Source: Myxococcales bacterium 68-20 | GTDB lineage: Bacteria; Myxococcota_A; Polyangia; Polyangiales; Polyangiaceae | DNA length: 64,000 nt | NCBI GenBank assembly: GCA_001899635.1 | Contig: MKVQ01000022.1 | Span: 1-64,000 of the forward strand | Reading direction: 5' to 3' | Shown: piece after piece, positions 1 to 64,000 of the stretch | Numbering within the stretch: position 1 is the stretch's first letter | Layout: every line of letters begins with the position of its first letter | Notes under the pieces: generated by a model | What the model was told of the DNA's origin: nothing | Seen by the model: the letters and a program-made list of their open reading frames with translations, nothing else | Database searches by the model: none | Position numbers and translations under genes: made by a program

Positions 1-38
1 AGCGCGGGAGGGGCCGCAAACCGAAGAGCGACGACTGA
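1..38 (+). CDS. C-terminal tail of an upstream gene (partial)
   Basis: Frame 3 is open from the window edge and ends at a TGA at 36-38, giving a short basic tail RGRGRKPKSDD. A strong hairpin terminator begins two bases later, which supports this being a real gene end. Nothing can be said about function. Confidence 0.5.
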   Translation, partial: RGRGRKPKSDD

Positions 39-39
39 C

Positions 40-89
40 CGGACGCGACCTCGAGTCGGCGCTGACGCGCCGCCCCGAGGTCGCGTCCG
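40..89 (+). terminator. Rho-independent terminator of the upstream gene
   Basis: Perfect 14-bp inverted repeat CGGACGCGACCTCG (40-53) and its complement (76-89), followed by the T-rich stretch ATTCTTCCGTTTTG. It lies directly after the TGA at 36-38. Confidence 0.8.
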
Positions 90-101
90 ATTCTTCCGTT
101 T

Positions 102-457
102 TGATGTGGCCGGCTACAAAAGGTAGCGCACTCGGGGCCAAAGCCGCCGCGTAAGGAGTTCGAGCTTCGTGAACCGACACGCTGCGATCGCGAACACTGG
201 AAGCCGGTGCCCGGATGCGCGGGGTGTGAGGTCGAGCTTGCCGAGATTCGCGAGGACCTCGCCACGCTCTCGAAGCCCTCACCACTCGACGCCGAGACGA
301 TCTTCCACGCGCGCCACTGGCAGCCAGCGCTGAAACGCGCGCTGCGCGTACAGGGACACGTGCCCGTGCTCCGCCTTCTTCGTGGCTACCGCCTGCACAA
401 GGTACCCGTCGAGAGGAGTTGCGATGAATCCGAGAGCGCGCCGCCGCAGGATGGCTC
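102..457 (+). other. Gene debris, no convincing intact gene
   Basis: This stretch has broken reading frames and weak codon bias. An 84-codon open frame (207-461) matches nothing I recognise. The downstream frame at 458-577 is a recognisable fragment of a larger protein family, so this region is best read as decayed DNA between two live genes. Confidence 0.35.
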
Positions 458-577
458 GTGAGGAAAGGCTTGTCGGCTAGCCCCGCACTCGAGGCCGGCG
501 TCATCGAGATGACCCGCCCCGACAAGCCGAACAGCCAGAACCAGCACTACCGCCTGACGGCGGCCGGGAGAGACGTG
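458..577 (+). pseudogene. Fragment resembling the C-terminus of an AlbA/Fic-type ATP-binding protein
   Basis: The translated stretch LEAGVIEMTRPDKP followed by NSQNQHYRLTAAGR resembles the winged-helix C-terminus of DUF4062/AlbA-type 'ATP-binding' or Fic-associated proteins, which often end with IPDKP...KYRLTxxGR. Only about 40 residues remain and no upstream catalytic domain is present in any frame, so this is a remnant. It sits 165 bp from the 3' end of a tRNA-Gly gene, a usual integration target, which suggests but does not prove a lost mobile element. The family assignment is from memory of the motif. Confidence 0.45.
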
Positions 578-741
578 CGCCGACCGCAGGAAAGTGCTCG
601 TTGGCGGTTCACGCCGAGGCCCAGAAAAAGCCGCAGGGCCGGCCGGGGTTGCCCCACAACCGGCCCCACAACCAGGGGGTCACGCGGGGTCATCCCCCGT
701 CACGTCCGGACCCCCGGAGACCTTCTTTTCAGGCCTGTTTT

Positions 742-817
742 TGGAGCGGGACACGGGATTCGAACCCGCGACATCCAGCTTGGGAAGCTGGCACTCTACC
801 AACTGAGTTAGTCCCGC
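742..817 (-). tRNA. tRNA-Gly (anticodon CCC)
   Basis: The minus-strand transcript folds as a cloverleaf. The acceptor stem is GCGGGAC/GTCCCGC. The anticodon stem CCAGC/GCTGG encloses the loop TTCCCAA (anticodon CCC, reading GGG), and the T-arm contains GGGTTCGAATCCC. The 3' CCA is encoded at 742-744. A sigma-70-like promoter lies upstream at 831-859. Confidence 0.95.
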
Positions 818-830
818 AGAGTGAAGACGT

Positions 831-859
831 TTCGTATCGTTCGGCTCGCCGCATGTCAA
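831..859 (-). promoter_or_regulatory. Sigma-70-like promoter of tRNA-Gly
   Basis: On the minus strand a perfect TTGACA (854-859) is separated by 17 bp from TACGAA (831-836). The -10 box is 13 bp upstream of the tRNA 5' end at 817. Confidence 0.7.
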
Positions 860-884
860 TGGCATCGCAGCGGCATCATAAGAA

Positions 885-925
885 ACGGCCCGGGTTCGCC
901 ATCGTGATGGCTCTGCCCGGGCCGT
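885..925 (-). terminator. Terminator upstream of the tRNA-Gly promoter
   Basis: Inverted repeat ACGGCCCGGG (885-894) / CCCGGGCCGT (916-925) contains a second nested hairpin, GCCATC/GATGGC (898-911). On the minus strand it is followed by TTTCTT. It would stop leftward transcription, for example from the lipoprotein gene at 1521-2102, before the tRNA promoter. Confidence 0.65.
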
Positions 926-1520
926 CCCGCTTCGATCTTTCGATCGATCTTCGCGCGGCGCCGAGGGGGTCGTTCTTGGACTCCCGCGGCGTCGGCCCTC
1001 CTGCTTCCGGGGCCGCGACGCGTCGCCGAGCGGACGGTTCACGTCTCGCGGGGCAACGACGACCGTGCGCTGAGGTCAGCGCACTTCGTTACGTCTGCTC
1101 TCCCGGATGAGAGCCACTACGTTCATGCATGTTGTCGTTCCTCCTCCGGACGCGCCGGCGCCCGCGGGCCCAGCGGATAGACCGCCGCCTCTCGCGGGCG
1201 TTTCCAGTTGGGGGGCCGTGATGCTGTTCAAGGCAGGTGACCCCGGGGGCCGTACCGTGCTTGCGGAGGTGAATCCTCCGCCGGACCATCCGGGACGTCA
1301 TGCCCCAGCACGGCGTTCATCAGAGCCTAACACCGAAGATCGAACGCACCAGGGGGCGGGCCTATTTCGCTCCGCACGCAGGTCGCACCTCCACCTCGGT
1401 CCCAACCTCGACCCGAGGCCCGAACGAAATCTCCACCACGCGCGCATCGCGCATGGCGAAGCCGTGGCGACATCTCGAAGACCTCCGCCGCGGACAGCGG
1501 GCCCGCGCGAGCTCCGCCGT
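926..1520. other. About 600 bp without a confident gene
   Basis: No open frame here has both a plausible start and sustained codon bias. A short minus-strand frame (1362-1454, 30 codons, ending EVEVRPACGAK) has coding-like third positions but no ribosome binding site, so it may be the tail of a decayed gene. A palindrome at 1065-1084 is listed separately. Confidence 0.5.
1065..1084. repeat. 20-bp palindrome
   Basis: The arms GTGCGCTGA and TCAGCGCAC flank a central GG. The two-base centre makes it look more like a dimeric protein-binding site than a transcript hairpin. No adjacent gene makes its role clear. Confidence 0.4.
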
Positions 1521-2102
1521 TCAGCGCGGCTTCGACTTGAGCGCGCCCGTGAGATCGTAATGGATCTCGCAGGGGAGCGCGTCGAAGTCACCGTCGGTCG
1601 ACATGAGCTGATCCGCGCAGTCCGAGCCCGCGACCGGCGCGAAGGTGTAGACCAAGGTGCCGCTGAAGCTCGTGGTGAGCGACGGATCGCTCGTCGGCTG
1701 CGCGTCGGGGCCGACGAGGGTGAGCGCGAGCACGTCGCTTCGCGCGATCGTGCACCCGTCGCGCTTCGTTCGCGGGTCGGCGGCTCGGACCTCTTTCACG
1801 ACTTCAGCCTGGAGCTGCGTGCGTGCGGTCGAGTCGACGCGACCTTCGATCGGGGGAGCGTCGGTCTGGACCCAGTAGAGCGTCGAGCCCTCGTGGTTCA
1901 GGCGGATGTCGAACCGCCACGGGTCCGGGGTCTCGCCGCAGGACGTGTGCGTGAGCTTGGCCGTGACGTGGAACGTGCCGAGCTGTGTGCCCGGGCTGTA
2001 CGGATCCTTGCCCGAACACGCGGCGACGACGCCGAGCGCGAGCGCGGCGGTGGCGAGGTGCCGGACGGAGCGTGGGGACACGATCGAACGGATCGGGCTC
2101 AT
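1521..2102 (-). CDS. Lipoprotein of unknown function
   Basis: The 193-residue product starts at ATG 2102 with a basic n-region and a hydrophobic stretch ending in the lipobox GVVAAC, so Cys29 is the likely acylated residue. The mature part (from SGKDPYSPG) has four cysteines and looks like a small beta-rich secreted domain, with strands such as GTFHVTAKL and STLYWVQTDA. I do not recognise the family. A longer upstream open frame exists but lacks coding character, and the signal peptide fixes the start. The divergent gene at 2149 begins 46 bp away, so the promoters must lie between them. Confidence 0.8.
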   Translation of the reverse strand: MSPIRSIVSPRSVRHLATAALALGVVAACSGKDPYSPGTQLGTFHVTAKLTHTSCGETPDPWRFDIRLNHEGSTLYWVQTDAPPIEGRVDSTARTQLQAEVVKEVRAADPRTKRDGCTIARSDVLALTLVGPDAQPTSDPSLTTSFSGTLVYTFAPVAGSDCADQLMSTDGDFDALPCEIHYDLTGALKSKPR

Positions 2103-2148
2103 CGGCTTCAGCCCGTGGTATCCAATCGATCGACACGAGGCCAAGTTC

Positions 2149-2931
2149 GTGACTCCCTGGGACATCCGCGCGATGTTGCGTGCGCTCGGCGCGGCGACGC
2201 TCGGCCTCGTGGTCGTGTGGCTCGTCACGGCCGCGAGCGACGAGGGGCAGCTCACGGTAGGCGCGCGTGCCGGACGTACGCTGCCGCTCGCGCCGCTCTG
2301 CAGCGCGGTCGGGGCAGCGCTTGCGCTCGGCACGGCGCGCGTGAGGCTCGAGTCGCGGGCGTTCGAGGCGCTCGGACGTTCTCCCGCCGAGACCGGACGT
2401 GCAGCTGCCCTCGGCGCAGCGCTGCCATCGGTCGTCATCGCGCTATCCATCCTCGCGATCCCGAGCGTCGACGTCGGCGCGTTCTACCCGCGGGCTGCGC
2501 ATGGTGATGTGTTCGTGGCCAAGAACGACGGAGCGTTCGAGAGCCCCACGCTCGGCGTTCGCATCGAGGCGGACGGCGAGACGTCCGCGCTCGACCTCGA
2601 TGGTGCCGCGGCCTTACACAGTCGCGACGACGGCCTGCCGAGCGGAGCTCGCCTCGCGGCTGCGGCTGCGACCGGCTTTGCCGGGCTCGGCCTCGCGCTC
2701 CTCGCGGCGCGTGCCTCGCTTCGGCGCAGCTTGCTCGATCAAGGAGCGCGGCGGCGCTTGCGCGTGCTGGCGTTCGGTGAGGCGCTCGGCTGTGCCGTGC
2801 TCACGCTCGTGGCGTTCCAGGCAGCGGCGGCGCATGTCGTCCCGGCCGCGCTTGCCGTGATCCCGCCCCTCGCGCTACTCGCCGTGGCGCTCGCTCGCCT
2901 CCGCTGGGATCGCGGGCGCGCGCATGCGTGA
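2149..2931 (+). CDS. Integral membrane protein, faintly LptF/LptG-like
   Basis: The 260-residue product has about four transmembrane segments: near residues 10-30, at 43-56, around 95-115 and a C-terminal pair. A periplasmic loop of about 90 residues (FYPRAAHGDVFVAKNDGAF onward) sits in the middle. The cytoplasmic stretch RLESRAFEALGRSPAETGR resembles the coupling-helix region of LptF/LptG permeases ('ELxALRAAGVSPxR'), but the protein is shorter than those (about 350 residues), so this may be only analogy. GTG 2149 was chosen because it precedes the first membrane segment; ATG 2173 is an alternative. Confidence 0.65.
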   Translation: MTPWDIRAMLRALGAATLGLVVVWLVTAASDEGQLTVGARAGRTLPLAPLCSAVGAALALGTARVRLESRAFEALGRSPAETGRAAALGAALPSVVIALSILAIPSVDVGAFYPRAAHGDVFVAKNDGAFESPTLGVRIEADGETSALDLDGAAALHSRDDGLPSGARLAAAAATGFAGLGLALLAARASLRRSLLDQGARRRLRVLAFGEALGCAVLTLVAFQAAAAHVVPAALAVIPPLALLAVALARLRWDRGRAHA

Positions 2932-3000
2932 ACGACGCGGAGCGCGAAGCGCGCAAACGCGAGTCGATGTGAATCGATGATCGAGGGAGGAGTAGTACCC

Positions 3001-3924
3001 GTGACAGAAGATGCGGTCACCGCAAGCTGGGGACATGCGTCTCCGTGCACTTGGTCGATTCTCGTGCATGGTGGTGCAGGCGACATCGCGGCCGAACGGC
3101 TGCCGCTCCACATCGCCGGATGCGAGCGGGCGGCGGCGGCAGGAGCTGCCGTACTCGCGGCCGGTGGAAGCGCGCTGGACGCGGTTCAGCGCGCCGTCGA
3201 GGTGCTCGAGGACGATCCGTCCTTCAACGCGGGCACCGGCGCCTGCTTGAACGCGGACGGCGCGATCGAGCTCGACGCGTCGATCATGGACGGGACCACG
3301 CTCACGGCGGGCGGCGTCTGCGCGCTCCCTCCGTTCAAGAACCCGATCGCGATCGCACGACGCGTGATGATCCGATCACGTCACGTGCTCCTCGCGGGTG
3401 ACGGCGCAGTGCGGTTCGCCCTGGCGGAGGGCTTCGAGCGTGCCGACCCCGAGTCGATGATCACCGAGCTCGCACGAACGCGGCTCGAAGCCGTCCGCGC
3501 GAAGGACGCGGCAGAGAACAAGTCGGGCGGCACGGTCGGCGCCGTAGCTCGCGATGCCAGCGGACGCGTCGCGGCGGCGACGAGCACGGGCGGAATGGTC
3601 AACAAGCTCGCCGGGCGGGTAGGGGACTCCCCGATCGTCGGCGCGGGCACCTACGCGGACGACACGACCGCCGCGTGCTCCACGACCGGGCACGGCGAAG
3701 CCATGATGCGTGTCTGTCTCGCCAAGACGACGACCGACGCGACACGCACCACGAGCGCAGAGACCGCTGCCCGAGTCTCACTGGCCATGATGCACGAGCG
3801 TACGCAAGGCGTCGGCGGAGCGATCATCGCTGGGCGCGACGGATCGCTCGGCCTCGCGCGCACCACGCGCACAATGAGCTGGGCCGCCGTGACGAACGAC
3901 GGCACGCGCGCTTCAGGCGCGTGA
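3001..3924 (+). CDS. iaaA: Isoaspartyl peptidase / L-asparaginase, Ntn-hydrolase family
   Basis: This is an N-terminal nucleophile hydrolase of the plant-type asparaginase/isoaspartyl dipeptidase family (EcAIII-like). It cleaves beta-aspartyl peptides and asparagine after autoproteolysis. Family motifs are present in order: the N-terminal LVHGGAGD, FNAGTGACLN, LDASIMDG, and the autocleavage site KSGGTVGAVA, whose Thr becomes the new N-terminus of the beta subunit. SPIVGAGTYADD and TGHGEAMMR line the substrate pocket. GTG 3001 is chosen because GGGAGGAG lies about 8 bp upstream; an in-frame ATG at 2977 would add eight residues. It is a single-gene unit. Confidence 0.9.
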   Translation: MTEDAVTASWGHASPCTWSILVHGGAGDIAAERLPLHIAGCERAAAAGAAVLAAGGSALDAVQRAVEVLEDDPSFNAGTGACLNADGAIELDASIMDGTTLTAGGVCALPPFKNPIAIARRVMIRSRHVLLAGDGAVRFALAEGFERADPESMITELARTRLEAVRAKDAAENKSGGTVGAVARDASGRVAAATSTGGMVNKLAGRVGDSPIVGAGTYADDTTAACSTTGHGEAMMRVCLAKTTTDATRTTSAETAARVSLAMMHERTQGVGGAIIAGRDGSLGLARTTRTMSWAAVTNDGTRASGA

Positions 3925-3990
3925 CTCGGGCTTCGAACCGAAGCTAAACGAGCAAAGAAAGAAGAGTGAGAAGCTCGAAGAGCGCGAGCG

Positions 3991-4113
3991 CTATTCGGAC
4001 TTCTCTGCGCCCTTGCGGTCGATCGCGTCCTGCAGGCCACAACGCACACGCGTTGCGCGCTTGACGCGCTTCTTCTTGAGCGGCGTGGTGAGCCACTCGT
4101 GACGCTTCCTCAT
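3991..4113 (-). CDS. Small basic protein (40 aa), hypothetical
   Basis: The product MRKRHEWLTTPLKKKRVKR continues with ATRVRCGLQDAIDRKG. It is strongly basic and begins 2 bp after a GGAG. A longer version would start at ATG 4137. It is convergent with the peptidase gene. Codon third positions are mostly G/C. No family is recognised, and a short, highly charged frame like this could still be spurious. Confidence 0.4.
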   Translation of the reverse strand: MRKRHEWLTTPLKKKRVKRATRVRCGLQDAIDRKGAEKSE

Positions 4114-4312
4114 GCTCCAGATCGCGCGGTTAGCCATAGGGCCGCGCAAGATGGCGGAAAGAGGTCGCCAACGCAAGCCCGGCGGAGCAGGCAGATTACT
4201 TTTCTCGGCGCAAGAGGGATGGGCGGCGGATCCAACTTCAACGGAACCGTCCGCGAATGGATCGTTCAAGAAGACGCCCCTGGGGCTCCGTTGATCCACG
4301 GCAGAGTCTATA

Positions 4313-4341
4313 TTGACATGAAATTATTGGTCAAATACTCT
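4313..4341 (+). promoter_or_regulatory. Probable promoter of the MYXO-CTERM gene
   Basis: A perfect TTGACA (4313-4318) is followed after 17 bp by a weak -10 candidate, TACTCT (4336-4341). It lies in a locally AT-rich patch, unusual for this genome, directly upstream of the gene starting at 4363. Confidence 0.5.
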
Positions 4342-4362
4342 CGTGAGCGATTGGAGTGAGCG

Positions 4363-5799
4363 TTGCACTTACACGATCGCATGATGACGGGGCGCTTCGG
4401 ACGGTTGGCTTTCATCCTCGGCCTCGCCGTCTCGGCGAGCGCCGCGGGCTGCTTCCTCTCCGAGGAGGAGACCGACGACTCGGGTGATCAGGTCGTCGCC
4501 GGCGGTGAGCTCGCCGACGTCTTGAAGAGCACGCTCATCCTCGACACCGGCTGCACGGCGGCCAAGGTCGGTCCCCGCCACCTGCTGCTCGCCGCCCGTT
4601 GTGTCGTCGACAAGGCCGAGCTTGCGCCCGGCAAGACGTTCACGTTCAAGACCGCGAGCGAGCTCCGCACGGCCGCCGCGGTGGAAGACGATGACGTCCT
4701 CGAGGCCGCGGACGCGGGCGCAGACGACGAGGTCGACGAGGTCGATCCGGACGGTGACGACGCGGGCGCGGCGGCCGACGCCGGCGCTCCGAAGAAGAAG
4801 AACAACGGCGATCGCGAGGCCACGATCGCGGAGGTCGAGGTCCACCCGTCGTACACCGCGAAGTGCGCGGGCGCGCTCTGCTCGTTCGGTGCGATCGAGG
4901 CGAGCGACGCGAAGGACATCGCGGTGATCATCCTCGACGCGGACCTCTCGACCGTCCCATCGATCCCGGTGGATCTCGACGCCGTCGGGCAGAGCGACTC
5001 GGTCCTCGCCGTCGGGTCCGGCTGCACGAAGTTCGACGCGAAGCCGGCGGAGGTGAAGACCTTCAAGACGATCGCCGTCCCGGCGAAGGCCGTGAACCAC
5101 CTCGGCAGCCCGTACATCGAGGATCCCGCGCTCGTGACGCGCCTCGGTGCCGGCTACGTCGTCACGCCGGGCACCGGCTGGCGCTCCGGCGAGCCGCGCG
5201 TCTGCGCGGCCGACGTCGGCGCGCCGCTCTTCCGCGCCGGTCAGGCGGCCGTCGCCGGGGTGACCTCGAACTTCACCACCTTCGGAAAGGCCGACCTCGT
5301 GCCGGTCACCCTGCATCACACGCGGGTCGACAGGGCTTCGAAGGTCGGCACCTGGCTCGCGACCCTGGGCGTCGAGACGACCCACTCCTGCAGCGAGGCC
5401 ACCGGCGGCTGCGTGAAGAAGGGCTACGACGGCGGGCTGCCCAGCACCAAGGCCGCGCCAGGGACGGACGACACCGAAGGCGGCGATGCCGGTGACGTGA
5501 TCGCGCCGGAGACCGACGGCGGTGACGGGGAAGAAGACGACGCCGGACCGGGGAGCACCGATCTCCCGGAGCAGGGCGAAGAGGCGCCGCTCCCCGAGTC
5601 GACCGAGGACGAGTACTACCCGAGCGAGGGCTCCGACGAGTGGGACAACTACGACGCCGGCCCGCGCAAGAAAAAGAAGAAGAAGGCCTCGGGCTGTAGC
5701 GCCGCGCCGGGCTCGGTGCCCTCCGGCGCTGACGGGATGACCTTCGTCGTCGGCCTCGCAATCGCCGGAGCCGCGCTGCGCCGCCGCCGCTCGCTCTGA
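4363..5799 (+). CDS. Trypsin-fold pseudoprotease with MYXO-CTERM tail
   Basis: The 478-residue product is a secreted S1-like (trypsin-fold) protein. It has a signal peptide ending SAAGC (possible lipid attachment at Cys30), then a chymotrypsin-type domain, an acidic low-complexity region and a C-terminal sorting tag. The catalytic residues appear lost. The AAHC motif reads LLLAARC (74-80, His to Arg79), and GDSGGP reads ADVGAP (283-288, Ser to Val285); Asp185 in KDIAVI remains. The tail (GCS, a hydrophobic segment, then RRRR) fits the MYXO-CTERM signal processed by myxosortase for surface anchoring. TTG 4363 has GGAG 6 bp upstream; ATG 4381 is an alternative start. Confidence 0.85.
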   Translation: MHLHDRMMTGRFGRLAFILGLAVSASAAGCFLSEEETDDSGDQVVAGGELADVLKSTLILDTGCTAAKVGPRHLLLAARCVVDKAELAPGKTFTFKTASELRTAAAVEDDDVLEAADAGADDEVDEVDPDGDDAGAAADAGAPKKKNNGDREATIAEVEVHPSYTAKCAGALCSFGAIEASDAKDIAVIILDADLSTVPSIPVDLDAVGQSDSVLAVGSGCTKFDAKPAEVKTFKTIAVPAKAVNHLGSPYIEDPALVTRLGAGYVVTPGTGWRSGEPRVCAADVGAPLFRAGQAAVAGVTSNFTTFGKADLVPVTLHHTRVDRASKVGTWLATLGVETTHSCSEATGGCVKKGYDGGLPSTKAAPGTDDTEGGDAGDVIAPETDGGDGEEDDAGPGSTDLPEQGEEAPLPESTEDEYYPSEGSDEWDNYDAGPRKKKKKKASGCSAAPGSVPSGADGMTFVVGLAIAGAALRRRRSL

Positions 5800-5820
5800 G
5801 CGCGCGCGTCACCGTCCGAA

Positions 5821-5852
5821 CGCCTCCGCGCTCGCTCGTCGAGCCGGAGGCG
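5821..5852. terminator. Bidirectional terminator between convergent genes
   Basis: Arms CGCCTCCG (5821-5828) and CGGAGGCG (5845-5852) are continued inward by GCTCG/CGAGC with one bulged base. It lies between the convergent genes ending at 5799 and 5870. Confidence 0.6.
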
Positions 5853-5869
5853 TCGTCGTTCGAGGTGGC

Positions 5870-6193
5870 TCAGTCCGGGGTCGCGACCAGACGAACCTCG
5901 AGGCGAACCGGGCCCGCGCCCTCCTTCGCCTCGACGATCTTGTCCCACGGCAGGTAGCCCGGCGCCTCGACCGAGACGCGATGGGTACCGACAGGCAGCG
6001 CGACGCCGCGCGCCGCGACGATGTCGAGCCGCCCGACGAAGATGTCGTCGATCGTGACCGATGCGTTCGCGGGCGAGCCGACCATGCGCATCGAGACCGT
6101 CCGCGGCTCCGCGGCCGGCCGGCAGGCGACGACCGCGGCGCTCGTGGAGAGCACGATGGCGAGGCCCGCGAGCGTGCGGGTCACGAAGGACAC
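5870..6193 (-). CDS. PEGA-domain lipoprotein
   Basis: The 107-residue product has a signal peptide with the lipobox AVVAC (Cys24). One PEGA-like beta domain follows: PANASVTIDDIFVGRLDI, then LPVGTHRVSVEAPGYLPW. PEGA domains are common surface or periplasmic modules in myxobacteria, often found with Ser/Thr kinases. The gene starts 4 bp after the guaA stop codon, so the two are almost certainly cotranscribed; a functional link to GMP synthesis is not evident. Confidence 0.8.
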   Translation of the reverse strand: MSFVTRTLAGLAIVLSTSAAVVACRPAAEPRTVSMRMVGSPANASVTIDDIFVGRLDIVAARGVALPVGTHRVSVEAPGYLPWDKIVEAKEGAGPVRLEVRLVATPD

Positions 6194-6197
6194 GCGG

Positions 6198-7745
<1,548 letters not shown>

Positions 7746-7843
7746 GGTGAGCTCCGAGCGCGGACGACTACCACGCTGCTCGCCACGGCAAAAGCGTCAG
7801 CCGAACTTGCTCGCAACGCGGTGACGGCCGCGCTTGTCGATCG

Positions 7844-9883
7844 TCAGCCCCCGTGAGGACCGTGGCCCGTTTGCGGCGCTTGTGAGGCCGGCATGCGGAC
7901 GGCGCCCACCGGACTGAGCGCGAGCATGAGGAAGAGCATCGCGCTCGCGAGGACGGCGGAGCGGAGCGCCTCGCTGCGCGAGTAGGGATCGACCCATCCC
8001 CGGCGCGCCGCGGCGAGCGCACCGAGCGCGAGCGCGAGCGGAGCGATGGGGGCCACGACCGTCGACACTCCGCCCATCGAGTGGGGGACTCCGAGCGCCG
8101 CGGCTTCGCTCGCGGCGAACGTGACGATGATCATCACGATGCCGAAGAGGACGTTGCCTCCGGCGGCGAGGTAGAGCCAGCGGCTCTTCTCGCCGAGCAT
8201 GCTCCGCGCGCACAGCGCTGCCGCGGACACGAGCGCGACGACGGCCAGGACGCCGCTCGCGAGCGTCGAGTCACCGCGGAGCGCACGTCCGACCGGGCTG
8301 GCGACGGCCGGGACGAACGAGAGGGCGCCGAATGCGAGGATGGCCGGCAGCGCGACGATCGCGACGAGCTTGGCGGTCTCGGCGGTCGACCATGTCCGAG
8401 CGTTCCGTGTCGACGTGAAGTCCTTCGCGAGCATCGCCGGCGGCCGCGGCTTTGCCGGTGAGGCATCGCCGGCGCCGGGCCGCGCGGACTCTGCGCGCGA
8501 CACCTCTCGCGGGAGCGGGGCCTGCGGGATCGGGCTCGGAAGCGCGCCGAGCGCGCGGGGATCGAGGACGGGCGGGATCGAGGACAGCTGCACGGAACGC
8601 GGCTCGTCGGAGGTGCGCTTCGCGGCCGGCGGCCACGAGGACGGCTGCGCCGCGAGGGCGAGCGACGCCGGGCCGACGGGCTCGTCGGGCTCGAGCTCCC
8701 TCACACCCGACGGATCGAGCAAGCCACGGGGGCGCGAAGCGGGGAGCGGCCCAGGCGGATGGGGGTTGCCGCGTGTCGGCTCGCTCGACGCCGGCAGGGA
8801 GATGTCGAGATCGTCGAACGCAGGCGGCGGCTCGCTGCCTGGCGAGCTCAGCGTGAGCAGTAGGCCGGGGCGCTGGGCCGAACGAGGCGGCGGCGGCGCG
8901 GGTTGATCGAGGGAGGGGACCCTCCGAGAAGACGCCGGCGGCAGGTCGAAGGTCGGCTCGCTGCCGACCTCCATGAGCGTCACCATCCGTGACGACGTCC
9001 GTCCGCCGCGCATGCGCCGCCGCACCTCGAGCATGTCCTCGTGCAGCGCGCCTGCGTCTGCGTAGCGAGCGAGGCGATCGCGCTTCGTGCACCGAGCGAT
9101 CAGGGCCTCGAGATCGGAAGGGGCGTCCTTTGCGCGCTCCCGAAGCGGGGGAACGTCACGCGTCTTCACGAGCTGGAGGACGGCGTTGGCGGTCTCGGCC
9201 TCGAATGGCGTCTCGCCGACGAGGAGCTCGTAGAGGATCACGCCGAGCGCCCAGACGTCGGAGCGGGCGTCGACGTCCTGCTTGCTCACGATCTGCTCGG
9301 GCGCCATGTAGTGGGGCGTTCCGATCAGCATCCGGACTTCTTTCGCGGATCGCTCCGCGATGGTCGGGAAGAGGCACGCGCCGAAGTCGAGCACCTTCGG
9401 CGTGATCTTGTTCCGATCGCGCGCGAGGAAGATGTTCGCCGGCTTGAGATCGCGATGCACGACGTTCTGCGCATGCGCGGCTGCGACCGCGTCTGCGACC
9501 GGGATCATGATCTCGAGCGCCTCTTCGGCGGAGAGCCGTCCGTTGCGCGTCCTCAGATAGCGCTCGAGGTCCTCACCGGAGAGCAGCTCCTGCACGATGA
9601 AGGGCGTGCCGTCGTCGTCCCGCGCGACGTCGAGCACGTCGACGACGTTCGAATGCCGGACCGCTGCTGCTGCGCGGGCTTCGCGGAGGAATCGAAGGAC
9701 GTCCTCCTCGATGTGAACGTACTCGGGGGAGAGGAGCTTGATGGCGACCTTGCGTCCGAGCGAGACGTTCGTCGCGCGGTACACCTCGCCCATGCCTCCA
9801 ACGCCGAGACAGTCCTCGAGCAGGTACTTGCCCGCCAGGAAGTCTCCCTTGCGCTGCCCCTGACGTGCGACGGCACGGTCCAC
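7844..9883 (-). CDS. Membrane Ser/Thr protein kinase (Hanks type)
   Basis: The 679-residue product has an N-terminal cytoplasmic kinase domain of about 270 residues. It carries a glycine loop (LGVGGMGEVY), ATP lysine Lys49, HRDLKPAN (143-150), DFG (166-168), GTPHYMAPEQ and [14 protein letters not shown] long Pro/Ser-rich linker (about 290-510) follows. The C-terminus has about five hydrophobic segments, beginning LVAIVALPAILAFGALSF and ending LFLMLALSPVGAV. A multi-span C-terminal domain is less usual than the single-span architecture of the other kinases here and may sense the membrane or a ligand. All catalytic residues are intact. It is transcribed towards guaA. Confidence 0.95.
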   Translation of the reverse strand: MDRAVARQGQRKGDFLAGKYLLEDCLGVGGMGEVYRATNVSLGRKVAIKLLSPEYVHIEEDVLRFLREARAAAAVRHSNVVDVLDVARDDDGTPFIVQELLSGEDLERYLRTRNGRLSAEEALEIMIPVADAVAAAHAQNVVHRDLKPANIFLARDRNKITPKVLDFGACLFPTIAERSAKEVRMLIGTPHYMAPEQIVSKQDVDARSDVWALGVILYELLVGETPFEAETANAVLQLVKTRDVPPLRERAKDAPSDLEALIARCTKRDRLARYADAGALHEDMLEVRRRMRGGRTSSRMVTLMEVGSEPTFDLPPASSRRVPSLDQPAPPPPRSAQRPGLLLTLSSPGSEPPPAFDDLDISLPASSEPTRGNPHPPGPLPASRPRGLLDPSGVRELEPDEPVGPASLALAAQPSSWPPAAKRTSDEPRSVQLSSIPPVLDPRALGALPSPIPQAPLPREVSRAESARPGAGDASPAKPRPPAMLAKDFTSTRNARTWSTAETAKLVAIVALPAILAFGALSFVPAVASPVGRALRGDSTLASGVLAVVALVSAAALCARSMLGEKSRWLYLAAGGNVLFGIVMIIVTFAASEAAALGVPHSMGGVSTVVAPIAPLALALGALAAARRGWVDPYSRSEALRSAVLASAMLFLMLALSPVGAVRMPASQAPQTGHGPHGG

Positions 9884-10031
9884 GATAGTGGGACGATTAT
9901 AGGCCCGCTCTCAGTGCCGAGCTGATCGTAAAGCGTCGGCGAAAGACGAAATCGGCGAAATCGGTGCGGGCCGACGGGCCGGTCGGCGCACGAGCCGGTT
10001 CTCGCGCGCGGCGGCGTGCCGTCCAGGAACG

Positions 10032-10057
10032 GGACTCGAGTAAGCTGACTCGAGTCC
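10032..10057 (-). terminator. Hairpin after the 10075-10986 gene
   Basis: A perfect 10-bp stem GGACTCGAGT / ACTCGAGTCC has a 6-nt loop and lies 18 bp beyond the stop codon. The downstream T content is low, so it may act as a 3' stabiliser or a weak terminator. The rest of 9884-10074 shows nothing else. Confidence 0.6.
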
Positions 10058-10074
10058 TCTCTACGGGAACCGAA

Positions 10075-10986
10075 TCAGAAGCTGCCGCCGATGCCTGCGT
10101 AGCCGCCGCCCGCGATCGGGCCGCCATCGATACGGAGCCAGTCCTTCTTCTTCGTCTGCCCGGCCGTCTGGACCTTGCTCGTGTCGATCGTCGGACGAGA
10201 GAAGAACATGTACGCCGCGACACCGAGGGCGACGACGCCGACGCCGAGCGAGATGTCGGCGATGATCAGCTTCGTTCGCGCACTGTCGACGTCAGCCTCC
10301 GCACAGTTCGGCTTGCACTTCTGGAGGTCGTCGACGGCGTTCTTTCCGCCGATACCGAAGATCGCGAAGCTTCCGAGCGCGAGGACACCGATGCCTCCGA
10401 CGACGAGGGCAGGGACCACCGAGCCCTCTCCGGTAGAGCCGGTGGTGGGGCCCTTGTCCCCGGTGCCGCCGCCGCCCTTGTTGTTGTCGCCGATGGCGTC
10501 CGCCGCGGAGGGGAACGTCGCGATGATCGGGCGCGCCTTCTCCGCCGCGCGGACGAGAACGCGCTCCTCTTTGACCGCTCCCTCCTTGCTCTCGAACTTG
10601 AAGGTGTGCTCGCCGGAGTCGACGAGGACCGGCTTGCCGTCGAGGCGCTCCTGGATCGGAGCGCCGTCCATCGACACCTTCACGTCGAGGACGTCGCTTC
10701 CCTTGTTGTCGCGCGCGCCGAAGACGACGGTCGGAGCGTCGCGATCGAGCTCGGTGAGCCACTTCCCGCAGTCGCTCTTGATCGGCCCGGGGCACACGTC
10801 GCGCGCGCAGACGAGCATCTGCTCACGTGCGCGACGGTATTTGCCCTCGTCGCGGAGCTGCTGGGCGTGCTCTGCCGAGGCCGCGCACTGCTCGCGGTCG
10901 TCAGGTGCGGCGAAGGCGACACCCTCGACAAGCACCGTCGTCATGAGGGCCACCGCAGCGACTACTCCCGGCCTTTTCATCCGCAT
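10075..10986 (-). CDS. Secreted/periplasmic protein with TPR-like start and two membrane segments
   Basis: The 303-residue product starts with a signal peptide ending VAFAAP. A Cys-containing helical segment (REQCAASAEHAQQLRDEGKY) has the look of a TPR motif. A beta region (VLDVKVSMDGAPI to HTFKF) is PEGA-like. A Gly/Thr-rich linker and two hydrophobic helices, SVVPALVVGGIGVLALGSF and IIADISLGVGVVALGVAAYMF, complete it. This is the same architecture as the genes at 37608 and 59369, so the three are probably one paralogous family, each close to a Ser/Thr kinase gene. Family members are uncharacterised. Confidence 0.8.
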   Translation of the reverse strand: MRMKRPGVVAAVALMTTVLVEGVAFAAPDDREQCAASAEHAQQLRDEGKYRRAREQMLVCARDVCPGPIKSDCGKWLTELDRDAPTVVFGARDNKGSDVLDVKVSMDGAPIQERLDGKPVLVDSGEHTFKFESKEGAVKEERVLVRAAEKARPIIATFPSAADAIGDNNKGGGGTGDKGPTTGSTGEGSVVPALVVGGIGVLALGSFAIFGIGGKNAVDDLQKCKPNCAEADVDSARTKLIIADISLGVGVVALGVAAYMFFSRPTIDTSKVQTAGQTKKKDWLRIDGGPIAGGGYAGIGGSF

Positions 10987-11187
10987 GTCCGCTTCCTCAT
11001 CGAGTCCAGGACTCAGTGTCTCCTCGGAGGCTACAGGTTACCTGGCGCGACCGTAGAGGAAAAAAAGAGTGCGCGTACCGTCGAGACGTGCACGTCGTTT
11101 CGGAACCGCCCCACGCTCTCGGGGCAGTCCGCGTGCCCTCCTGTCGGCTGCACCGCTTCGCCCTGAGCGCGGGCGAACGAGGCCACT

Positions 11188-12618
11188 TTAGTGGAGGCAC
11201 TCCATCTTGTACTTCTTCCGCCCGGTCGCCGGATCGATCGTGTAGGGCGGGTCGCACTGGGGCTGCTGCTTCTTCGCGACCGGGGGCGGGGGCGGCACCA
11301 CTCGAGTCACGACGGGGGCGACGGGCTCCTTGGCAGCTTTGCCTGCGGCCGTCGCCGGTCCGATCATCGCGATCTCGCGCTTCGGAGCGCCCTCGAATCG
11401 ATTCGGTTCGGCCTGACGCGGTCCCGCAAGCACGTCGCGCATCGCGAGCGCGCCGAGGCCTCCACCGATGAGGGCGAGCAGCGCAAAGATCGTGACCATG
11501 ATCTTCGCGGCGCTCACGCGCCTCGGCGGGACGAGGGAGATCGCGGGGCGCGAGACGGAGATGCTCGACACCTGCGAGTGCGGTTCGGCGACTACGGGCT
11601 GCTTCCCGAGGCCGATCTTCGGCTCGGCGGTCGGTGCGGTGAGCGACGCGACCTCGATTTCGGCGATGGTCTGGGCACGGCGGTGAAGCTCGTCGCCCGC
11701 GACCATCTCGACCCACTCGCCGACCTCGGAAGGAGAGGCGAGCCCGATCGTCTGCTCGAGCGCGAGAGCCATCTCACGCGCCGTGGTGAAGCGCATCGCG
11801 GGATCGCGCGCGAGGCCGCGGAGCACGACTCCGTCGATCGCAGGCTCGAGGAACGCGTTGTGGTTGCTCGGCGGATCGATGCAGCCCTCGATGGCGCGCG
11901 CGAGGACGATCGCCTCGGTCTCTCCGTCGAAGAGACGGCGTCCCGTGAGCGCCTCCCACAGCACGACGGAGGCCGCGTAGATGTCGATCTGCTTCGTCAC
12001 CGGGGCGCCGCTGAGCTGCTCCGGAGGCATGTACGCGATCTTGCCCTTGAGCTGGCCTTCGCGTGTAGTCTGCATGCGTCCGGCGGCCTTCGCGACGCCG
12101 AAATCGAGCACGCGCGCGGCGCCGTCCGCGCCGACGAGAATGTTCTGGGGGGAGACGTCGCGATGAACGATGCCGAGCTCGCGGCCATGCTCGTCCTTCG
12201 TCTGATGCGCCGCATGGAGGCCGTGGAGGACCGACGACATGATCGTGGCCGCCACCTTCGGAGGCATCAGGACGTTCTTCGCCGTAGCCGCCTTCATCAA
12301 CTTGGAGAGCGCCTCGCCGGCGACGTACTCCATGACGATGAAGATCTCGCCCTGCGTCGTGACGACATCGAGCGTGGGGACGACGTTCGGATGACGGATG
12401 CGCCCGCAGAGGCGCGCCTCGTCGAGGAACATCGTGACGAACTCCGGATCCTTGGCGAAGTGCGGGTGCAGTCTCTTGATCGCGACCGTGCGGGAGAACC
12501 CGACCGGTCCGCTGAGACGGCCAAAATGCACTGTCGCCATCCCGCCCGATGCGAGCTCTCCGTAGAGCACGTAGCGTCCCACCGGCCGCGGTGAGTGCTC
12601 GTCAGATCGGGCCATCAT
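11188..12618 (-). CDS. Membrane-anchored Ser/Thr protein kinase
   Basis: The 476-residue product has a kinase domain at about 15-285 with GELASGGMATV, Lys48, HRDVSPQN (152-159, the DVSPQN variant common in myxobacteria), DFG (172-174) and AYMPPEQL. One transmembrane helix (KIMVTIFALLALIGGGLGALAM) lies near 375-395. A short outside tail of about 80 residues has a Pro-rich run and ends with two cysteines around PPYTIDPATGRKKYKMEC. That Cys-flanked tail recurs in many myxobacterial kinases. The gene is divergent from dut. Confidence 0.95.
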   Translation of the reverse strand: MMARSDEHSPRPVGRYVLYGELASGGMATVHFGRLSGPVGFSRTVAIKRLHPHFAKDPEFVTMFLDEARLCGRIRHPNVVPTLDVVTTQGEIFIVMEYVAGEALSKLMKAATAKNVLMPPKVAATIMSSVLHGLHAAHQTKDEHGRELGIVHRDVSPQNILVGADGAARVLDFGVAKAAGRMQTTREGQLKGKIAYMPPEQLSGAPVTKQIDIYAASVVLWEALTGRRLFDGETEAIVLARAIEGCIDPPSNHNAFLEPAIDGVVLRGLARDPAMRFTTAREMALALEQTIGLASPSEVGEWVEMVAGDELHRRAQTIAEIEVASLTAPTAEPKIGLGKQPVVAEPHSQVSSISVSRPAISLVPPRRVSAAKIMVTIFALLALIGGGLGALAMRDVLAGPRQAEPNRFEGAPKREIAMIGPATAAGKAAKEPVAPVVTRVVPPPPPVAKKQQPQCDPPYTIDPATGRKKYKMECLH

Positions 12619-12783
12619 GTCGAGAGTACCGCGGGCAATTCCGCGCAGCGCAAGGCGTACTGCACTCTAACGCGGATTTGTGTGCAGATGGCACCGATTC
12701 AGATACGAGCGCGGGGCATCGGGTGTGATGAGGTCCGATCGGGGCACTACACCTCGAGAGGCGCTTGGTGTAGGTGCCAGAGC

Positions 12784-13353
12784 GTGAAGGTCAATTTCAC
12801 GGATGAGCTCGGGTCCGGGGCGGTATCTGGGTCCGTTTCGGGGTCCGTTTCGGGGTCCGTTTCGGGCTCGCTCGGGAACGCGGTTTCCGCGTTGGCGTCG
12901 TCGAGCGAACCGCTGCATGTCCGCGTGCAGCTCGTCGGCCCCGTCGAAGTGCCGCTTCCTCGCTACCAATCCGAGCACGCCGCCGGGATGGACCTGCAGG
13001 CAGCGATCGCCGAGCCCGTGACACTCCGCTCGCTCGAACGCGTGATCATCCCGACCGGGCTTGCGATGGCGATTCCGACGGGCTGGGAAGGGCAGGTTCG
13101 TCCGCGCTCCGGGCTTGCGGCGAAGCGAGGCGTCACCGTCATCAATGCGCCCGGGACCGTCGACAGCGACTACCGCGGTGAGATCAAGGTCGCGCTGGTG
13201 AACCTGAGCGCCGACCCGGTGACGATCGAGCCGCTCGAACGCATCGCGCAGATCGTCTTCGCACGCCATGGAACCGCGACGCTCGACGTCGTGGCGTCGC
13301 TCGACGAGACCGCACGCGGCGCCGGCGGGTACGGCTCGACCGGCACGCGCTGA
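12784..13353 (+). CDS. dut: dUTP diphosphatase (dUTPase)
   Basis: The enzyme hydrolyses dUTP to dUMP and pyrophosphate, keeping uracil out of DNA and feeding dTMP synthesis. All five trimeric dUTPase motifs are present: AGMDLQAA, PRSGLAAKRGV, GTVDSDYRGEIKV, RIAQIVFAR and the C-terminal RGAGGYGSTG. The start is uncertain. GTG 12784 gives 189 residues with about 40 extra N-terminal residues, including a VSGS tandem repeat, whereas bacterial Dut usually starts just before the LHVRVQLV region. The extension may be untranslated. Confidence 0.93.
   Translation: MKVNFTDELGSGAVSGSVSGSVSGSVSGSLGNAVSALASSSEPLHVRVQLVGPVEVPLPRYQSEHAAGMDLQAAIAEPVTLRSLERVIIPTGLAMAIPTGWEGQVRPRSGLAAKRGVTVINAPGTVDSDYRGEIKVALVNLSADPVTIEPLERIAQIVFARHGTATLDVVASLDETARGAGGYGSTGTR
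12829..12864 (+). repeat. Three tandem copies of a 12-bp unit
   Basis: Three exact copies of GGGTCCGTTTCG run without a break. In the dut frame they encode repeated Gly-Ser-Val-Ser. They lie in the poorly conserved N-terminal extension, where copy-number change would not disturb the enzyme core. Confidence 0.9.
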
Positions 13354-13363
13354 GTACGCTCGT

Positions 13364-13393
13364 CTCGGGCCCGGGATCGAACGCTCGCCCGAG
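13364..13393. terminator. Inverted repeat between convergent dut and ntrX-like genes
   Basis: Arms CTCGGGC (13364-13370) and GCCCGAG (13387-13393) lie in the 77-bp gap between two convergent stop codons. The stem is short and there is no T-run. Confidence 0.45.
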
Positions 13394-13430
13394 CCCCGAC
13401 GCGCACTGCCGGTCCGCGCGTCCGGAGGCT

Positions 13431-14909
<1,479 letters not shown>

Positions 14910-14976
14910 CGGGCCCAGAACGTAGCATCGAGCGGGCGCATTTTCTCTGCGCGTCGGCTCCCGAGGGGAGACGGCG

Positions 14977-15435
14977 TCAGCCGACCGCGGGTGCGGCGAG
15001 GTCGCGGACGCGCTCGTCGGCCTCGAGCACCGCACCCGCAATCGACACGACCTCGTCGGCGAGGGGCGTCCCGGTGACCTCGGCGCTCTTCGTCGCGCGT
15101 CCGACTTCGGCGGCGGGCCGGCCGTCGGCGTCCACGACGGCGAAGGACGGCCCCGTGTCGAGGAGGCGGTACTCGAGCGACACCGCCTCGCGATCGTTCT
15201 CCGTCGTTCCGTCGAACCACTTGCCGACCACGACGTCGAAGCGTGCGGAGCAATCGCGCCGGCCGAGCGTCCACTCGACGAAGTAGCAGGCGTGCGGACC
15301 GCCATCGAGATAGACGAAGCCCCACGCCGTGCGGCGGGACTTGCCGCAGCACGCACACTGCCCCGAGGTCTTCATCGACGCAGGCTCGATCTCCAGGGTC
15401 GGCGTGGCGCCGTCGTTCACTTCGTCGTTCATCAT
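14977..15435 (-). CDS. Hypothetical protein with a zinc-ribbon-like CxxC
   Basis: The 152-residue product contains CACCGKSR near residue 30, a likely half zinc site. A beta-rich region follows, with [18 protein letters not shown] and [15 protein letters not shown]. The C-terminal part ([20 protein letters not shown]) is helical. It resembles small cytoplasmic proteins that respond to a peptide or nucleotide ligand, but I cannot name a family. It lies between a regulator and a protease gene on the same strand. Confidence 0.7.
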
Positions 15436-15463
15436 CGGAGGGGGGACGCTACCAGAGCGCCGA

Positions 15464-16777
15464 TCAGAACGAGAGGCCGACGAGCACCCGATGGGTGGAG
15501 TACTTCGGATGAATGACGTCGAGCGCGAAGCCGTACGAAAGCTCGAGCGATGTGAGGTGGAGCGCGGCCTGTAGCATCGGCGCGATCCCTCCGCCGCGGA
15601 TGTTCGTCGTGGTCGCTGCGAGGCGCGGCGGGGTGTCCGTCGTGATCCCGAGACGAGTCTCTTCACCGCGATCGAACGTTGCGAGGAAGCCGCCCCCGAG
15701 CGTGAGGTACGTGGGGAGCGCGTAGGGGAGGAAGAGGAAGCGATAGCCGACGGTGAGCTCGCCGAAGATGCGTCGCACGGAGCGATCGACGATCGGCGCA
15801 ACGGTCTCGTTCTTCCCGGCGAACACCATGCCGATCCGCGTCGTGATCGCGATGCGGTCGTAGCCGACGATGCTGCCGCCGAGGTAGAAGCCGAGATACG
15901 AGGAAGCGTCCGAGTGCCAGGCGAGGCCGAGCGCGCCGTCCCGGGCGAGCCAGCGTCCGCGGTACTTCGGTCCGCCGATCCGCTCCGTCAGCTTGACGAG
16001 ATGATGGACCGGGACGCCGAAGCCGATGCGCGACTCGAGGAGGCGGTCGGCGACGCCGACGACCTTGCCGTCGCACGTGAGCATCGGTCCGCCGGAGTTG
16101 CCCGGTGAGAGGACGGCGTCCGTCTGGATGTAAGCGTCACTCTTCGCGCTGACGATGCCCTGGGAGACGCTGAAGTTGAGGAGCCCCTCGAGCTCGTGCG
16201 AGAATCTGGCGAGATCGCCGTAGGGGTTGCCGATCGCGACGATCGGCGAGCCAACGCTGACGTTCTCGCGCGGGAGGAGGGGCGGCGCGTCGGTCGGCTC
16301 GGAGAGCTCGAGGATGGCGAGGTCGTGGTCCTCGTCGACGGCGACGACCTCCGCCTCCATCGACTTGCCGCCCGGGAACTCGACGCGGACCTCGCGCCCG
16401 AGATCGACCACGTGGAGCGCCGTCGCGACGTGCGTGGCGTCGCGAAAGACGAACCCGGTGCCGAGCGATCCATCGGGCCGGGTGATCCGGACCACGCTCG
16501 GCTTCGTCGCCTTGTACACGCGCTCGATGAACGCCTGTTCGCACGCGGGACCGCGCTCGTCGTCGGTGAGCTTCGGTGCCTGTGCGCGCGGGACGTGGTG
16601 CGGAGGCGCCGCCGGCGCGGGGTGCGAAGGGTTCGCTTCCGGCGGGGGATGGTCCTCCGGAGCCGCCACCGAGGCGGATGAGCTAGCGGGAGTCGGAGGC
16701 ACCTCCTCCGCCGACGCGGCCCGCGTGATGCGCAGCGTCGCGAGGCAAGCGATGGCCGCTCGCCCGAGGACTCTCAC
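15464..16777 (-). CDS. Trypsin-like (DegP/HtrA-type) periplasmic serine protease with C-terminal beta domain
   Basis: The 437-residue product has a signal peptide, a Pro-rich linker and a protease domain at about 78-255. The triad is His122 (TALHVVD), Asp152 (DEDHDLAIL) and Ser228 (SPGNSGGPM). No PDZ domain follows, unlike DegP. Instead about 170 residues of alternating beta strands (LGFYLGGSIVGYDRIAITT, FLPYALPTYLTLGGGFLATF) end in a phenylalanine, VLVGLSF, which resembles a small outer-membrane barrel. The start codon overlaps the bamD stop by 4 bp, so both are translated together. A role in outer-membrane protein quality control is a reasonable inference. Confidence 0.85.
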   Translation of the reverse strand: MRVLGRAAIACLATLRITRAASAEEVPPTPASSSASVAAPEDHPPPEANPSHPAPAAPPHHVPRAQAPKLTDDERGPACEQAFIERVYKATKPSVVRITRPDGSLGTGFVFRDATHVATALHVVDLGREVRVEFPGGKSMEAEVVAVDEDHDLAILELSEPTDAPPLLPRENVSVGSPIVAIGNPYGDLARFSHELEGLLNFSVSQGIVSAKSDAYIQTDAVLSPGNSGGPMLTCDGKVVGVADRLLESRIGFGVPVHHLVKLTERIGGPKYRGRWLARDGALGLAWHSDASSYLGFYLGGSIVGYDRIAITTRIGMVFAGKNETVAPIVDRSVRRIFGELTVGYRFLFLPYALPTYLTLGGGFLATFDRGEETRLGITTDTPPRLAATTTNIRGGGIAPMLQAALHLTSLELSYGFALDVIHPKYSTHRVLVGLSF

Positions 16778-17607
16778 ACGCCGCGTTCCAGCATGTACGT
16801 GAGGAAGTTGTTCGCCTGCACGACGAGCGGGCTCCGCGGGTAGTCGCGCAGGATCCCCCCGAACGCGTCCCGCGCCTCGGGGTACTTCTTCATCTTCAGA
16901 TAGACCTCTCCGAGGAGGAGGAGCGCCTCGGCCTCGAGGCCCGAGTCGATCGCCTCGTCGGAAGCACGGAGCGACGGCCCGCCGGCGAAGTTACGCATCG
17001 CATACTGGATGCGATTGACGGCGGCCTGGAAGTTGTCGCGCGCGAGGTAGAAGCGCGCGACGTAGAGCTCATGCCGCATGAGCCGTCCCGTGACCTCGAT
17101 GAGCAGCTCGCGGATCTTCGGCGACTCTTTGCTGTCGGGGTAGTCGTGGATGTACCCCTTCAGCTCCCGGAAGGCGTCGAGGATGACGGCCTGATCGCGC
17201 TCGTCGGCGCTCGGGAGAAGGAACGACTCGTTGATCTGCTTGTACTGCGCCTCGGCGATGCGGGAGCGCGCGTAGGCGACCTCCTCCACGTCCGAGCGGT
17301 GGTCGTGCACGAACTGGCGGTAGCCGCGGATCGCCTCGGTGAGCTTCTCCTGCTCGAAGTCCGCATCCGCGATCCGGAGCTCGGCGAGCTTCGCGTACTT
17401 CGAGTAGTGATACTTCCGCTTCACTTCGCGGAGGAGCGCCTGCGCCTCGAGCCAGTTGTGGGAGTTGAACTCCTTCATCGCCTGGTCGTACGCGCGCTGT
17501 GCGTCGGCGGTGTAGCTGAGGGCGGTCCGCGCCTCCGGCTGCTCGCAGCCGACTGTCCCCACGGCGAGCGCCGCGCCGAGGATCACGAGTGCAAGAGACC
17601 GAGACAT
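16774..17607 (-). CDS. bamD: Outer-membrane assembly lipoprotein BamD
   Basis: BamD is the TPR lipoprotein of the BAM complex that inserts beta-barrel proteins into the outer membrane. The 277-residue product starts with a lipoprotein signal ending GTVGC (Cys21). TPR helices follow, including YDQAMKEFNSHNWLEAQALL, YAKLAELRIADADF and YLKMKKYPEARDAFGGIL. The spacing and the phrase 'FVHDHRSDVEEVAYARSRIAEAQY' type region match BamD/YfiO. The ATG 17607 start is set by the signal peptide. It overlaps the downstream protease gene. Confidence 0.88.
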   Translation of the reverse strand: MSRSLALVILGAALAVGTVGCEQPEARTALSYTADAQRAYDQAMKEFNSHNWLEAQALLREVKRKYHYSKYAKLAELRIADADFEQEKLTEAIRGYRQFVHDHRSDVEEVAYARSRIAEAQYKQINESFLLPSADERDQAVILDAFRELKGYIHDYPDSKESPKIRELLIEVTGRLMRHELYVARFYLARDNFQAAVNRIQYAMRNFAGGPSLRASDEAIDSGLEAEALLLLGEVYLKMKKYPEARDAFGGILRDYPRSPLVVQANNFLTYMLERGV

Positions 17608-17742
17608 CGGGGCAACGCTTACCACGGCTGGGGCAGGAGCGGATCGCCTCGATTGACGGCAGCGCGCGGGGTGAGGCACCGCTCCGAGGACGAGGGCCGA
17701 CCCTTGGATGCGCTGCGGGCCGGGCTCGTTCTACGCCGCGCT

Positions 17743-18063
17743 CTACTTCTCGCCGCGCCAGCGGACGATCCGCCACGCGGGAGCCTCGTCGTCGGCCTTC
17801 GCCTGCCGGTACGCCATGCGGACGATGAGCCGCACCTTTTCGGCAAGGTCGGCTGGAGGCGTTTGCCCGCTGTCGGGGGCGGGGGAGATGCCGACCGTGA
17901 CCTCGCCAGCGGCGTCGACCGTGACGGTGACGGGGAAGCTCGTCTCGGGGACATGCGCCGCGCCGGCGTAGGTCCACGGCGGATCGTCACGGGACTTGTC
18001 ACGCTCGATCTGGATGCGGACTCCCGATTCCGGGCGTTCTCCGGCAATGGCCACGGCGTCCAA
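17743..18063 (-). CDS. Hypothetical protein (106 aa)
   Basis: The product has a short beta-rich core ([20 protein letters not shown]) and a helical segment ([19 protein letters not shown]). There is no signal peptide or membrane segment. Codon bias is strong. It is divergent from greA with 55 bp between the start codons. No family is recognised. Confidence 0.65.
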
Positions 18064-18118
18064 CTACCACAACTTGGTGTCGCCCCGGCGACCTCGGTCG
18101 GGTAAAGATGGTGCGGCT

Positions 18119-18595
18119 ATGGTCGAGAAGAACCCGATCACCCCCGAGGGCGCACAGAAGCTTCGCGAGGAGCTCCACCGCCGAAAGACGGTCGACCGCC
18201 CTCAGATCTCCCAGATGATCGCGGAGGCGCGCGCGCACGGCGATCTCAGCGAGAACGCCGAGTACCACGCGGCCCGCGAGCGCGGCGGCTTCAACGAGGG
18301 GCGGATCAAAGAGCTCGAGGACAAGCTCGCGCGCGCCGAGATCATCGATCCGACGAAGCTCGAGGGCGACAAGGTCGCGTTTGGTGCAACCGTGAAGCTC
18401 CTCAATACGGCTACCGACGAGGAGGTCACCTACCGCATCCTCGGCGCCGACGAGGCGGACATCAACGCGGGGAGCATCAGCATCACCGCGCCGATCGCGA
18501 AGTCCCTCCTCGGCAAGGAGGTCGGTGACGAGGTGAAGATCCGCACGCCCGCCGGCGAGCGCGTCTACGAGATCCTCGAGGTCGAGTTCAAGTAG
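18119..18595 (+). CDS. greA: Transcription elongation factor GreA
   Basis: GreA rescues backtracked RNA polymerase by stimulating cleavage of the nascent transcript. The 158-residue product has the normal length. The N-terminal coiled coil carries the active acidic tip in [16 protein letters not shown], where the Asp and Glu coordinate the polymerase magnesium. The C-terminal FKBP-like domain contains [22 protein letters not shown] 18119 gives the usual start (ITPEGAQKL). recG follows 13 bp downstream and is probably cotranscribed. Confidence 0.97.
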
Positions 18596-18608
18596 GCCGC
18601 TCCGCCCG

Positions 18609-20840
18609 ATGGCCTCTTCACGAAGGGGCAAGGGAGCCGCCGGCCCGACTCACGGCAGCCGCGCAGAGGACGCGGCCGCCGCAGGTGGGAAGCGGGGGCG
18701 GACGGCTGCGCTCGAGCCGCTTGCGCTCGTCGATCGCCTGCCCGGGCTCGGCCCCGCCGCGCGTAGCGCGCTCGCCGAGCACGGGATCCGCACCGTTGCC
18801 GACCTGGTCTGGACGCCGCCGTCGGGCTGGGATGACCTCCGCGCGCCGCAGTCGCTCACGGAGGTCGTCGCTGCCGCCGCCGCCGGCCCCGTCCGGGCCA
18901 CCTTCGCCGCGACGGTCGAGAGCGCGTCGTTCATTCCGTTCCAGCGCCGGAGGTGCGTGCGCGTCGTGCTGCGCGACAACACCGACGCTGCATGCAAACT
19001 GCACGCATTCTGGTTCTTCAGCGCGCACGGCGTCCTCGCGCTCGCGAAGCCGGGGGTCGCCGTGCTGGTGACCGCGCGCGTCACCGCGCCACCGAAGAAG
19101 CCGCCGCGCACGGCGCACCCCGACCTCGTGCTCGACTCGCCCGAGGTGCGTACCGTCCGCCCGCGCTACCCGCGGCTCGGCCCGAGCGGCGCCCTCGTGA
19201 AGAAGGCGATCGCGCATGCGGTCACGGAGCTGACGCGGGAGCGACCAGGTCGACGGGGCGGAGAGGCTGCAGCGCTCGATCCGATGCCCGCCGCGATCGC
19301 GACGCGGGAGGGGAAGGGCCCGGCGTCTCGGCTCCTCAGGAGCGTCCACGCGGCGACCGGCGAGCTCCCCGACGACGACGATCGACGCGCATTCGTCGAG
19401 CGCCTCGCGTGGGCGGAGGCCTTTACGCGCGCGTGGGAGCGCCTCCTCGCGGAGGAAGGGCTCGCCGCTGTACCCGCGCTCGCGCTTCCTCCCGTGCCGG
19501 ACACTGTGTCGAGGCTGGAGGACGCGCTCGGGTTCACGATGACGGACGATCAGCGCCGCGCATGCGCTGACGTCGCGCGCGAGCTCGGAGGCACGAGGCC
19601 GATGCGGCGCCTCGTGCTCGGCGACGTGGGAACGGGGAAGACCGCGGTCGCGCTCGCCGCAATCGCCCAGTGCGTGGCCGCGGGACGCCAGGCGGCGATC
19701 CTCGCGCCGACCAGCGTCCTGGCCGAGCAGTACCTCGCTGCGGTTCGTCCGCTCGAGCAAGCGACCGGCACACGCGTCGCATTCGTCGCCGCCGGGATGC
19801 CCGCTTCCGACCGAAGGCGCGCCGAGGGGTTGCTCGCGAGCGCCGAGGCGAGCGTCGCGATCGGAACGCACGCGCTGCTCGGGGAGGGGATCGCGCTGCC
19901 GAAGCTCTCCCTCGTGGTCGTCGACGAGCAGCAGCGTCTCGGCGTCGGGCAGCGCCTCGCGCTCGTGCAGAAGGGAGAGCGACCGCACCTCCTCTCGTTG
20001 AGCGCGACGCCGATCCCGCGCACGCTCGCGCTCGCGCTCCGCGGAGAGCTCGCGACGTCGGTGCTTCGCGAGCGGCCCGCCGGACGGAAGCCGGTGGCGA
20101 CCTCGCTCGCGTCCCGTGGCGATCTCACGCATGTCGTCCGCCAGGTCGAGGCGGCCGTCGCGCGCGGAGAGCGCGTGTTCTGGATCGTCCCTCGCGTCGA
20201 GGACGACGACGATGACGACGACGTGAACGAGCTTGCGTCGGCCGAGGCGCGCACGAAGGCGCTGCGGAAGGCGCTCGGCACCGCGGCGGCCGGGATGATC
20301 CACGGCAAGATGTCGTCCGCCGACAAGCGCTCGGCGATGAACGCCTTCCGCTCGGGCGACACGCCGGTGCTGGTCGGGACCACGGTCGTCGAGGTCGGCG
20401 TCGACGTTCCGGAGGCGACGCTCATCGTCATCGAGGACGCGGAGCGCTACGGGCTCGCGCAGCTCCATCAGCTCCGCGGACGCGTGGGGCGCGGCGATCG
20501 TCCGGGCGCTTGCATCTTGCTGCACGGCGAGCTGCTCGACGGACTCGCGCGGCAGCGGCTCGACTCGATGACGCGCCTCGAGAGCGGAGAGGCGATCGCG
20601 CGCGCCGACCTCGAGCTCCGCGGTTCGGGCGATCTCGGCGGTACCCGGCAGCATGGCGAAGAGGAGGAGCTCGTCTACCTCGACGCTGGCGCCGAGTACC
20701 CGTGGCTCGAACGGATCGAAGCGGACGCGCGCCATCTCCGCCGCACCGATCCCGGTCTCGAGCAACCCGAACATCGCGTCCTCGGGTCGATCGTCGCAAG
20801 GCTCCGGCGGGCGCTCGCCGTGAGGGAGGAGGCCGGGTGA
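18609..20840 (+). CDS. recG: ATP-dependent DNA helicase RecG
   Basis: RecG remodels stalled replication forks and branched DNA. The 743-residue product has an N-terminal wedge region with an OB-like fold (90-190). The superfamily 2 core follows, with Walker A GDVGTGKT (338-345), the DExH box as DEQQRLG (most RecG proteins have DEQHR), SATPIPRTLAL, and motif VI GRVGRGDRPG. There is an unusual run of eight aspartates near residue 535, in the loop after FWIVPRVE. That insertion is probably surface exposed. The terminal TRQHG region is retained. The helicase is otherwise intact. Confidence 0.95.
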   Translation: MASSRRGKGAAGPTHGSRAEDAAAAGGKRGRTAALEPLALVDRLPGLGPAARSALAEHGIRTVADLVWTPPSGWDDLRAPQSLTEVVAAAAAGPVRATFAATVESASFIPFQRRRCVRVVLRDNTDAACKLHAFWFFSAHGVLALAKPGVAVLVTARVTAPPKKPPRTAHPDLVLDSPEVRTVRPRYPRLGPSGALVKKAIAHAVTELTRERPGRRGGEAAALDPMPAAIATREGKGPASRLLRSVHAATGELPDDDDRRAFVERLAWAEAFTRAWERLLAEEGLAAVPALALPPVPDTVSRLEDALGFTMTDDQRRACADVARELGGTRPMRRLVLGDVGTGKTAVALAAIAQCVAAGRQAAILAPTSVLAEQYLAAVRPLEQATGTRVAFVAAGMPASDRRRAEGLLASAEASVAIGTHALLGEGIALPKLSLVVVDEQQRLGVGQRLALVQKGERPHLLSLSATPIPRTLALALRGELATSVLRERPAGRKPVATSLASRGDLTHVVRQVEAAVARGERVFWIVPRVEDDDDDDDVNELASAEARTKALRKALGTAAAGMIHGKMSSADKRSAMNAFRSGDTPVLVGTTVVEVGVDVPEATLIVIEDAERYGLAQLHQLRGRVGRGDRPGACILLHGELLDGLARQRLDSMTRLESGEAIARADLELRGSGDLGGTRQHGEEEELVYLDAGAEYPWLERIEADARHLRRTDPGLEQPEHRVLGSIVARLRRALAVREEAG

Positions 20841-20992
20841 AGCGGGCGCTCGACGGTGACGTCGACGACACTCGAGGCCGGCCGTCTCGGACGAAGCGCT
20901 CGCGGACCGCCGTTCCCGAATCAGCGCTCTCCGGCTCGCTCGAGCGCACGGCCGTCGCCGGGTGGCTCGACAGCTACCCTCTACGAGGGTAG
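20837..20992 (+). CDS. Small ORF translationally coupled to recG (51 aa)
   Basis: A GTG overlaps the recG stop (GTGA), and GGGAGGAGG lies 7 bp upstream, an excellent ribosome binding site inside the recG end. The product VKRALDGDVDDTRGRP continues with basic and polar residues and ends GWLDSYPLRG. No family is recognised. The coupling signal is the only support, so it may be accidental. Confidence 0.4.
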   Translation: MKRALDGDVDDTRGRPSRTKRSRTAVPESALSGSLERTAVAGWLDSYPLRG

Positions 20993-21004
20993 TTCTCTTC
21001 CGGC

Positions 21005-24000
21005 GTGTGGCTCCTGCGTCTGAGGAGGTTCGATCGCGACGTCGGGCTCGTGCTCGCGACGTTCGTCGTCTTGTTGGCGATTGAGAACCTCGCCATCGGA
21101 ATCGGTTATCGCTCCGAGTTCGTGAGCTCGTGGGAGATGGGCAGCGCGCGCCTCTATCTCTCGCCGATCGCCCTCGCGCTTTCGATCCCGATTGCGCTCT
21201 CGGCCGTCCTCGTCGCCCGGCTCGCCGTTGGACGGCGCCCGTGGGGCGTCGGGCTCATCGGCCTGATCGGTGGAGCCGCGCTCGCGATCGGCGTCTCGAC
21301 GGGACGGCGCATGGCGAGCCTCGCGGTCCGCGCGCCCTTCGTCGCGCTCGTTGCGCTCGTCGTCGCGCTGGTGGCCTGGCTCCTCGCGCGGGAGCTTCCT
21401 CGTCTCCGCCCCACGTTGGTGGCGGCGCTCGGCGCGCTCGTCGCCGTCGTCGCGTGGCTCGCCGATGCGTTCGTCCTCCCGCGCCTGTATCCGGCGTTCC
21501 ACCTCGCGCTCTTCTTCCTGACGTTCATCGCCTGGGCGGCGACCTCGCTCGTCTTCGTGCCACGTCGCTCGGCCCGGCCGTCCACGGCGACCTCGCTGGT
21601 CGCGTTCGCCGGCATCCTGCTCGCGGCGGCCTCCGTCGCGTGGGCGCCGCACGCTGCGAAGCGGATCGTCCTCGAAGACAACCTCCGCCGCGTCATGCTC
21701 GAGCGCGCTCCCGTCCTCGGACGCGCAGTCGTGGTCGGCAATCGGATCGCGCCGCCGCCGCCGCTCGAAGACGACGCCGCCACCGAGGCGACGCTCGCGA
21801 ACCTGCGGGAGCGGAAGAAGACGCGCGCGCTCGACTGGCAAGGAAGCGACATCGTCCTCGTCACGATCGACGCTCTTCGTGCCGACCACCTCTCGTCGTA
21901 CGGCTACGCGCGGAAGACGACGCCGAACATCGACGCCCTCGCGGCGCGCGGTGCGCGGTTCGAGCACGCGTATTGCCCCACGCCGCACACGTCGTACTCG
22001 ATCGCGTCGCTGATGACCGGCAAGTACATGAAGCCGCTTCTTGCCCTCGGCGCGGAGGACGAGAGCGAGACGTGGGCGGTGCAGCTGCGCCGGTACGGCT
22101 ACCGAACCGCAGCGTTCTATCCGCCGGCGGTCTTCTTCATCGACGAGCACCGGTTCCGCCGGATGCGCGACGAGAGCCTCGGGTTCGAGTACAAGAAGGA
22201 AGAGTTCGCCGCGACCCACCTCCGGCGCGCGCAGATCGAGCGCTATCTCTCGCTCGCGCCGAAGGACAAGCCGCTCTTTCTCTGGGTGCACATCTTCGAG
22301 CCCCACGAGCCGTACGAGGCCCACCCGGACTTCCCGTTCGAGGGGGATCCGCGCGTCGACGCTTACGACAGCGAGGTCGCCGCCGCCGACGCGCTGGTGG
22401 GCGACATCGTCCGGCTCGTCGAGGAGAAGCGCTCTCCGGGCGCTGTGTTCATCGTCAGCGCCGATCACGGCGAGGAGCACGGCGATCACGGTGGCCGCTA
22501 CCACGGGACCACGGTCTACGAGGAGCAGGTGCGCGTACCGCTCGTCGTCGTCGGGCCCGGGATCGCCCCGCGTGTCGTCCGGCCGCCCGTGCAGACGATC
22601 GATCTGCTCCCCACGTCGCTCGCGGCGCTCGACGTCCCGATCCCTCCGCGGATCCGGGGTAGGGACCTCGGGCCCGCGCTCGTCGGCGCCGAGCCGGAGG
22701 CGGAGCAAGGCCTCGCGTTTGCGGAGACCGACGACTACACGCTCGTCGCGCGCGGCACCGACCGACTCGTCTGTGCGCGCAAGATCGGGTCGTGCACGTT
22801 GTTCGACATCGCGCGCGACCCGGGGCAGAAGCGCCCCATCAACGACGAACGCGCCGCGCGGGTCGACGAGCTCAAGAAGCTCACGGCGGCGATCGAGCGC
22901 GAGACCGGGAAGGTGGAGGTGAGCGGTCTCCCCGACGCGCTTCGGCGCGGCCTTCAGGGCGATCGCGACGCTGCCGAAGACGTGGCGACGTTGCTCGACG
23001 ATGCACGCGTCGACATTCGCCGCCTCGCCGCGCGCTGCGCGTTCAAGCTCGCGGCGCCGGAGATGAAGGCGCAGCTCGTGCGCGCCGAGTCCCATGACGA
23101 TGACGCCGAGGTGCGCCGGTGGAGCTCGCTCGCGCTCCTCCGGCTCGGTGAGGGCGTCGCGCCGAGGAGCGCGCGCGTCGAGGCCGTCGTCGACGGCGTC
23201 CTCCGCCGGGGAGCGACCACCGACGAGAAGGTCGCTGCCGCGCTCGCGCTCGCCGAGCACGGTGATGCGCGGGGCGAGGCGGAGCTCATCGCGCGCTGGT
23301 CGGCGGCGTTCGTGCCCGACGCGCCGGAGGCCGGCGAGCTCGACGACGCTCGGGCCATCCTCTCGGCATTTGCGGCACTACGCTCGAAGAGCGCCGTCCC
23401 GCTGCTCCTGCGCACGCTGGAGGACGTCCGCCTTCGCCCTCACGTCGTCGCGACGCTTGCGGAGATCGGTGACTTCCGCGCCAAGGATCCGCTCCTCGAG
23501 GTCTTTTCCGTGGAGCGCTACGTCCACTTCCGCGGGCCGGAGGCACGGGCGCTCTTCAAGCTCGGCGCAAGGGAGAAGCTCATGCCCGGGCTCACGCGCT
23601 TCGCCGGTACGCCCGAGCCGATGGCGGAGGCGATCGCGATCGCGCGCGATGCAAGGCAGCTGTCGCCCGATCACGGCGGATGGGTCGCGCCGGCGCCGGG
23701 CGTCCACCCCGAATCGGTCGCCGTGAAGCTGCGGGTCGACAAGCCCGGGCCCTCGCGCCTGCTCGTCCTCGGAGCCCCGGGCTCGGGCACGACGAGCGGC
23801 GTCCTCGGCGGGACGGTCGACGGCGTTCCGATCCCGGAGACGACGGCGAACGACGCCGACGTCTTCGTCGTCGAGCTCGGTGAGGTCGCGGGGCGCGAGG
23901 TCCAGGTGAGCCTGACGACCTCCGCTGGGATCGGCGCGCTGTGGCTCGTACCGCGGGCGGACGAGATCCCGCCGCCGCCGCCGCGCGCATGGGATGCCGG

Positions 24001-24028
24001 CGCGCCGTCCGACGAGATTCCCCCCTGA
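21005..24028 (+). CDS. Membrane sulfatase-superfamily hydrolase with HEAT-like repeats
   Basis: The 1007-residue product has about seven N-terminal transmembrane helices (1-220). A sulfatase/alkaline-phosphatase-fold domain follows (about 280-640) with the metal site VTIDALRADHLSSYGY, HIFEPHEPY and SADHGEEHGDH. The nucleophile position aligns with Thr329 (PHTSYS..LMTG) rather than the Cys/Ser of formylglycine sulfatases, so a phospho- or phosphoethanolamine-type transfer is possible. Residues about 650-880 form HEAT-like helical repeats (ARRLAAR, SLALLRLGEG, ALALAEHGDARGEAELI). A beta-sandwich-like tail ends in PPPPRAWDAGAP. The substrate is unknown. Confidence 0.82.
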   Translation: MWLLRLRRFDRDVGLVLATFVVLLAIENLAIGIGYRSEFVSSWEMGSARLYLSPIALALSIPIALSAVLVARLAVGRRPWGVGLIGLIGGAALAIGVSTGRRMASLAVRAPFVALVALVVALVAWLLARELPRLRPTLVAALGALVAVVAWLADAFVLPRLYPAFHLALFFLTFIAWAATSLVFVPRRSARPSTATSLVAFAGILLAAASVAWAPHAAKRIVLEDNLRRVMLERAPVLGRAVVVGNRIAPPPPLEDDAATEATLANLRERKKTRALDWQGSDIVLVTIDALRADHLSSYGYARKTTPNIDALAARGARFEHAYCPTPHTSYSIASLMTGKYMKPLLALGAEDESETWAVQLRRYGYRTAAFYPPAVFFIDEHRFRRMRDESLGFEYKKEEFAATHLRRAQIERYLSLAPKDKPLFLWVHIFEPHEPYEAHPDFPFEGDPRVDAYDSEVAAADALVGDIVRLVEEKRSPGAVFIVSADHGEEHGDHGGRYHGTTVYEEQVRVPLVVVGPGIAPRVVRPPVQTIDLLPTSLAALDVPIPPRIRGRDLGPALVGAEPEAEQGLAFAETDDYTLVARGTDRLVCARKIGSCTLFDIARDPGQKRPINDERAARVDELKKLTAAIERETGKVEVSGLPDALRRGLQGDRDAAEDVATLLDDARVDIRRLAARCAFKLAAPEMKAQLVRAESHDDDAEVRRWSSLALLRLGEGVAPRSARVEAVVDGVLRRGATTDEKVAAALALAEHGDARGEAELIARWSAAFVPDAPEAGELDDARAILSAFAALRSKSAVPLLLRTLEDVRLRPHVVATLAEIGDFRAKDPLLEVFSVERYVHFRGPEARALFKLGAREKLMPGLTRFAGTPEPMAEAIAIARDARQLSPDHGGWVAPAPGVHPESVAVKLRVDKPGPSRLLVLGAPGSGTTSGVLGGTVDGVPIPETTANDADVFVVELGEVAGREVQVSLTTSAGIGALWLVPRADEIPPPPPRAWDAGAPSDEIPP

Positions 24029-24167
24029 AGATCGGGCGCCCGTCGGCAGTCGGGAGCTCGAGCTGGGATGCGAGCCGCAGAGGCCCGGAATCCTGCGGCG
24101 AGCGGTCGAGCGGGGCACCGGAAACCTGGGCTCGACTGCTCGGGACGCTGAGGCTATTGTCGCCCGC

Positions 24168-25472
24168 GTGAGCGACGAAAAGCGTAGCGAAGACGAGAAA
24201 GACGACAAGGCTGAGGCCTCCGAGGACGCTTCTGCGAAGGCGGCTGGCGGGAGCGCCGAGACCGCTTCCGAGGCGGACGCCGACGTCGCCGTTGCCGAAC
24301 GTCCCGCGGACGCAAAGGACTCGGAGGAGGGGAGCGAGGACGATGACGCGGCGAACCCGGCCGCGATCGCGCGCCGTGTCGCTGCGCTCGGCGCGGACGA
24401 CGCGAGCGAGGAGCTCGCGACCGAAGAGGAACGCAAGCTCGCCGAACGCCGCGCTGCGACGACGACCAAGAAGAAGGGCATCAAGAAGAAGGCGGGCCTC
24501 GAGGTCGCCGCATCGAAGAAGCTCTCCAAGATCGGCACGCGCGCCGAGCCGAAGCGCAACGTCGCGGTCGCGGCGGACGCCGACCCGCTGATCGAGCGCA
24601 CCGCGAAGCTGAGCGACTGGGCCAAGAAGAACCAGAAGGTCGTCCAGGTCATCGGCGGCCTCTTGGTCGCGGCGCTGCTCGGGACCGCGGGCTTCCTCTA
24701 TTACGAGAACAAGCGTGAGACGGAAGCGTCGTTGAGCCTCACGAAGGCCGTCGAGGCGCAGAACGCCCAGATCGGCGAGCCGAAGAAGGACGACGAGGAC
24801 GACGACAACCGGAAGCAGTACTTCAAGACGTTCGACGATCGTCGCGCCGCAGCGCTCCAGCAGTACCGAGACGTCCAGGCGAAGTTCCGCGGCACGGGCG
24901 CGGCCATCCTCGCGCGGCTCGCCGAGGGCTCGCTGCTCCTCGACAAGCGCGACGCCGACGGCGCGATCGCGGCGTTCAACGAGGTGAAGGGATCACCGCT
25001 CGCCACGGCCGACACGGAAGTGCGGGGCAGGGCGCTCGAGGGCCTCGGCTTCGCGCACGAGCTGAAGGCCGATACGACGCCCGCGGAGAAGGACAAGGAG
25101 CTCGACGCGGCCTTCGCTGCCTACAAGGAGCTCGAGACCGCGGCGGACGTGAAGGGCTTCAAGGAGCTCGCGATGTACCACCAGGCGCGAGTCCTCATGG
25201 CCAAGGGTGACAAGGACAAGGCGAAGGAGACCCTCATCGCCTTGAAGGAGCGCCTCAACGTCTTCGAGGAGCCGCTCGCGCCCGGGCTCCCGATGCCGCC
25301 GCAGTTCCCGTACCTGAAGGAAATGGCGATGGACCGCCTCCACGAGCTCGATCCCGCGGCGGCGCCGAAGAAGTCCGCGCACGGGGCGGCCGGCGGCGGA
25401 ATGAACCTCTCGCCGGAGCAGATCAAGAAGCTGATCGAGGACATGCAGAAGCAGCAGCGGGGCGGGCATTGA
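24168..25472 (+). CDS. YfgM-like TPR protein (ancillary translocon/BAM-linked)
   Basis: The 434-residue product has a long charged cytoplasmic N-terminus (1-150, Glu/Lys rich), one transmembrane helix (VIGGLLVAALLGTAGFLYY), and a periplasmic TPR domain (RAAALQQYRDVQAKFRGTGA, RLAEGSLLLDKRDADGAIAAF). This is the architecture of YfgM, a partner of SecYEG and periplasmic chaperones. It overlaps the following BamB-like gene by 4 bp, and yfgM-bamB is the gene order in E. coli. The long acidic extension is not found in E. coli. GTG 24168 was chosen as the first start after the upstream stop. Confidence 0.8.
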   Translation: MSDEKRSEDEKDDKAEASEDASAKAAGGSAETASEADADVAVAERPADAKDSEEGSEDDDAANPAAIARRVAALGADDASEELATEEERKLAERRAATTTKKKGIKKKAGLEVAASKKLSKIGTRAEPKRNVAVAADADPLIERTAKLSDWAKKNQKVVQVIGGLLVAALLGTAGFLYYENKRETEASLSLTKAVEAQNAQIGEPKKDDEDDDNRKQYFKTFDDRRAAALQQYRDVQAKFRGTGAAILARLAEGSLLLDKRDADGAIAAFNEVKGSPLATADTEVRGRALEGLGFAHELKADTTPAEKDKELDAAFAAYKELETAADVKGFKELAMYHQARVLMAKGDKDKAKETLIALKERLNVFEEPLAPGLPMPPQFPYLKEMAMDRLHELDPAAAPKKSAHGAAGGGMNLSPEQIKKLIEDMQKQQRGGH

Positions 25473-26776
25473 CCAGCGCTCGCGCCGGCGGCATCGCGCT
25501 TCTCGTCGCGATCTGCGGCTTGCCGGCATGTGGCCTCGGTGAGCTCTTCGGAGGTGACCGCGTCAACCCCGAGGTCCCGAGCTGGTACCACCGGCCGAGC
25601 GGTGGGATGCACGTGTTCGCCCACCGCAAGCTCACGATCGAGGGGCGCGCACAGGGCGAGGACTGGGAGCGAGGCAGGCCGGAGATCGATCCCGAGCACG
25701 ATCGCGTCTTCGTCGGCTCGGCCGATCGCGGCCTCTACGCGCTACGAGCCGGTGATGCGAGCACGATCTGGCGCTTCGAGACCGCGAACATGGTCCAGAG
25801 CGAGCCGCTCTACGACCACGAGCTCGACTACGTCTATTTCGGGTCGAACGACGGCGCGCTCTACTGCGTGAAGGCGGCGACCGGTCAGCTGGTCTACCGC
25901 TTCGACACCGGTGCCGAGGTTGCGAAGAAGCCGGTCCGCCTCGGCGAGACCCTGATGTTCGCGAACGCCTCGGACTTCCTCTTCGCGGTCGATCGCCGGA
26001 CGGGGAAGCCCAAGTGGCAAGTGCGCCGGACGCCCGCGCTCGGCATGGAGATCAGCGGGCACGCTGGCCCGGCGGTCGATCCAACGACGGGCCTGGTCTA
26101 CATGGCGTACTCCGACGGGCACGTCATCGCGTACGGCGTCCACGACGGCTCGGAGAAGTGGACGCCCGTGGATCTCTCCGCGGAGGCCGAGCACTCCGGC
26201 GGTGAGGCGCCGCGTTACCTCGACGTCGACACGACGCCGGTCGTGGACGTGCATCCGCAAGGACACGTCGTCTACGTCTCGAGCTATGCCGGCGGCATCT
26301 TCGCCCTCGACGCGGCGTCCGGCTCGCGGGTCTGGTCGAACGACAAGGCCATCGGCGTGACCGACCTGATGCTCTTCGACGAGGCCGCGCATCAGCCGCA
26401 CGCGAACGGTCCCGACAGCGGAGGCCCCACGGTTCCGGCGAAGAAGATCCTCATCGCCTCGAGCGCAAACACCGGGTTGATGGGCCTCGACCCGTACACC
26501 GGTCGCGTCCTCTGGCGGAACAAGGTGCCCGAGGGCGGCGTGACCGCTCCGGTGGCCTACGCCGGGGGCATCCTCGTCGGCACCACGCGCTACGGCCTCT
26601 TCCTGATCTCGCCGCGCAACGGCAAGGTCATCGACGGGTTCGATCTCGGCACCGGCTTCGCGCAGACCCCAGCGGCGTTCGCCGGACGGGCCTACGTGAC
26701 GACGAACGCCGGCACGTTCCTCGGCATCGGCGTGACGCCGCCGCTGCCGCCCGCGACCAAGACCGCGCGCAACTGA
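25469..26776 (+). CDS. bamB: BamB-like outer-membrane assembly lipoprotein (PQQ propeller)
   Basis: The 435-residue product has a lipoprotein signal ending GLPAC (Cys21). Its beta-propeller repeats each contain DxxTGxxxW-like elements: YALRAGDASTIWRF, YCVKAATGQLVYRF, FAVDRRTGKPKWQV, FALDAASGSRVWSN and MGLDPYTGRVLWRN. BamB binds BamA and helps fold outer-membrane proteins. The TTG start overlaps the upstream TGA, so translation is coupled to the YfgM-like gene. The name is assigned by fold and by neighbour, since PQQ-repeat lipoproteins have other roles too. Confidence 0.8.
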   Translation: MTSARAGGIALLVAICGLPACGLGELFGGDRVNPEVPSWYHRPSGGMHVFAHRKLTIEGRAQGEDWERGRPEIDPEHDRVFVGSADRGLYALRAGDASTIWRFETANMVQSEPLYDHELDYVYFGSNDGALYCVKAATGQLVYRFDTGAEVAKKPVRLGETLMFANASDFLFAVDRRTGKPKWQVRRTPALGMEISGHAGPAVDPTTGLVYMAYSDGHVIAYGVHDGSEKWTPVDLSAEAEHSGGEAPRYLDVDTTPVVDVHPQGHVVYVSSYAGGIFALDAASGSRVWSNDKAIGVTDLMLFDEAAHQPHANGPDSGGPTVPAKKILIASSANTGLMGLDPYTGRVLWRNKVPEGGVTAPVAYAGGILVGTTRYGLFLISPRNGKVIDGFDLGTGFAQTPAAFAGRAYVTTNAGTFLGIGVTPPLPPATKTARN

Positions 26777-26852
26777 CCGCAACTGACCGCGACGGACGCG
26801 TTGCGGAGCTTGCTCCCGTGGCGGCGATGAAGGCTACGTCCGCCCGCAACTG

Positions 26853-27293
26853 TCATTCACAGAAGACATGGGCTGGGAAGCTCAGCGTCGTCGAGCATCT
26901 GAAGTACGGCGGGCACGTTACCGGCGCGCACGCATCGACGACACACCACGACCCGGTTACGGACCTGTCGACCCCTGAGTAGCTCGCACAGACCTCACCG
27001 GCTCGGCAATCCGTCGCGGTGCACGGCGCTCCCAGACGACTCGAATCGACGGATCCGACCGGGGCGTCGTCGTCGGAATCGGTCCCCGCATCGCAGCCAC
27101 CAACTCCGCTAGAGCTGGTTCCGGCGGCATCGCTGAAATCAGCGCTTGCCGCATCGGCCTGCTCGCATCCGAACGGCGAGCTCGTGGAGGGCGGCCGATC
27201 GGCTGCTAGTGATGATGATGCCTGAGTGCATGCGAGGGCCCCCAGAACCGCCGCGCTGGCTCCAACCGCCGTTCTGATTGCACCAGGCTTCAT
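26853..27293 (-). CDS. Secreted Cys-rich lipoprotein, hypothetical
   Basis: The 146-residue product has a lipoprotein signal ending LGALAC (Cys22), a Ser/Ala/Asp-rich linker, and a small Cys-rich C-terminal module. That module (APCTATDCRAGEVCASYSG, then CVVDACAPVTC) has six or more cysteines, like the EGF- or 'thrombospondin type 3'-like modules on myxobacterial surface proteins. The gene ends close to the bamB-like gene and is convergent with it. No catalytic motif was seen. Confidence 0.7.
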   Translation of the reverse strand: MKPGAIRTAVGASAAVLGALACTQASSSLAADRPPSTSSPFGCEQADAASADFSDAAGTSSSGVGGCDAGTDSDDDAPVGSVDSSRLGAPCTATDCRAGEVCASYSGVDRSVTGSWCVVDACAPVTCPPYFRCSTTLSFPAHVFCE

Positions 27294-27313
27294 CGTTTAG
27301 TTCCGGTGAGTGA

Positions 27314-27412
27314 ATCGTCTACGTGGACAAGCCAGACGGCGTGACCGCGCCGCTGATGATGGTGTCCGCCGACGAGCTCGAGCCTAGGAGCTTCGTGCAA
27401 TTCGTCAAATAG
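27314..27412 (+). pseudogene. Truncated gene fragment
   Basis: A coding-like open stretch (VYVDKPDGVTAPLMMVSADE...SFVQFVK) is preceded directly by a stop codon at 27311 and ends at TAG 27410-27412. It has no start with a ribosome binding site and looks like the 3' end of a lost gene. A strong terminator follows 40 bp later. Confidence 0.4.
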
Positions 27413-27451
27413 GTGTCGGATCTCGTTCGGGGCGCGTCGGAGGGCTTGAAA

Positions 27452-27486
27452 CGACGAGCAGCGCTTTACGAAAGCGCTGCTCGTCG
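27452..27486. terminator. Strong 16-bp hairpin terminator
   Basis: A perfect 16-bp stem starting CGACGAGCAGCGCTTT (27452-27467), with loop ACG, has its complement at 27471-27486. It can act in either direction by symmetry, but no T-run is present. It is presumably the old terminator of the truncated gene. Confidence 0.65.
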
Positions 27487-27896
27487 CGCACGGAGATGCA
27501 TGCCTGGGACGAACGAACCGCCGTGCTGAGCGGACTGACTGGCTAGCTGTAGCTGGCTTGAGAGGCCGGCTGCCACGACCGACCGCGCCGAGAACGGGTC
27601 AGCGCGCTGCCACGCGCGATGACGAACGCGCGCTCGCTCACGGAACCCATCCGGCGCGGCCGACGACATGCCACGACCGCCGACGCGACCAAACAGAACG
27701 AGCGACCCGACGTGCGCCCGCTGGAAGACCTCGGCGCCCGCATACGAGACCGACTGTCTCCGCGACGAACGACGGACCGACGACCGGCTCGAAGCCAGAG
27801 CCGTGACCAACGGTCGACGACGCTGACTCGACGACGAGACAGTCCGACCGGGCTCCGCGGGGCGGGGTTTCGCCTCCCCTGGCCGGCCCCGTTCGA

Positions 27897-27924
27897 ATTT
27901 CGCATAAGATGCATTATGTCAACT
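27897..27924 (+). other. dif: dif site (XerC/XerD chromosome dimer resolution site)
   Basis: The 28-bp site reads as an 11-bp XerC-type arm ATTTCGCATAA (27897-27907), a 6-bp spacer GATGCA (27908-27913) and an 11-bp XerD-type arm TTATGTCAACT (27914-27924). The E. coli dif arms are GGTGCGCATAA and TTATGTTAAAT, so 8 of 11 and 9 of 11 positions match, with the inner palindrome CGCATAA...TTATG exact and the 6-bp spacing kept. It lies in a gene-free stretch. Known biology: XerCD acts here during FtsK-dependent chromosome segregation, so this marks the terminus region. Confidence 0.85.
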
Positions 27925-28043
27925 CGCGGTACGCGATCGCCCGTGTTTTGTGGGGTGCGGGCGTTTCGGTCCGGAATCCCGGTTCCGTCGCCGAGGCGCT
28001 CGAGGTTCGTCTGCGGTGGGCTCCGCGGCGCTCTGTCTGAGGT

Positions 28044-28116
28044 CGGATGGCTGGTCGCGGTCGAGCACCGGATGCCTCGTCGACGGTCGCGCACCGGATG
28101 GCTGGTCGCGGTCGAG
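28044..28116 (+). repeat. Direct repeat of 22 bp, 51 bp apart
   Basis: Two exact copies of a 22-bp unit beginning CGGATGGCTGGTCGCG (28044-28065 and 28095-28116). A partially related copy, CACCGGATGCC at about 28066, lies between them. This is probably a degenerate tandem array close to dif. Confidence 0.75.
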
Positions 28117-28183
28117 GACGACGCGCGGCACGGCATGCACGAGGTCAGCGACCGCGCTGGTGACCACGACGGAGTGACGGAAC

Positions 28184-29074
28184 ATGGGTTGCACCGAACA
28201 TGTCGCGATGCCCACGCAGGAGTCTCCTTCCGGCCGACGTTCCGGTGCCTCGAGCTCGAGCTCGGAGCCCAAGAAGCGCGACGTCCGGTACAAGGCGCTC
28301 GCCACCGACTACGACGGCACGCTCGCGGATGACGGAAAGGTCTCCCAGGACACCCTTGCCGCGCTCCGACGCGCTCGGAAGGCCGGCCGCAAGCTGCTGC
28401 TCGTCACGGGGCGTGAGCTGGACGATCTCATGGCGACGTTCGCGGAGGTCGACGTGTTCGACGTCGTCGTCGCCGAGAATGGCGCGCTCCTGTACACGCC
28501 GTGCCCTCGTCCGCCGCGCGAGCGACCGCTGGCGGCACCGCCACCGCCGGAGTTCGAGCGGACGCTCATCGAGCGCGGCGTCGGGCCGATCTCGTGCGGA
28601 CGAATCATCGTCGCGACGTGGGAGCCGCACCAGCAGGTCGTCCTCGACACGATCCGCGACCTGGGGCTCGAGCTCGAGGTCATCTTCAACAAGGGCGCCG
28701 TCATGGTGCTCCCGTCCGGGGTCAACAAGGCCAGCGGGCTCCATGCGGCGCTCGTGGACCTCGGCATCGCTCCGTCGCAGGTGGTCGGGGTCGGCGACGG
28801 CGAGAACGATCACTCGCTGCTCGCGGCCTCCGGGCTCGGTGTTGCGGTCGCTAACGCGGTTCCGGCGCTCAAGAAGCGCGCAGACCTCGTGATGCTCCAC
28901 CCCCGCGGTGCGGGCGTCGTGGAGCTCATCGACCAGATGCTCGCCAACGACCTCGCAGACGCGATCCGCGCGCGACGCGACGTCGTTTCGACCGGTGCTC
29001 CAGCTGCTGCCGAACAGCCGCAATCGACGACGCGGCTCGCGCGTGAAGGCCGCTCCAAGCACACGTCGAGCTGA
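28184..29074 (+). CDS. HAD-superfamily phosphatase (Cof-like, class IIB)
   Basis: The 296-residue product has the HAD motif I TDYDGTLADD (nucleophile Asp42, acid/base Asp44). Motif II is LLLVTGRE. Motif III/IV is VVGVGDGENDHSLLAASGLGVAVANA. A cap domain lies between motifs II and III (about 85-195), typical of class IIB sugar phosphatases. These enzymes hydrolyse phosphate from sugars or nucleotides with Mg2+. The Ser-rich N-terminal 30 residues are not part of the fold; an internal ATG at 28208 could be the true start. The substrate is unknown. Confidence 0.85.
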   Translation: MGCTEHVAMPTQESPSGRRSGASSSSSEPKKRDVRYKALATDYDGTLADDGKVSQDTLAALRRARKAGRKLLLVTGRELDDLMATFAEVDVFDVVVAENGALLYTPCPRPPRERPLAAPPPPEFERTLIERGVGPISCGRIIVATWEPHQQVVLDTIRDLGLELEVIFNKGAVMVLPSGVNKASGLHAALVDLGIAPSQVVGVGDGENDHSLLAASGLGVAVANAVPALKKRADLVMLHPRGAGVVELIDQMLANDLADAIRARRDVVSTGAPAAAEQPQSTTRLAREGRSKHTSS

Positions 29075-29169
29075 TCACGTCGGGCTGGCCGTCCGGGCCG
29101 TTCGCGGAGAAGCCAGCCAAGCCCAGGCATCGCTCGGAGATGGAGCTGCCAGGCGCTCGCGAACCGACG

Positions 29170-29189
29170 CCGAGAACGTGCGTTCTCGG
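29170..29189. repeat. Palindrome downstream of the HAD gene
   Basis: Arms CCGAGAACG and CGTTCTCGG flank TG. It lies 96 bp after the HAD gene stop and may be a weak terminator or an operator for the lipoprotein gene at 29309. Confidence 0.4.
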
Positions 29190-29308
29190 TGAGGCCGTTC
29201 ACAGGCGTGTACCGCGTGACGGTCGCGGTCACTCGGAAGGTGGCAAAAATACGGCCGAAATGGCCTGGTGCGGCACTCGGCGTGGGGCTTGCTGGAGCGC
29301 GAGGACAC

Positions 29309-29869
29309 ATGTTGCTCTCGCGCAAGAAAGTCCGGTTCTCCACCTTCCCGGCCGCCATCGTCGCGATCGCGAGCCTCGCCGCCGTCGGCTGCGTCGACGA
29401 TGAGGAGGACGCGAAGGTCGACGGGACGATGAGCGCGGACGGCTACGCGCTCTTCGCCGTCGAGAACGATCGGCAGCAGCGCAACGACGTCACGGTCACG
29501 ATCCGTGACGTCGAGCCCGGTGCCACGTACGTCCTCCTGTATTCGGGCCGTGCCCCGAAGAACGTCGGCTGGTTCCTCTTCGACCCGAGCACGAAGTCGC
29601 GATGCGGCGGCTCGACGGGCCCGCATTGCGAGGTACGCGACTACGGGTACATGGTCGATGTGGTCGAGGTGCCCGAGGGCGCGACGGAGGTCGAGCTGCG
29701 CGACGAGCGCTGCGGATGTGACGCCGATCGCGCGGACAGGAGCTGGACCGCCCACTGGGCCGTGATGCGCGTCGAGCGCAGCGACCGTGCGAGCGCGATC
29801 ACGTTCGGCGTCCGAGCTCACAAGGTGAAGGGCTTCGCCTTGGAGCCGCGGATCGAGCAGCTTCAGTAA
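29309..29869 (+). CDS. Lipoprotein of unknown function
   Basis: The 186-residue product has a signal peptide ending AAVGC (Cys28 or nearby), an acidic linker, and a single beta-rich domain (NDVTVTIRDVEPGATYVLLY). That domain has paired cysteines (RCGGSTGPHCEVRDY and RCGCD). ATG 29309 is preceded by GAGG and starts just before the signal peptide; the open frame extends further upstream without coding character. A 9-bp hairpin terminator follows at 29886. Confidence 0.75.
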   Translation: MLLSRKKVRFSTFPAAIVAIASLAAVGCVDDEEDAKVDGTMSADGYALFAVENDRQQRNDVTVTIRDVEPGATYVLLYSGRAPKNVGWFLFDPSTKSRCGGSTGPHCEVRDYGYMVDVVEVPEGATEVELRDERCGCDADRADRSWTAHWAVMRVERSDRASAITFGVRAHKVKGFALEPRIEQLQ

Positions 29870-29885
29870 GCGAGCGGGCGGGGCA

Positions 29886-29932
29886 GGTCGGTCGTCGTTC
29901 CTCGAATCGACCAAGCAACGAAGCGACCGACC
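29886..29932 (+). terminator. Hairpin terminator after the lipoprotein gene
   Basis: Arms GGTCGGTCG (29886-29894) and CGACCGACC (29924-29932) are extended inward by TCGTT/AACGA pairing. It is 17 bp past the stop codon and separates this gene from the urease operon. Confidence 0.6.
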
Positions 29933-30056
29933 AACGCGAGGCGCGGGAGGGCGCGCGTCCCCTGCCCGCGTCGTCCAGGCGCGACCGAGTGCCCCGCTCC
30001 ATGGATGACGGGCTCCGTGGGTTGACTCGCCTGCGTGCTTCGTGGAGCGTTGGTGC

Positions 30057-30911
30057 ATGGTCGCGGCCGCCGCCGGGTCCCTCGAGAGCGTCCTGCCCGA
30101 GCGGCGGCGTCCGGGTTACGGCGCGATCGTCGCGAGCGTGAGCGGTGGACGAACCGTGCTCGCGATGGTGCGCGCGAACAGCCCGCTTCGCTTCGTTCGG
30201 CCGACGTTCCCGGGGACGACGAGCGCCGCGGTGTGCCTCGTGACGTTCGGCGGCGGGCTGGTCGACGGTGACGAGGTCGACGTCGATCTGGAGGTCGAAC
30301 CAGGAGCGACGCTCGTCGTCTTCACGCAGGCGTCGACGAAGGTGTTCCGCGGAGCGTCACGCCAGGCGTTGCGCGCGAAGGTCGAAGGCACGCTCGTGCT
30401 GCTGCCCGATCCCGTGTCGGCCTTCGCCGGGGCGCGCTACACACAAGCGGTCGACGTCGCGCTCGGGTTGGACGGCGCCTGCGTGCTCCTCGACGGGTTC
30501 ACCGCGGGCCGCCCGGCCTTCGGCGATCGCTGGGCGATGAACGCCCTGGAGCTCCGCACCACCGTGACGCACGAGGGCCGCGCGGTGCTCACCGACGCGC
30601 TCAGTCTCGACACGGCCGACGGCGCGATCACGGAGCGGGCAGGGCGCTTCGACGCGTTCGCGACGCTCGTCGCAGTGGGCCGCAGGGTCTCTCCGGTCGT
30701 CTCCGCGATCCAGCGCGAGGTCGTCGCGCCGCCTTCGCGCGACCTCGTCGTTGCGGCGAGCCCCCTGCCCCGCGCCGACGCGCTCGAGCTGCCCGGCGCG
30801 ATCGCCCGCGTGGCCGCGTCGAGCTCGGCGCGTGCGCTCGCTGCCGTTCGATCGCGTCTCCGAAACCTTCCCGACATCGACGCAGTGGACCCTTTTGGTT
30901 CTCGGTACTGA
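30057..30911 (+). CDS. ureD: Urease accessory protein UreD
   Basis: UreD (UreH in some species) is the scaffold that binds the urease apoenzyme and receives nickel from UreG. The 284-residue product carries the family features FTQASTKVFRG, the central GGGLVDGDEVDVDLEV and LLDGFTAGRPAFGDRWAM. ATG 30057 is preceded by GGAG 9 bp upstream; GTG 30042 is an alternative. It is the first gene of a urease operon whose order is ureD-ureAB-ureC-ureF-ureG. Confidence 0.92.
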   Translation: MVAAAAGSLESVLPERRRPGYGAIVASVSGGRTVLAMVRANSPLRFVRPTFPGTTSAAVCLVTFGGGLVDGDEVDVDLEVEPGATLVVFTQASTKVFRGASRQALRAKVEGTLVLLPDPVSAFAGARYTQAVDVALGLDGACVLLDGFTAGRPAFGDRWAMNALELRTTVTHEGRAVLTDALSLDTADGAITERAGRFDAFATLVAVGRRVSPVVSAIQREVVAPPSRDLVVAASPLPRADALELPGAIARVAASSSARALAAVRSRLRNLPDIDAVDPFGSRY

Positions 30912-30917
30912 GCGCGC

Positions 30918-31673
30918 ATGCACCTCTCACCTCGCGACATCGACAAGCTCGTTCTCCACGGAGCCGGCTTCCTCGCCCAGAAGCGGCTCGCGCGCGGCCT
31001 GCGCCTGAACTACCCGGAGGCCGTCGCGCTCCTCGCGTCTCAGCTCCTCGAGCTGATTCGCGATGGTGATCGCTCGGTCGCCGATCTGATGGACGTCGGG
31101 CGCAAGATGCTCGGCAAGGGGCAGGTCCTCCCAGGCGTCGCGCGCCTCGTTCACGAGGTGCACGTCGAGGGGACATTTCCGGACGGGACCAAGCTCGTGA
31201 CCGTCCACGATCCGATCTGTCTCGATCACGGCGACCTCGAGCTCGCCCTCTACGGCTCGTACCTCCCGGTGCCGGACATCAGCGTCTTCGATTCCGCCCG
31301 GACGATCGCGCACGCCGGCTTCCACGCGGGTGAGATCGACGTCGCGGGCGGTGAGATCGAGCTCCATCCCGGCCGAGCGCGTGTCACCCTCGAGGTGACG
31401 AGCCACGGAGACCGCCCGATCCAGGTCGGAAGCCACTATCCGTTCGAGAAGGCGAACAGCGCCCTCGAGTTCGATCGCGCCGCCGCGGCAGGCAAGCACC
31501 TCGACATCCCGGCCGGCATGGCAGTCCGCTTCGAGCCGGGGGAGACGCGCTCCGTCACCCTCGTCGAGAGCGCGCGGGGCGAGGCCGACGTGACGGTCTC
31601 CGCGCGCGAGCTCGCGCAGCGCTTCGAGCAGGAGGCCGCCAGGCTCCCCGACCGAAAGGTGGTCCGACCATGA
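30918..31673 (+). CDS. ureAB: Urease gamma-beta fusion subunit
   Basis: The 251-residue product joins the gamma subunit (1-100: [56 protein letters not shown]) to the beta subunit (about 135-245: [17 protein letters not shown], the usual beta-subunit core). Helicobacter has the same fusion, while most bacteria keep the two genes apart. It follows ureD by 6 bp, and its stop codon overlaps the ureC start by 4 bp (ATGA), so the subunits are translated together in equal amounts. Confidence 0.95.
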
Positions 31674-33385
31674 GCCGCATGGACCGCCGCGCCTACGCCG
31701 CGATCTACGGGCCAACGACGGGCGACCGGATCACGCTCGGGGACACCGGCCTGGTGGCGGAGGTCGAGCGAGACTTCGCCGTCTACGGGGACGAGTGCAA
31801 GTTCGGCGGCGGCAAGGTCCTCCGCGACGCGCAGGGCCAGATGCCGGGCGTGGACGACGACCGTGCACTCGACGTCGTCATCACGAACGCGCTCATCGTC
31901 GACTGGTCCGGGATCTACAAGGCCGACGTCGGGATCAAGCACGGACGCATCGTCGGGATCGGCAAGGCCGGGAACCCCACGGTCATGCGCGGCGTCACCC
32001 CCGGCATGATCGTCGGCGTCACGACCGAAGCGATCGCCGGTGAGGGCCACATCCTCACGGCCGGAGGGATCGACGCACACATCCATTTCATCTGCCCGCA
32101 GCTGGTCGACGAGGCGCTCGCGAGCGGCATCACGACGTTCATCGGCGGCGGCACCGGACCGGCGGCCGGTACGCGGGCGACGACCTGCACTCCGGGCGTC
32201 CGCAACATCGAGCTCATGCTCCGCGCGACCGACGTGCTCCCGATCAACATCGCCCTCACCGGCAAGGGCAACTCGTCGCGCCCCGACGGGCTCGTCGACC
32301 AGATCCGCGCGGGGGCGGTCGGCCTGAAGCTTCACGAGGACTGGGGGACGACGCCGAGCGTGATCGACACGGCCCTCGGCATCGCCGACGAAGAAGACGT
32401 CCAGATCACGATCCATACCGACACGCTGAACGAGTCGGGCTACGTGGAAGACTCGATCGCCGCGATGAAGGGCCGGACGATCCACACGTACCATACGGAG
32501 GGAGCCGGAGGCGGCCACGCGCCCGACATCCTCCGCGTGTGCGGCGAGCCGAACGTGCTCCCGAGCTCGACGAACCCGACGCGCCCGTTCACCGCGAACA
32601 CGCTCGACGAGCATCTCGACATGCTCATGGTCTGCCATCACCTCGACCGGAAGATCCCCGAGGACGTCGCGTTCGCGGAGAGCCGGATCCGCGGGGAGAC
32701 GATCGCGGCCGAGGACGTCCTCCAGGATCTCGGCGCGCTCAGCATCGTCTCGAGCGACAGCCAGGCGATGGGGCGTGTCGGCGAGGTGATCTGCCGGAAC
32801 TGGCAGACCGCGGCGAAGATGAAGGAAGAGCGGGGCAAGCTCCCCGAGGACCACGGGAGTCGAAACGACAACTTCCGCATCCGCCGCTACGTCGCCAAGT
32901 ACACGATCAACCCAGCGATCGCGCACGGGATGGCGCACGAGATCGGCTCGGTCGAGGTCGGCAAGTGGGCGGACCTGGTCCTCTGGCGGCCCGCGTTCTT
33001 CGGCGTCAAGCCCGAGCTCGTCCTGAAGGGCGGCTTCATCGCCTGGGCGCAGATGGGCGATCCCAACGCGTCGATCCCAACGCCGCAGCCCTCGTACATG
33101 CGCCCGATGTTCGGCGCTCTCGGCAAGGCGCGCGCCGCGACCTGCATCACCTTCGTCTCGCAACGCGCGCTTGCTGCGGGCACCGTCGCGTCTCTGGGGC
33201 TCGAGAAGAAGCTGCGCGCGGTCCATGGATGCCGTGGGATCGGCAAGGAGGACCTTCGCCTCAACTGCGCGCTGCCCTCGATGCGCATCGACCCCGAGAC
33301 CTACGAGGTGTTCGCCGACGGGAAGCTCCTCACATCCGAGCCGGCAACGCGCGTCGCGCTGGCGCGCCTCTATTCGCTCTTCTGA
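31670..33385 (+). CDS. ureC: Urease alpha subunit
   Basis: The catalytic subunit hydrolyses urea to ammonia and carbamate at a binuclear nickel centre. The 571-residue length is normal. Nickel and active-site residues are all present: HIH at 137-139, the carbamylated Lys220 (GLKLHEDWG), His249 (QITIHTD), His275 (IHTYHTEG) and the mobile-flap CHHLDR (322-327). The metal-binding Asp lies in [12 protein letters not shown]. It looks fully functional. The ATG overlaps the upstream stop. Confidence 0.98.
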
Positions 33386-33417
33386 CGCACGGACATCCGC
33401 AGCCGACCGAGCTTGCC

Positions 33418-34092
33418 ATGACGATGACCGTGTCCAATCGCTGGCTCCTCCTCCAGCTTGCGGACGGGACCTTCCCGAGCGGCGGGTTCGCTCACTCGGC
33501 AGGGCTCGAGGCGGCGACGGTGCTGGGGGCGCTCGATGCCATCCGCGACGAGGGCGCGGTCGCCCGTTTCCTCGACGCGAGTCTTCGTCAGGCCGGGCGC
33601 GCCGCTCTGCCCTTCGTACGTGCGGCGGCCGCCGCCCCGTCGCGCTTGGAGGAGCTCGACGAGGCCTTCGATGCGATGGTCCCGATGCTCGCCCCGAACC
33701 GCGCGAGCCGGGCGCAAGGACGCGCGCTCGCGAGCGCGGCGTCGCGTGTCTGGGAGGCGCTCGCCCCGATCGCGGAGCACGCTCGGGGCGGGCCGGCCCA
33801 TCACGCGCCGATCTTCGGGGCCGTCTTCGGAGCGCTGGGCGTGGGGGGCGACGAGACGCTCGAGGCCTACCTTCACGGCGCGACACGCGGGATCCTCTCG
33901 GCAGCCGTACGGCTCGGGCTCCTCGGCCCGCTCGAGGCGCAGCGCCTTCATGCGAGCCGCGCGTCGCTTCTCGGAGAGGTCCTCGAGCGCGCGCGTCGGA
34001 TCGAGCCCGAAGTCGCTGCGCAGACCGCGCCGGTCATCGAGATCTTCGCGGCGCTCCACGAGCGCCTCGACGGGAGGATGTTCCAGTCATGA
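33418..34092 (+). CDS. ureF: Urease accessory protein UreF
   Basis: UreF controls the fidelity of urease activation with UreD and UreG. The 224-residue product begins with the family signature [22 protein letters not shown] and continues as an all-alpha protein. ATG 33418 starts 32 bp after ureC. The stop codon overlaps the ureG start (ATGA). The many ORFs in other frames across this GC-rich gene are shadows. Confidence 0.93.
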
Positions 34093-34856
34093 GCCACGAC
34101 CACGATCATCATCACGGTCACACGCACGCGCATGATCACGACCACGGCGATCATCATCACGGTCACACGCACGAGCGTTGGAGCGGCCCCGGCCTCTTCC
34201 GTAGCCGTCCGCCGCGCCGGGCGCGCTCGTTCTCGACGCGCGCCTTCACGGTCGGGATCGGCGGACCGGTCGGCAGCGGCAAGACCGCGCTCGTCCTGTC
34301 GCTCTGCACGAAGCTTCGGGAGCGGATGCGGCTCGGCGTGGTGACGAACGACATCTTCACCCGGGAAGACGCCGAGTTCCTCCACCGGCACGAGGCCCTC
34401 CCCACGGCGCAGATCCGTGCGGTCGAGACGGGAGGCTGCCCCCATGCGGCCATCCGCGAGGATGTCACGCCGAACCTCGACGCGCTCGAGGACCTGATGC
34501 GCGTGTGCGCCCCCGAGCTTCTCATCGTCGAGAGCGGCGGTGACAACCTCGCGGCGCAGTACAGCCGCGAGCTCGTCGACTTCACGATCTACGTCATCGA
34601 CGTCGCCGGCGGTGACAAGGTTCCGCGCAAGGGCGGCCCCGGCGTCACGCAGAGCGATCTGCTCGTCGTCAACAAGACCGATCTCGCGCCCCACGTCGGC
34701 GCGAGCCTCGAGGTGATGGCGCGCGATGCCGAGCGCGTGCGTCAGGGCGGACCGGTCGTCTTCGCGCGATGCAACGTCGGCGACGGAGTCGACGAGATCA
34801 TCGACCATGTCCTCGCCGCGCGGACGGAGGCGCTGGCCACTGTGACGGAGGGCTGA
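34089..34856 (+). CDS. ureG: Urease accessory GTPase UreG with histidine-rich N-terminus
   Basis: UreG is the GTPase that delivers nickel to urease. The 255-residue product has the P-loop [11 protein letters not shown] (59-66), the nickel-binding CPH motif ([11 protein letters not shown]), ESGGDN, and the guanine-specificity NKTD. The first 28 residues contain 15 histidines. No ureE gene is present in the operon, and UreE is the usual histidine-rich nickel store, so the extension may replace it. The fused tail is built from a duplicated 25-bp unit. The gene ends the operon. Confidence 0.95.
34104..34173 (+). repeat. Duplicated 25-bp unit coding His-rich tail of UreG
   Basis: Two copies of a 25-bp unit beginning GATCATCATCACGG occur at 34104-34128 and 34149-34173, 45 bp apart in phase. 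They encode DHHHGHTH repeats. The exact match suggests a recent duplication. Confidence 0.85.
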
Positions 34857-34904
34857 GCGCTCGCAGTCGTTCGGTTGCCGAGCGACTGTCCGCGACGGGC
34901 TCAC

Positions 34905-34929
34905 GAGACGAGACGAGACGAGACGAGAC
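34905..34929. repeat. Pentanucleotide repeat (GAGAC)5
   Basis: Five perfect tandem copies of GAGAC lie between the convergent ureG and kinase genes. Such a short run is probably slippage prone; no function is evident. Confidence 0.85.
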
Positions 34930-34954
34930 GACGCCGACCGAGCGCGGGCGGTCG

Positions 34955-36661
34955 TCAGTCGAGGTTCGTGCGGAACTTCCGCCCGGACGAGGTCGCCGCC
35001 GGAGCTGCCACGGGGGTCGAGCTCGCCGGCGCCGCCGACTTCGCGGCCGACGCGCTCGGCGCCGGAGCGTTCTTCGGCGTGGCGGCATGCGCGGCTCCGA
35101 CGACGGGACGGGCGCTCGGCGCGAGCCCCGTGGAGTTCGGCGCGGTGTTCGCCGTCGCCGAGGCGGCCGGCGCGGGCTCCGCGGAGGCGGGCTCGGCCAC
35201 GACGACGGACGCGGCTGCCGCCGGCGCGGACTCCGAAGGCTCGGCGGCGAGGACCGGCGGCGTCGAGCCGGAGCCGGCGGACGTGCTCCCGTTCGTGGAG
35301 CCGCCATCTCGCTTCCCGACGCGCAGGCCGAGCGCAGCCGCTGCGATCACGACGAGGGCGCCGACGCCCAGCGCGATCCGCGACTTGCTTTGAGACGACG
35401 GGAGCGTCGTCGGCGAGGGCGGCGCGCTCGCCGCCAAGCTCTCCGTGCTCGCCGGCGCGTTGCTGTCGAGCAGCTGCGTCTGGCCGGCGCTCGCGGCCCG
35501 CTCCCCCCTCTCCTTCGCCTTCTTTGCGTCGAGCTCGGCGAGAGCGCGCTTCGCGACCTCGGGAGCATCCTCCGACCAGACAATCGGCGTGCCGCCGCTC
35601 TGCTTCGTCGAGGGCGTTGCGGCAGCGGTCGAAGCCTGGGTCTTCGCGGTCGCGGGCGTCGGCGGTCCGACCGCTTCGCTGCGCGGCTGCGGTCCGGTGA
35701 TCGGCGCATTGATCCGCGAAACCGGGTATCCGCCGGTGGCGCTCTTCAGCGGCGGCGGATCGCTCGGCAGCGTGACGTCGAACGCGAGGGTCGCGCGTCC
35801 CTGGAGGGCGCCCCACGCGGCGATCGCCTCCTGGTACTCGCGCGCCGTCGAGAAGCGCTGATCGGCATCCCGGGCCAGCCCCCTTGTGACGATCGCGGCG
35901 AACGCCTCGTCGACGTCCGGGACGAGGTCGCGGATCGCTCGGGGCTCCTCGAGGACGATCTTGAACAGGAGCTCGTGGAGGTTCTCCGCCGTGTGCGGCA
36001 TCGAGCCGGTGAGCGCGCGATAGAAGATGACGCTCGCTGCGTAGAGGTCGGTGCGCCCGTCGACGTCGCGGGCCCCCCGTGCCTGCTCCGGAGACATGTA
36101 GAGGGGCGTGCCCATCATCATGCCGGTCGACGTCATCTGGCCCGGTTCGTCGGCGCGCGGCAGGATCTTGGCGACGCCGAAGTCGAGGATCTTCACGACC
36201 TCCGACTTGCCGCGTCCGCGCGCGAGGAAGACGTTCGCGGGCTTGAGATCGCGGTGGATGACACCGGCCTGGTGCATCGTGCCGAGGCCCTCGAGGATCT
36301 CGAACGCGATCGGCGCGAGATCTTCCGGCCCGAGCGTGACCTTCTCGAGGCGGTCCTCGAGGCTCTCGCCGTCGAGGAACTCCATCACGATGAAGCGCTC
36401 GCCATTCGGCAGGTCGCCGAGGTCGAGCACGTCGCACACGTGAGGCGAGCCGATGCGAGCCGATGCCCGTGCCTCACGTTCGAAGCGCTGCGCGAACTCG
36501 GGCGACGATGCCACGTGCTCGTGGAGCACCTTGATCGCGACGCGCCGTTCGATGCGGACGTTCTCGCCCTCGAAGACCGTGCCCATCCCGCCTTCACCGA
36601 TGCGGCGCAGGACGCGGTACTTGCCGTCGATGACGGCTCCGGGCTCGATGACGGTCGGCAC
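34955..36661 (-). CDS. Membrane-anchored Ser/Thr protein kinase
   Basis: The 568-residue product has an N-terminal kinase domain (14-285) with IGEGGMGTVF, Lys44, HRDLKPAN (136-143), DFG (160-162) and GTPLYMSPEQ. A long Pro/Ala/Ser-rich juxtamembrane linker (about 290-420) follows, then one transmembrane helix (IALGVGALVVIAAAALGLRV). The outer tail is about 110 residues, Ala/Ser/Pro rich, with no recognised sensor fold. It is convergent with the urease operon. Confidence 0.95.
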   Translation of the reverse strand: MPTVIEPGAVIDGKYRVLRRIGEGGMGTVFEGENVRIERRVAIKVLHEHVASSPEFAQRFEREARASARIGSPHVCDVLDLGDLPNGERFIVMEFLDGESLEDRLEKVTLGPEDLAPIAFEILEGLGTMHQAGVIHRDLKPANVFLARGRGKSEVVKILDFGVAKILPRADEPGQMTSTGMMMGTPLYMSPEQARGARDVDGRTDLYAASVIFYRALTGSMPHTAENLHELLFKIVLEEPRAIRDLVPDVDEAFAAIVTRGLARDADQRFSTAREYQEAIAAWGALQGRATLAFDVTLPSDPPPLKSATGGYPVSRINAPITGPQPRSEAVGPPTPATAKTQASTAAATPSTKQSGGTPIVWSEDAPEVAKRALAELDAKKAKERGERAASAGQTQLLDSNAPASTESLAASAPPSPTTLPSSQSKSRIALGVGALVVIAAAALGLRVGKRDGGSTNGSTSAGSGSTPPVLAAEPSESAPAAAASVVVAEPASAEPAPAASATANTAPNSTGLAPSARPVVGAAHAATPKNAPAPSASAAKSAAPASSTPVAAPAATSSGRKFRTNLD

Positions 36662-36792
36662 GAGGATCCCGGGAGTCTAGCGCCTCGCCTCCCCGTCCGT
36701 CACGTCTTCGCTCGGGGGACATGCGGGAACCTCGGCACCGCACCCGCCCTCGCGCGCGCCGGGCTGGGTGCGGATTGGGTGCGGATTGCGGC

Positions 36793-37608
36793 TTATTGCG
36801 CGGGCTGCGCGTCCGTCACCTTGGCGACGCCCGGCGTTGCGGTCGGATCTGCGCCGTTGAACGTGGCTTCCAGCCCCGGCGCGGTCCCCACCTGCTCGAA
36901 GCGGAACGCCTGCACGGAGCCGCCCTGCCCGTCGTCGGTGTAGACCTCGATGGCGTAGGGCACCGCGCTCTCGATCATGCCGGGGACCACGATGTCGAAG
37001 TCGGGCTCCGTCAGCGACGGCACCCGGTACATCGCGACCACGCGCTTGGCGCTCGCATCACTGATGCGCACTTCGACCCGCTTCCCGGCGAAGGCGCCCA
37101 TCGCCTTCATGTGAATCGTCGCGGGCTTTCCGAACTCGGTCGCCGGGCTCGGGGTGTTGAGATTGGTGAAGGACGTGTTGTGGTCGAAGACGACGACGTA
37201 GTTGCCGTCCTCGTCGAGCATCTTGTCTTCGAGCGGGAGACGCCAGGCGTGGTCCAGGAACGTGTCCGGGCGCCGATCGTACGCGCCCGAGTTGTCGTGG
37301 TCCGCGTAGAAGTCGAAGCGGAAGGGGCCGTTCTGTTTCGGGATCGCGCCCTGCACGAAGAATGACGCCGCTGGGCCCCCGAGCGGGACGATGAACCCGC
37401 GCGACTGGATGACGTTCGAGGCATCGACGACGCGGTACTCGAAGCGCTCGTTGACGTGGGAGGTCATCCCCCGGACGGTGACGCGGAGGTTGGAGAAGTT
37501 CGACCGCTCGATCGGCGCGGCCTTCTCGAAGCGATCGAGATCGGTGACGACGAAGCACGAGCTCGAGAGCAGCCCGAAGGCGATCGCGAAGAGCAGACGA
37601 GCACGCAT
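36793..37608 (-). CDS. Lipoprotein of unknown function
   Basis: The 271-residue product starts with the signal peptide MRARLLFAIAFGLLSSSC (Cys18 lipidation likely). A beta-rich domain follows, containing NLRVTVRGMTSHVNERFEY, GPFRFDFYADHDNSGAYD and VFDHNTSFTNLNT. The middle part resembles a carbohydrate-binding or Ig-like fold, but I cannot assign a family. Its start codon overlaps the stop of the upstream gene at 37608 by one base, so the pair are cotranscribed. Confidence 0.75.
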   Translation of the reverse strand: MRARLLFAIAFGLLSSSCFVVTDLDRFEKAAPIERSNFSNLRVTVRGMTSHVNERFEYRVVDASNVIQSRGFIVPLGGPAASFFVQGAIPKQNGPFRFDFYADHDNSGAYDRRPDTFLDHAWRLPLEDKMLDEDGNYVVVFDHNTSFTNLNTPSPATEFGKPATIHMKAMGAFAGKRVEVRISDASAKRVVAMYRVPSLTEPDFDIVVPGMIESAVPYAIEVYTDDGQGGSVQAFRFEQVGTAPGLEATFNGADPTATPGVAKVTDAQPAQ

Positions 37609-38615
37609 CAGAGCGCAAGCCTCCAGTCCCCGAGGAAGCTCGCCTTGGCGGGTGCAGGCGCGGCCTTCGGCTCGGGTGACGACGTGGACACGCGGTAGCC
37701 CCAGTAGAGGCCGCCGAGCACGGTGACCGTGCCGAGCACGACGAGAAGGTCGGTCACACCGACGAACGTCCGCGCGCTCGACCGCTCGCCATCGAGGTCG
37801 AACGTCCGGGGGCAGACGTCGTTCTTGCAGCGGTCCGCGATGTCGTTCGTCTTGTTGAGCGCAACGATCCCGGTGATGCCTCCGGCGATCAGCATCGCCG
37901 CGCCGGCAGAGACCGTGACGATCGGCCCGGTCATCGAGGGCTTCTCGTCACGGACCGTCATCATCCCTGACGCCGGCGTCGCCCTCGAGGGCTCCCTGAG
38001 GACGAAGGCGTGCTTCTCCTTGCCGCCGGCGTAGGCTTCGACCTCCCACGGGGCGTCCTCTCGGCCCGCGAGCTTCGCCGTGAACACGTGGTGGCCGGGG
38101 CGGACGCCGATCTCGATCTTCCCGTTCACCGGACCGTACGCGTTCGTGACGCGTGCGCCGCGCACCGGGACGCGCTCGTCGAGGATCATCGCGCCGGGCT
38201 CGTTCACCTCGATGGTGATGCGCGCGACACCGACGGTGAGCGTCTGGAGGTCGCGGACGATCTGGGCGCGCTCCTCGGTGTCGATGTCTGCAACCTCGCG
38301 CAGGTAACGCGAGTAGGCGTCGATCGCCTCGCCGTCGCGCTCGAGGCGCATCGCGCAGAAGCCCATGTTGCCGAGGATCTTCGGCGAGCCGGAGAGCTCG
38401 TAGGCCGTCCGGAACTGACGGTACGCCTCCTCGACCTTCTCCCCTTCCGGATCCTGGAGCAGCGCCACGCCCGCGTTGAAGTGTTGTCTCGCCTGATCGC
38501 TGATCGCCGGCGGGGATGCGGGCGCCGGCGGCTCCTCTTGGGCAGCCGCGAAGCTCGATCCGGAGAGCACGATCGCCGCCGCGAGCACGGCGACGCCACG
38601 ACGGATCCTTCTCAT
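37608..38615 (-). CDS. Secreted TPR-like/PEGA protein with two membrane segments
   Basis: The 335-residue product has a signal peptide (ending AAAQ) and TPR-like helices (ISDQARQHFNAGVALLQD, ILGNMGFCAMRLERDGEAIDA). A PEGA-like beta domain follows (ITIEVNEPGAMILDERV, VRPGHHVFTAKL). Two C-terminal hydrophobic helices are IVTVSAGAAMLIAGGITGIV and LLVVLGTVTVLGGLYWGY. This is the same layout as the proteins at 10075 and 59369, so they form a paralogous family near Ser/Thr kinase genes. The gene lies immediately upstream of the lipoprotein gene at 36793. Confidence 0.78.
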   Translation of the reverse strand: MRRIRRGVAVLAAAIVLSGSSFAAAQEEPPAPASPPAISDQARQHFNAGVALLQDPEGEKVEEAYRQFRTAYELSGSPKILGNMGFCAMRLERDGEAIDAYSRYLREVADIDTEERAQIVRDLQTLTVGVARITIEVNEPGAMILDERVPVRGARVTNAYGPVNGKIEIGVRPGHHVFTAKLAGREDAPWEVEAYAGGKEKHAFVLREPSRATPASGMMTVRDEKPSMTGPIVTVSAGAAMLIAGGITGIVALNKTNDIADRCKNDVCPRTFDLDGERSSARTFVGVTDLLVVLGTVTVLGGLYWGYRVSTSSPEPKAAPAPAKASFLGDWRLAL

Positions 38616-38769
38616 CGGAGGACCGATTATCGCGGCGTGCGGACGACTTGCAAGGCTCGAATGCCGGCATGCGGGTCGCCGGCCGCGATTGGCCGTCGTC
38701 AGTCTCGTCCCGTCCCGCCTCGTCCCCGCCCGTGTTCGTCAGGCGGCTCGTCCCGCTCTCGTCAGGCGG

Positions 38770-39789
38770 TCAGGCGCGGATCCCCCAGAGCTCCTCTTTG
38801 TGCGCGCGCGTCATGAGCTTCTTCATCGCATCGAGCAGCGGCCGGCCCTCGTGGAGGACGTGGTAGACCTGCTCCGTGATCGGGACGTCGACCCCGTGCT
38901 TCTGCGCGAGCTGCCATGCAGCCTTCGCGGTGAGATAGCCCTCGGCGACGGCGCGTTGAGACGCCAAGTATCGAACCGGATCGACACCTTCGGCCACCTT
39001 CAGGCCGAGCGTGCGATTGCGCGAGAGCGCGCCGGTCGTGGTGAGGATCAGGTCACCGACGCCCGAGAGCCCCATGAACGTGAGCGGGTCTCCGCCGAGC
39101 GCCACGCCGAGCCGCGCCATCTCGGAGAGTCCCCGTGTCACGAGCGCGGCGCGGGCGTTGGTCCCGAGCCCGAGCCCGTCGCAAGTCCCGGCGGCGATCG
39201 CGAGGACGTTCTTCATCGCCCCGCCGACCTCGACACCGATCGGGTCCCTGCTCGTGTAGACGCGGAAGAACGGCGAGTGCAGCGCGGCCTGGATGGCCGC
39301 CGCGGCGACCTCGTCCCGAGCCGCGACGACCACATCCGTCGGCAGCCCCGAAGCAACCTCGCGCGCGAAGCTCGGCCCCGAGAGGACCGTGAGCGCCTCC
39401 GGATCAGCCTTCGGAAGCGCTTGCGCGACGACGTCGAGCATCAGGAGGAGGCTCTCGTTCTCGATTCCCTTCGTCGCGATCCCGATCCGGGCGGATGCGG
39501 GCACGTGAGGAGCGATCGTCGACGCGACCGTGCGGAGGAAGGCCGACGGCGGGACGAGGAGGACGATGTCCGCCTTGTCGAGGACCTCGCCTGGGTCGCT
39601 CGACGCCCGGATCGACGGCGGAAGGCCCACGCCCTCGAGCAGGAGCCGGTTCTCGTGGCGCTCGTTGATGTCGCGGACGACCTCGGGCTCGCGCGCCCAG
39701 AGTCGGACGTCGTGGTCGAGCCTCGCCGCGTGGGCGGCGAGCGCCGTGCCCCAAGCTCCTGCCCCGATGACGGCGACTACCTTCTTCAC
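38770..39789 (-). CDS. gpsA: Glycerol-3-phosphate dehydrogenase [NAD(P)+]
   Basis: GpsA makes sn-glycerol 3-phosphate from dihydroxyacetone phosphate for phospholipid synthesis. The 339-residue product starts VKKVVAVIGAGAWGTALA, the Rossmann nucleotide-binding GxGxxG. The catalytic Lys lies in GGAMKNVLAIAAGTCDG. The C-terminal domain contains LSGVGDLILTTTG and NRTLG. GTG 39789 is chosen because the Rossmann strand starts right there; a longer open frame reaches back to 39828. About 360 bp upstream is empty of genes apart from hairpins. Confidence 0.93.
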   Translation of the reverse strand: MKKVVAVIGAGAWGTALAAHAARLDHDVRLWAREPEVVRDINERHENRLLLEGVGLPPSIRASSDPGEVLDKADIVLLVPPSAFLRTVASTIAPHVPASARIGIATKGIENESLLLMLDVVAQALPKADPEALTVLSGPSFAREVASGLPTDVVVAARDEVAAAAIQAALHSPFFRVYTSRDPIGVEVGGAMKNVLAIAAGTCDGLGLGTNARAALVTRGLSEMARLGVALGGDPLTFMGLSGVGDLILTTTGALSRNRTLGLKVAEGVDPVRYLASQRAVAEGYLTAKAAWQLAQKHGVDVPITEQVYHVLHEGRPLLDAMKKLMTRAHKEELWGIRA

Positions 39790-39893
39790 GCGGCGAGGAT
39801 ACGCGAACGCGCGGAATTTCGCGTCCACGAAGGGCTCTTGCAGCGGCCTCTCCCTTGCAGAGCTATAGCGGTGCTCACTTGGAGTGACCTCCG

Positions 39894-39928
39894 ATTCACG
39901 CCCGCCCGTTGGGCGAGCGGGCGTGAAT
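39894..39928. repeat. 12-bp stem hairpin upstream of gpsA
   Basis: ATTCACGCCCGC (39894-39905) pairs with GCGGGCGTGAAT (39917-39928), loop 11 nt, perfect 12-bp stem. It lies between the divergent gpsA and the gene at 40144. Confidence 0.6.
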
Positions 39929-39979
39929 CTCCGGTCAAAGCGAGTACGTGTGAGCCGACCGCTTCGAGCTTTCAGGATC

Positions 39980-39998
39980 GGCGCAACTGAGTTGCGCC
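39980..39998. repeat. 8-bp stem hairpin with 3-nt loop
   Basis: GGCGCAAC (39980-39987), loop TGA, GTTGCGCC (39991-39998). Confidence 0.55.
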
Positions 39999-40070
39999 TT
40001 AGTGCGGACGAGGAAGCGCCGACCTACCGCCGCATCGCGTCGGACCCGACGGCGGGTGGCTCCGGCGCGA

Positions 40071-40112
40071 GCGATGAACGAGGTGCCGCCCCCCTGCCCC
40101 CTCGTTCATCGC
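40071..40112. repeat. 13-bp stem hairpin
   Basis: GCGATGAACGAGG (40071-40083) pairs with CCTCGTTCATCGC (40100-40112) around a 16-nt loop. It ends 31 bp before the ATG of the lipoprotein gene at 40144, so it could act in its 5' leader. Confidence 0.55.
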
Positions 40113-40143
40113 CGGGGGAGACCCCGTCGCGCATCGGCGTAAG

Positions 40144-41652
40144 ATGCTGCCGATGAGCTATGTCTCCCTCTCGCCCTTCGCCGCTCTCGCGGTAGCCGCG
40201 ACCCTCACCGCTGCGTGTGGCGGTAACGGCCCGCCGCCGACCATGCAGGGCCGGAGCGGGATGCTCTCGGCGACCGCCGCGGCCCAGAAATGCGAAGAGG
40301 CCGCGAAGGGCCACGAGCGACCGTTCGTCGTCGAATGGGACGCGACGGATCTGGCGAGCTTCGAGGCGAAGGCTGCGCGCGACACCGTCCTCGTCAAATA
40401 CGAGGGCTGCAAGCTGGAGGTGCTCTACCAGTGCTCCGATCCGGTGGCCCCCGGCGTCTTCGGCGCCTACGGCACGCCGCAGTTCACGAGCGGGACCGTT
40501 CAGGGCTTCGAGGTGAAGAACGAGGGCGAGCTCTACGCGAAGCTCCCGCTCGGCGCCGCGAACCTCTCCGGGCGCGTGCAAGCAGGCGAGCAGCTCCAGC
40601 TGAAGTACTTCGTCTCCGGCGTCGCGACCACGACCCGCGATGCGCTCTATCGGAGCGATCTCGCTAAGAACCCGGGCTGCAGCGGGGCGACCCACTTCGT
40701 GTGGGCTTACAACCTCGGCGCCTTCGAGCTCCTCACCGCGGAGAACAACTCGGCCGAGGCGAGCGGCGGAGCGGGCGCGTTCGGGGCCGGCGCCAAGCGG
40801 AGCCACGAGCAGAAGTCCGTCGGCGCCGGCGGCAAGATGAGCGCGTGCGAGTCCCAGGACCAGCGTGGCTGCCGCGTTCCGATCCGCCTCGCGCTGCGCG
40901 CGATCTCGCCGGGCGACAACCCGCTCGGCGACGCGCCGCCCACCGTCAAGGCGAGCATGCCGAGCGCCGCCGGCGAGCCGGCGGCGGCCTCGGGCAGCGC
41001 GGCGGGAGAGGCGAAGCAGCACTGGGACGACGCGAGGAAGAAGTTCGAGCAGGGCGACGGCGCGGGCTGCCTCGCCGCGATGAACCGGGCGCTCTCGTTC
41101 GACCTGCGCCTCTCCGACAACCACGACTTCAAGACCGAGCGCGCCATCTGCGTGATGGCCTCGGGCAAGTGCGACGAAGGAAAGAAGGACTTCCGCGCGG
41201 CCCTCGCGGCGGCGGACATCAAGCGCGAGCAACAGGACTGGCAGCTCGATCGCGACACGCGAAAGATGTCGAACAAGGTCTGCCCGTCCGGCGGGACGAC
41301 CAACGACGCGGACTTCGTGCTCCGCGCCGATCGTGAGCTCCAGGCGGCCGCGAAGGTGAACGACGCGAAGAGCTGCGCGATGCTCATCGACGCGATCTCC
41401 TCGCGCTACGACAAGCTCACCCAGCAGATGAAGGGGGCGCCGGACTTCGACGTGATCGGCCAGGCGCAGGCGCGTGCGGGCAACGACTACGACATCGCCG
41501 CGGCCTGCGTGGCCAAGGGCACGAAAAAGTGCGCCGATGGCCTGAAGCAGCTCGAGAAGCAATGCGCGCACTCGCCGATGCAGGGCTGCAAGGACGTCGT
41601 CGCCAAGAGCTGGCAGAACACCGTCGCACGGATGAAGCTCGACTGCCGCTGA
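40144..41652 (+). CDS. Large lipoprotein of unknown function
   Basis: The 502-residue product has a lipoprotein signal ending LTAAC (Cys21 or Cys24, depending on the start). Its N-terminal half has GKLEVLYQCSDPVAPGVF and GAANLSGRVQAGEQLQLKY. The second half has a repeat-like helical region with paired cysteines (EGKKDFRAALAAADIKREQQ, ACVAKGTKKCADGLKQLEKQC). The helical part looks TPR-like. ATG 40144 is used; ATG 40153 is possible. It is divergent from gpsA. I cannot name a family. Confidence 0.75.
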   Translation: MLPMSYVSLSPFAALAVAATLTAACGGNGPPPTMQGRSGMLSATAAAQKCEEAAKGHERPFVVEWDATDLASFEAKAARDTVLVKYEGCKLEVLYQCSDPVAPGVFGAYGTPQFTSGTVQGFEVKNEGELYAKLPLGAANLSGRVQAGEQLQLKYFVSGVATTTRDALYRSDLAKNPGCSGATHFVWAYNLGAFELLTAENNSAEASGGAGAFGAGAKRSHEQKSVGAGGKMSACESQDQRGCRVPIRLALRAISPGDNPLGDAPPTVKASMPSAAGEPAAASGSAAGEAKQHWDDARKKFEQGDGAGCLAAMNRALSFDLRLSDNHDFKTERAICVMASGKCDEGKKDFRAALAAADIKREQQDWQLDRDTRKMSNKVCPSGGTTNDADFVLRADRELQAAAKVNDAKSCAMLIDAISSRYDKLTQQMKGAPDFDVIGQAQARAGNDYDIAAACVAKGTKKCADGLKQLEKQCAHSPMQGCKDVVAKSWQNTVARMKLDCR

Positions 41653-41716
41653 CGCGCCTCGGCCACGGGCCGCGAGCCGACGCCCACTCGAAGATCGAGC
41701 TTCGCGATCGAGACAC

Positions 41717-41748
41717 GCGAGGGCGCGTCCAGGTGGCCTGGCCCTCGC
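41717..41748 (+). terminator. Hairpin after the lipoprotein gene
   Basis: GCGAGGGC (41717-41724) pairs with GCCCTCGC (41741-41748); a smaller CCAGG/CCTGG repeat lies inside. There is no T-run. Confidence 0.4.
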
Positions 41749-41759
41749 CTCGCGTCAGC

Positions 41760-41945
41760 TCACCAGGCGTACTGGCGGACGAGCGCCACGTGCGGAGCCG
41801 CGTCGACCACGTGCGTGGCCTGCGAATCGGTCACCGGCGGAGGCGCGGACGCTTCGTCTCGCTTCACGCTCGACGGCAGCGGGCGAACGGGCGGCGCCGC
41901 GACGCGATGCGGACGAACGTAGTAGCGGTACGAACACGGCATCAT
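41760..41945 (-). CDS. Small hypothetical protein (61 aa)
   Basis: The product MMPCSYRYYVRPHRVAAPPV continues with Pro/Val-rich sequence and ends ALVRQYAW. Third positions are strongly G/C. No ribosome binding site or homologue is recognised. It is convergent with the 40144 gene and oriented with the helicase gene upstream. Confidence 0.4.
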   Translation of the reverse strand: MMPCSYRYYVRPHRVAAPPVRPLPSSVKRDEASAPPPVTDSQATHVVDAAPHVALVRQYAW

Positions 41946-42156
41946 GGCGATCCCTCGTCCTCGACCCCTCGATGGGGGCGCGGGCTATTTGCCCTGGACG
42001 CGCGTCCTGGAGAAGCCGCACTTCCGGAAACGGAGCGTTTCCAAATCGTGCACGGCCCCACGGCCCAGCCCCCCACGGCCGAGGCCCCCCGGCGCGGCGG
42101 CCGCTGTCTCCGGAGACTTCCGCGCCGCGCCACGCGACAGCAGGCGGCGCGAAAGC

Positions 42157-44664
42157 TCAGGTCGTTTGTGCGCTCGCGGCCGCGAGGCCTTCGGTGACGA
42201 GCTTCGAGGGCGCCTCGCTCGAGATGCACCAGAGCTGATGCGCCGCGCGCGTCGCGCCGACGTAGAGCGCGTGGCGAGCCTGCGCGGAGTCGGGGTAGCT
42301 CGAGGCGGTCGTCTCGAGCAGGATGACCTCGTCGAACTCGAGGCCCTTGGTCTGCCGAACGTCGGTGACGTCGAAGCCGCGCTCCCACGTGAAGTCCTGA
42401 CGCCGGACGCGGCGGACGTTCGGCACCTCCGCGCGGAGGAGGCCGTCGTAGTAGAGCTCGGCCTGCTGCGGGAAGCGTGAGAGGAGCGCGACGTTCGCGT
42501 CGGGCTCGCTCGCCGCGAGGTCGCGGAGCGCGTCCGCGAGGAACGCAACGGCCTCGCCCGCGGACGCGAACGTGAAGAGCTCGACCGGCGGCCCCTGACG
42601 CGTCGCGATCGGTTCGGCCTCGTGCGCGAACGGCCCGAGGACGCCGCGCGCGAAGGACGTGATCTCGGCCGTCGAGCGGTAGCTCACCTTGAGCGGCTCG
42701 ATCATTCCGGCGCCGCCCGGTACGCCGAGCTCCTTGAGCGTGGCGTCCCAGTCGAACGCGTCGTGCACGTCCTCTTCCTCGCGCATCCGCTGGGCGACGT
42801 CGCCCGCGAGCGTGACGGAGAGCTGCGAGACGTTGCGCTCGCCCGGGGCCAGGTCCTTCGCGCCGCCGGCGACGTCGAGCAGGACCTTGAGCTCGACCGG
42901 GGTTGCATCCTGCACCTCGTCGATGAACAGGTGCGCGAGCGCGAGCGGCTGGCCCTCGTTGTCGAGGAGCGGCCCGCGCAGGACCTGGAAGAGCCGAAGG
43001 AGCAGCGCGCGATCCTCGATGTCGAGGCTCGGCGTTTCGCCGTCGCGCTCCCCTTCCGTGCGGATCCGCGCCTGGCGAACGCACCACTCGTGAACCTGAT
43101 CGAGCTGACCGCTACCGAAGTACTTGCTGAAGTGTCGGTCGAGCCGCGCGCGGCTGGTGAGGATCTCGTCCCACGCGCCGAGGACGTTTCGCGACTCGCT
43201 CCGGAGCTCCTGGCCGAGCGCTTCGACCGCGCTCCGCGTGACGTGCGGGAGATCGGCCGCGGGCTTCGTGCCGGCGAGCTCGCGCTTGCCGATGACCCAC
43301 TGGGCCAGCTGAGTCACGCGGCGGTCGGGCGCGCCCTTCGTCGCCTTCCAGGCCGCGACCACACGGTCCCCTTCCGGCCAGCGAGCCATCACCGACGCGA
43401 CCTTCGTATCGAGCCGCGCCGTCGCCTCGGCGGCGATCGTATCGATCGCTTCCACCATCGCATGGTGGTTCTTCACGCGCGTGACGAGCGGCGGGGTCTC
43501 CTCGCTGATCGCCGACGGGAGCTTCGGGAACGCGTCGAACATGGCGCGCACCGACCAGCGGTTCCACGTCATGACGGGGACGCCATCGACGCCGAGGGCC
43601 GGAAGGACGCGGCTCGTGTAGTGGACGAGCGCCTCGTTCGGGACGATGACGAGCATCTTGGGCCCGCGGAACCGCGCAGGCTGGCTCGCATGCAGGTACG
43701 CGACGCGATGCAGGCCGACGGTGGTCTTGCCGCTTCCTGCGCTGCCCTGGATGGCGACGAGGCCGGTGCCGGGCTTGGTGATGAGGTCGTACTGCTCCTT
43801 GTCGAGCATCGCCGCGATCGCGGGCAGGAGCCGATCGGCGGAGGTCGAGCGGCTCCGGCCGTCGTTCGCCGACGAGGGCGCGGGAGCCTTCGCGACCGGC
43901 GCTGATAGGTCACCCGCCTGGGACGGAAGGCGAAGACGCGCCGTGTGGGCCGCCGCGCGACGCCACTTGCCGTCCGCCTCCTTCACGAAGGTGCCCTGAG
44001 GAGCGGTGACCTTGCGGAGCTCCCCGTCGACGATCGCGACCGTGCGGCGCGAGGCGACGACGCCTTCGACCGGCTGATCGCCGAGCGTCTCCTCGTAGCC
44101 GTCGCTTTCGCGGTAGCGGTAGAAGATCCGGCTGACCGGCGCGTTGCGCCAGTCGACGATGCGGACGCCCGCTGCGGGGTCGAGGTACTGCCGAGAGCCG
44201 ACGAGGATGTCGCGCCGGCGCTCCTTGCCCGGACCGCTACTGCCGCGCGTGTACACGGTCTCGTCGAGGCGGAGATGGCCGAAGTACGGGCTCTTCCGAT
44301 CGACGGCGCCGGTGGTGCCCTTTCCGCGATGCGCGCGGAGGGCGCCGAGGGTGTGCATCTGCTCGAAGAGCGCGGGAAGGTCCTCCGGCTTCGCCGAGGC
44401 CGCGAGATCCCTGAGCTCGAGCAGTCGGCGATCGTCGGCGGCGAGCGCCTCGGCCATGCCTGCGCCCGGCGGCGCCTGCGATGGAGTCTTGCCGTCTTCG
44501 CCGGTCACCGCCGTCGGTTCGGGACCGAGCGCACGGAGAACGACCTCGAGCAGGCGCATCTCTTCGCGCACGATGCGCGATCCGTCCGCGTCGTCTTCGA
44601 GGCCGGGTACGGGGATGAGCTCTTCGTTCGTAGAGCTCGGACTGGTTTCGTTGAGCGCGTCCAT
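42157..44664 (-). CDS. HelD/UvrD-like superfamily I ATP-dependent helicase
   Basis: The 835-residue product has a helical N-terminal region, then an SF1 core. Walker A is GSAGSGKTTVG, Walker B is LFIDEVQDA, and other motifs are SYRSTAEI and QTKGLEFDEVIL. The C-terminal VGATRA is motif VI. The N-terminal coiled part and large insertion (VDWRNAPVSRIFYRYRES) match HelD, which dissociates RNA polymerase from DNA, better than UvrD. The start is taken as ATG 44664; a GTG at 44706 would lengthen it by 14. The MBL hydrolase gene lies upstream on the same strand. Confidence 0.85.
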   Translation of the reverse strand: MDALNETSPSSTNEELIPVPGLEDDADGSRIVREEMRLLEVVLRALGPEPTAVTGEDGKTPSQAPPGAGMAEALAADDRRLLELRDLAASAKPEDLPALFEQMHTLGALRAHRGKGTTGAVDRKSPYFGHLRLDETVYTRGSSGPGKERRRDILVGSRQYLDPAAGVRIVDWRNAPVSRIFYRYRESDGYEETLGDQPVEGVVASRRTVAIVDGELRKVTAPQGTFVKEADGKWRRAAAHTARLRLPSQAGDLSAPVAKAPAPSSANDGRSRSTSADRLLPAIAAMLDKEQYDLITKPGTGLVAIQGSAGSGKTTVGLHRVAYLHASQPARFRGPKMLVIVPNEALVHYTSRVLPALGVDGVPVMTWNRWSVRAMFDAFPKLPSAISEETPPLVTRVKNHHAMVEAIDTIAAEATARLDTKVASVMARWPEGDRVVAAWKATKGAPDRRVTQLAQWVIGKRELAGTKPAADLPHVTRSAVEALGQELRSESRNVLGAWDEILTSRARLDRHFSKYFGSGQLDQVHEWCVRQARIRTEGERDGETPSLDIEDRALLLRLFQVLRGPLLDNEGQPLALAHLFIDEVQDATPVELKVLLDVAGGAKDLAPGERNVSQLSVTLAGDVAQRMREEEDVHDAFDWDATLKELGVPGGAGMIEPLKVSYRSTAEITSFARGVLGPFAHEAEPIATRQGPPVELFTFASAGEAVAFLADALRDLAASEPDANVALLSRFPQQAELYYDGLLRAEVPNVRRVRRQDFTWERGFDVTDVRQTKGLEFDEVILLETTASSYPDSAQARHALYVGATRAAHQLWCISSEAPSKLVTEGLAAASAQTT

Positions 44665-44776
44665 CGGGGTCGTCGGGGTGCCCCCGAGCGGGCCGACATA
44701 GCACACTCCATGCGCGTCTCGGAGGGATGGACCGCCGTCTCGCGCTACTCGCGGTTCCCCCTTGGCGAGTGGAACG

Positions 44777-45544
44777 TCAGAGCAGGAGCTGATCGCCGAG
44801 CGCGAGGACCGAGAGCTCCACCCCCTTGAGCTTCGAGCACTGCTTCTCGACCTCGCGCTGGAAGGCCGGCTTAATGTGGTAGAGCAAGGTCGGCAGATCC
44901 TTCGGCCGCGCGTATTTCGCGAGGTCCTTCACGAGCGTCTGCGGGGTGTGGTGGCCGCTCAGAGTCGCGAGCCGCTGGGCTTCGTTCGGGAAGCTGACTT
45001 CCATGAGCAACGCGCGGAGGTCCTTCTGCGCGTTGAGCACTTCCCAGAGGCGATCGGTCGGTCCGGTGTCACCGCTGTACGCGACCGAGGCTCCGTTCTT
45101 GTCGACGATGAACGCGCTCGTGTCGATCGTGTGGCTCACCGCGATCGCCCTCACTCCGAACCCGGCGACCTCCGCGCGGACCTCGGGTCTCAGCGTCTTG
45201 TAGACGATGGTCGGCTCCTTCTTCGACGGGATGGCCGTGAAGTCGGGCCACAGGAGGTCGTTGAAGAAGTGCTTCCTCAGCACGTCGAGGGTGGGCTTCG
45301 TCCCGACGACCAGCAGCGGCGGGCAGCCGATCTGCGCTCGGTTGTCTGCGATCGTGGCGAGGTCGCGGACGTGATCGAGGTGGGCGTGACTGACGAGCAC
45401 CGCCTCGAGCTTGCACTGGAGAGGCAGATCGAGACCGCTCGTGAGGGAGCCCGCATCGATCGCGAGGCGCTCGTCGAGCACGAACGCGCAGGTGCGATGC
45501 TTCGGAGTCTCACCTCCGTGGCAGCCAACTACACGGAGCTGCAC
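44777..45544 (-). CDS. Metallo-beta-lactamase-fold hydrolase (cyclic-nucleotide PDE class II-like)
   Basis: The 255-residue product contains SHAHLDHVRDL, the metal-binding HxHxDH motif. Later metal ligands are SHTIDTSAF, AYSGDTG and the C-terminal YHIKP. This pattern is shared by class II 3',5'-cyclic nucleotide phosphodiesterases and related MBL hydrolases, so cyclic AMP hydrolysis is a guess. The gene is upstream of the HelD-like gene on the same strand with about 110 bp between them, and divergent from the thioredoxin gene. Confidence 0.82.
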   Translation of the reverse strand: MQLRVVGCHGGETPKHRTCAFVLDERLAIDAGSLTSGLDLPLQCKLEAVLVSHAHLDHVRDLATIADNRAQIGCPPLLVVGTKPTLDVLRKHFFNDLLWPDFTAIPSKKEPTIVYKTLRPEVRAEVAGFGVRAIAVSHTIDTSAFIVDKNGASVAYSGDTGPTDRLWEVLNAQKDLRALLMEVSFPNEAQRLATLSGHHTPQTLVKDLAKYARPKDLPTLLYHIKPAFQREVEKQCSKLKGVELSVLALGDQLLL

Positions 45545-45765
45545 GGTTCCATCCGAGCAGCCGTGAACGAGATCTTCTGGGCCGCGTGACGCATTATCGG
45601 CAGCGACGAGCTTATCGTCACGCGTTCCGGAGAGTCAAAAACGCGCGACTGCAAAGTGCCGATCCGCCGACGTTTGCAACAGCGCGGGCCCATACAAAAC
45701 GAGCTCGAGCGCGAGGTCGCTCGACGAGCTTCGCAAGACCGGGAGTACCAAGTAGACTCGAGCGC

Positions 45766-46374
45766 ATGCGAATGCGAACTCCCCTTTCGTTGATGGCGAC
45801 GGCGCTCGTAGCGCTGTCGGCGTGCGGCGAAGACCCGCCGGCCAAGGACCCCTCATCGGTCAACACGAAGGACTCCGACAGCAAGTCGGGGGACAAGGAA
45901 GCCAAGGGCGGGGACGGCAAGAGCGAGAAGAGCGAGCTTAGCTGCAAGGGCAAGCCGGAGATCGGCAAGGCCGCTTCGACCTTCTCGCTCACGTCGGTCA
46001 ACGGTGGCAACAAGATGGCCATCGAAAAGGGCAAGGTCACGATCGTCGACTTCTGGGCGACGTGGTGCGAGCCCTGCAAGAAGTCGTTCCCGAAGTACCA
46101 GGAGCTGTACGTCAAGTACAAGGCGAGCGGCCTCGAGATCCTTGCGATTTCGGTCGACGACGAGAAGAAGGAGATCCCCGACTTCATCAAGACCTACGGC
46201 GCGAAGTTCCCGGTCGGCTGGGACGAAGGCCACAAGGTCGCCGACTGCTACAAGCCGCCGAACATGCCGTCGGCGTACGTGATCGACAAGAACGGCGTCG
46301 TCAAGTTCGTGCACAACGGCTACCACGACGGCGAGGAGAAGGAGCTCGAGAAGGAGATCAAGTCCCTCCTCTGA
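45766..46374 (+). CDS. Thioredoxin-like lipoprotein (TlpA/ResA family)
   Basis: The 202-residue product has a lipoprotein signal ending LVALSAC (Cys20). A Lys/Asp-rich linker is followed by a thioredoxin domain with the redox motif WCEPCK (Cys101, Cys104). FSLTSVNGG, VDFWATW and the cis-Pro PSAYVIDKNG complete the TlpA/ResA pattern. Such membrane-tethered proteins reduce disulfides outside the cytoplasm, for example in cytochrome c maturation. ATG 45766 begins the signal peptide; the upstream frame is not coding. Confidence 0.88.
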   Translation: MRMRTPLSLMATALVALSACGEDPPAKDPSSVNTKDSDSKSGDKEAKGGDGKSEKSELSCKGKPEIGKAASTFSLTSVNGGNKMAIEKGKVTIVDFWATWCEPCKKSFPKYQELYVKYKASGLEILAISVDDEKKEIPDFIKTYGAKFPVGWDEGHKVADCYKPPNMPSAYVIDKNGVVKFVHNGYHDGEEKELEKEIKSLL

Positions 46375-46680
46375 GGCTCCCGACTTCATTCGCTGTTTTC
46401 GTTCGTCCTCGCATCGCGTTCGTTCGAGCGCACGGCCGGGTCGCGGACCGCACGCAAGGGCCGCGACCGGCTGATCAGGGCTCGGCGGAGGGGCGGCCGC
46501 TCGTCCATTCCGTTCCGACGAGCGCACCGACCGACGACGTCTCGAGCGGCTGACCTTCTCGGTCCAGCGCCCTCCCCTACCGGGCATGCAGGCCGCTTCC
46601 GGCGCCTCGTGCCCGGTTTCCGTTTGTGGGCTCGAGGCCGCCGGCGGGCCGCCGCCTTTCGTTGGGGCGCACCAATAGGA
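46375..46680. other. 300-bp gap before the groE terminator
   Basis: No gene was found in this gap on either strand. It lies between the convergent tlpA-like and groEL genes and ends in the shared terminator at 46681. Confidence 0.55.
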
Positions 46681-46719
46681 AAGCCCCGGCTCCGTCATCG
46701 CTGACGGATACCGGGGCTT
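46681..46719. terminator. Bidirectional terminator between tlpA-like and groEL
   Basis: A two-part stem: AAGCCCCGG (46681-46689) pairs with CCGGGGCTT (46711-46719), and TCCGTCA/TGACGGA (46691-46697/46702-46708) closes inside with loop TCGC. It is followed by TTCC on the minus strand. It ends the groEL transcript. Confidence 0.8.
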
Positions 46720-46758
46720 CGCGTTCGGGTCCGCTACGAGCGTGACCTCGACGTGGAA

Positions 46759-48459
<1,701 letters not shown>

Positions 48460-48747
48460 TCACTGGAAGACCGCGAGGACGTCGTCTTCGCGGAGGAGGA
48501 CGAGGTCCTCGCCGTCGATCTTGACCTCGGTGCCCGAGTACTTGCCGAACAGGACCTTGTCGCCGGCCTTCACGTCGAGGGGGACGACCTTGCCGCCCTT
48601 GACCGACTTACCCGAGCCGACGGCCACGACCGTTCCCTCGAGCGGCTTCTCCTTCGCCGTGTCCGGGATGATGATCCCGCCCTTGGTCTTCTCTTCTTCC
48701 TGGGTGCGCTTGACGACGAGGCGATCCTGGAGCGGTCGGATTTTCAT
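48460..48747 (-). CDS. groES: Co-chaperonin GroES
   Basis: The 95-residue product is the lid of the GroEL cage. It has [14 protein letters not shown], the mobile loop [13 protein letters not shown] and the core [21 protein letters not shown]. It precedes groEL by 27 bp. The operator at 48788-48814 lies just upstream of the ATG. Confidence 0.99.
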
Positions 48748-48787
48748 GTGTGTTTTCCGTTGTCTTGGCCGCGATTTTCGCGGGCTG

Positions 48788-48814
48788 TTAGCACTCGCCC
48801 TGGGTGAGTGCCAG
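48788..48814 (-). promoter_or_regulatory. CIRCE operator (HrcA binding site)
   Basis: TTAGCACTC (48788-48796), a 9-bp spacer GCCCTGGGT, and GAGTGCCAG (48806-48814). The consensus is TTAGCACTC-N9-GAGTGCTAA, so 16 of 18 arm positions match. It is 40 bp upstream of the groES ATG and implies HrcA repression of the operon, released by heat or misfolded protein. Confidence 0.93.
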
Positions 48815-49077
48815 AAATCGGCGCCAACCTGCGGCTTTCGCCCGATGGCGTCAAGCCCCCGACCGCCGTTCGGCGCCGGTCGCCACTCCGCGTCGCCGGC
48901 CCGTCGTCCGCGAGCGTGTATCTCGATCGGAATGACGATACGGAACTCCCCAAGCGGACAACATGCCCCGCTCGAGCTCGCATCGATCCTTCGGAATGAA
49001 CGCGAGAATACCGGTGAGCGCTGCCGTCCAAGCCCCTGTTCGCGAAGGCATCGGGGCTGCAATCGACCGGCACTGCC

Positions 49078-50625
49078 ATGGTCGGTCTCGGCAACAAGGA
49101 TACACGCAGAGCGCCGCCCGTCGTCCCGGGCTTGAACATCGAGGGGGGCACGATCGCGGGCCGGTACCGCGTGGAGGAGCTGCTCGGCGCGGGCAGCTCC
49201 GGCTTCGTGGTCACCGCTCGCCACGTCTACCTGCGCCGGCGGGTCACGCTGAAGCTCCTCTCCTCGACGACGAGCCAGCACCAGGAGGCCCAGCGCCGTC
49301 ATCTCGTCGCCGCCCACCAGGCCGCGGCACTTCGCGGACGCCACGTCGCGAAGATCGTCGACACGGGGTTCGCCGAGAACGGCATGCCCTTCATCGCGAC
49401 CGAACGCCTCGAGGGCCGCACGCTCGCCGAGGAGCTCGCCGAGCGACACGAGCTCCCGCCTGCCGAGGCGGTTCGCTGGGTCCTCCAGGCATGCGAAGGC
49501 CTCGCCGAGGCCCACGCCGCCGGCATCGTGCATGGCGACCTCAAGCCGCAGAACCTCTTCCTCGCCGAGGAGGCGAGCACCTCGTCGACCGACGACGGCA
49601 AGCGCGTCTCGCGGGTGCTCAAGATCCTCGATTTCGGGATGGCCACGCCGGTCGACGACCGCGACGACGAGGGCACGGTGGCCTGGTTCGCCTCCCCCGC
49701 CTATCTCGCGCCCGAGCAGATCCGCGATCCGCTGAACGTCGACGCCCGCGCGGACGTGTGGGCGCTCGGCGTGATCCTCCACGAGCTCATCGCGGGCAGC
49801 CTGCCGTTCACGGCGGACACCGTTTCGGGGATGCTCGTCGCCGTCGCCTACGACGAGCCCGCGATGCTCGTCGGCGCGAGTGGAGAACAAGGCGTTCCGT
49901 TCGAGCTCGCGCGCATCGCCCACGCGTGCCTTTCGAAGGATCCGAGCGGGCGTCCGGCGGACGTCGCCGCGCTCGCGAAGGCTCTCGCGCCCTTCGCCGG
50001 CGCCGACGGGCTCACACACGCGAAGCGCGCCGAAGCCGCGCTGTCGACGCCACCGGATGTGACGATGACGGTCGAGCCCGACGAAGGTCGCGGCGATGCG
50101 ACGCTCGCGGCGAAGCCGGCGCCGCCCCCGGAGCGCGCGGACCGTCGCCCCGCGCCGTCGCCGTCGACCCACGACCAGAACCGACGGACGCGCGCCATCG
50201 AGCGTCGCAGGGCAGGTGCGCTCGCGACCGTCGGGCTCGCCGCGCTCCTCGCGCTCGTAGGCCTCCTCGTCCCGGCCTCACCCGCCCCCGGCGCGGCATC
50301 CGCGCGCGAAGTGGTCGACCCATCCGCTGGGGCGCTCCCGGCTGCCGTCCCCGTCACCGTTCTCCCGCCGCGGTCCCCGTCGTTCCTGGTCGAGCAGCCA
50401 CCTCGAACGCATCAACCGTCACCGAGCAGCACGGCCCCGTCGGCCCCGCCGCCGCCGCCGCCCCTCGATCGCGCTCCACGGACCAATCCTTCGAGCACGC
50501 CTGCGACACGGGGCCGTACGAAGCAGGTTTCGCCGTCGAGGCCGCGTGCCGCGCTCTCGGTGCGCGAGGACCCGTACGCGCGCGGGTTCACGCATCCGAC
50601 GCGCCTTTCGGAGCGACGAAAGTAG
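49078..50625 (+). CDS. Atypical membrane Ser/Thr protein kinase
   Basis: The 515-residue product has a kinase domain (about 28-300) with LGAGSSGFV, Lys59 (VTLK), HGDLKPQN (152-159), DFG (185-187) and YLAPEQ. It departs from the other kinases: the HRD arginine is glycine, and the alpha-C glutamate position reads alanine in [13 protein letters not shown]. That makes it a non-RD kinase with no clear salt bridge, perhaps weakly active. One transmembrane helix ([17 protein letters not shown]) and a Pro/Ser-rich outer tail follow. It is divergent from groES. Confidence 0.9.
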
Positions 50626-50665
50626 AGGCTCTTCGTAAATCGTACGAACGCGTGATCACGGCGAC

Positions 50666-50693
50666 TTGACAAGGAATCCCGTCTGACTAAGGT
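50666..50693 (+). promoter_or_regulatory. Probable promoter of the tRNA-Gln/Glu cluster
   Basis: TTGACA (50666-50671) is followed after 16 bp by TAAGGT (50688-50693), 50 bp upstream of tRNA-Gln. Confidence 0.55.
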
Positions 50694-50743
50694 GCGCCCT
50701 CGCCACACGGTGCTGAGCCAAAAAGCTCGGCGCTGCTTCTGAT

Positions 50744-50817
50744 TGGCGGATCGTCTAATGGCAGGACGACGGATTCTGGCTCCGTCTATCTAGGTTCGAA
50801 TCCTAGTCCGCCAGCCA
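50744..50817 (+). tRNA. tRNA-Gln (anticodon CTG)
   Basis: Acceptor stem TGGCGGA/TCCGCCA; anticodon stem ACGGA/TCCGT with loop TTCTGGC (anticodon CTG, reading CAG); T-arm AGGTTCGAATCCT. The 3' CCA is encoded (50815-50817). Confidence 0.95.
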
Positions 50818-50847
50818 GTACCTCAACCCTCTCTTTACTTATCCGAA

Positions 50848-50919
50848 GGCCCCATCGTCTAGCGGTTAGGACATCGGCCTCTCACGCCGGTAACGCGGGT
50901 TCGATTCCCGCTGGGGTCG
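50848..50919 (+). tRNA. tRNA-Glu (anticodon CTC), first copy
   Basis: Acceptor stem GGCCCCA/TGGGGTC, anticodon loop CTCTCAC (anticodon CTC, reading GAG), T-arm GGGTTCGATTCCC. The 3' end is followed by CTA rather than CCA, so CCA must be added after processing. Identical to the second copy over the mature region. Confidence 0.95.
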
Positions 50920-50950
50920 CTACCCTCGAAAGAGGAAGCGACGTGAGAAC

Positions 50951-50986
50951 TGAGCCTCGGCAGCAATGCTGGGGCTCATTGCTTTT
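50951..50986 (+). terminator. Terminator of the first tRNA-Glu
   Basis: TGAGCC (50951-50956) pairs with GGCTCA (50973-50978), followed by TTGCTTTT. Part of the duplicated unit. Confidence 0.75.
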
Positions 50987-51007
50987 GTACTGATCCATTT
51001 ATTGTAG

Positions 51008-51079
51008 GGCCCCATCGTCTAGCGGTTAGGACATCGGCCTCTCACGCCGGTAACGCGGGTTCGATTCCCGCTGGGGTCG
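51008..51079 (+). tRNA. tRNA-Glu (anticodon CTC), second copy
   Basis: Same mature sequence as the first copy. Here the 3' CCA is encoded at 51080-51082. The downstream hairpin TGAGCC/GGCTCA followed by TTTT is the transcription end. Confidence 0.95.
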
Positions 51080-51110
51080 CCACCCTCGCAAGAGGAAGCG
51101 ACGTGAGAAC

Positions 51111-51146
51111 TGAGCCTCGGCAACAATGCCGGGGCTCATTGCTTTT
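51111..51146 (+). terminator. Terminator of the second tRNA-Glu
   Basis: TGAGCC (51111-51116) and GGCTCA (51133-51138) with the run TTGCTTTT. Copy of the terminator at 50951. Confidence 0.75.
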
Positions 51147-51398
51147 GTGCTCGTGCTGTCTCGCGGCGCGCCGGGTGCCACCCCACTGCCCGCCATCCGC
51201 GTGGAGGCTGATGGGTTCGACCAAGGCGGCGTCAGCCGGAGACGCTCCAGCTCGCGGACGAGGCGCCGTCGGGGCCACGGACTCGAAGTCAGCGGCGCAC
51301 GCAGGCGTCACTTGGGCTTCCCCTGTCGTCGTTCGGGGAGAGGCCGTGGCGAGCCGGCTTCACGAACAGACCTCGTCGAAAGCCACCGCTAGGGCGCG

Positions 51399-51896
51399 CT
51401 ACGTCGGCCACCCATCGCTGTGCACCTTGCAGAGGACCCGACGATCACACGCAGCCTTCGATTGAACCCGGATGAGGCCGTGCGCTGCGGCACGTTCGAG
51501 GAACGCGCACACGTGAGGCTCGTAGCACGAGTCCACGTTGAACGCCCGCGACGGCTGGTCGACGAGATGAACGGTGAGGACGGCGCTGCAGCCGTGAAAT
51601 ATGTACATCTGTCCGGCGGAGTACACGTCACCAGGCAGCGATGACACTCCGGTTTCGTCGAGCAAGGGAACGACGTCGATCAGAGCGTCCCCCGAGATCT
51701 CCGAGCGCAGCCGCGCGTTGAAGTCGGGGCGGTAGAGCGCACACGGCTCGGCGTACTCGATGCGCGTGACGCGCAATCCCGACGACGTCGGCATCCCCGG
51801 CGAGCGGCAGCCCGCAGCGAGAATCGTTGAACCTACGGCGGCAAGGAGGCCGCAACGCGCGACGAGCCGGCGAACGCGAGTGACCATCTCGTTCAT
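51399..51896 (-). CDS. Lipoprotein of unknown function
   Basis: The 165-residue product has a lipoprotein signal ending ILAAGC (Cys30). The mature part has five cysteines, including CYEPHVCAFLERAAAH and SKAACDRRVLC, and a short beta-rich stretch (MYIFHGCSAVLTVHLV). The start ATG at 51896 fits the signal peptide. No family is recognised. Confidence 0.7.
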   Translation of the reverse strand: MNEMVTRVRRLVARCGLLAAVGSTILAAGCRSPGMPTSSGLRVTRIEYAEPCALYRPDFNARLRSEISGDALIDVVPLLDETGVSSLPGDVYSAGQMYIFHGCSAVLTVHLVDQPSRAFNVDSCYEPHVCAFLERAAAHGLIRVQSKAACDRRVLCKVHSDGWPT

Positions 51897-52124
51897 CTCC
51901 CACCTCTTCGGTCAGCGTATTCGACCCCCGTGCACAGCGAAATCGTGGGCGCTTCGACCCCGGGGCCGCGCGGCGGATTGGGCGTCCGATCGCGCGAACG
52001 CGATCTACGGGATCTACCGACCCGAGCGCACGGGTTCACTCACTCGTTCGGGAGGTCGACTGGACGGCCGCGTTGCGTGGCTCCATCTTTTGCTGCAAGC
52101 GGGGTCGAAGAGAGGGAGGAGCGA

Positions 52125-53360
52125 GTGGACGACGGCAATCGATCGACGACCTGCGCCATCGCTGGCGGAGGCCCGGCGGGAATGATGCTCGCGTTGCTGC
52201 TCGCGCGAGCGGGCGTCGACGTGACGGTGCTCGAGAAGCACGCCGACTTCCTCCGTGACTTCCGGGGCGACACCATCCATCCGTCGACGCTCGAGCTCGT
52301 CGAAGAGCTCGGATTCCTCGAAGAGCTCGAACAGCTGCCGCAGCAGGTCGTCACGCGGCTCCGTGCCGATGTCGGCGGAGAGTGGCTGACCGTCGCGGAC
52401 CTCTCGGCGCTCCACGGACGGCATCGATCGATCCACATGATGCCGCAGTGGGACTTCCTCGAGCTGCTCGCGCGAAAGGCCGCCGAGAGCCCCACGTTCC
52501 ACCTCGAGACCTGCGCGGAGGTCGTCGACCTCTGGAAGGACGGAAGGCGCACCGTCGGCGTCGTGTATCGCAAGGACGGCGAGACCCGCCGCCTACGCGC
52601 GGACCTGACCGTCGCGTGCGACGGCCGCGGTTCGATCCTCCGCGACCGGATCGGAGCAAGGCCGGTGGACCTCGGCGCACCGATGGACGTGCTCTGGTTC
52701 CGGGTCCCTCGCCTCGACAGCGATCCCGACGAGCCGTTCGGCATCATCCGGCCGGGGCGCATGCTCGTCCTGATCGATCGCGGAAGCTACTGGCAGGCGG
52801 GGTACCTGATCCCGAAAGGCGATCGCGAGCGTGTTCGCGACAGCGGCCTCGAGCGCTTTCGCGCTCTCCTCGCGGAGATGGCGCCGTTCCTCGGGGATGG
52901 TCGCCTCGACGCAATCGAGAGCTGGGATCAGGTCCGCATGCTGAGCGTCCAGGTCAACCAGCTGATGCGATGGTTCTACCCGGGGCTTCTCTTCCTCGGT
53001 GACGCGGCGCACGCGATGTCTCCGATCGGCGGCGTGGGGATCAACCTTGCGCTGCAAGATGCCGTTGCGGCAGCGGACGTGTTGATCGAGCCGCTCCGCG
53101 CCCACCGGGTCAGGACCGTCGACCTCGCGCGCGTGCAGGCGCGGCGCTGGTATCCGGCCGCGCTGACGCAGGCCGTGCAGCTCGTGATCCAGCGTCGGGT
53201 CATCCGACGTGTCCTCGGCGGGGTCGTGGTTCGGCCGCCGTTCTGGCTCCCCCGGATCCTCGCCCTTCGTCCGGTGAAGGCTGCGGTGGCCCGCACGCTG
53301 GGCTTCGGGATCCGACCCGAGCACTGGCGCCGAGCACGAGAAGCCGCGGCGGCGTCCTGA
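52125..53360 (+). CDS. FAD-dependent monooxygenase (PHBH/UbiH-like)
   Basis: The 411-residue flavoprotein hydroxylase has the Rossmann GxGxxG in CAIAGGGPAGMMLALLLARAG, the DG motif VACDGRGSILRDRIG, and the FAD-ribityl motif GDAAHAMSPIGGVGINLALQDA. It would use NAD(P)H and O2 to oxidise an aromatic or polyketide-type ring. GTG 52125 has GGGAGGA about 8 bp upstream. No PKS genes or other tailoring genes are adjacent, so the substrate is unknown. Confidence 0.9.
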   Translation: MDDGNRSTTCAIAGGGPAGMMLALLLARAGVDVTVLEKHADFLRDFRGDTIHPSTLELVEELGFLEELEQLPQQVVTRLRADVGGEWLTVADLSALHGRHRSIHMMPQWDFLELLARKAAESPTFHLETCAEVVDLWKDGRRTVGVVYRKDGETRRLRADLTVACDGRGSILRDRIGARPVDLGAPMDVLWFRVPRLDSDPDEPFGIIRPGRMLVLIDRGSYWQAGYLIPKGDRERVRDSGLERFRALLAEMAPFLGDGRLDAIESWDQVRMLSVQVNQLMRWFYPGLLFLGDAAHAMSPIGGVGINLALQDAVAAADVLIEPLRAHRVRTVDLARVQARRWYPAALTQAVQLVIQRRVIRRVLGGVVVRPPFWLPRILALRPVKAAVARTLGFGIRPEHWRRAREAAAAS

Positions 53361-53456
53361 CGCGAGCCTGGACGTCGCCCGGCCGCGGGCGCCGGCGAAC
53401 GAGTCGTCTCAGGTCGTGTCAGTTGGCTGACGCCGAGGAGCGCGCATCCTTCGAGG

Positions 53457-54077
53457 GTGCGCACCGCACCCCTTCCCTTCGTCACGGGCTTGATGCTCAC
53501 CCTTGCGTCGGCGGCCAGCGCCGAGCCTCCACGCGAGCACCGCGAGCGCGTCATCGTGACGTCGAAGCGCGCCGCCGTGCTCGAGGAGCGTCTCGCCGAC
53601 GAATCCTACTGGCGTGTCGTCTGCCGCGCCCCGTGTGAAGCTCGCGTCCTCGCCGCGCCGATGGCCGAGCACCGCGTGATCGTGAAGGGCGAGCGCGAGC
53701 CGACGCCCGTCTACGTGCCCGCCGGTCAGGGCGACGTCGCCGTCGACATCCCGGAGGACGAGCGGAGCGTTGCGCTCGCCGTCAGCGGCATTAGCCTCGC
53801 CGTGATCGGCAACGGCATCATGCTCGCAGCGCTCGCAGCGATCACGCGCGATCGGTCTCCCGAGGAGCCCGACGCGCGGATCGCCACCATGGCCGGGGTC
53901 GGCCTCGCCACCGGGGCGTTCGGCGTGGTGCTCACCGTTCTGGCCCTACGCTCGCCGGCCCCGCCGCGCGTCACCGCGCAGCGATCGCCCCCCCGACCGG
54001 AGCCGGCCACTGCGGCCCTCCCCTCGACGCCCGGGGCGACGCGCCTCGTCGTGCCGGTCTTCAGCCTGGCGTTCTGA
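53457..54077 (+). CDS. Secreted/membrane protein with two C-terminal helices
   Basis: The 206-residue product starts with a signal peptide (MLTLASAASAEP). The lumenal half has a PEGA-like region (VVCRAPCEARVLAAP) with two cysteines. Two hydrophobic helices are ALAVSGISLAVIGNGIMLAA and AGVGLATGAFGVVLTVLAL. A Pro/Ala-rich tail ends in FSLAF. The layout resembles the TPR/PEGA family in this window but without the TPR part. Start GTG 53457 is provisional. Confidence 0.7.
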   Translation: MRTAPLPFVTGLMLTLASAASAEPPREHRERVIVTSKRAAVLEERLADESYWRVVCRAPCEARVLAAPMAEHRVIVKGEREPTPVYVPAGQGDVAVDIPEDERSVALAVSGISLAVIGNGIMLAALAAITRDRSPEEPDARIATMAGVGLATGAFGVVLTVLALRSPAPPRVTAQRSPPRPEPATAALPSTPGATRLVVPVFSLAF

Positions 54078-54088
54078 ACGCGCCCGCG

Positions 54089-54679
54089 TCAGCGCTTGGC
54101 GCTCTTCCTCGTGGCCGCTCTCTTCGGCGCGGTCTTCTTGGAGGCGGTCTTCTTGGAGGCGGCCTTGGAGGCGGTCTTCTTGGAGGCGGCCTTCTTGGAG
54201 GCGGCCTTGGAGGCGGTCTTCTTGGAGGCGGCCTTCTTGGAGGCAGCCTTCTTGGAGGGCGCCTTCGTCGGTACGGGCTTCTTCGACTCTGCCCCCGCAT
54301 CGAGGAGCGCCGCGAGCTTCTTCGGGGCGACCGCGCAGTAGCTCTCGCGCAGCCAGTCGCAGAGCATGTCGAGCGGCGCCTTGCCCGGCGGCCACTGTGC
54401 CGAGACCCAACCGGCCTTACCGAGCCCGTATCCCGTCGGCTTCACGCCTGGGATCGTCAGTGCCATCGGCGCGGACTCGGGGAGCTTGCACGAGATGAAG
54501 AAGTCGTCGTGCTCTGCGCCGCCCTCCTTGCCGGTCCCCATGAAGACGAACACCTTCCCTTTCACCTTGAGGGCGCGGTGGTCCCAGGGAAACTCCTCGG
54601 TCGCCTCGGGGAAGCTCAGACCAAGGTTGCGGAGCCTGGCTTCATCGGGGTTCTTCGGGGTCCTATTCTTCGTGGCCAT
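54089..54679 (-). CDS. MmcQ/YjbR-family protein with histone H1-like tail
   Basis: The 196-residue product has an N-terminal MmcQ/YjbR domain (about 12-125: LGLSFPEATEEFPWDH, KVKGKVFVFMG, FFISCKLPESA, GLGKAGWVSAQW), a small alpha-beta fold with DNA-binding-like properties. A tail of about 60 residues is almost only Lys, Ala, Ser and Thr in (K)KAASKK/KTASKK repeats, like histone H1 or bacterial Hc1-type tails. The tail would bind DNA or RNA. ATG 54679 is at the fold start; the upstream frame is not coding. Confidence 0.85.
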   Translation of the reverse strand: MATKNRTPKNPDEARLRNLGLSFPEATEEFPWDHRALKVKGKVFVFMGTGKEGGAEHDDFFISCKLPESAPMALTIPGVKPTGYGLGKAGWVSAQWPPGKAPLDMLCDWLRESYCAVAPKKLAALLDAGAESKKPVPTKAPSKKAASKKAASKKTASKAASKKAASKKTASKAASKKTASKKTAPKRAATRKSAKR

Positions 54680-54902
54680 GTCGGCGCGGAGCCTACGCGC
54701 GCGCGGCTGCGCCGTCACACGAGAACGGCCCCTTCCGCGGCCGGCCGTCGGCGAGGAGGGGCACGTCGAGTGGCCCCGCCATCCATAGGGTGCAGCGACC
54801 GCCAGCGGCCCAGTAGGCGCGAGCCGTCCGCGAGACGTGAGCGCCGTACGGGATGGCGTGGTTCTCCCAGGAGCCGGATCGTCGTGGCTCCAGGCGGCGA
54901 GC

Positions 54903-55883
54903 TCAGAGCGGATAGCGCTTGATGCACTTCGTGTCGGTCGGGCCCGTCGAGCCGACCCACTCGCCATCGACGCAGCGCGACCAACGCTGGTTGCTGCGCG
55001 ACTGCACGCAGACGTTCTCGTCGACAGGACGTCCGAGCGTCGCGCTCTGGCACTGCTCGTCGTTCGCGGGCACGCTCTGGATCGCGCGCTTCACCGACGG
55101 GACCTCCTCGAGCGCCGTGAACTTGTACCCCTCCGCGATCAGCGTCGGGAGGATGTACTTGACCATGTCGACGGTCTTGTCGTGGATGTCGTGCATCAGG
55201 ACGATGCCGCGCTTCTTCGCACGGATCTCCTTCAGATAGAGGTCGCCGCAGCGCTGCACGCTGACGCCCTTCCCCCAGCAGTCCCAGTCCGCGGCCGCGT
55301 TCGCCGTCAGCGCTCCGCCCTCGTCCCAGAACACGCTGCCGACGTACTTCTTCATCGCGGTGGCGTTGATCGCGCGCGCGACCCCCGCGTTCCACGCCCC
55401 GAACGGCGCGCGCACCACCCACGGGCCTTCCGGCTGCGCCGCCGCGATGATCGCGTCCGTGTCGGCGATCTCCTTCACGATGGAGGTCGCGGAGAGCGCG
55501 GTGAGCTGCTTGTGGTTGTGCGTGTGGTTCGCGAGGAGGTGCCCGCGGCCGACGATCTTGTCGACCGCCCCCTGGCGGCCCGCGACCTTGGAGCCGTTGA
55601 TGAAGAACGCCCCCTTCACGCCTTTCTCGGCGAGGTAGTCCGCGAGCTCGGCGGTCCGGCGGCCGGGACCATCGTCGAACGTGAGACTGAGCGTCTTGGC
55701 CGGAAGCTCGCTGCCGTTCAACTGGCGCTCGGCGACGAGCTCGTCTTCGGTCGTCGCGCCGTCGCCGGCCTGGGTCTCGTCGTACTCACCCTCGTCCGAG
55801 TCCGCGTCGACCGCACAGCCCGCGGACGCGACGCACGCCGAGGTGGCAACGAGAAGAAGCGCGAAGAGACGACGAGCGACCAT
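54903..55883 (-). CDS. Polysaccharide deacetylase (NodB family) lipoprotein
   Basis: The 326-residue product has a lipoprotein signal ending SAGC (Cys23) and a linker of acidic residues. The NodB domain carries TFDDGPG (Asp70, Asp71), the zinc histidines HTHNH (120-124), RAPFGAW and HDIHDKT. It removes N- or O-acetyl groups from polysaccharide such as chitin, peptidoglycan or biofilm sugar. A C-terminal Cys-rich region (CQSATLGRP to CIKRYPL) may bind carbohydrate. The ATG at 55883 has GGAGG 8 bp upstream. Confidence 0.92.
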   Translation of the reverse strand: MVARRLFALLLVATSACVASAGCAVDADSDEGEYDETQAGDGATTEDELVAERQLNGSELPAKTLSLTFDDGPGRRTAELADYLAEKGVKGAFFINGSKVAGRQGAVDKIVGRGHLLANHTHNHKQLTALSATSIVKEIADTDAIIAAAQPEGPWVVRAPFGAWNAGVARAINATAMKKYVGSVFWDEGGALTANAAADWDCWGKGVSVQRCGDLYLKEIRAKKRGIVLMHDIHDKTVDMVKYILPTLIAEGYKFTALEEVPSVKRAIQSVPANDEQCQSATLGRPVDENVCVQSRSNQRWSRCVDGEWVGSTGPTDTKCIKRYPL

Positions 55884-56145
55884 GTCGGGGACCTCCAAGA
55901 AGAGATGCCAATACTGAATGCACACACCGCACCACCCTGGGCCACTTCTGTAAGTGCGGACTACTACGGTGAATTCGCGATTCCACTTATCGAGAAAGTT
56001 TCAGTGCTGCCCAGGAAGCGGATCGTCCCGGATCCAGGAGTCCTGGCCAGGGGGCACGCAAACGCTCGCTCCAATCCCCCTCACCTTCGCGATCGACGAC
56101 GACCCGTGATCGTGCGCGCGGACGCGCGTCTCGAGCCGCGATCGT

Positions 56146-56331
56146 TCAACGGAGCCAGGCGTCGACCTCGGGATCGCCGAGGAACTCGCCGACGCGGACG
56201 ACGGGCGGCGCGCTGGGACGGCCCCGGCCGCTCGGCGGTGTCGCGTCGAACCAGTGCTCCTCGAGCGGATCGATCGATTTCGAGGCTAGCCGGAGATCCT
56301 CCGACGAGTCCGTGACGCTGAGCGAGTTCAT
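56146..56331 (-). CDS. Small protein (61 aa), hypothetical
   Basis: MNSLSVTDSSEDLRLASKSI is followed by an acidic, Pro-rich stretch and ends EFLGDPEVDAWLR. GGAGG lies 6 bp upstream of ATG 56331, a strong ribosome binding site. There is no signal peptide or membrane segment. It could be a small regulatory or adaptor protein. No homologue is recognised. Confidence 0.6.
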   Translation of the reverse strand: MNSLSVTDSSEDLRLASKSIDPLEEHWFDATPPSGRGRPSAPPVVRVGEFLGDPEVDAWLR

Positions 56332-56453
56332 CCGGCGACCTCCTGCCCGAGACGAGCGGCCGGCGATCTACACCAGAGCTTCGGGTATTCAATGCGGTCG
56401 GCGTCGTCCCGACGCGAAGGAGACGCGACCGGGTCGTGACCGGCTCCAGTCGA

Positions 56454-56714
56454 TCAGCTCGCGTCCGCGTCCGGACATCCGTGCTCGGGCACGATCGGCT
56501 GGCCGGGACCAGGGCTGGGCATGTTCTCGACGTTCGCCGCGTCGCCGCCGTCCTCGTCCTCGCCGCCGACCGGCTCCGCTTCCGGCCCCTCGGGGCCCGG
56601 ATCGTCGCCGCGCCGCGGGTTCGGCCCCTCGTCACACGCTCGCTGACGGCGGAGCGCACGTGCCCGCAGCGTCACGTCGTCGCGACAACGGATCGATTCG
56701 AGGGCGCTCATCAT
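56454..56714 (-). CDS. Small protein (86 aa), hypothetical
   Basis: The product has a basic N-terminal half (CRDDVTLRARALRRQRACDE) and an acidic, Gly/Pro-rich C-terminal half, with three cysteines. GGAG lies 5 bp upstream of ATG 56714, and third positions are strongly G/C. It lies between two small genes and lgt on the same strand, but the gaps are too wide for a tight operon. Confidence 0.5.
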   Translation of the reverse strand: MMSALESIRCRDDVTLRARALRRQRACDEGPNPRRGDDPGPEGPEAEPVGGEDEDGGDAANVENMPSPGPGQPIVPEHGCPDADAS

Positions 56715-56838
56715 CGGGACTCCGGGAAGAGCTCACGGCTCAAGACAGGACGAGGGCGCACGCGAGCATCGATGCGCGGAGCAAGGGTCGTTCCGCCTGC
56801 GGCGAACGGAGAGGCGAACGGCGAGCCGACGCTCCCGC

Positions 56839-57774
56839 TCAGGCCGGGACGGGCGCCGCCGTCTTCGCGCGGCCGCGAACGCGATGGATGACGATGGCGG
56901 CCACGATGAGCCCGAGGCCGATGAGCTGCGACGTGGAGAGGCCGATCGCGCCTCCGCGATCGTCACGGCGAAGGATCTCGACCGCAAAGCGCGCGAGCGC
57001 GTACAGCACGAGCGAGGCAGCGAAGACCTGGCCGTCGTAGCGCTTGCGCGGGAGCACGACGTAGAGGCACACGAACGCGACCGCGAGCGAGGCAGCGGAC
57101 TCGTAGACCTGCGTGGGGTGCACGGGCTCGCTCCACATGCGTGCGGAGTGCAACAGATGTTCTTTCGCCTGGGCGTCGCTCGCGGGGCTCCGCGGAGGGA
57201 ACGATAGGCCCCACGGGAGCGTCGTCACCGAGCCGAAACAGCAGCCGGCGAGGAGGCATCCCATCCGGCCGAACGCGAGGCCCATCGGGATCGCGAAGCC
57301 CGCCATGTCGGCCGCCTTCCAGAACGGAAAGCGATCGCGACGAAGGAGGAAGACCGCCGCGCCCGTCGCGCCAATGAAGCCGCCGTAATACGTGAGGCCA
57401 CCGGCCCAGAACTTCGCCCAGGCGAAGCAATCGGAGCTCTTCGGGTGGCACACGCCCCGAGCCGAGTCCCACACGCCGTCGTATGCGGCCGAGAGGCACT
57501 CGGCCCGGTCGAAGGGCCAGTCGACGAGCGAGGGATCGGTGCACATGTGCACGTACTCCCAGAAGTGCCCGTCCGCGATCACGTGGAGGAGCCGGGATCC
57601 GGCGACGCCCGCGAGCAGCATCGCCAGGCCGAGATCGACGATCACGTCCGGGTTCAGGCCGATCCGCCGGGCCCAGAGCACGCCCAGGGCCGTCGCGAAC
57701 AAGAATCCCGACAAGAGGAGGACGAAGTAGGAGGGGAACCCCACGTCGAAAAGGCGAAAGAGCTCCGGACGCAT
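56839..57774 (-). CDS. lgt: Prolipoprotein diacylglyceryl transferase Lgt
   Basis: Lgt attaches diacylglycerol to the lipobox cysteine of the many lipoproteins encoded in this window. The 311-residue product is a seven-helix membrane protein with GGLTYYGGFIGA and the Lgt signature FGRMGCLLAGCCFG. HPTQVYES and the C-terminal RRDDRG follow. An insertion of about 40 residues with cysteines (AECLSAAYDGVWDSARGVCHPKSS) is longer than in E. coli Lgt. The start is ATG 57774. Confidence 0.94.
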   Translation of the reverse strand: MRPELFRLFDVGFPSYFVLLLSGFLFATALGVLWARRIGLNPDVIVDLGLAMLLAGVAGSRLLHVIADGHFWEYVHMCTDPSLVDWPFDRAECLSAAYDGVWDSARGVCHPKSSDCFAWAKFWAGGLTYYGGFIGATGAAVFLLRRDRFPFWKAADMAGFAIPMGLAFGRMGCLLAGCCFGSVTTLPWGLSFPPRSPASDAQAKEHLLHSARMWSEPVHPTQVYESAASLAVAFVCLYVVLPRKRYDGQVFAASLVLYALARFAVEILRRDDRGGAIGLSTSQLIGLGLIVAAIVIHRVRGRAKTAAPVPA

Positions 57775-57882
57775 GTCGCTCGGGGGCGACTGTACCAGCT
57801 CGACGGCATTCTGGAGGGCCGGTAGTCTCCATGGTCGAGCCGCGGGGGCCTTCAGCGCCTGGGCTACCCGGACTCGGTGCGC

Positions 57883-59352
57883 ATGAACGACACGACAACG
57901 CCGAATTTCATCGGAGGCGAGCTCCTCGCGGGCAAGTACCGGGTCGAGCGCGTGATTGGCGAGGGCGGGATGGGGGTCGTGCTCGCCGCGCGGCACGAGG
58001 CCCTGGCCACGAACGTCGCCATCAAGCTCCTGCGGACGAGCGCGCTCGAGCACACCGACGTCGTCGGTCGCTTCATGCGCGAGGCACGGGCCGCGGTGAG
58101 CCTGCGGAGCGAGCACGTCGCACGCGTGTTCGACGTCGGTAACCTCGAGGACGGTCGGCCCTACATCGTGATGGAGCGGCTCGAGGGCAAGGACCTCGGC
58201 GACGTCATCGATCACGGCGCGTTCGTGCCCGTGGCCGACGCCGTCGACTACGTGATGCAGGCGTGCGAGGCGATCGCCGAGGCGCACGCGGCCGGGATCG
58301 TCCACCGCGATCTCAAGCCGAAGAACCTCTTCCTCACCCACGCGGTCCATGGTCGGCCGCTGGTGAAGGTGCTCGACTTCGGCATCTCGAAGATCGAGAC
58401 GCGGGGCGGCGCGCAGGAGATGCAGCTCACGCGCACCACCGAGGTCATCGGCTCCCCGAGCTACATGTCCCCGGAGCAGCTCCGCTCCTCGCGCAACGTC
58501 GATGCGCGCACGGACATCTGGGCGCTCGGCGTCATCCTGTACGAGCTCCTCACGAAGCGCGTCCCCTTCTATGCCGAGACCGTGACGGAGCTCGTCCTCG
58601 TGGTCGTCACCGAGAAGGAGCCGCCGGTTCGCTCGCTGCGCCCCGACTGCCCCGAGGGGCTCGAGGCGATCGTCGCGCGTTGCCTGCAGAAGCAGCCGGA
58701 GCATCGCTTCCAGAGCGTCGTCGAGCTCGTCCAGGCGCTCGAGCCGTACGCCCACGGCGTCCAGGCCTCGATCACGGAGCGTGTACGCGCGGTGGCGGGG
58801 GCGTCCGGTCGCGGGCTTCCGCCCGCGCCGAGCTCCGGTCCGATGCCGGCGGGAGGCACGGCCCCGGTCCCGTCGGCGACTCCGTCGTCGCGCGTGAACG
58901 TGCACGGCGGGACGTCCGTCGCTTGGGGCGAGACGCAGTCGGTCGTCGGCCCTGCCCCTCACCTCGCGCCTCGGCCCGCGCCGGAACGGAGCTCGCGCGC
59001 CGGGCTCATCGTCGGGCTCGTCGTCGGCGGCCTCGTCATCGCGTCGACGGCTGCGGGCGGCGCGGTCTACTACGTGAAGCGGTCGTCCGCGCACGGTCCT
59101 CCGGCCGCGGCCGCGGCGGCGAGCGGCGACGACGGCCTCCCCTTGCCCCCCGGACGGAAGGACCTACCGCCCGTGCCGACGACGTCCGTCGCGGTCGCGC
59201 CGAGCCCGACCCCGGAGACGCCCGCGGCGAGCGCCTTGCCGGAGACGCGGAAGCCAGCCCCCACCGCGACCGCGCGCACGCCCGGCCCGAAGCCGGCAAA
59301 CACGCCCAACACGACGAGACACGACGATCTGAGCAACATCGGGCGCCGCTGA
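57883..59352 (+). CDS. Membrane-anchored Ser/Thr protein kinase
   Basis: The 489-residue product has an N-terminal kinase domain (about 15-280) with IGEGGMGVVL, Lys48, HRDLKPKN (141-148), DFG (165-167), GSPSYMSPEQ and DIWALGVILYELL. A Pro/Ala-rich linker and one transmembrane helix (GLIVGLVVGGLVIASTAAGGAV) follow. The outer tail is about 100 residues, Pro/Ala/Thr rich. GTG 57877 is an equally possible start two codons earlier. The three genes downstream are on the same strand and may form its operon. Confidence 0.95.
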   Translation: MNDTTTPNFIGGELLAGKYRVERVIGEGGMGVVLAARHEALATNVAIKLLRTSALEHTDVVGRFMREARAAVSLRSEHVARVFDVGNLEDGRPYIVMERLEGKDLGDVIDHGAFVPVADAVDYVMQACEAIAEAHAAGIVHRDLKPKNLFLTHAVHGRPLVKVLDFGISKIETRGGAQEMQLTRTTEVIGSPSYMSPEQLRSSRNVDARTDIWALGVILYELLTKRVPFYAETVTELVLVVVTEKEPPVRSLRPDCPEGLEAIVARCLQKQPEHRFQSVVELVQALEPYAHGVQASITERVRAVAGASGRGLPPAPSSGPMPAGGTAPVPSATPSSRVNVHGGTSVAWGETQSVVGPAPHLAPRPAPERSSRAGLIVGLVVGGLVIASTAAGGAVYYVKRSSAHGPPAAAAAASGDDGLPLPPGRKDLPPVPTTSVAVAPSPTPETPAASALPETRKPAPTATARTPGPKPANTPNTTRHDDLSNIGRR

Positions 59353-59368
59353 GGCGGCTCGGGTTAGG

Positions 59369-60403
59369 ATGAGATCCATGAGTCGGACCTCCGTCTCGGT
59401 CGCGATCGCGTTCGTCGCGCTCGCTGCCGCCGGGCATGCGCATGCGGGTGGGAACGAGGCGGCAGCGGAGGCGCTCTTCGGTGAAGCGAAGAAGCTCGTT
59501 GCGCAGGGCAAGTACGCCGAGGCGTGCCCGAAGTTCGCAGAGTCGAACCGGCTCGATCGCGGCGCCGGCACCTTGATCCATCTCGGCAACTGCTACGAGA
59601 AGAACAAGCAGACCGCGAGCGCGTGGGCGACCTACAAAGAGGCCGCGAGCGCCGCGCAGGCCCTCGGCCGAAAGGACTGGGAGAAGCTCGCGTCGCAGCG
59701 GGCGAGCGCGCTCGAGCCGAAGCTCGCGCGCCTGACGATCAAGGTCGATCGTGCGAACGAGAAGATCGAGGTGTCGCGCGACGGCACCAGCGTCTCGCCC
59801 GCATCGTTCGGTGTGCCGATCCCCGTCGACGTCGGGCAGCACTCCGTCGAGGCGACGGCAGCCGGACACAAGCCGTTCACGACCACCGCGACGGTCTCGA
59901 AGGACGGCGAGAGCGTCGAGGTCTCCATTCCGAAGCTCGAGCCCGAGGCCGCGACCCCGGAGCCGGTCGCGACGACGACCACGACGACGCCGTCGACACC
60001 TCCCCCCGGCGCAAACGCAGACAGGAGTGACGGCAGCGGGCAGCGGACGCTCGGCTTCGTCATCGGCGGGATCGGCGTCGCCGGTCTCGCAGCCGGCGCG
60101 GTCACCGGGCTCATGGCGATGGGCAAGAGCAGCGACGCCAAGGCGGATTGTCCCAACGACGGCAGCTGCGCCTCGCGCGATGCCGTCGACGCGAGCGAGA
60201 GCGCGAAGACCCTGGGGCTCGTCTCCACGATCGCGTTCGTCGCCGGCGGCGTCGGCTTCGCGGCCGGCGCAGCGCTCGTGTTCACCGCTCCGAAGGAGGG
60301 CGAGGCCGACGCGAAGAAGACGGGGATCGCCCCCGCGCGCGTCCGAATCGCGCCGAACGCCGGCCCAGCGGGCGGCGGTGTCACCGTGATGGGGGTCTTC
60401 TGA
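59369..60403 (+). CDS. Secreted TPR/PEGA-like protein with two membrane segments
   Basis: The 344-residue product has a signal peptide (ending AGHAHAGG), a TPR-like helical region (AEALFGEAKKLVAQGKYAEA, KFAESNRLDRGAGTLIHLGN) and a PEGA-like beta domain (IPVDVGQHSVEATAAGHKPF). A Thr/Pro linker precedes two hydrophobic segments (FVIGGIGVAGLAAGAVTGLM, STIAFVAGGVGFAAGAAL). This layout is shared with genes at 10075 and 37608. It starts 16 bp after the kinase gene, and the next gene overlaps by one base, so a kinase-TPR/PEGA-lipoprotein operon is likely. ATG 59378 is an alternative start. Confidence 0.8.
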   Translation: MRSMSRTSVSVAIAFVALAAAGHAHAGGNEAAAEALFGEAKKLVAQGKYAEACPKFAESNRLDRGAGTLIHLGNCYEKNKQTASAWATYKEAASAAQALGRKDWEKLASQRASALEPKLARLTIKVDRANEKIEVSRDGTSVSPASFGVPIPVDVGQHSVEATAAGHKPFTTTATVSKDGESVEVSIPKLEPEAATPEPVATTTTTTPSTPPPGANADRSDGSGQRTLGFVIGGIGVAGLAAGAVTGLMAMGKSSDAKADCPNDGSCASRDAVDASESAKTLGLVSTIAFVAGGVGFAAGAALVFTAPKEGEADAKKTGIAPARVRIAPNAGPAGGGVTVMGVF

Positions 60404-61611
60404 TGAAGCGCGCTCGCATCTTCTTGAGTCTCGGGATCCTCACCGGCTGCGCTGGCCTCATCGGCGTGCCCGACCTCACGTTCGACGAGCAGGCCGAACA
60501 GGGAAGCCCCGACGGAAGCACGTCCGTCGACGGGAGCAGGACCATCGACGGAAGCACGCCGATCGACGGCTCCGCGCCCGCTTGCGACGAGTCGAAGCTC
60601 CAGACGGATCCGAAGCACTGCGGTCGGTGCGGGCACGATTGCCTCGGCGGCGCGTGCAACGCCGGGAAGTGCGAGAGCGTCGTCGTGAAGGGGGGCCTAG
60701 AGAACCCCGTCGATCTCGTGGCGGATGCCACGAGCGTCTACGTGACCACGCGCGCAAACGGGACGGTGCTCCGGATCGCGAAGGCCGACGGAAAGACCGA
60801 CGTCCTCGCGAGCGGTCACAAGGAGGCGCGCGGCGTGACGCTCGACGGCCAGAACCTGTTCTGGTCGAACTTCGACTACGACGGCGACGGCGGCGATGGC
60901 TACTGGGGCGGCGTGTGGGGCTGCGCGCTGCCGGCCTGCTCGGACACGCGGCTCGTCGCGACGGGCGACCACGCCGCGTACGTGCGGTTCTCCGGCGGCT
61001 TTCTCTACTTCGCCGAGAACAACAACGGGGTCGTCGTGCGCGTGAAGCCGGACGGGTCGATGCGCGCGAACGTCGGGAGCGGCAACAAGCCCTTCAGCGT
61101 CGCGGTCGACTCCACGCACGTCTACTTCCAGACCAACACCAACAACTTCCAGCGCGCGCTCCTCGACGGCGGCTCGCAAGAGCCCGTCGGTCCGCTCGAG
61201 AACGGCGGGAGCATGGGCTTGGTCACGCTGGACGCCGAGCGCGTCTACTGGGCGTACTCCGAATACGCGACCCCCAAGGGGCACGTCTACAGCGCGCTCA
61301 AGGCGAATCCATCGGCGCCGAAGGAAGAGTACGGCAGCGCGAACATGGGGTCGGTCGGCGTCGCCGTGGACGCGACGATGCTCTACTGGACGAACCAGGG
61401 CACGTTCGACGGCAATGACGTGAACCAGAAGGACGGCGAGGTCCTCGCGTGCCCGAAGGCAGGGTGCGGCGGTGCAGCCCCGATCGTCCTGCAGCAGGGA
61501 CTGACCTCGCCTGGCGCGATCACCGTCACCGACGATGCCGTGTACTTCCTCACGTTCGGCACGAAATACGGCGGAGCCGACGGCGAGCTCCGCAGGATCG
61601 CGAAGCCCTGA
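60403..61611 (+). CDS. Secreted beta-propeller lipoprotein
   Basis: The 402-residue product has a lipoprotein signal ending LTGC (Cys16), a Ser/Thr/Asp repeat linker (DGSTSVDGSRTIDGSTPIDG), and a Cys-rich motif (CGRCGHDCLGGACNAGKC) resembling myxobacterial surface proteins. The main domain is a six- or seven-bladed propeller: ADATSVYVTTRANGTVLRI, GVTLDGQNLFWSNFDYD, VAVDSTHVYFQTNTNN, AVDATMLYWTNQGTF. The start overlaps the upstream stop (TGATG). It may bind a ligand or protein near the kinase's outer domain. Confidence 0.82.
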   Translation: MKRARIFLSLGILTGCAGLIGVPDLTFDEQAEQGSPDGSTSVDGSRTIDGSTPIDGSAPACDESKLQTDPKHCGRCGHDCLGGACNAGKCESVVVKGGLENPVDLVADATSVYVTTRANGTVLRIAKADGKTDVLASGHKEARGVTLDGQNLFWSNFDYDGDGGDGYWGGVWGCALPACSDTRLVATGDHAAYVRFSGGFLYFAENNNGVVVRVKPDGSMRANVGSGNKPFSVAVDSTHVYFQTNTNNFQRALLDGGSQEPVGPLENGGSMGLVTLDAERVYWAYSEYATPKGHVYSALKANPSAPKEEYGSANMGSVGVAVDATMLYWTNQGTFDGNDVNQKDGEVLACPKAGCGGAAPIVLQQGLTSPGAITVTDDAVYFLTFGTKYGGADGELRRIAKP

Positions 61612-61619
61612 CCGACGCT

Positions 61620-61648
61620 CTCGCGTCGAGCCTGCAGCGCGACGCGAG
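61620..61648 (+). terminator. Hairpin terminator after the propeller gene
   Basis: CTCGCGTCG (61620-61628) and CGACGCGAG (61640-61648), perfect 9 bp. It separates the kinase operon from mtnP. Confidence 0.65.
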
Positions 61649-61689
61649 GTGCTTGGCGGAGTCGGCGATCCCCGCTATGGCCTCTGGCC

Positions 61690-62550
61690 ATGAGCTATAC
61701 CCTTGGCGTCCTCGGCGGCAGTGGCCTCTACGAGATGGAGGGGCTCGTCGACGTGTCGGAGGTCGAAATCGATACTCCGTATGGGCGGCCGAGCGACGTC
61801 CTCGTGAGGGGCAGGCTCGAGAACGGCACCACCCTCCTCTTCCTCCCGCGTCACGGGCGTGGGCATCGCATCCCGCCGCACGCCATCAACTACCGCGCGA
61901 ACGTCTGCGCGTTGAAGAAGGCCGGCGCGACTCACCTCGTCAGCGTGAGCGCGGTCGGCTCGATGAAGGAGGAGATCGAGCCGGGGCACCTCGTCGTTCC
62001 CGATCAGTTCATCGACCTCTCCAAGAGGCGCGTCTCGACGTTCTTCGAGGATGGCATCGTCGCCCACCTGCCCTTCGCCGATCCGACGTGCAAGCTCCTC
62101 GGCGCGGCGTTCGCCGATGCGGCCGAACGCGCCGGCGCCCGGGTTCATCGCGGCGGCACCTACGTCTGCATGGAGGGCCCGCAGTTCTCGACCCGCGCGG
62201 AGAGCCTCCTCTACCGGACGTGGGGCGTGTCGGTCATCGGCATGACCGGGATGCCGGAGGCCAAGCTCGCCCGCGAGGCCGAGCTCCCGTTCGCTACGCT
62301 CGCCCTCGCCACCGACTACGACTGCTGGCACGACGGGCACGACGCTGTGACGGTCGAGCAGGTCGTCGCGACGATGAAGAAGAACGTGACGTTCGCGAAG
62401 AAGGCGCTCGTCGAGCTCTCCGGGCGGCTCCCGGATCCGACGACGAGCATCGCCTACCGTGCCCTGAAGGGGGCCGTGATGACCAGCCCGGGCGCAGTGA
62501 CCGACGACGCGCGGGCCCGGCTGGCCTGGCTCCTTCCTCCCGGCGAGTAG
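61690..62550 (+). CDS. mtnP: S-methyl-5'-thioadenosine phosphorylase
   Basis: MtnP phosphorolyses methylthioadenosine to adenine and methylthioribose 1-phosphate, recycling the sulfur and purine left by polyamine synthesis. The 286-residue product shows GVLGGSGLYE, LPRHGRGHRIPPHAINYRAN, VSVSAVGSM, GTYVCMEGPQFSTRAE and MTGMPEAKLARE, and ends with the C-terminal ATDYDCWHDGHD. It fits the PNP/MTAP family. Confidence 0.95.
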   Translation: MSYTLGVLGGSGLYEMEGLVDVSEVEIDTPYGRPSDVLVRGRLENGTTLLFLPRHGRGHRIPPHAINYRANVCALKKAGATHLVSVSAVGSMKEEIEPGHLVVPDQFIDLSKRRVSTFFEDGIVAHLPFADPTCKLLGAAFADAAERAGARVHRGGTYVCMEGPQFSTRAESLLYRTWGVSVIGMTGMPEAKLAREAELPFATLALATDYDCWHDGHDAVTVEQVVATMKKNVTFAKKALVELSGRLPDPTTSIAYRALKGAVMTSPGAVTDDARARLAWLLPPGE

Positions 62551-62561
62551 CGCGGAACACA

Positions 62562-62607
62562 CGGGAATCTCGAGGCCCTCGCAGGGTCAGGGGCCTCGCG
62601 ATTCCCG
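62562..62607 (+). terminator. Long hairpin terminator after mtnP
   Basis: A near-perfect 17-bp stem, CGGGAATCTCGAGGCCC (62562-62578) and its complement (62591-62607), has one mismatch. It lies between mtnP and the PfkB kinase gene and may also stabilise the mtnP end. Confidence 0.75.
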
Positions 62608-62647
62608 TCGATTCGATGGACTCGATGCACTAGGCTGCGTGCTTGCA

Positions 62648-63580
62648 ATGCAGAAGAGCCCCGCCCTCATCGTTGGATCCGTCGCGTTCGACGATCTCGA
62701 GATGCCGTCCGGTACGTTCAATGACGTCCTCGGAGGCGCCGCCACCTACTCCTCGATCACCGCGTCGCTGCTGACGCCCGTGCGCCTCGTCGGTGTCGTC
62801 GGAAACGACTTCCCCGCAGCGGTCCTCGAGGACCTGAAGCAGCGCGGCGTCGATACCGCCGGCGTCGAGCACGCCGATGGCAAGACGTTCCGCTGGCGCG
62901 GGCGCTACTCGCCGGACCTCTCGAGCCGCACCACGCTCGATACGCAGCTCAACGTCTTCGCCGACTTCCGTCCGAAGATCCCGGCGCAGTTCCGGTCGTC
63001 GCCGTTCGTCCTGCTCGGCAACATTCACCCTGCCCTCCAGCTCGAGGTGCTCGCCCAGGTGGAGAAGCCGAAGCTCGTGATGGCGGACACGATGAACTTC
63101 TGGATCTCCGGCGAGCCGAAGCTCCTCGGCGAGGTCCTCGCGAAGATCGATCTCCTCGTCATCAACGACGAAGAGGCGCGCGAGCTCACCGGGATCCACA
63201 ACCTCGTGAAGGCCGCCGCGGACATTCGCAAGCGTGGGCCGTCGCGCCTCATCATCAAGCGTGGTGAGCACGGAGCCCTCTACTTCGACGACGCCGGCGT
63301 CTTCTTCGCGCCCGGCTATCCGCTCGAGGAGGTCCTCGATCCGACGGGCGCGGGCGACTCGTTCGCCGGCGGGCTCATCGGCTACATCGCGCGCATGGGC
63401 ACGGTCGATCACCAGACGATCCGCAAGGCGATCTACTTCGGCTCGGCGCTGGGCTCGTTCTGCGTCGAGGGCATCGGCCCGAAGCGCCTGCTCGACGTCG
63501 GCGCGAAGGACCTCGACAAGCGCATGCAGCAGTTCATGGCCCTCGTGGAGACGGGCGGCCCCGTTACGCTACCCGAGTGA
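62648..63580 (+). CDS. PfkB-family sugar/nucleoside kinase
   Basis: The 310-residue product has the ribokinase/PfkB fold with LGGAATYSS near the N-terminus (the sugar-binding GG) and the C-terminal phosphate-binding signature DPTGAGDSFAGG, whose Asp is the catalytic base. The fold is shared by adenosine, ribose and 5-methylthioribose-type kinases. The mtnP neighbour makes a nucleoside- or ribose-type substrate a reasonable guess, but MTR-1-phosphate from mtnP needs no kinase. The start is ATG 62648; GTG 62639 is possible. Confidence 0.9.
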   Translation: MQKSPALIVGSVAFDDLEMPSGTFNDVLGGAATYSSITASLLTPVRLVGVVGNDFPAAVLEDLKQRGVDTAGVEHADGKTFRWRGRYSPDLSSRTTLDTQLNVFADFRPKIPAQFRSSPFVLLGNIHPALQLEVLAQVEKPKLVMADTMNFWISGEPKLLGEVLAKIDLLVINDEEARELTGIHNLVKAAADIRKRGPSRLIIKRGEHGALYFDDAGVFFAPGYPLEEVLDPTGAGDSFAGGLIGYIARMGTVDHQTIRKAIYFGSALGSFCVEGIGPKRLLDVGAKDLDKRMQQFMALVETGGPVTLPE

Positions 63581-63590
63581 GAGGATAAAG

Positions 63591-64000
63591 ATGGCGACCC
63601 TGCGCTCGTTCGGTCCGGTGGCTCTTCTCCTGGGGCTCGGTGGCGTTGCCGCTGCCGTCGTGCTCGCCTGCGAGGACGATCCCCACCGCCGAACGGAGCC
63701 AGGGGGTGGCGGTGGCGCGTGCGAGGCCCTGCCCGGCGAGCTGCCGGCGCCCGACTGCGACAACTCGTCGAAGTCGTGCAAGCCGCAGGCCGGCTGCGAG
63801 ATCGACGAAGGCCGTTGCGGGACGAAGTCGACGTGCCTGCCCCTCTCCGACAACAAGGGGAAGGACGTCCTCGACCTCCGGATCCGTCGCCTCAACATCG
63901 CCGCTCCCGAAGCGCTCGCGGGCCAGTTCATCCAGAATACCGTCGTCAACAGCGGCATCGACCTCAACGAGCCGACCTGCTCCGAGATCGGCAAGGGCCT
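63591..64000 (+). CDS. Lipoprotein, partial at window end
   Basis: The first 136 codons are seen. The signal peptide ends VVLAC (Cys31). The mature part is Cys-rich with repeats CDNSSKSCKPQAGCEIDE, CGTKSTCLPL, then EALAGQFIQN and TCSEIGK. It starts 10 bp after the kinase stop with an AGAGG ribosome binding site, so the two are in one operon. Its end and full family cannot be known from this window. Confidence 0.75.
   Translation, partial: MATLRSFGPVALLLGLGGVAAAVVLACEDDPHRRTEPGGGGGACEALPGELPAPDCDNSSKSCKPQAGCEIDEGRCGTKSTCLPLSDNKGKDVLDLRIRRLNIAAPEALAGQFIQNTVVNSGIDLNEPTCSEIGKG

Follow-up and report, generated by a model that had tools for sequence, protein, structure and literature searches.

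A probable chromosomal dif site lies where KOPS polarity converges in a Polyangiales myxobacterium

The window, by which we mean the whole 64-kb stretch of DNA analysed, carries at positions 27897–27924 a 28-bp sequence with the layout of a dif site: two 11-bp arms around a 6-bp centre, and an inner palindrome, CATAA/TTATG, that is exact over 5 bp on direct reading, as the first-pass annotation had claimed. By homology to the dif of E. coli, the left arm is taken to be the XerC side and the right arm the XerD side. The parts of the predicted site are as follows.

27897..27924, + strand, predicted dif site, 28 bp, XerC/XerD recombination site (from the sequence, genome scan, relatives, shuffles and matrix)
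27897..27907, + strand, left (XerC) arm ATTTCGCATAA (from the sequence; 8/11 letters as in E. coli dif)
27908..27913, + strand, central region GATGCA, 6 bp (from the sequence)
27914..27924, + strand, right (XerD) arm TTATGTCAACT (from the sequence; 9/11 letters as in E. coli dif)

The site is flanked by an open reading frame without Pfam match (26853–27293, − strand) and by a gene for a HAD-type hydrolase (28184–29074, + strand). When open reading frames were counted mechanically at 120 amino acids or more, some also spanned the gap around dif, and three of them cover the site or start at its edge (27543–28136, − strand; 27619–28332, + strand; 27919–28305, − strand). Since none of these three has a Pfam match at E 0.1, the site is taken as intergenic; spurious frames are plentiful in the window (about 69% GC).

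Other features were seen in the same neighbourhood. A perfect inverted repeat with 16-bp arms, a 3-base loop and no T run lies at 27452–27486, some 410 bases left of dif; a scan of 20 dif loci for perfect hairpins with arms of at least 12, reaching 1.5 kb from dif, turned up another in G008 alone, and that is a different hairpin. At the G008 locus (L173, contig C51) the right dif arm lies inside a perfect hairpin whose arms measure 22 bp and whose loop has 4 bases, the XerD arm recurring in inverted form after 20 bases. Right of dif in the window, Pfam identifies urease genes at 30042–33385 (ureD, a fused gamma-beta subunit and ureC), and DNA matches place urease genes likewise right of dif in two relatives, G003 and G006. 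On the strand opposite ureC, positions 31819–32114 match the Rfam family 5' ureB antisense RNA (63.2 bits, gathering score 40), a match that may merely mirror conserved urease coding sequence.

The draft genome to which the window belongs (G000; 11,892,454 bases in 52 contigs, 98.4% complete, 4.2% contaminated) has dif on contig C22. With up to 3 mismatches over the 22 arm letters, both arms were matched once in the window and once in the whole draft genome, each time at 27897–27924, and the reversed-pattern control gave no match in the same 11.9 Mb. The earlier call of a single site therefore stands at this threshold, and the many copies that would have spoken against it are not there.

A short palindromic core in an apparently intergenic position could also be an AT-rich palindrome that arose by chance, or a transcription-factor operator with a resemblance to dif. 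We regard this as the least probable of the readings weighed here: 100 dinucleotide-preserving shuffles of the window gave no match to both arms at up to 3 mismatches, and the conservation and KOPS data given below speak against it as well. A matrix built from the sites of 16 relatives, leaving out the window's own site and the second copies G002b, G016a and G034a, which are doubtful, gave the site 58.1 bits. That score is not independent, because the pattern used to collect the 16 sites had itself been derived from the site under test. The reverse reading of the site scored 11.8 bits, the best of the rest of 583,815 bases of the genome (C22 whole, with parts of C48 and C5) 5.3, and the best over six random sequences as long as C22 6.0. 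The evidence from conservation, KOPS and skew is, unlike the matrix, independent of the pattern derived from the site.

Across 58 genomes of the order, this one included, 49 have a dif-like match within 3 mismatches and 44 have exactly one; two or three matches occur in five (G002, G016, G034, G050 and G056), and nine have none at that threshold. The reversed pattern gave zero matches in 57 of the 58 and two in G056. A narrower dif pattern matched 24 stretches in a named genome collection, and the titles of all 24 read Myxococcota, Myxococcales, Polyangiaceae, Labilithrix, Nannocystis or delta-proteobacterium.

In nine genomes of the same genus, 27–28 of the 28 dif letters are kept, and the four 28-bp blocks adjoining dif show mean identities of 9.6, 10.9, 10.6 and 8.7 of 28. 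Single block values range from 3 to 21; the two top values are 21 in G006 and 17 in G003, genomes that have the same gene order around dif as the window. Two genomes stand outside this count, G002, whose syntenic site keeps 23/28, and G004 (72% complete), which has no match. The 28 bp thus stay alike while the flanks diverge, and they persist in G008 and G010 among rearranged neighbours, neither of which would be expected of a chance palindrome or an operator.

The relatives with more than one match raise the possibility that the sequence is an additional dif-like site that a mobile element exploiting the Xer system left behind or uses, with the true dif elsewhere. We consider this very unlikely, if slightly less so than a chance resemblance. 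The draft genome has one match only, G003 and G006 share the neighbours of the locus on both sides, and a Pfam scan of nine flanking proteins found no integrase or phage family.

Some of the additional matches in relatives have features of their own. In G050 (locus L012, contig C63), positions 568–1542 hold a pair of direct repeats of 74 nt that are 72% alike. Both contain a dif-like core that ends in TTACGTCAACT, and they enclose one gene that by eye is glutathione S-transferase-like; this element resembles a gene cassette of an integron-like or dif-module-like kind. The same genome has two more dif-like matches. In G002 (locus L178, contig C84), a second and more diverged dif-like site lies at 8608–8635 of a 10-kb contig that also holds, by eye, putative DNA methylase and restriction-enzyme genes, and that is possibly a mobile module using Xer.

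The orientation of short words relative to dif was counted in an octamer census of 400 kb around dif in each of three relatives (G030, G024 and G029), with no motif assumed. When the octamers seen 60 times or more were ranked by bias, GGGGAGGG (83 towards dif, 12 away) and GGGCAGGG (99 and 20) led the list and GGGAAGGG (55 and 12) took eighth place, with other G-rich octamers between. All three are variants of GGGNAGGG, the octamer known as KOPS that guides FtsK. Ranked against every permutation of six G, one A and one N (56 in all), GGGNAGGG came first in the three relatives (258 towards, 45 away). The other permutations were often biased too (median z of 4.3, against 12.2 for GGGNAGGG), as G-rich words will tend to be where the strand is skewed.

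The window's own contig lies outside the three genomes used to find the motif and served as its test set. Here 36 of 38 copies of GGGNAGGG point towards dif and two away, with 8 towards and none away on the left and 28 towards and two away on the right, a split with a Fisher probability of about 1e-6. The copies within the window are listed below.

3617..3624, + strand, KOPS GGGNAGGG, towards dif
6565..6572, + strand, KOPS, towards dif
10407..10414, + strand, KOPS, towards dif
13085..13092, + strand, KOPS, towards dif
19311..19318, + strand, KOPS, towards dif
19881..19888, + strand, KOPS, towards dif
22657..22664, + strand, KOPS, towards dif
25025..25032, + strand, KOPS, towards dif, the last one left of dif
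29960..29967, − strand, KOPS, towards dif, the first one right of dif
30637..30644, + strand, KOPS, away from dif, the sole such copy in the window
30763..30770, − strand, KOPS, towards dif
34396..34403, − strand, KOPS, towards dif
36923..36930, − strand, KOPS, towards dif
40092..40099, − strand, KOPS, towards dif
46570..46577, − strand, KOPS, towards dif
53470..53477, − strand, KOPS, towards dif
54016..54023, − strand, KOPS, towards dif
55267..55274, − strand, KOPS, towards dif
58950..58957, − strand, KOPS, towards dif
63028..63035, − strand, KOPS, towards dif
63727..63734, − strand, KOPS, towards dif

The best switch of KOPS polarity on this contig, 25,025–29,960, brackets dif (centre 27,910) and ties with a 126-bp interval at 30,637–30,763. 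The best-switch interval also includes dif in G030 and G024, and in G029 it starts 29 bases from the dif centre. At the 24 loci of the named collection, some of which are the same genomes as the numbered relatives, 51 KOPS point towards dif and one away. The site therefore sits where KOPS polarity converges, which of all the evidence speaks most strongly for dif, and this bears on both alternatives: a switch at 27897–27924 is not what an operator or a chance palindrome would give, and convergence on this very copy argues against a true dif elsewhere.

GC skew on the contig (163.8 kb) was +0.023 left of dif and −0.007 right of it, and the cumulative skew reached its maximum at 46,355. The expected change of skew is thus present on the same contig, near dif rather than hundreds of kilobases off, with its maximum about 18 kb right of the site instead of at the site itself. 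Within 200 kb on either side of dif, the skew maximum lay 100 bases off in G029, about 20 kb off in G024 and 163 kb left of dif in G030, where the signal was noisy; GC skew as the sole marker within this range was rejected for G030 on that account. KOPS polarity is a much sharper marker of the terminus here than GC skew. Because KOPS converge on dif, 36/38 towards it, and skew turns 18 kb to its right, we read the window as terminus DNA, as had been proposed from the first pass, with the refinement that dif marks the convergence of KOPS and skew.

The position of dif on a whole chromosome could be followed in G030, a single contig of 12,242,832 bases. With dnaA at base 64 and dif at 5,097,069, the site lies 41.6% of the way round, not 50%. 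In 20 sampled 20-kb slices, skew was positive in 7/9 left of dif and negative in 9/11 right of it, and KOPS stood at 25 to 0 on the left and 33 to 5 on the right; at 6.1 Mb, near the midpoint, they already had right-arm polarity (0 to 2). In these slices the KOPS turn is therefore at dif, not at the midpoint. The figure for dif may itself be 39–48%, because the bracket that KOPS set around the origin is a rough one, running from the slice at 11.5 Mb to the one at 0.3 Mb.

The origin side was also followed in the window's own genome, on contig C48 (693.6 kb). Between 280 and 680 kb there was no KOPS or skew turn at dnaA (480 kb), and the best origin-type KOPS switch in the 400 kb scanned, a weak one, was at 631–651 kb (37/45 agreeing). 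As KOPS and skew keep their sign at dnaA and the weak switch lies at 631–651 kb, oriC may not adjoin dnaA in this genome.

The genome also codes for the predicted partners of the site. A XerD gene lies on the dif contig (C22, 88728–89609; TIGR02225, 347.3 bits against a cut-off of 329.6), and a second recombinase, on C5, matches XerC best, with 316.2 bits for TIGR02224, below the cut-off of 335.15, and is accordingly regarded as a XerC-like candidate. One FtsK-gamma domain was found in each of the four genomes searched, this one included. That of the window's genome aligns with the solved FtsK-gamma chains 2j5o and 2ve8/2ve9 and is identical to them in GYNRAAR, the helix that we take to be the KOPS reader. 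The XerD gene is 61 kb from dif here. A recombinase gene beside dif was rejected as a rule: this proximity is not conserved, since xerD and dif are on different contigs in G024 (C10 and C1) and G029 (C1 and C3) and 2.1 Mb apart in G030.

Taken at the level of sequence, the features of an XerCD-type dif are present wherever they could be tested, XerC with reservation. The single copy, the 28 bp kept amid diverged flanks and the KOPS convergence all bear out the original identification, and we put the probability that 27897–27924 is the chromosomal dif site of a Polyangiales myxobacterium, genuine and ordinary, at about 97%. By analogy with E. coli, the site would bind XerC and XerD and would undergo strand exchange activated by FtsK. 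An odd number of crossovers after replication would leave the sister chromosomes fused as a dimer, and FtsK at the closing septum would pump DNA in the direction set by the GGGNAGGG KOPS that converge from both sides. On reaching the two dif copies FtsK would halt pumping, and its contact with XerD would lead XerC and XerD to swap strands between the copies, separating the dimer.

For the Polyangiales, an order with some chromosomes of more than 10 Mb, we lean towards a picture in which FtsK reads the E. coli octamer and the segregation terminus is set by dif and KOPS polarity, not by the point opposite the origin; the arms of G030 may accordingly differ by 0.6 to 2.6 Mb, as computed from the bracketed origin. 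Here a single draft contig was enough to fix the terminus of a large myxobacterial chromosome, and KOPS polarity, which can narrow dif down to about 5 kb in the face of a weak GC skew, helps to orient draft assemblies of this group. The locus further adds a sharp data point in that the guiding motif of FtsK is probably the same in Myxococcota and gamma-proteobacteria.

Sites of this kind have been predicted widely, with one survey (PMC3025954) giving dif predictions for 641 organisms from 16 phyla. Among the titles listed in searches of the open-access literature, none concerned KOPS or dif in Polyangiales. According to PMC6199493, GGGNAGGG is asymmetrically distributed in numerous bacteria; the same octamer emerged here, unassumed, as the strongest one to switch at dif, in a myxobacterial host rather than in E. 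coli or P. aeruginosa. The same paper describes P. aeruginosa PAO1-UW, in which the arms are unequal and both skew and KOPS change over at dif instead of opposite oriC. G030 resembles this strain in that its turns are at dif and off the midpoint, as judged from sampled slices and an origin that is only bracketed.

Against the sequences printed in PMC2731167, the site shares with E. coli K12 dif the 11-6-11 layout and the inner palindrome; the first-pass count of 8/11 and 9/11 matching letters in the arms is correct, the central region is 2/6 alike and the whole 19/28. It is 21/28 identical to the Geobacter dif. The dif sites of Myxococcus xanthus DK 1622 and Anaeromyxobacter dehalogenans 2CP-C are tabulated there as intergenic and have the same 28-bp arm, centre and arm layout, with 21/28 and 20/28 letters identical to the present site; 7 and 8 letters differ, and the left arm reads CGCATAA here and CCGATAA in theirs. 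By these printed entries the kind of site is already known, from two other Myxococcales, and 27897–27924 adds one more.
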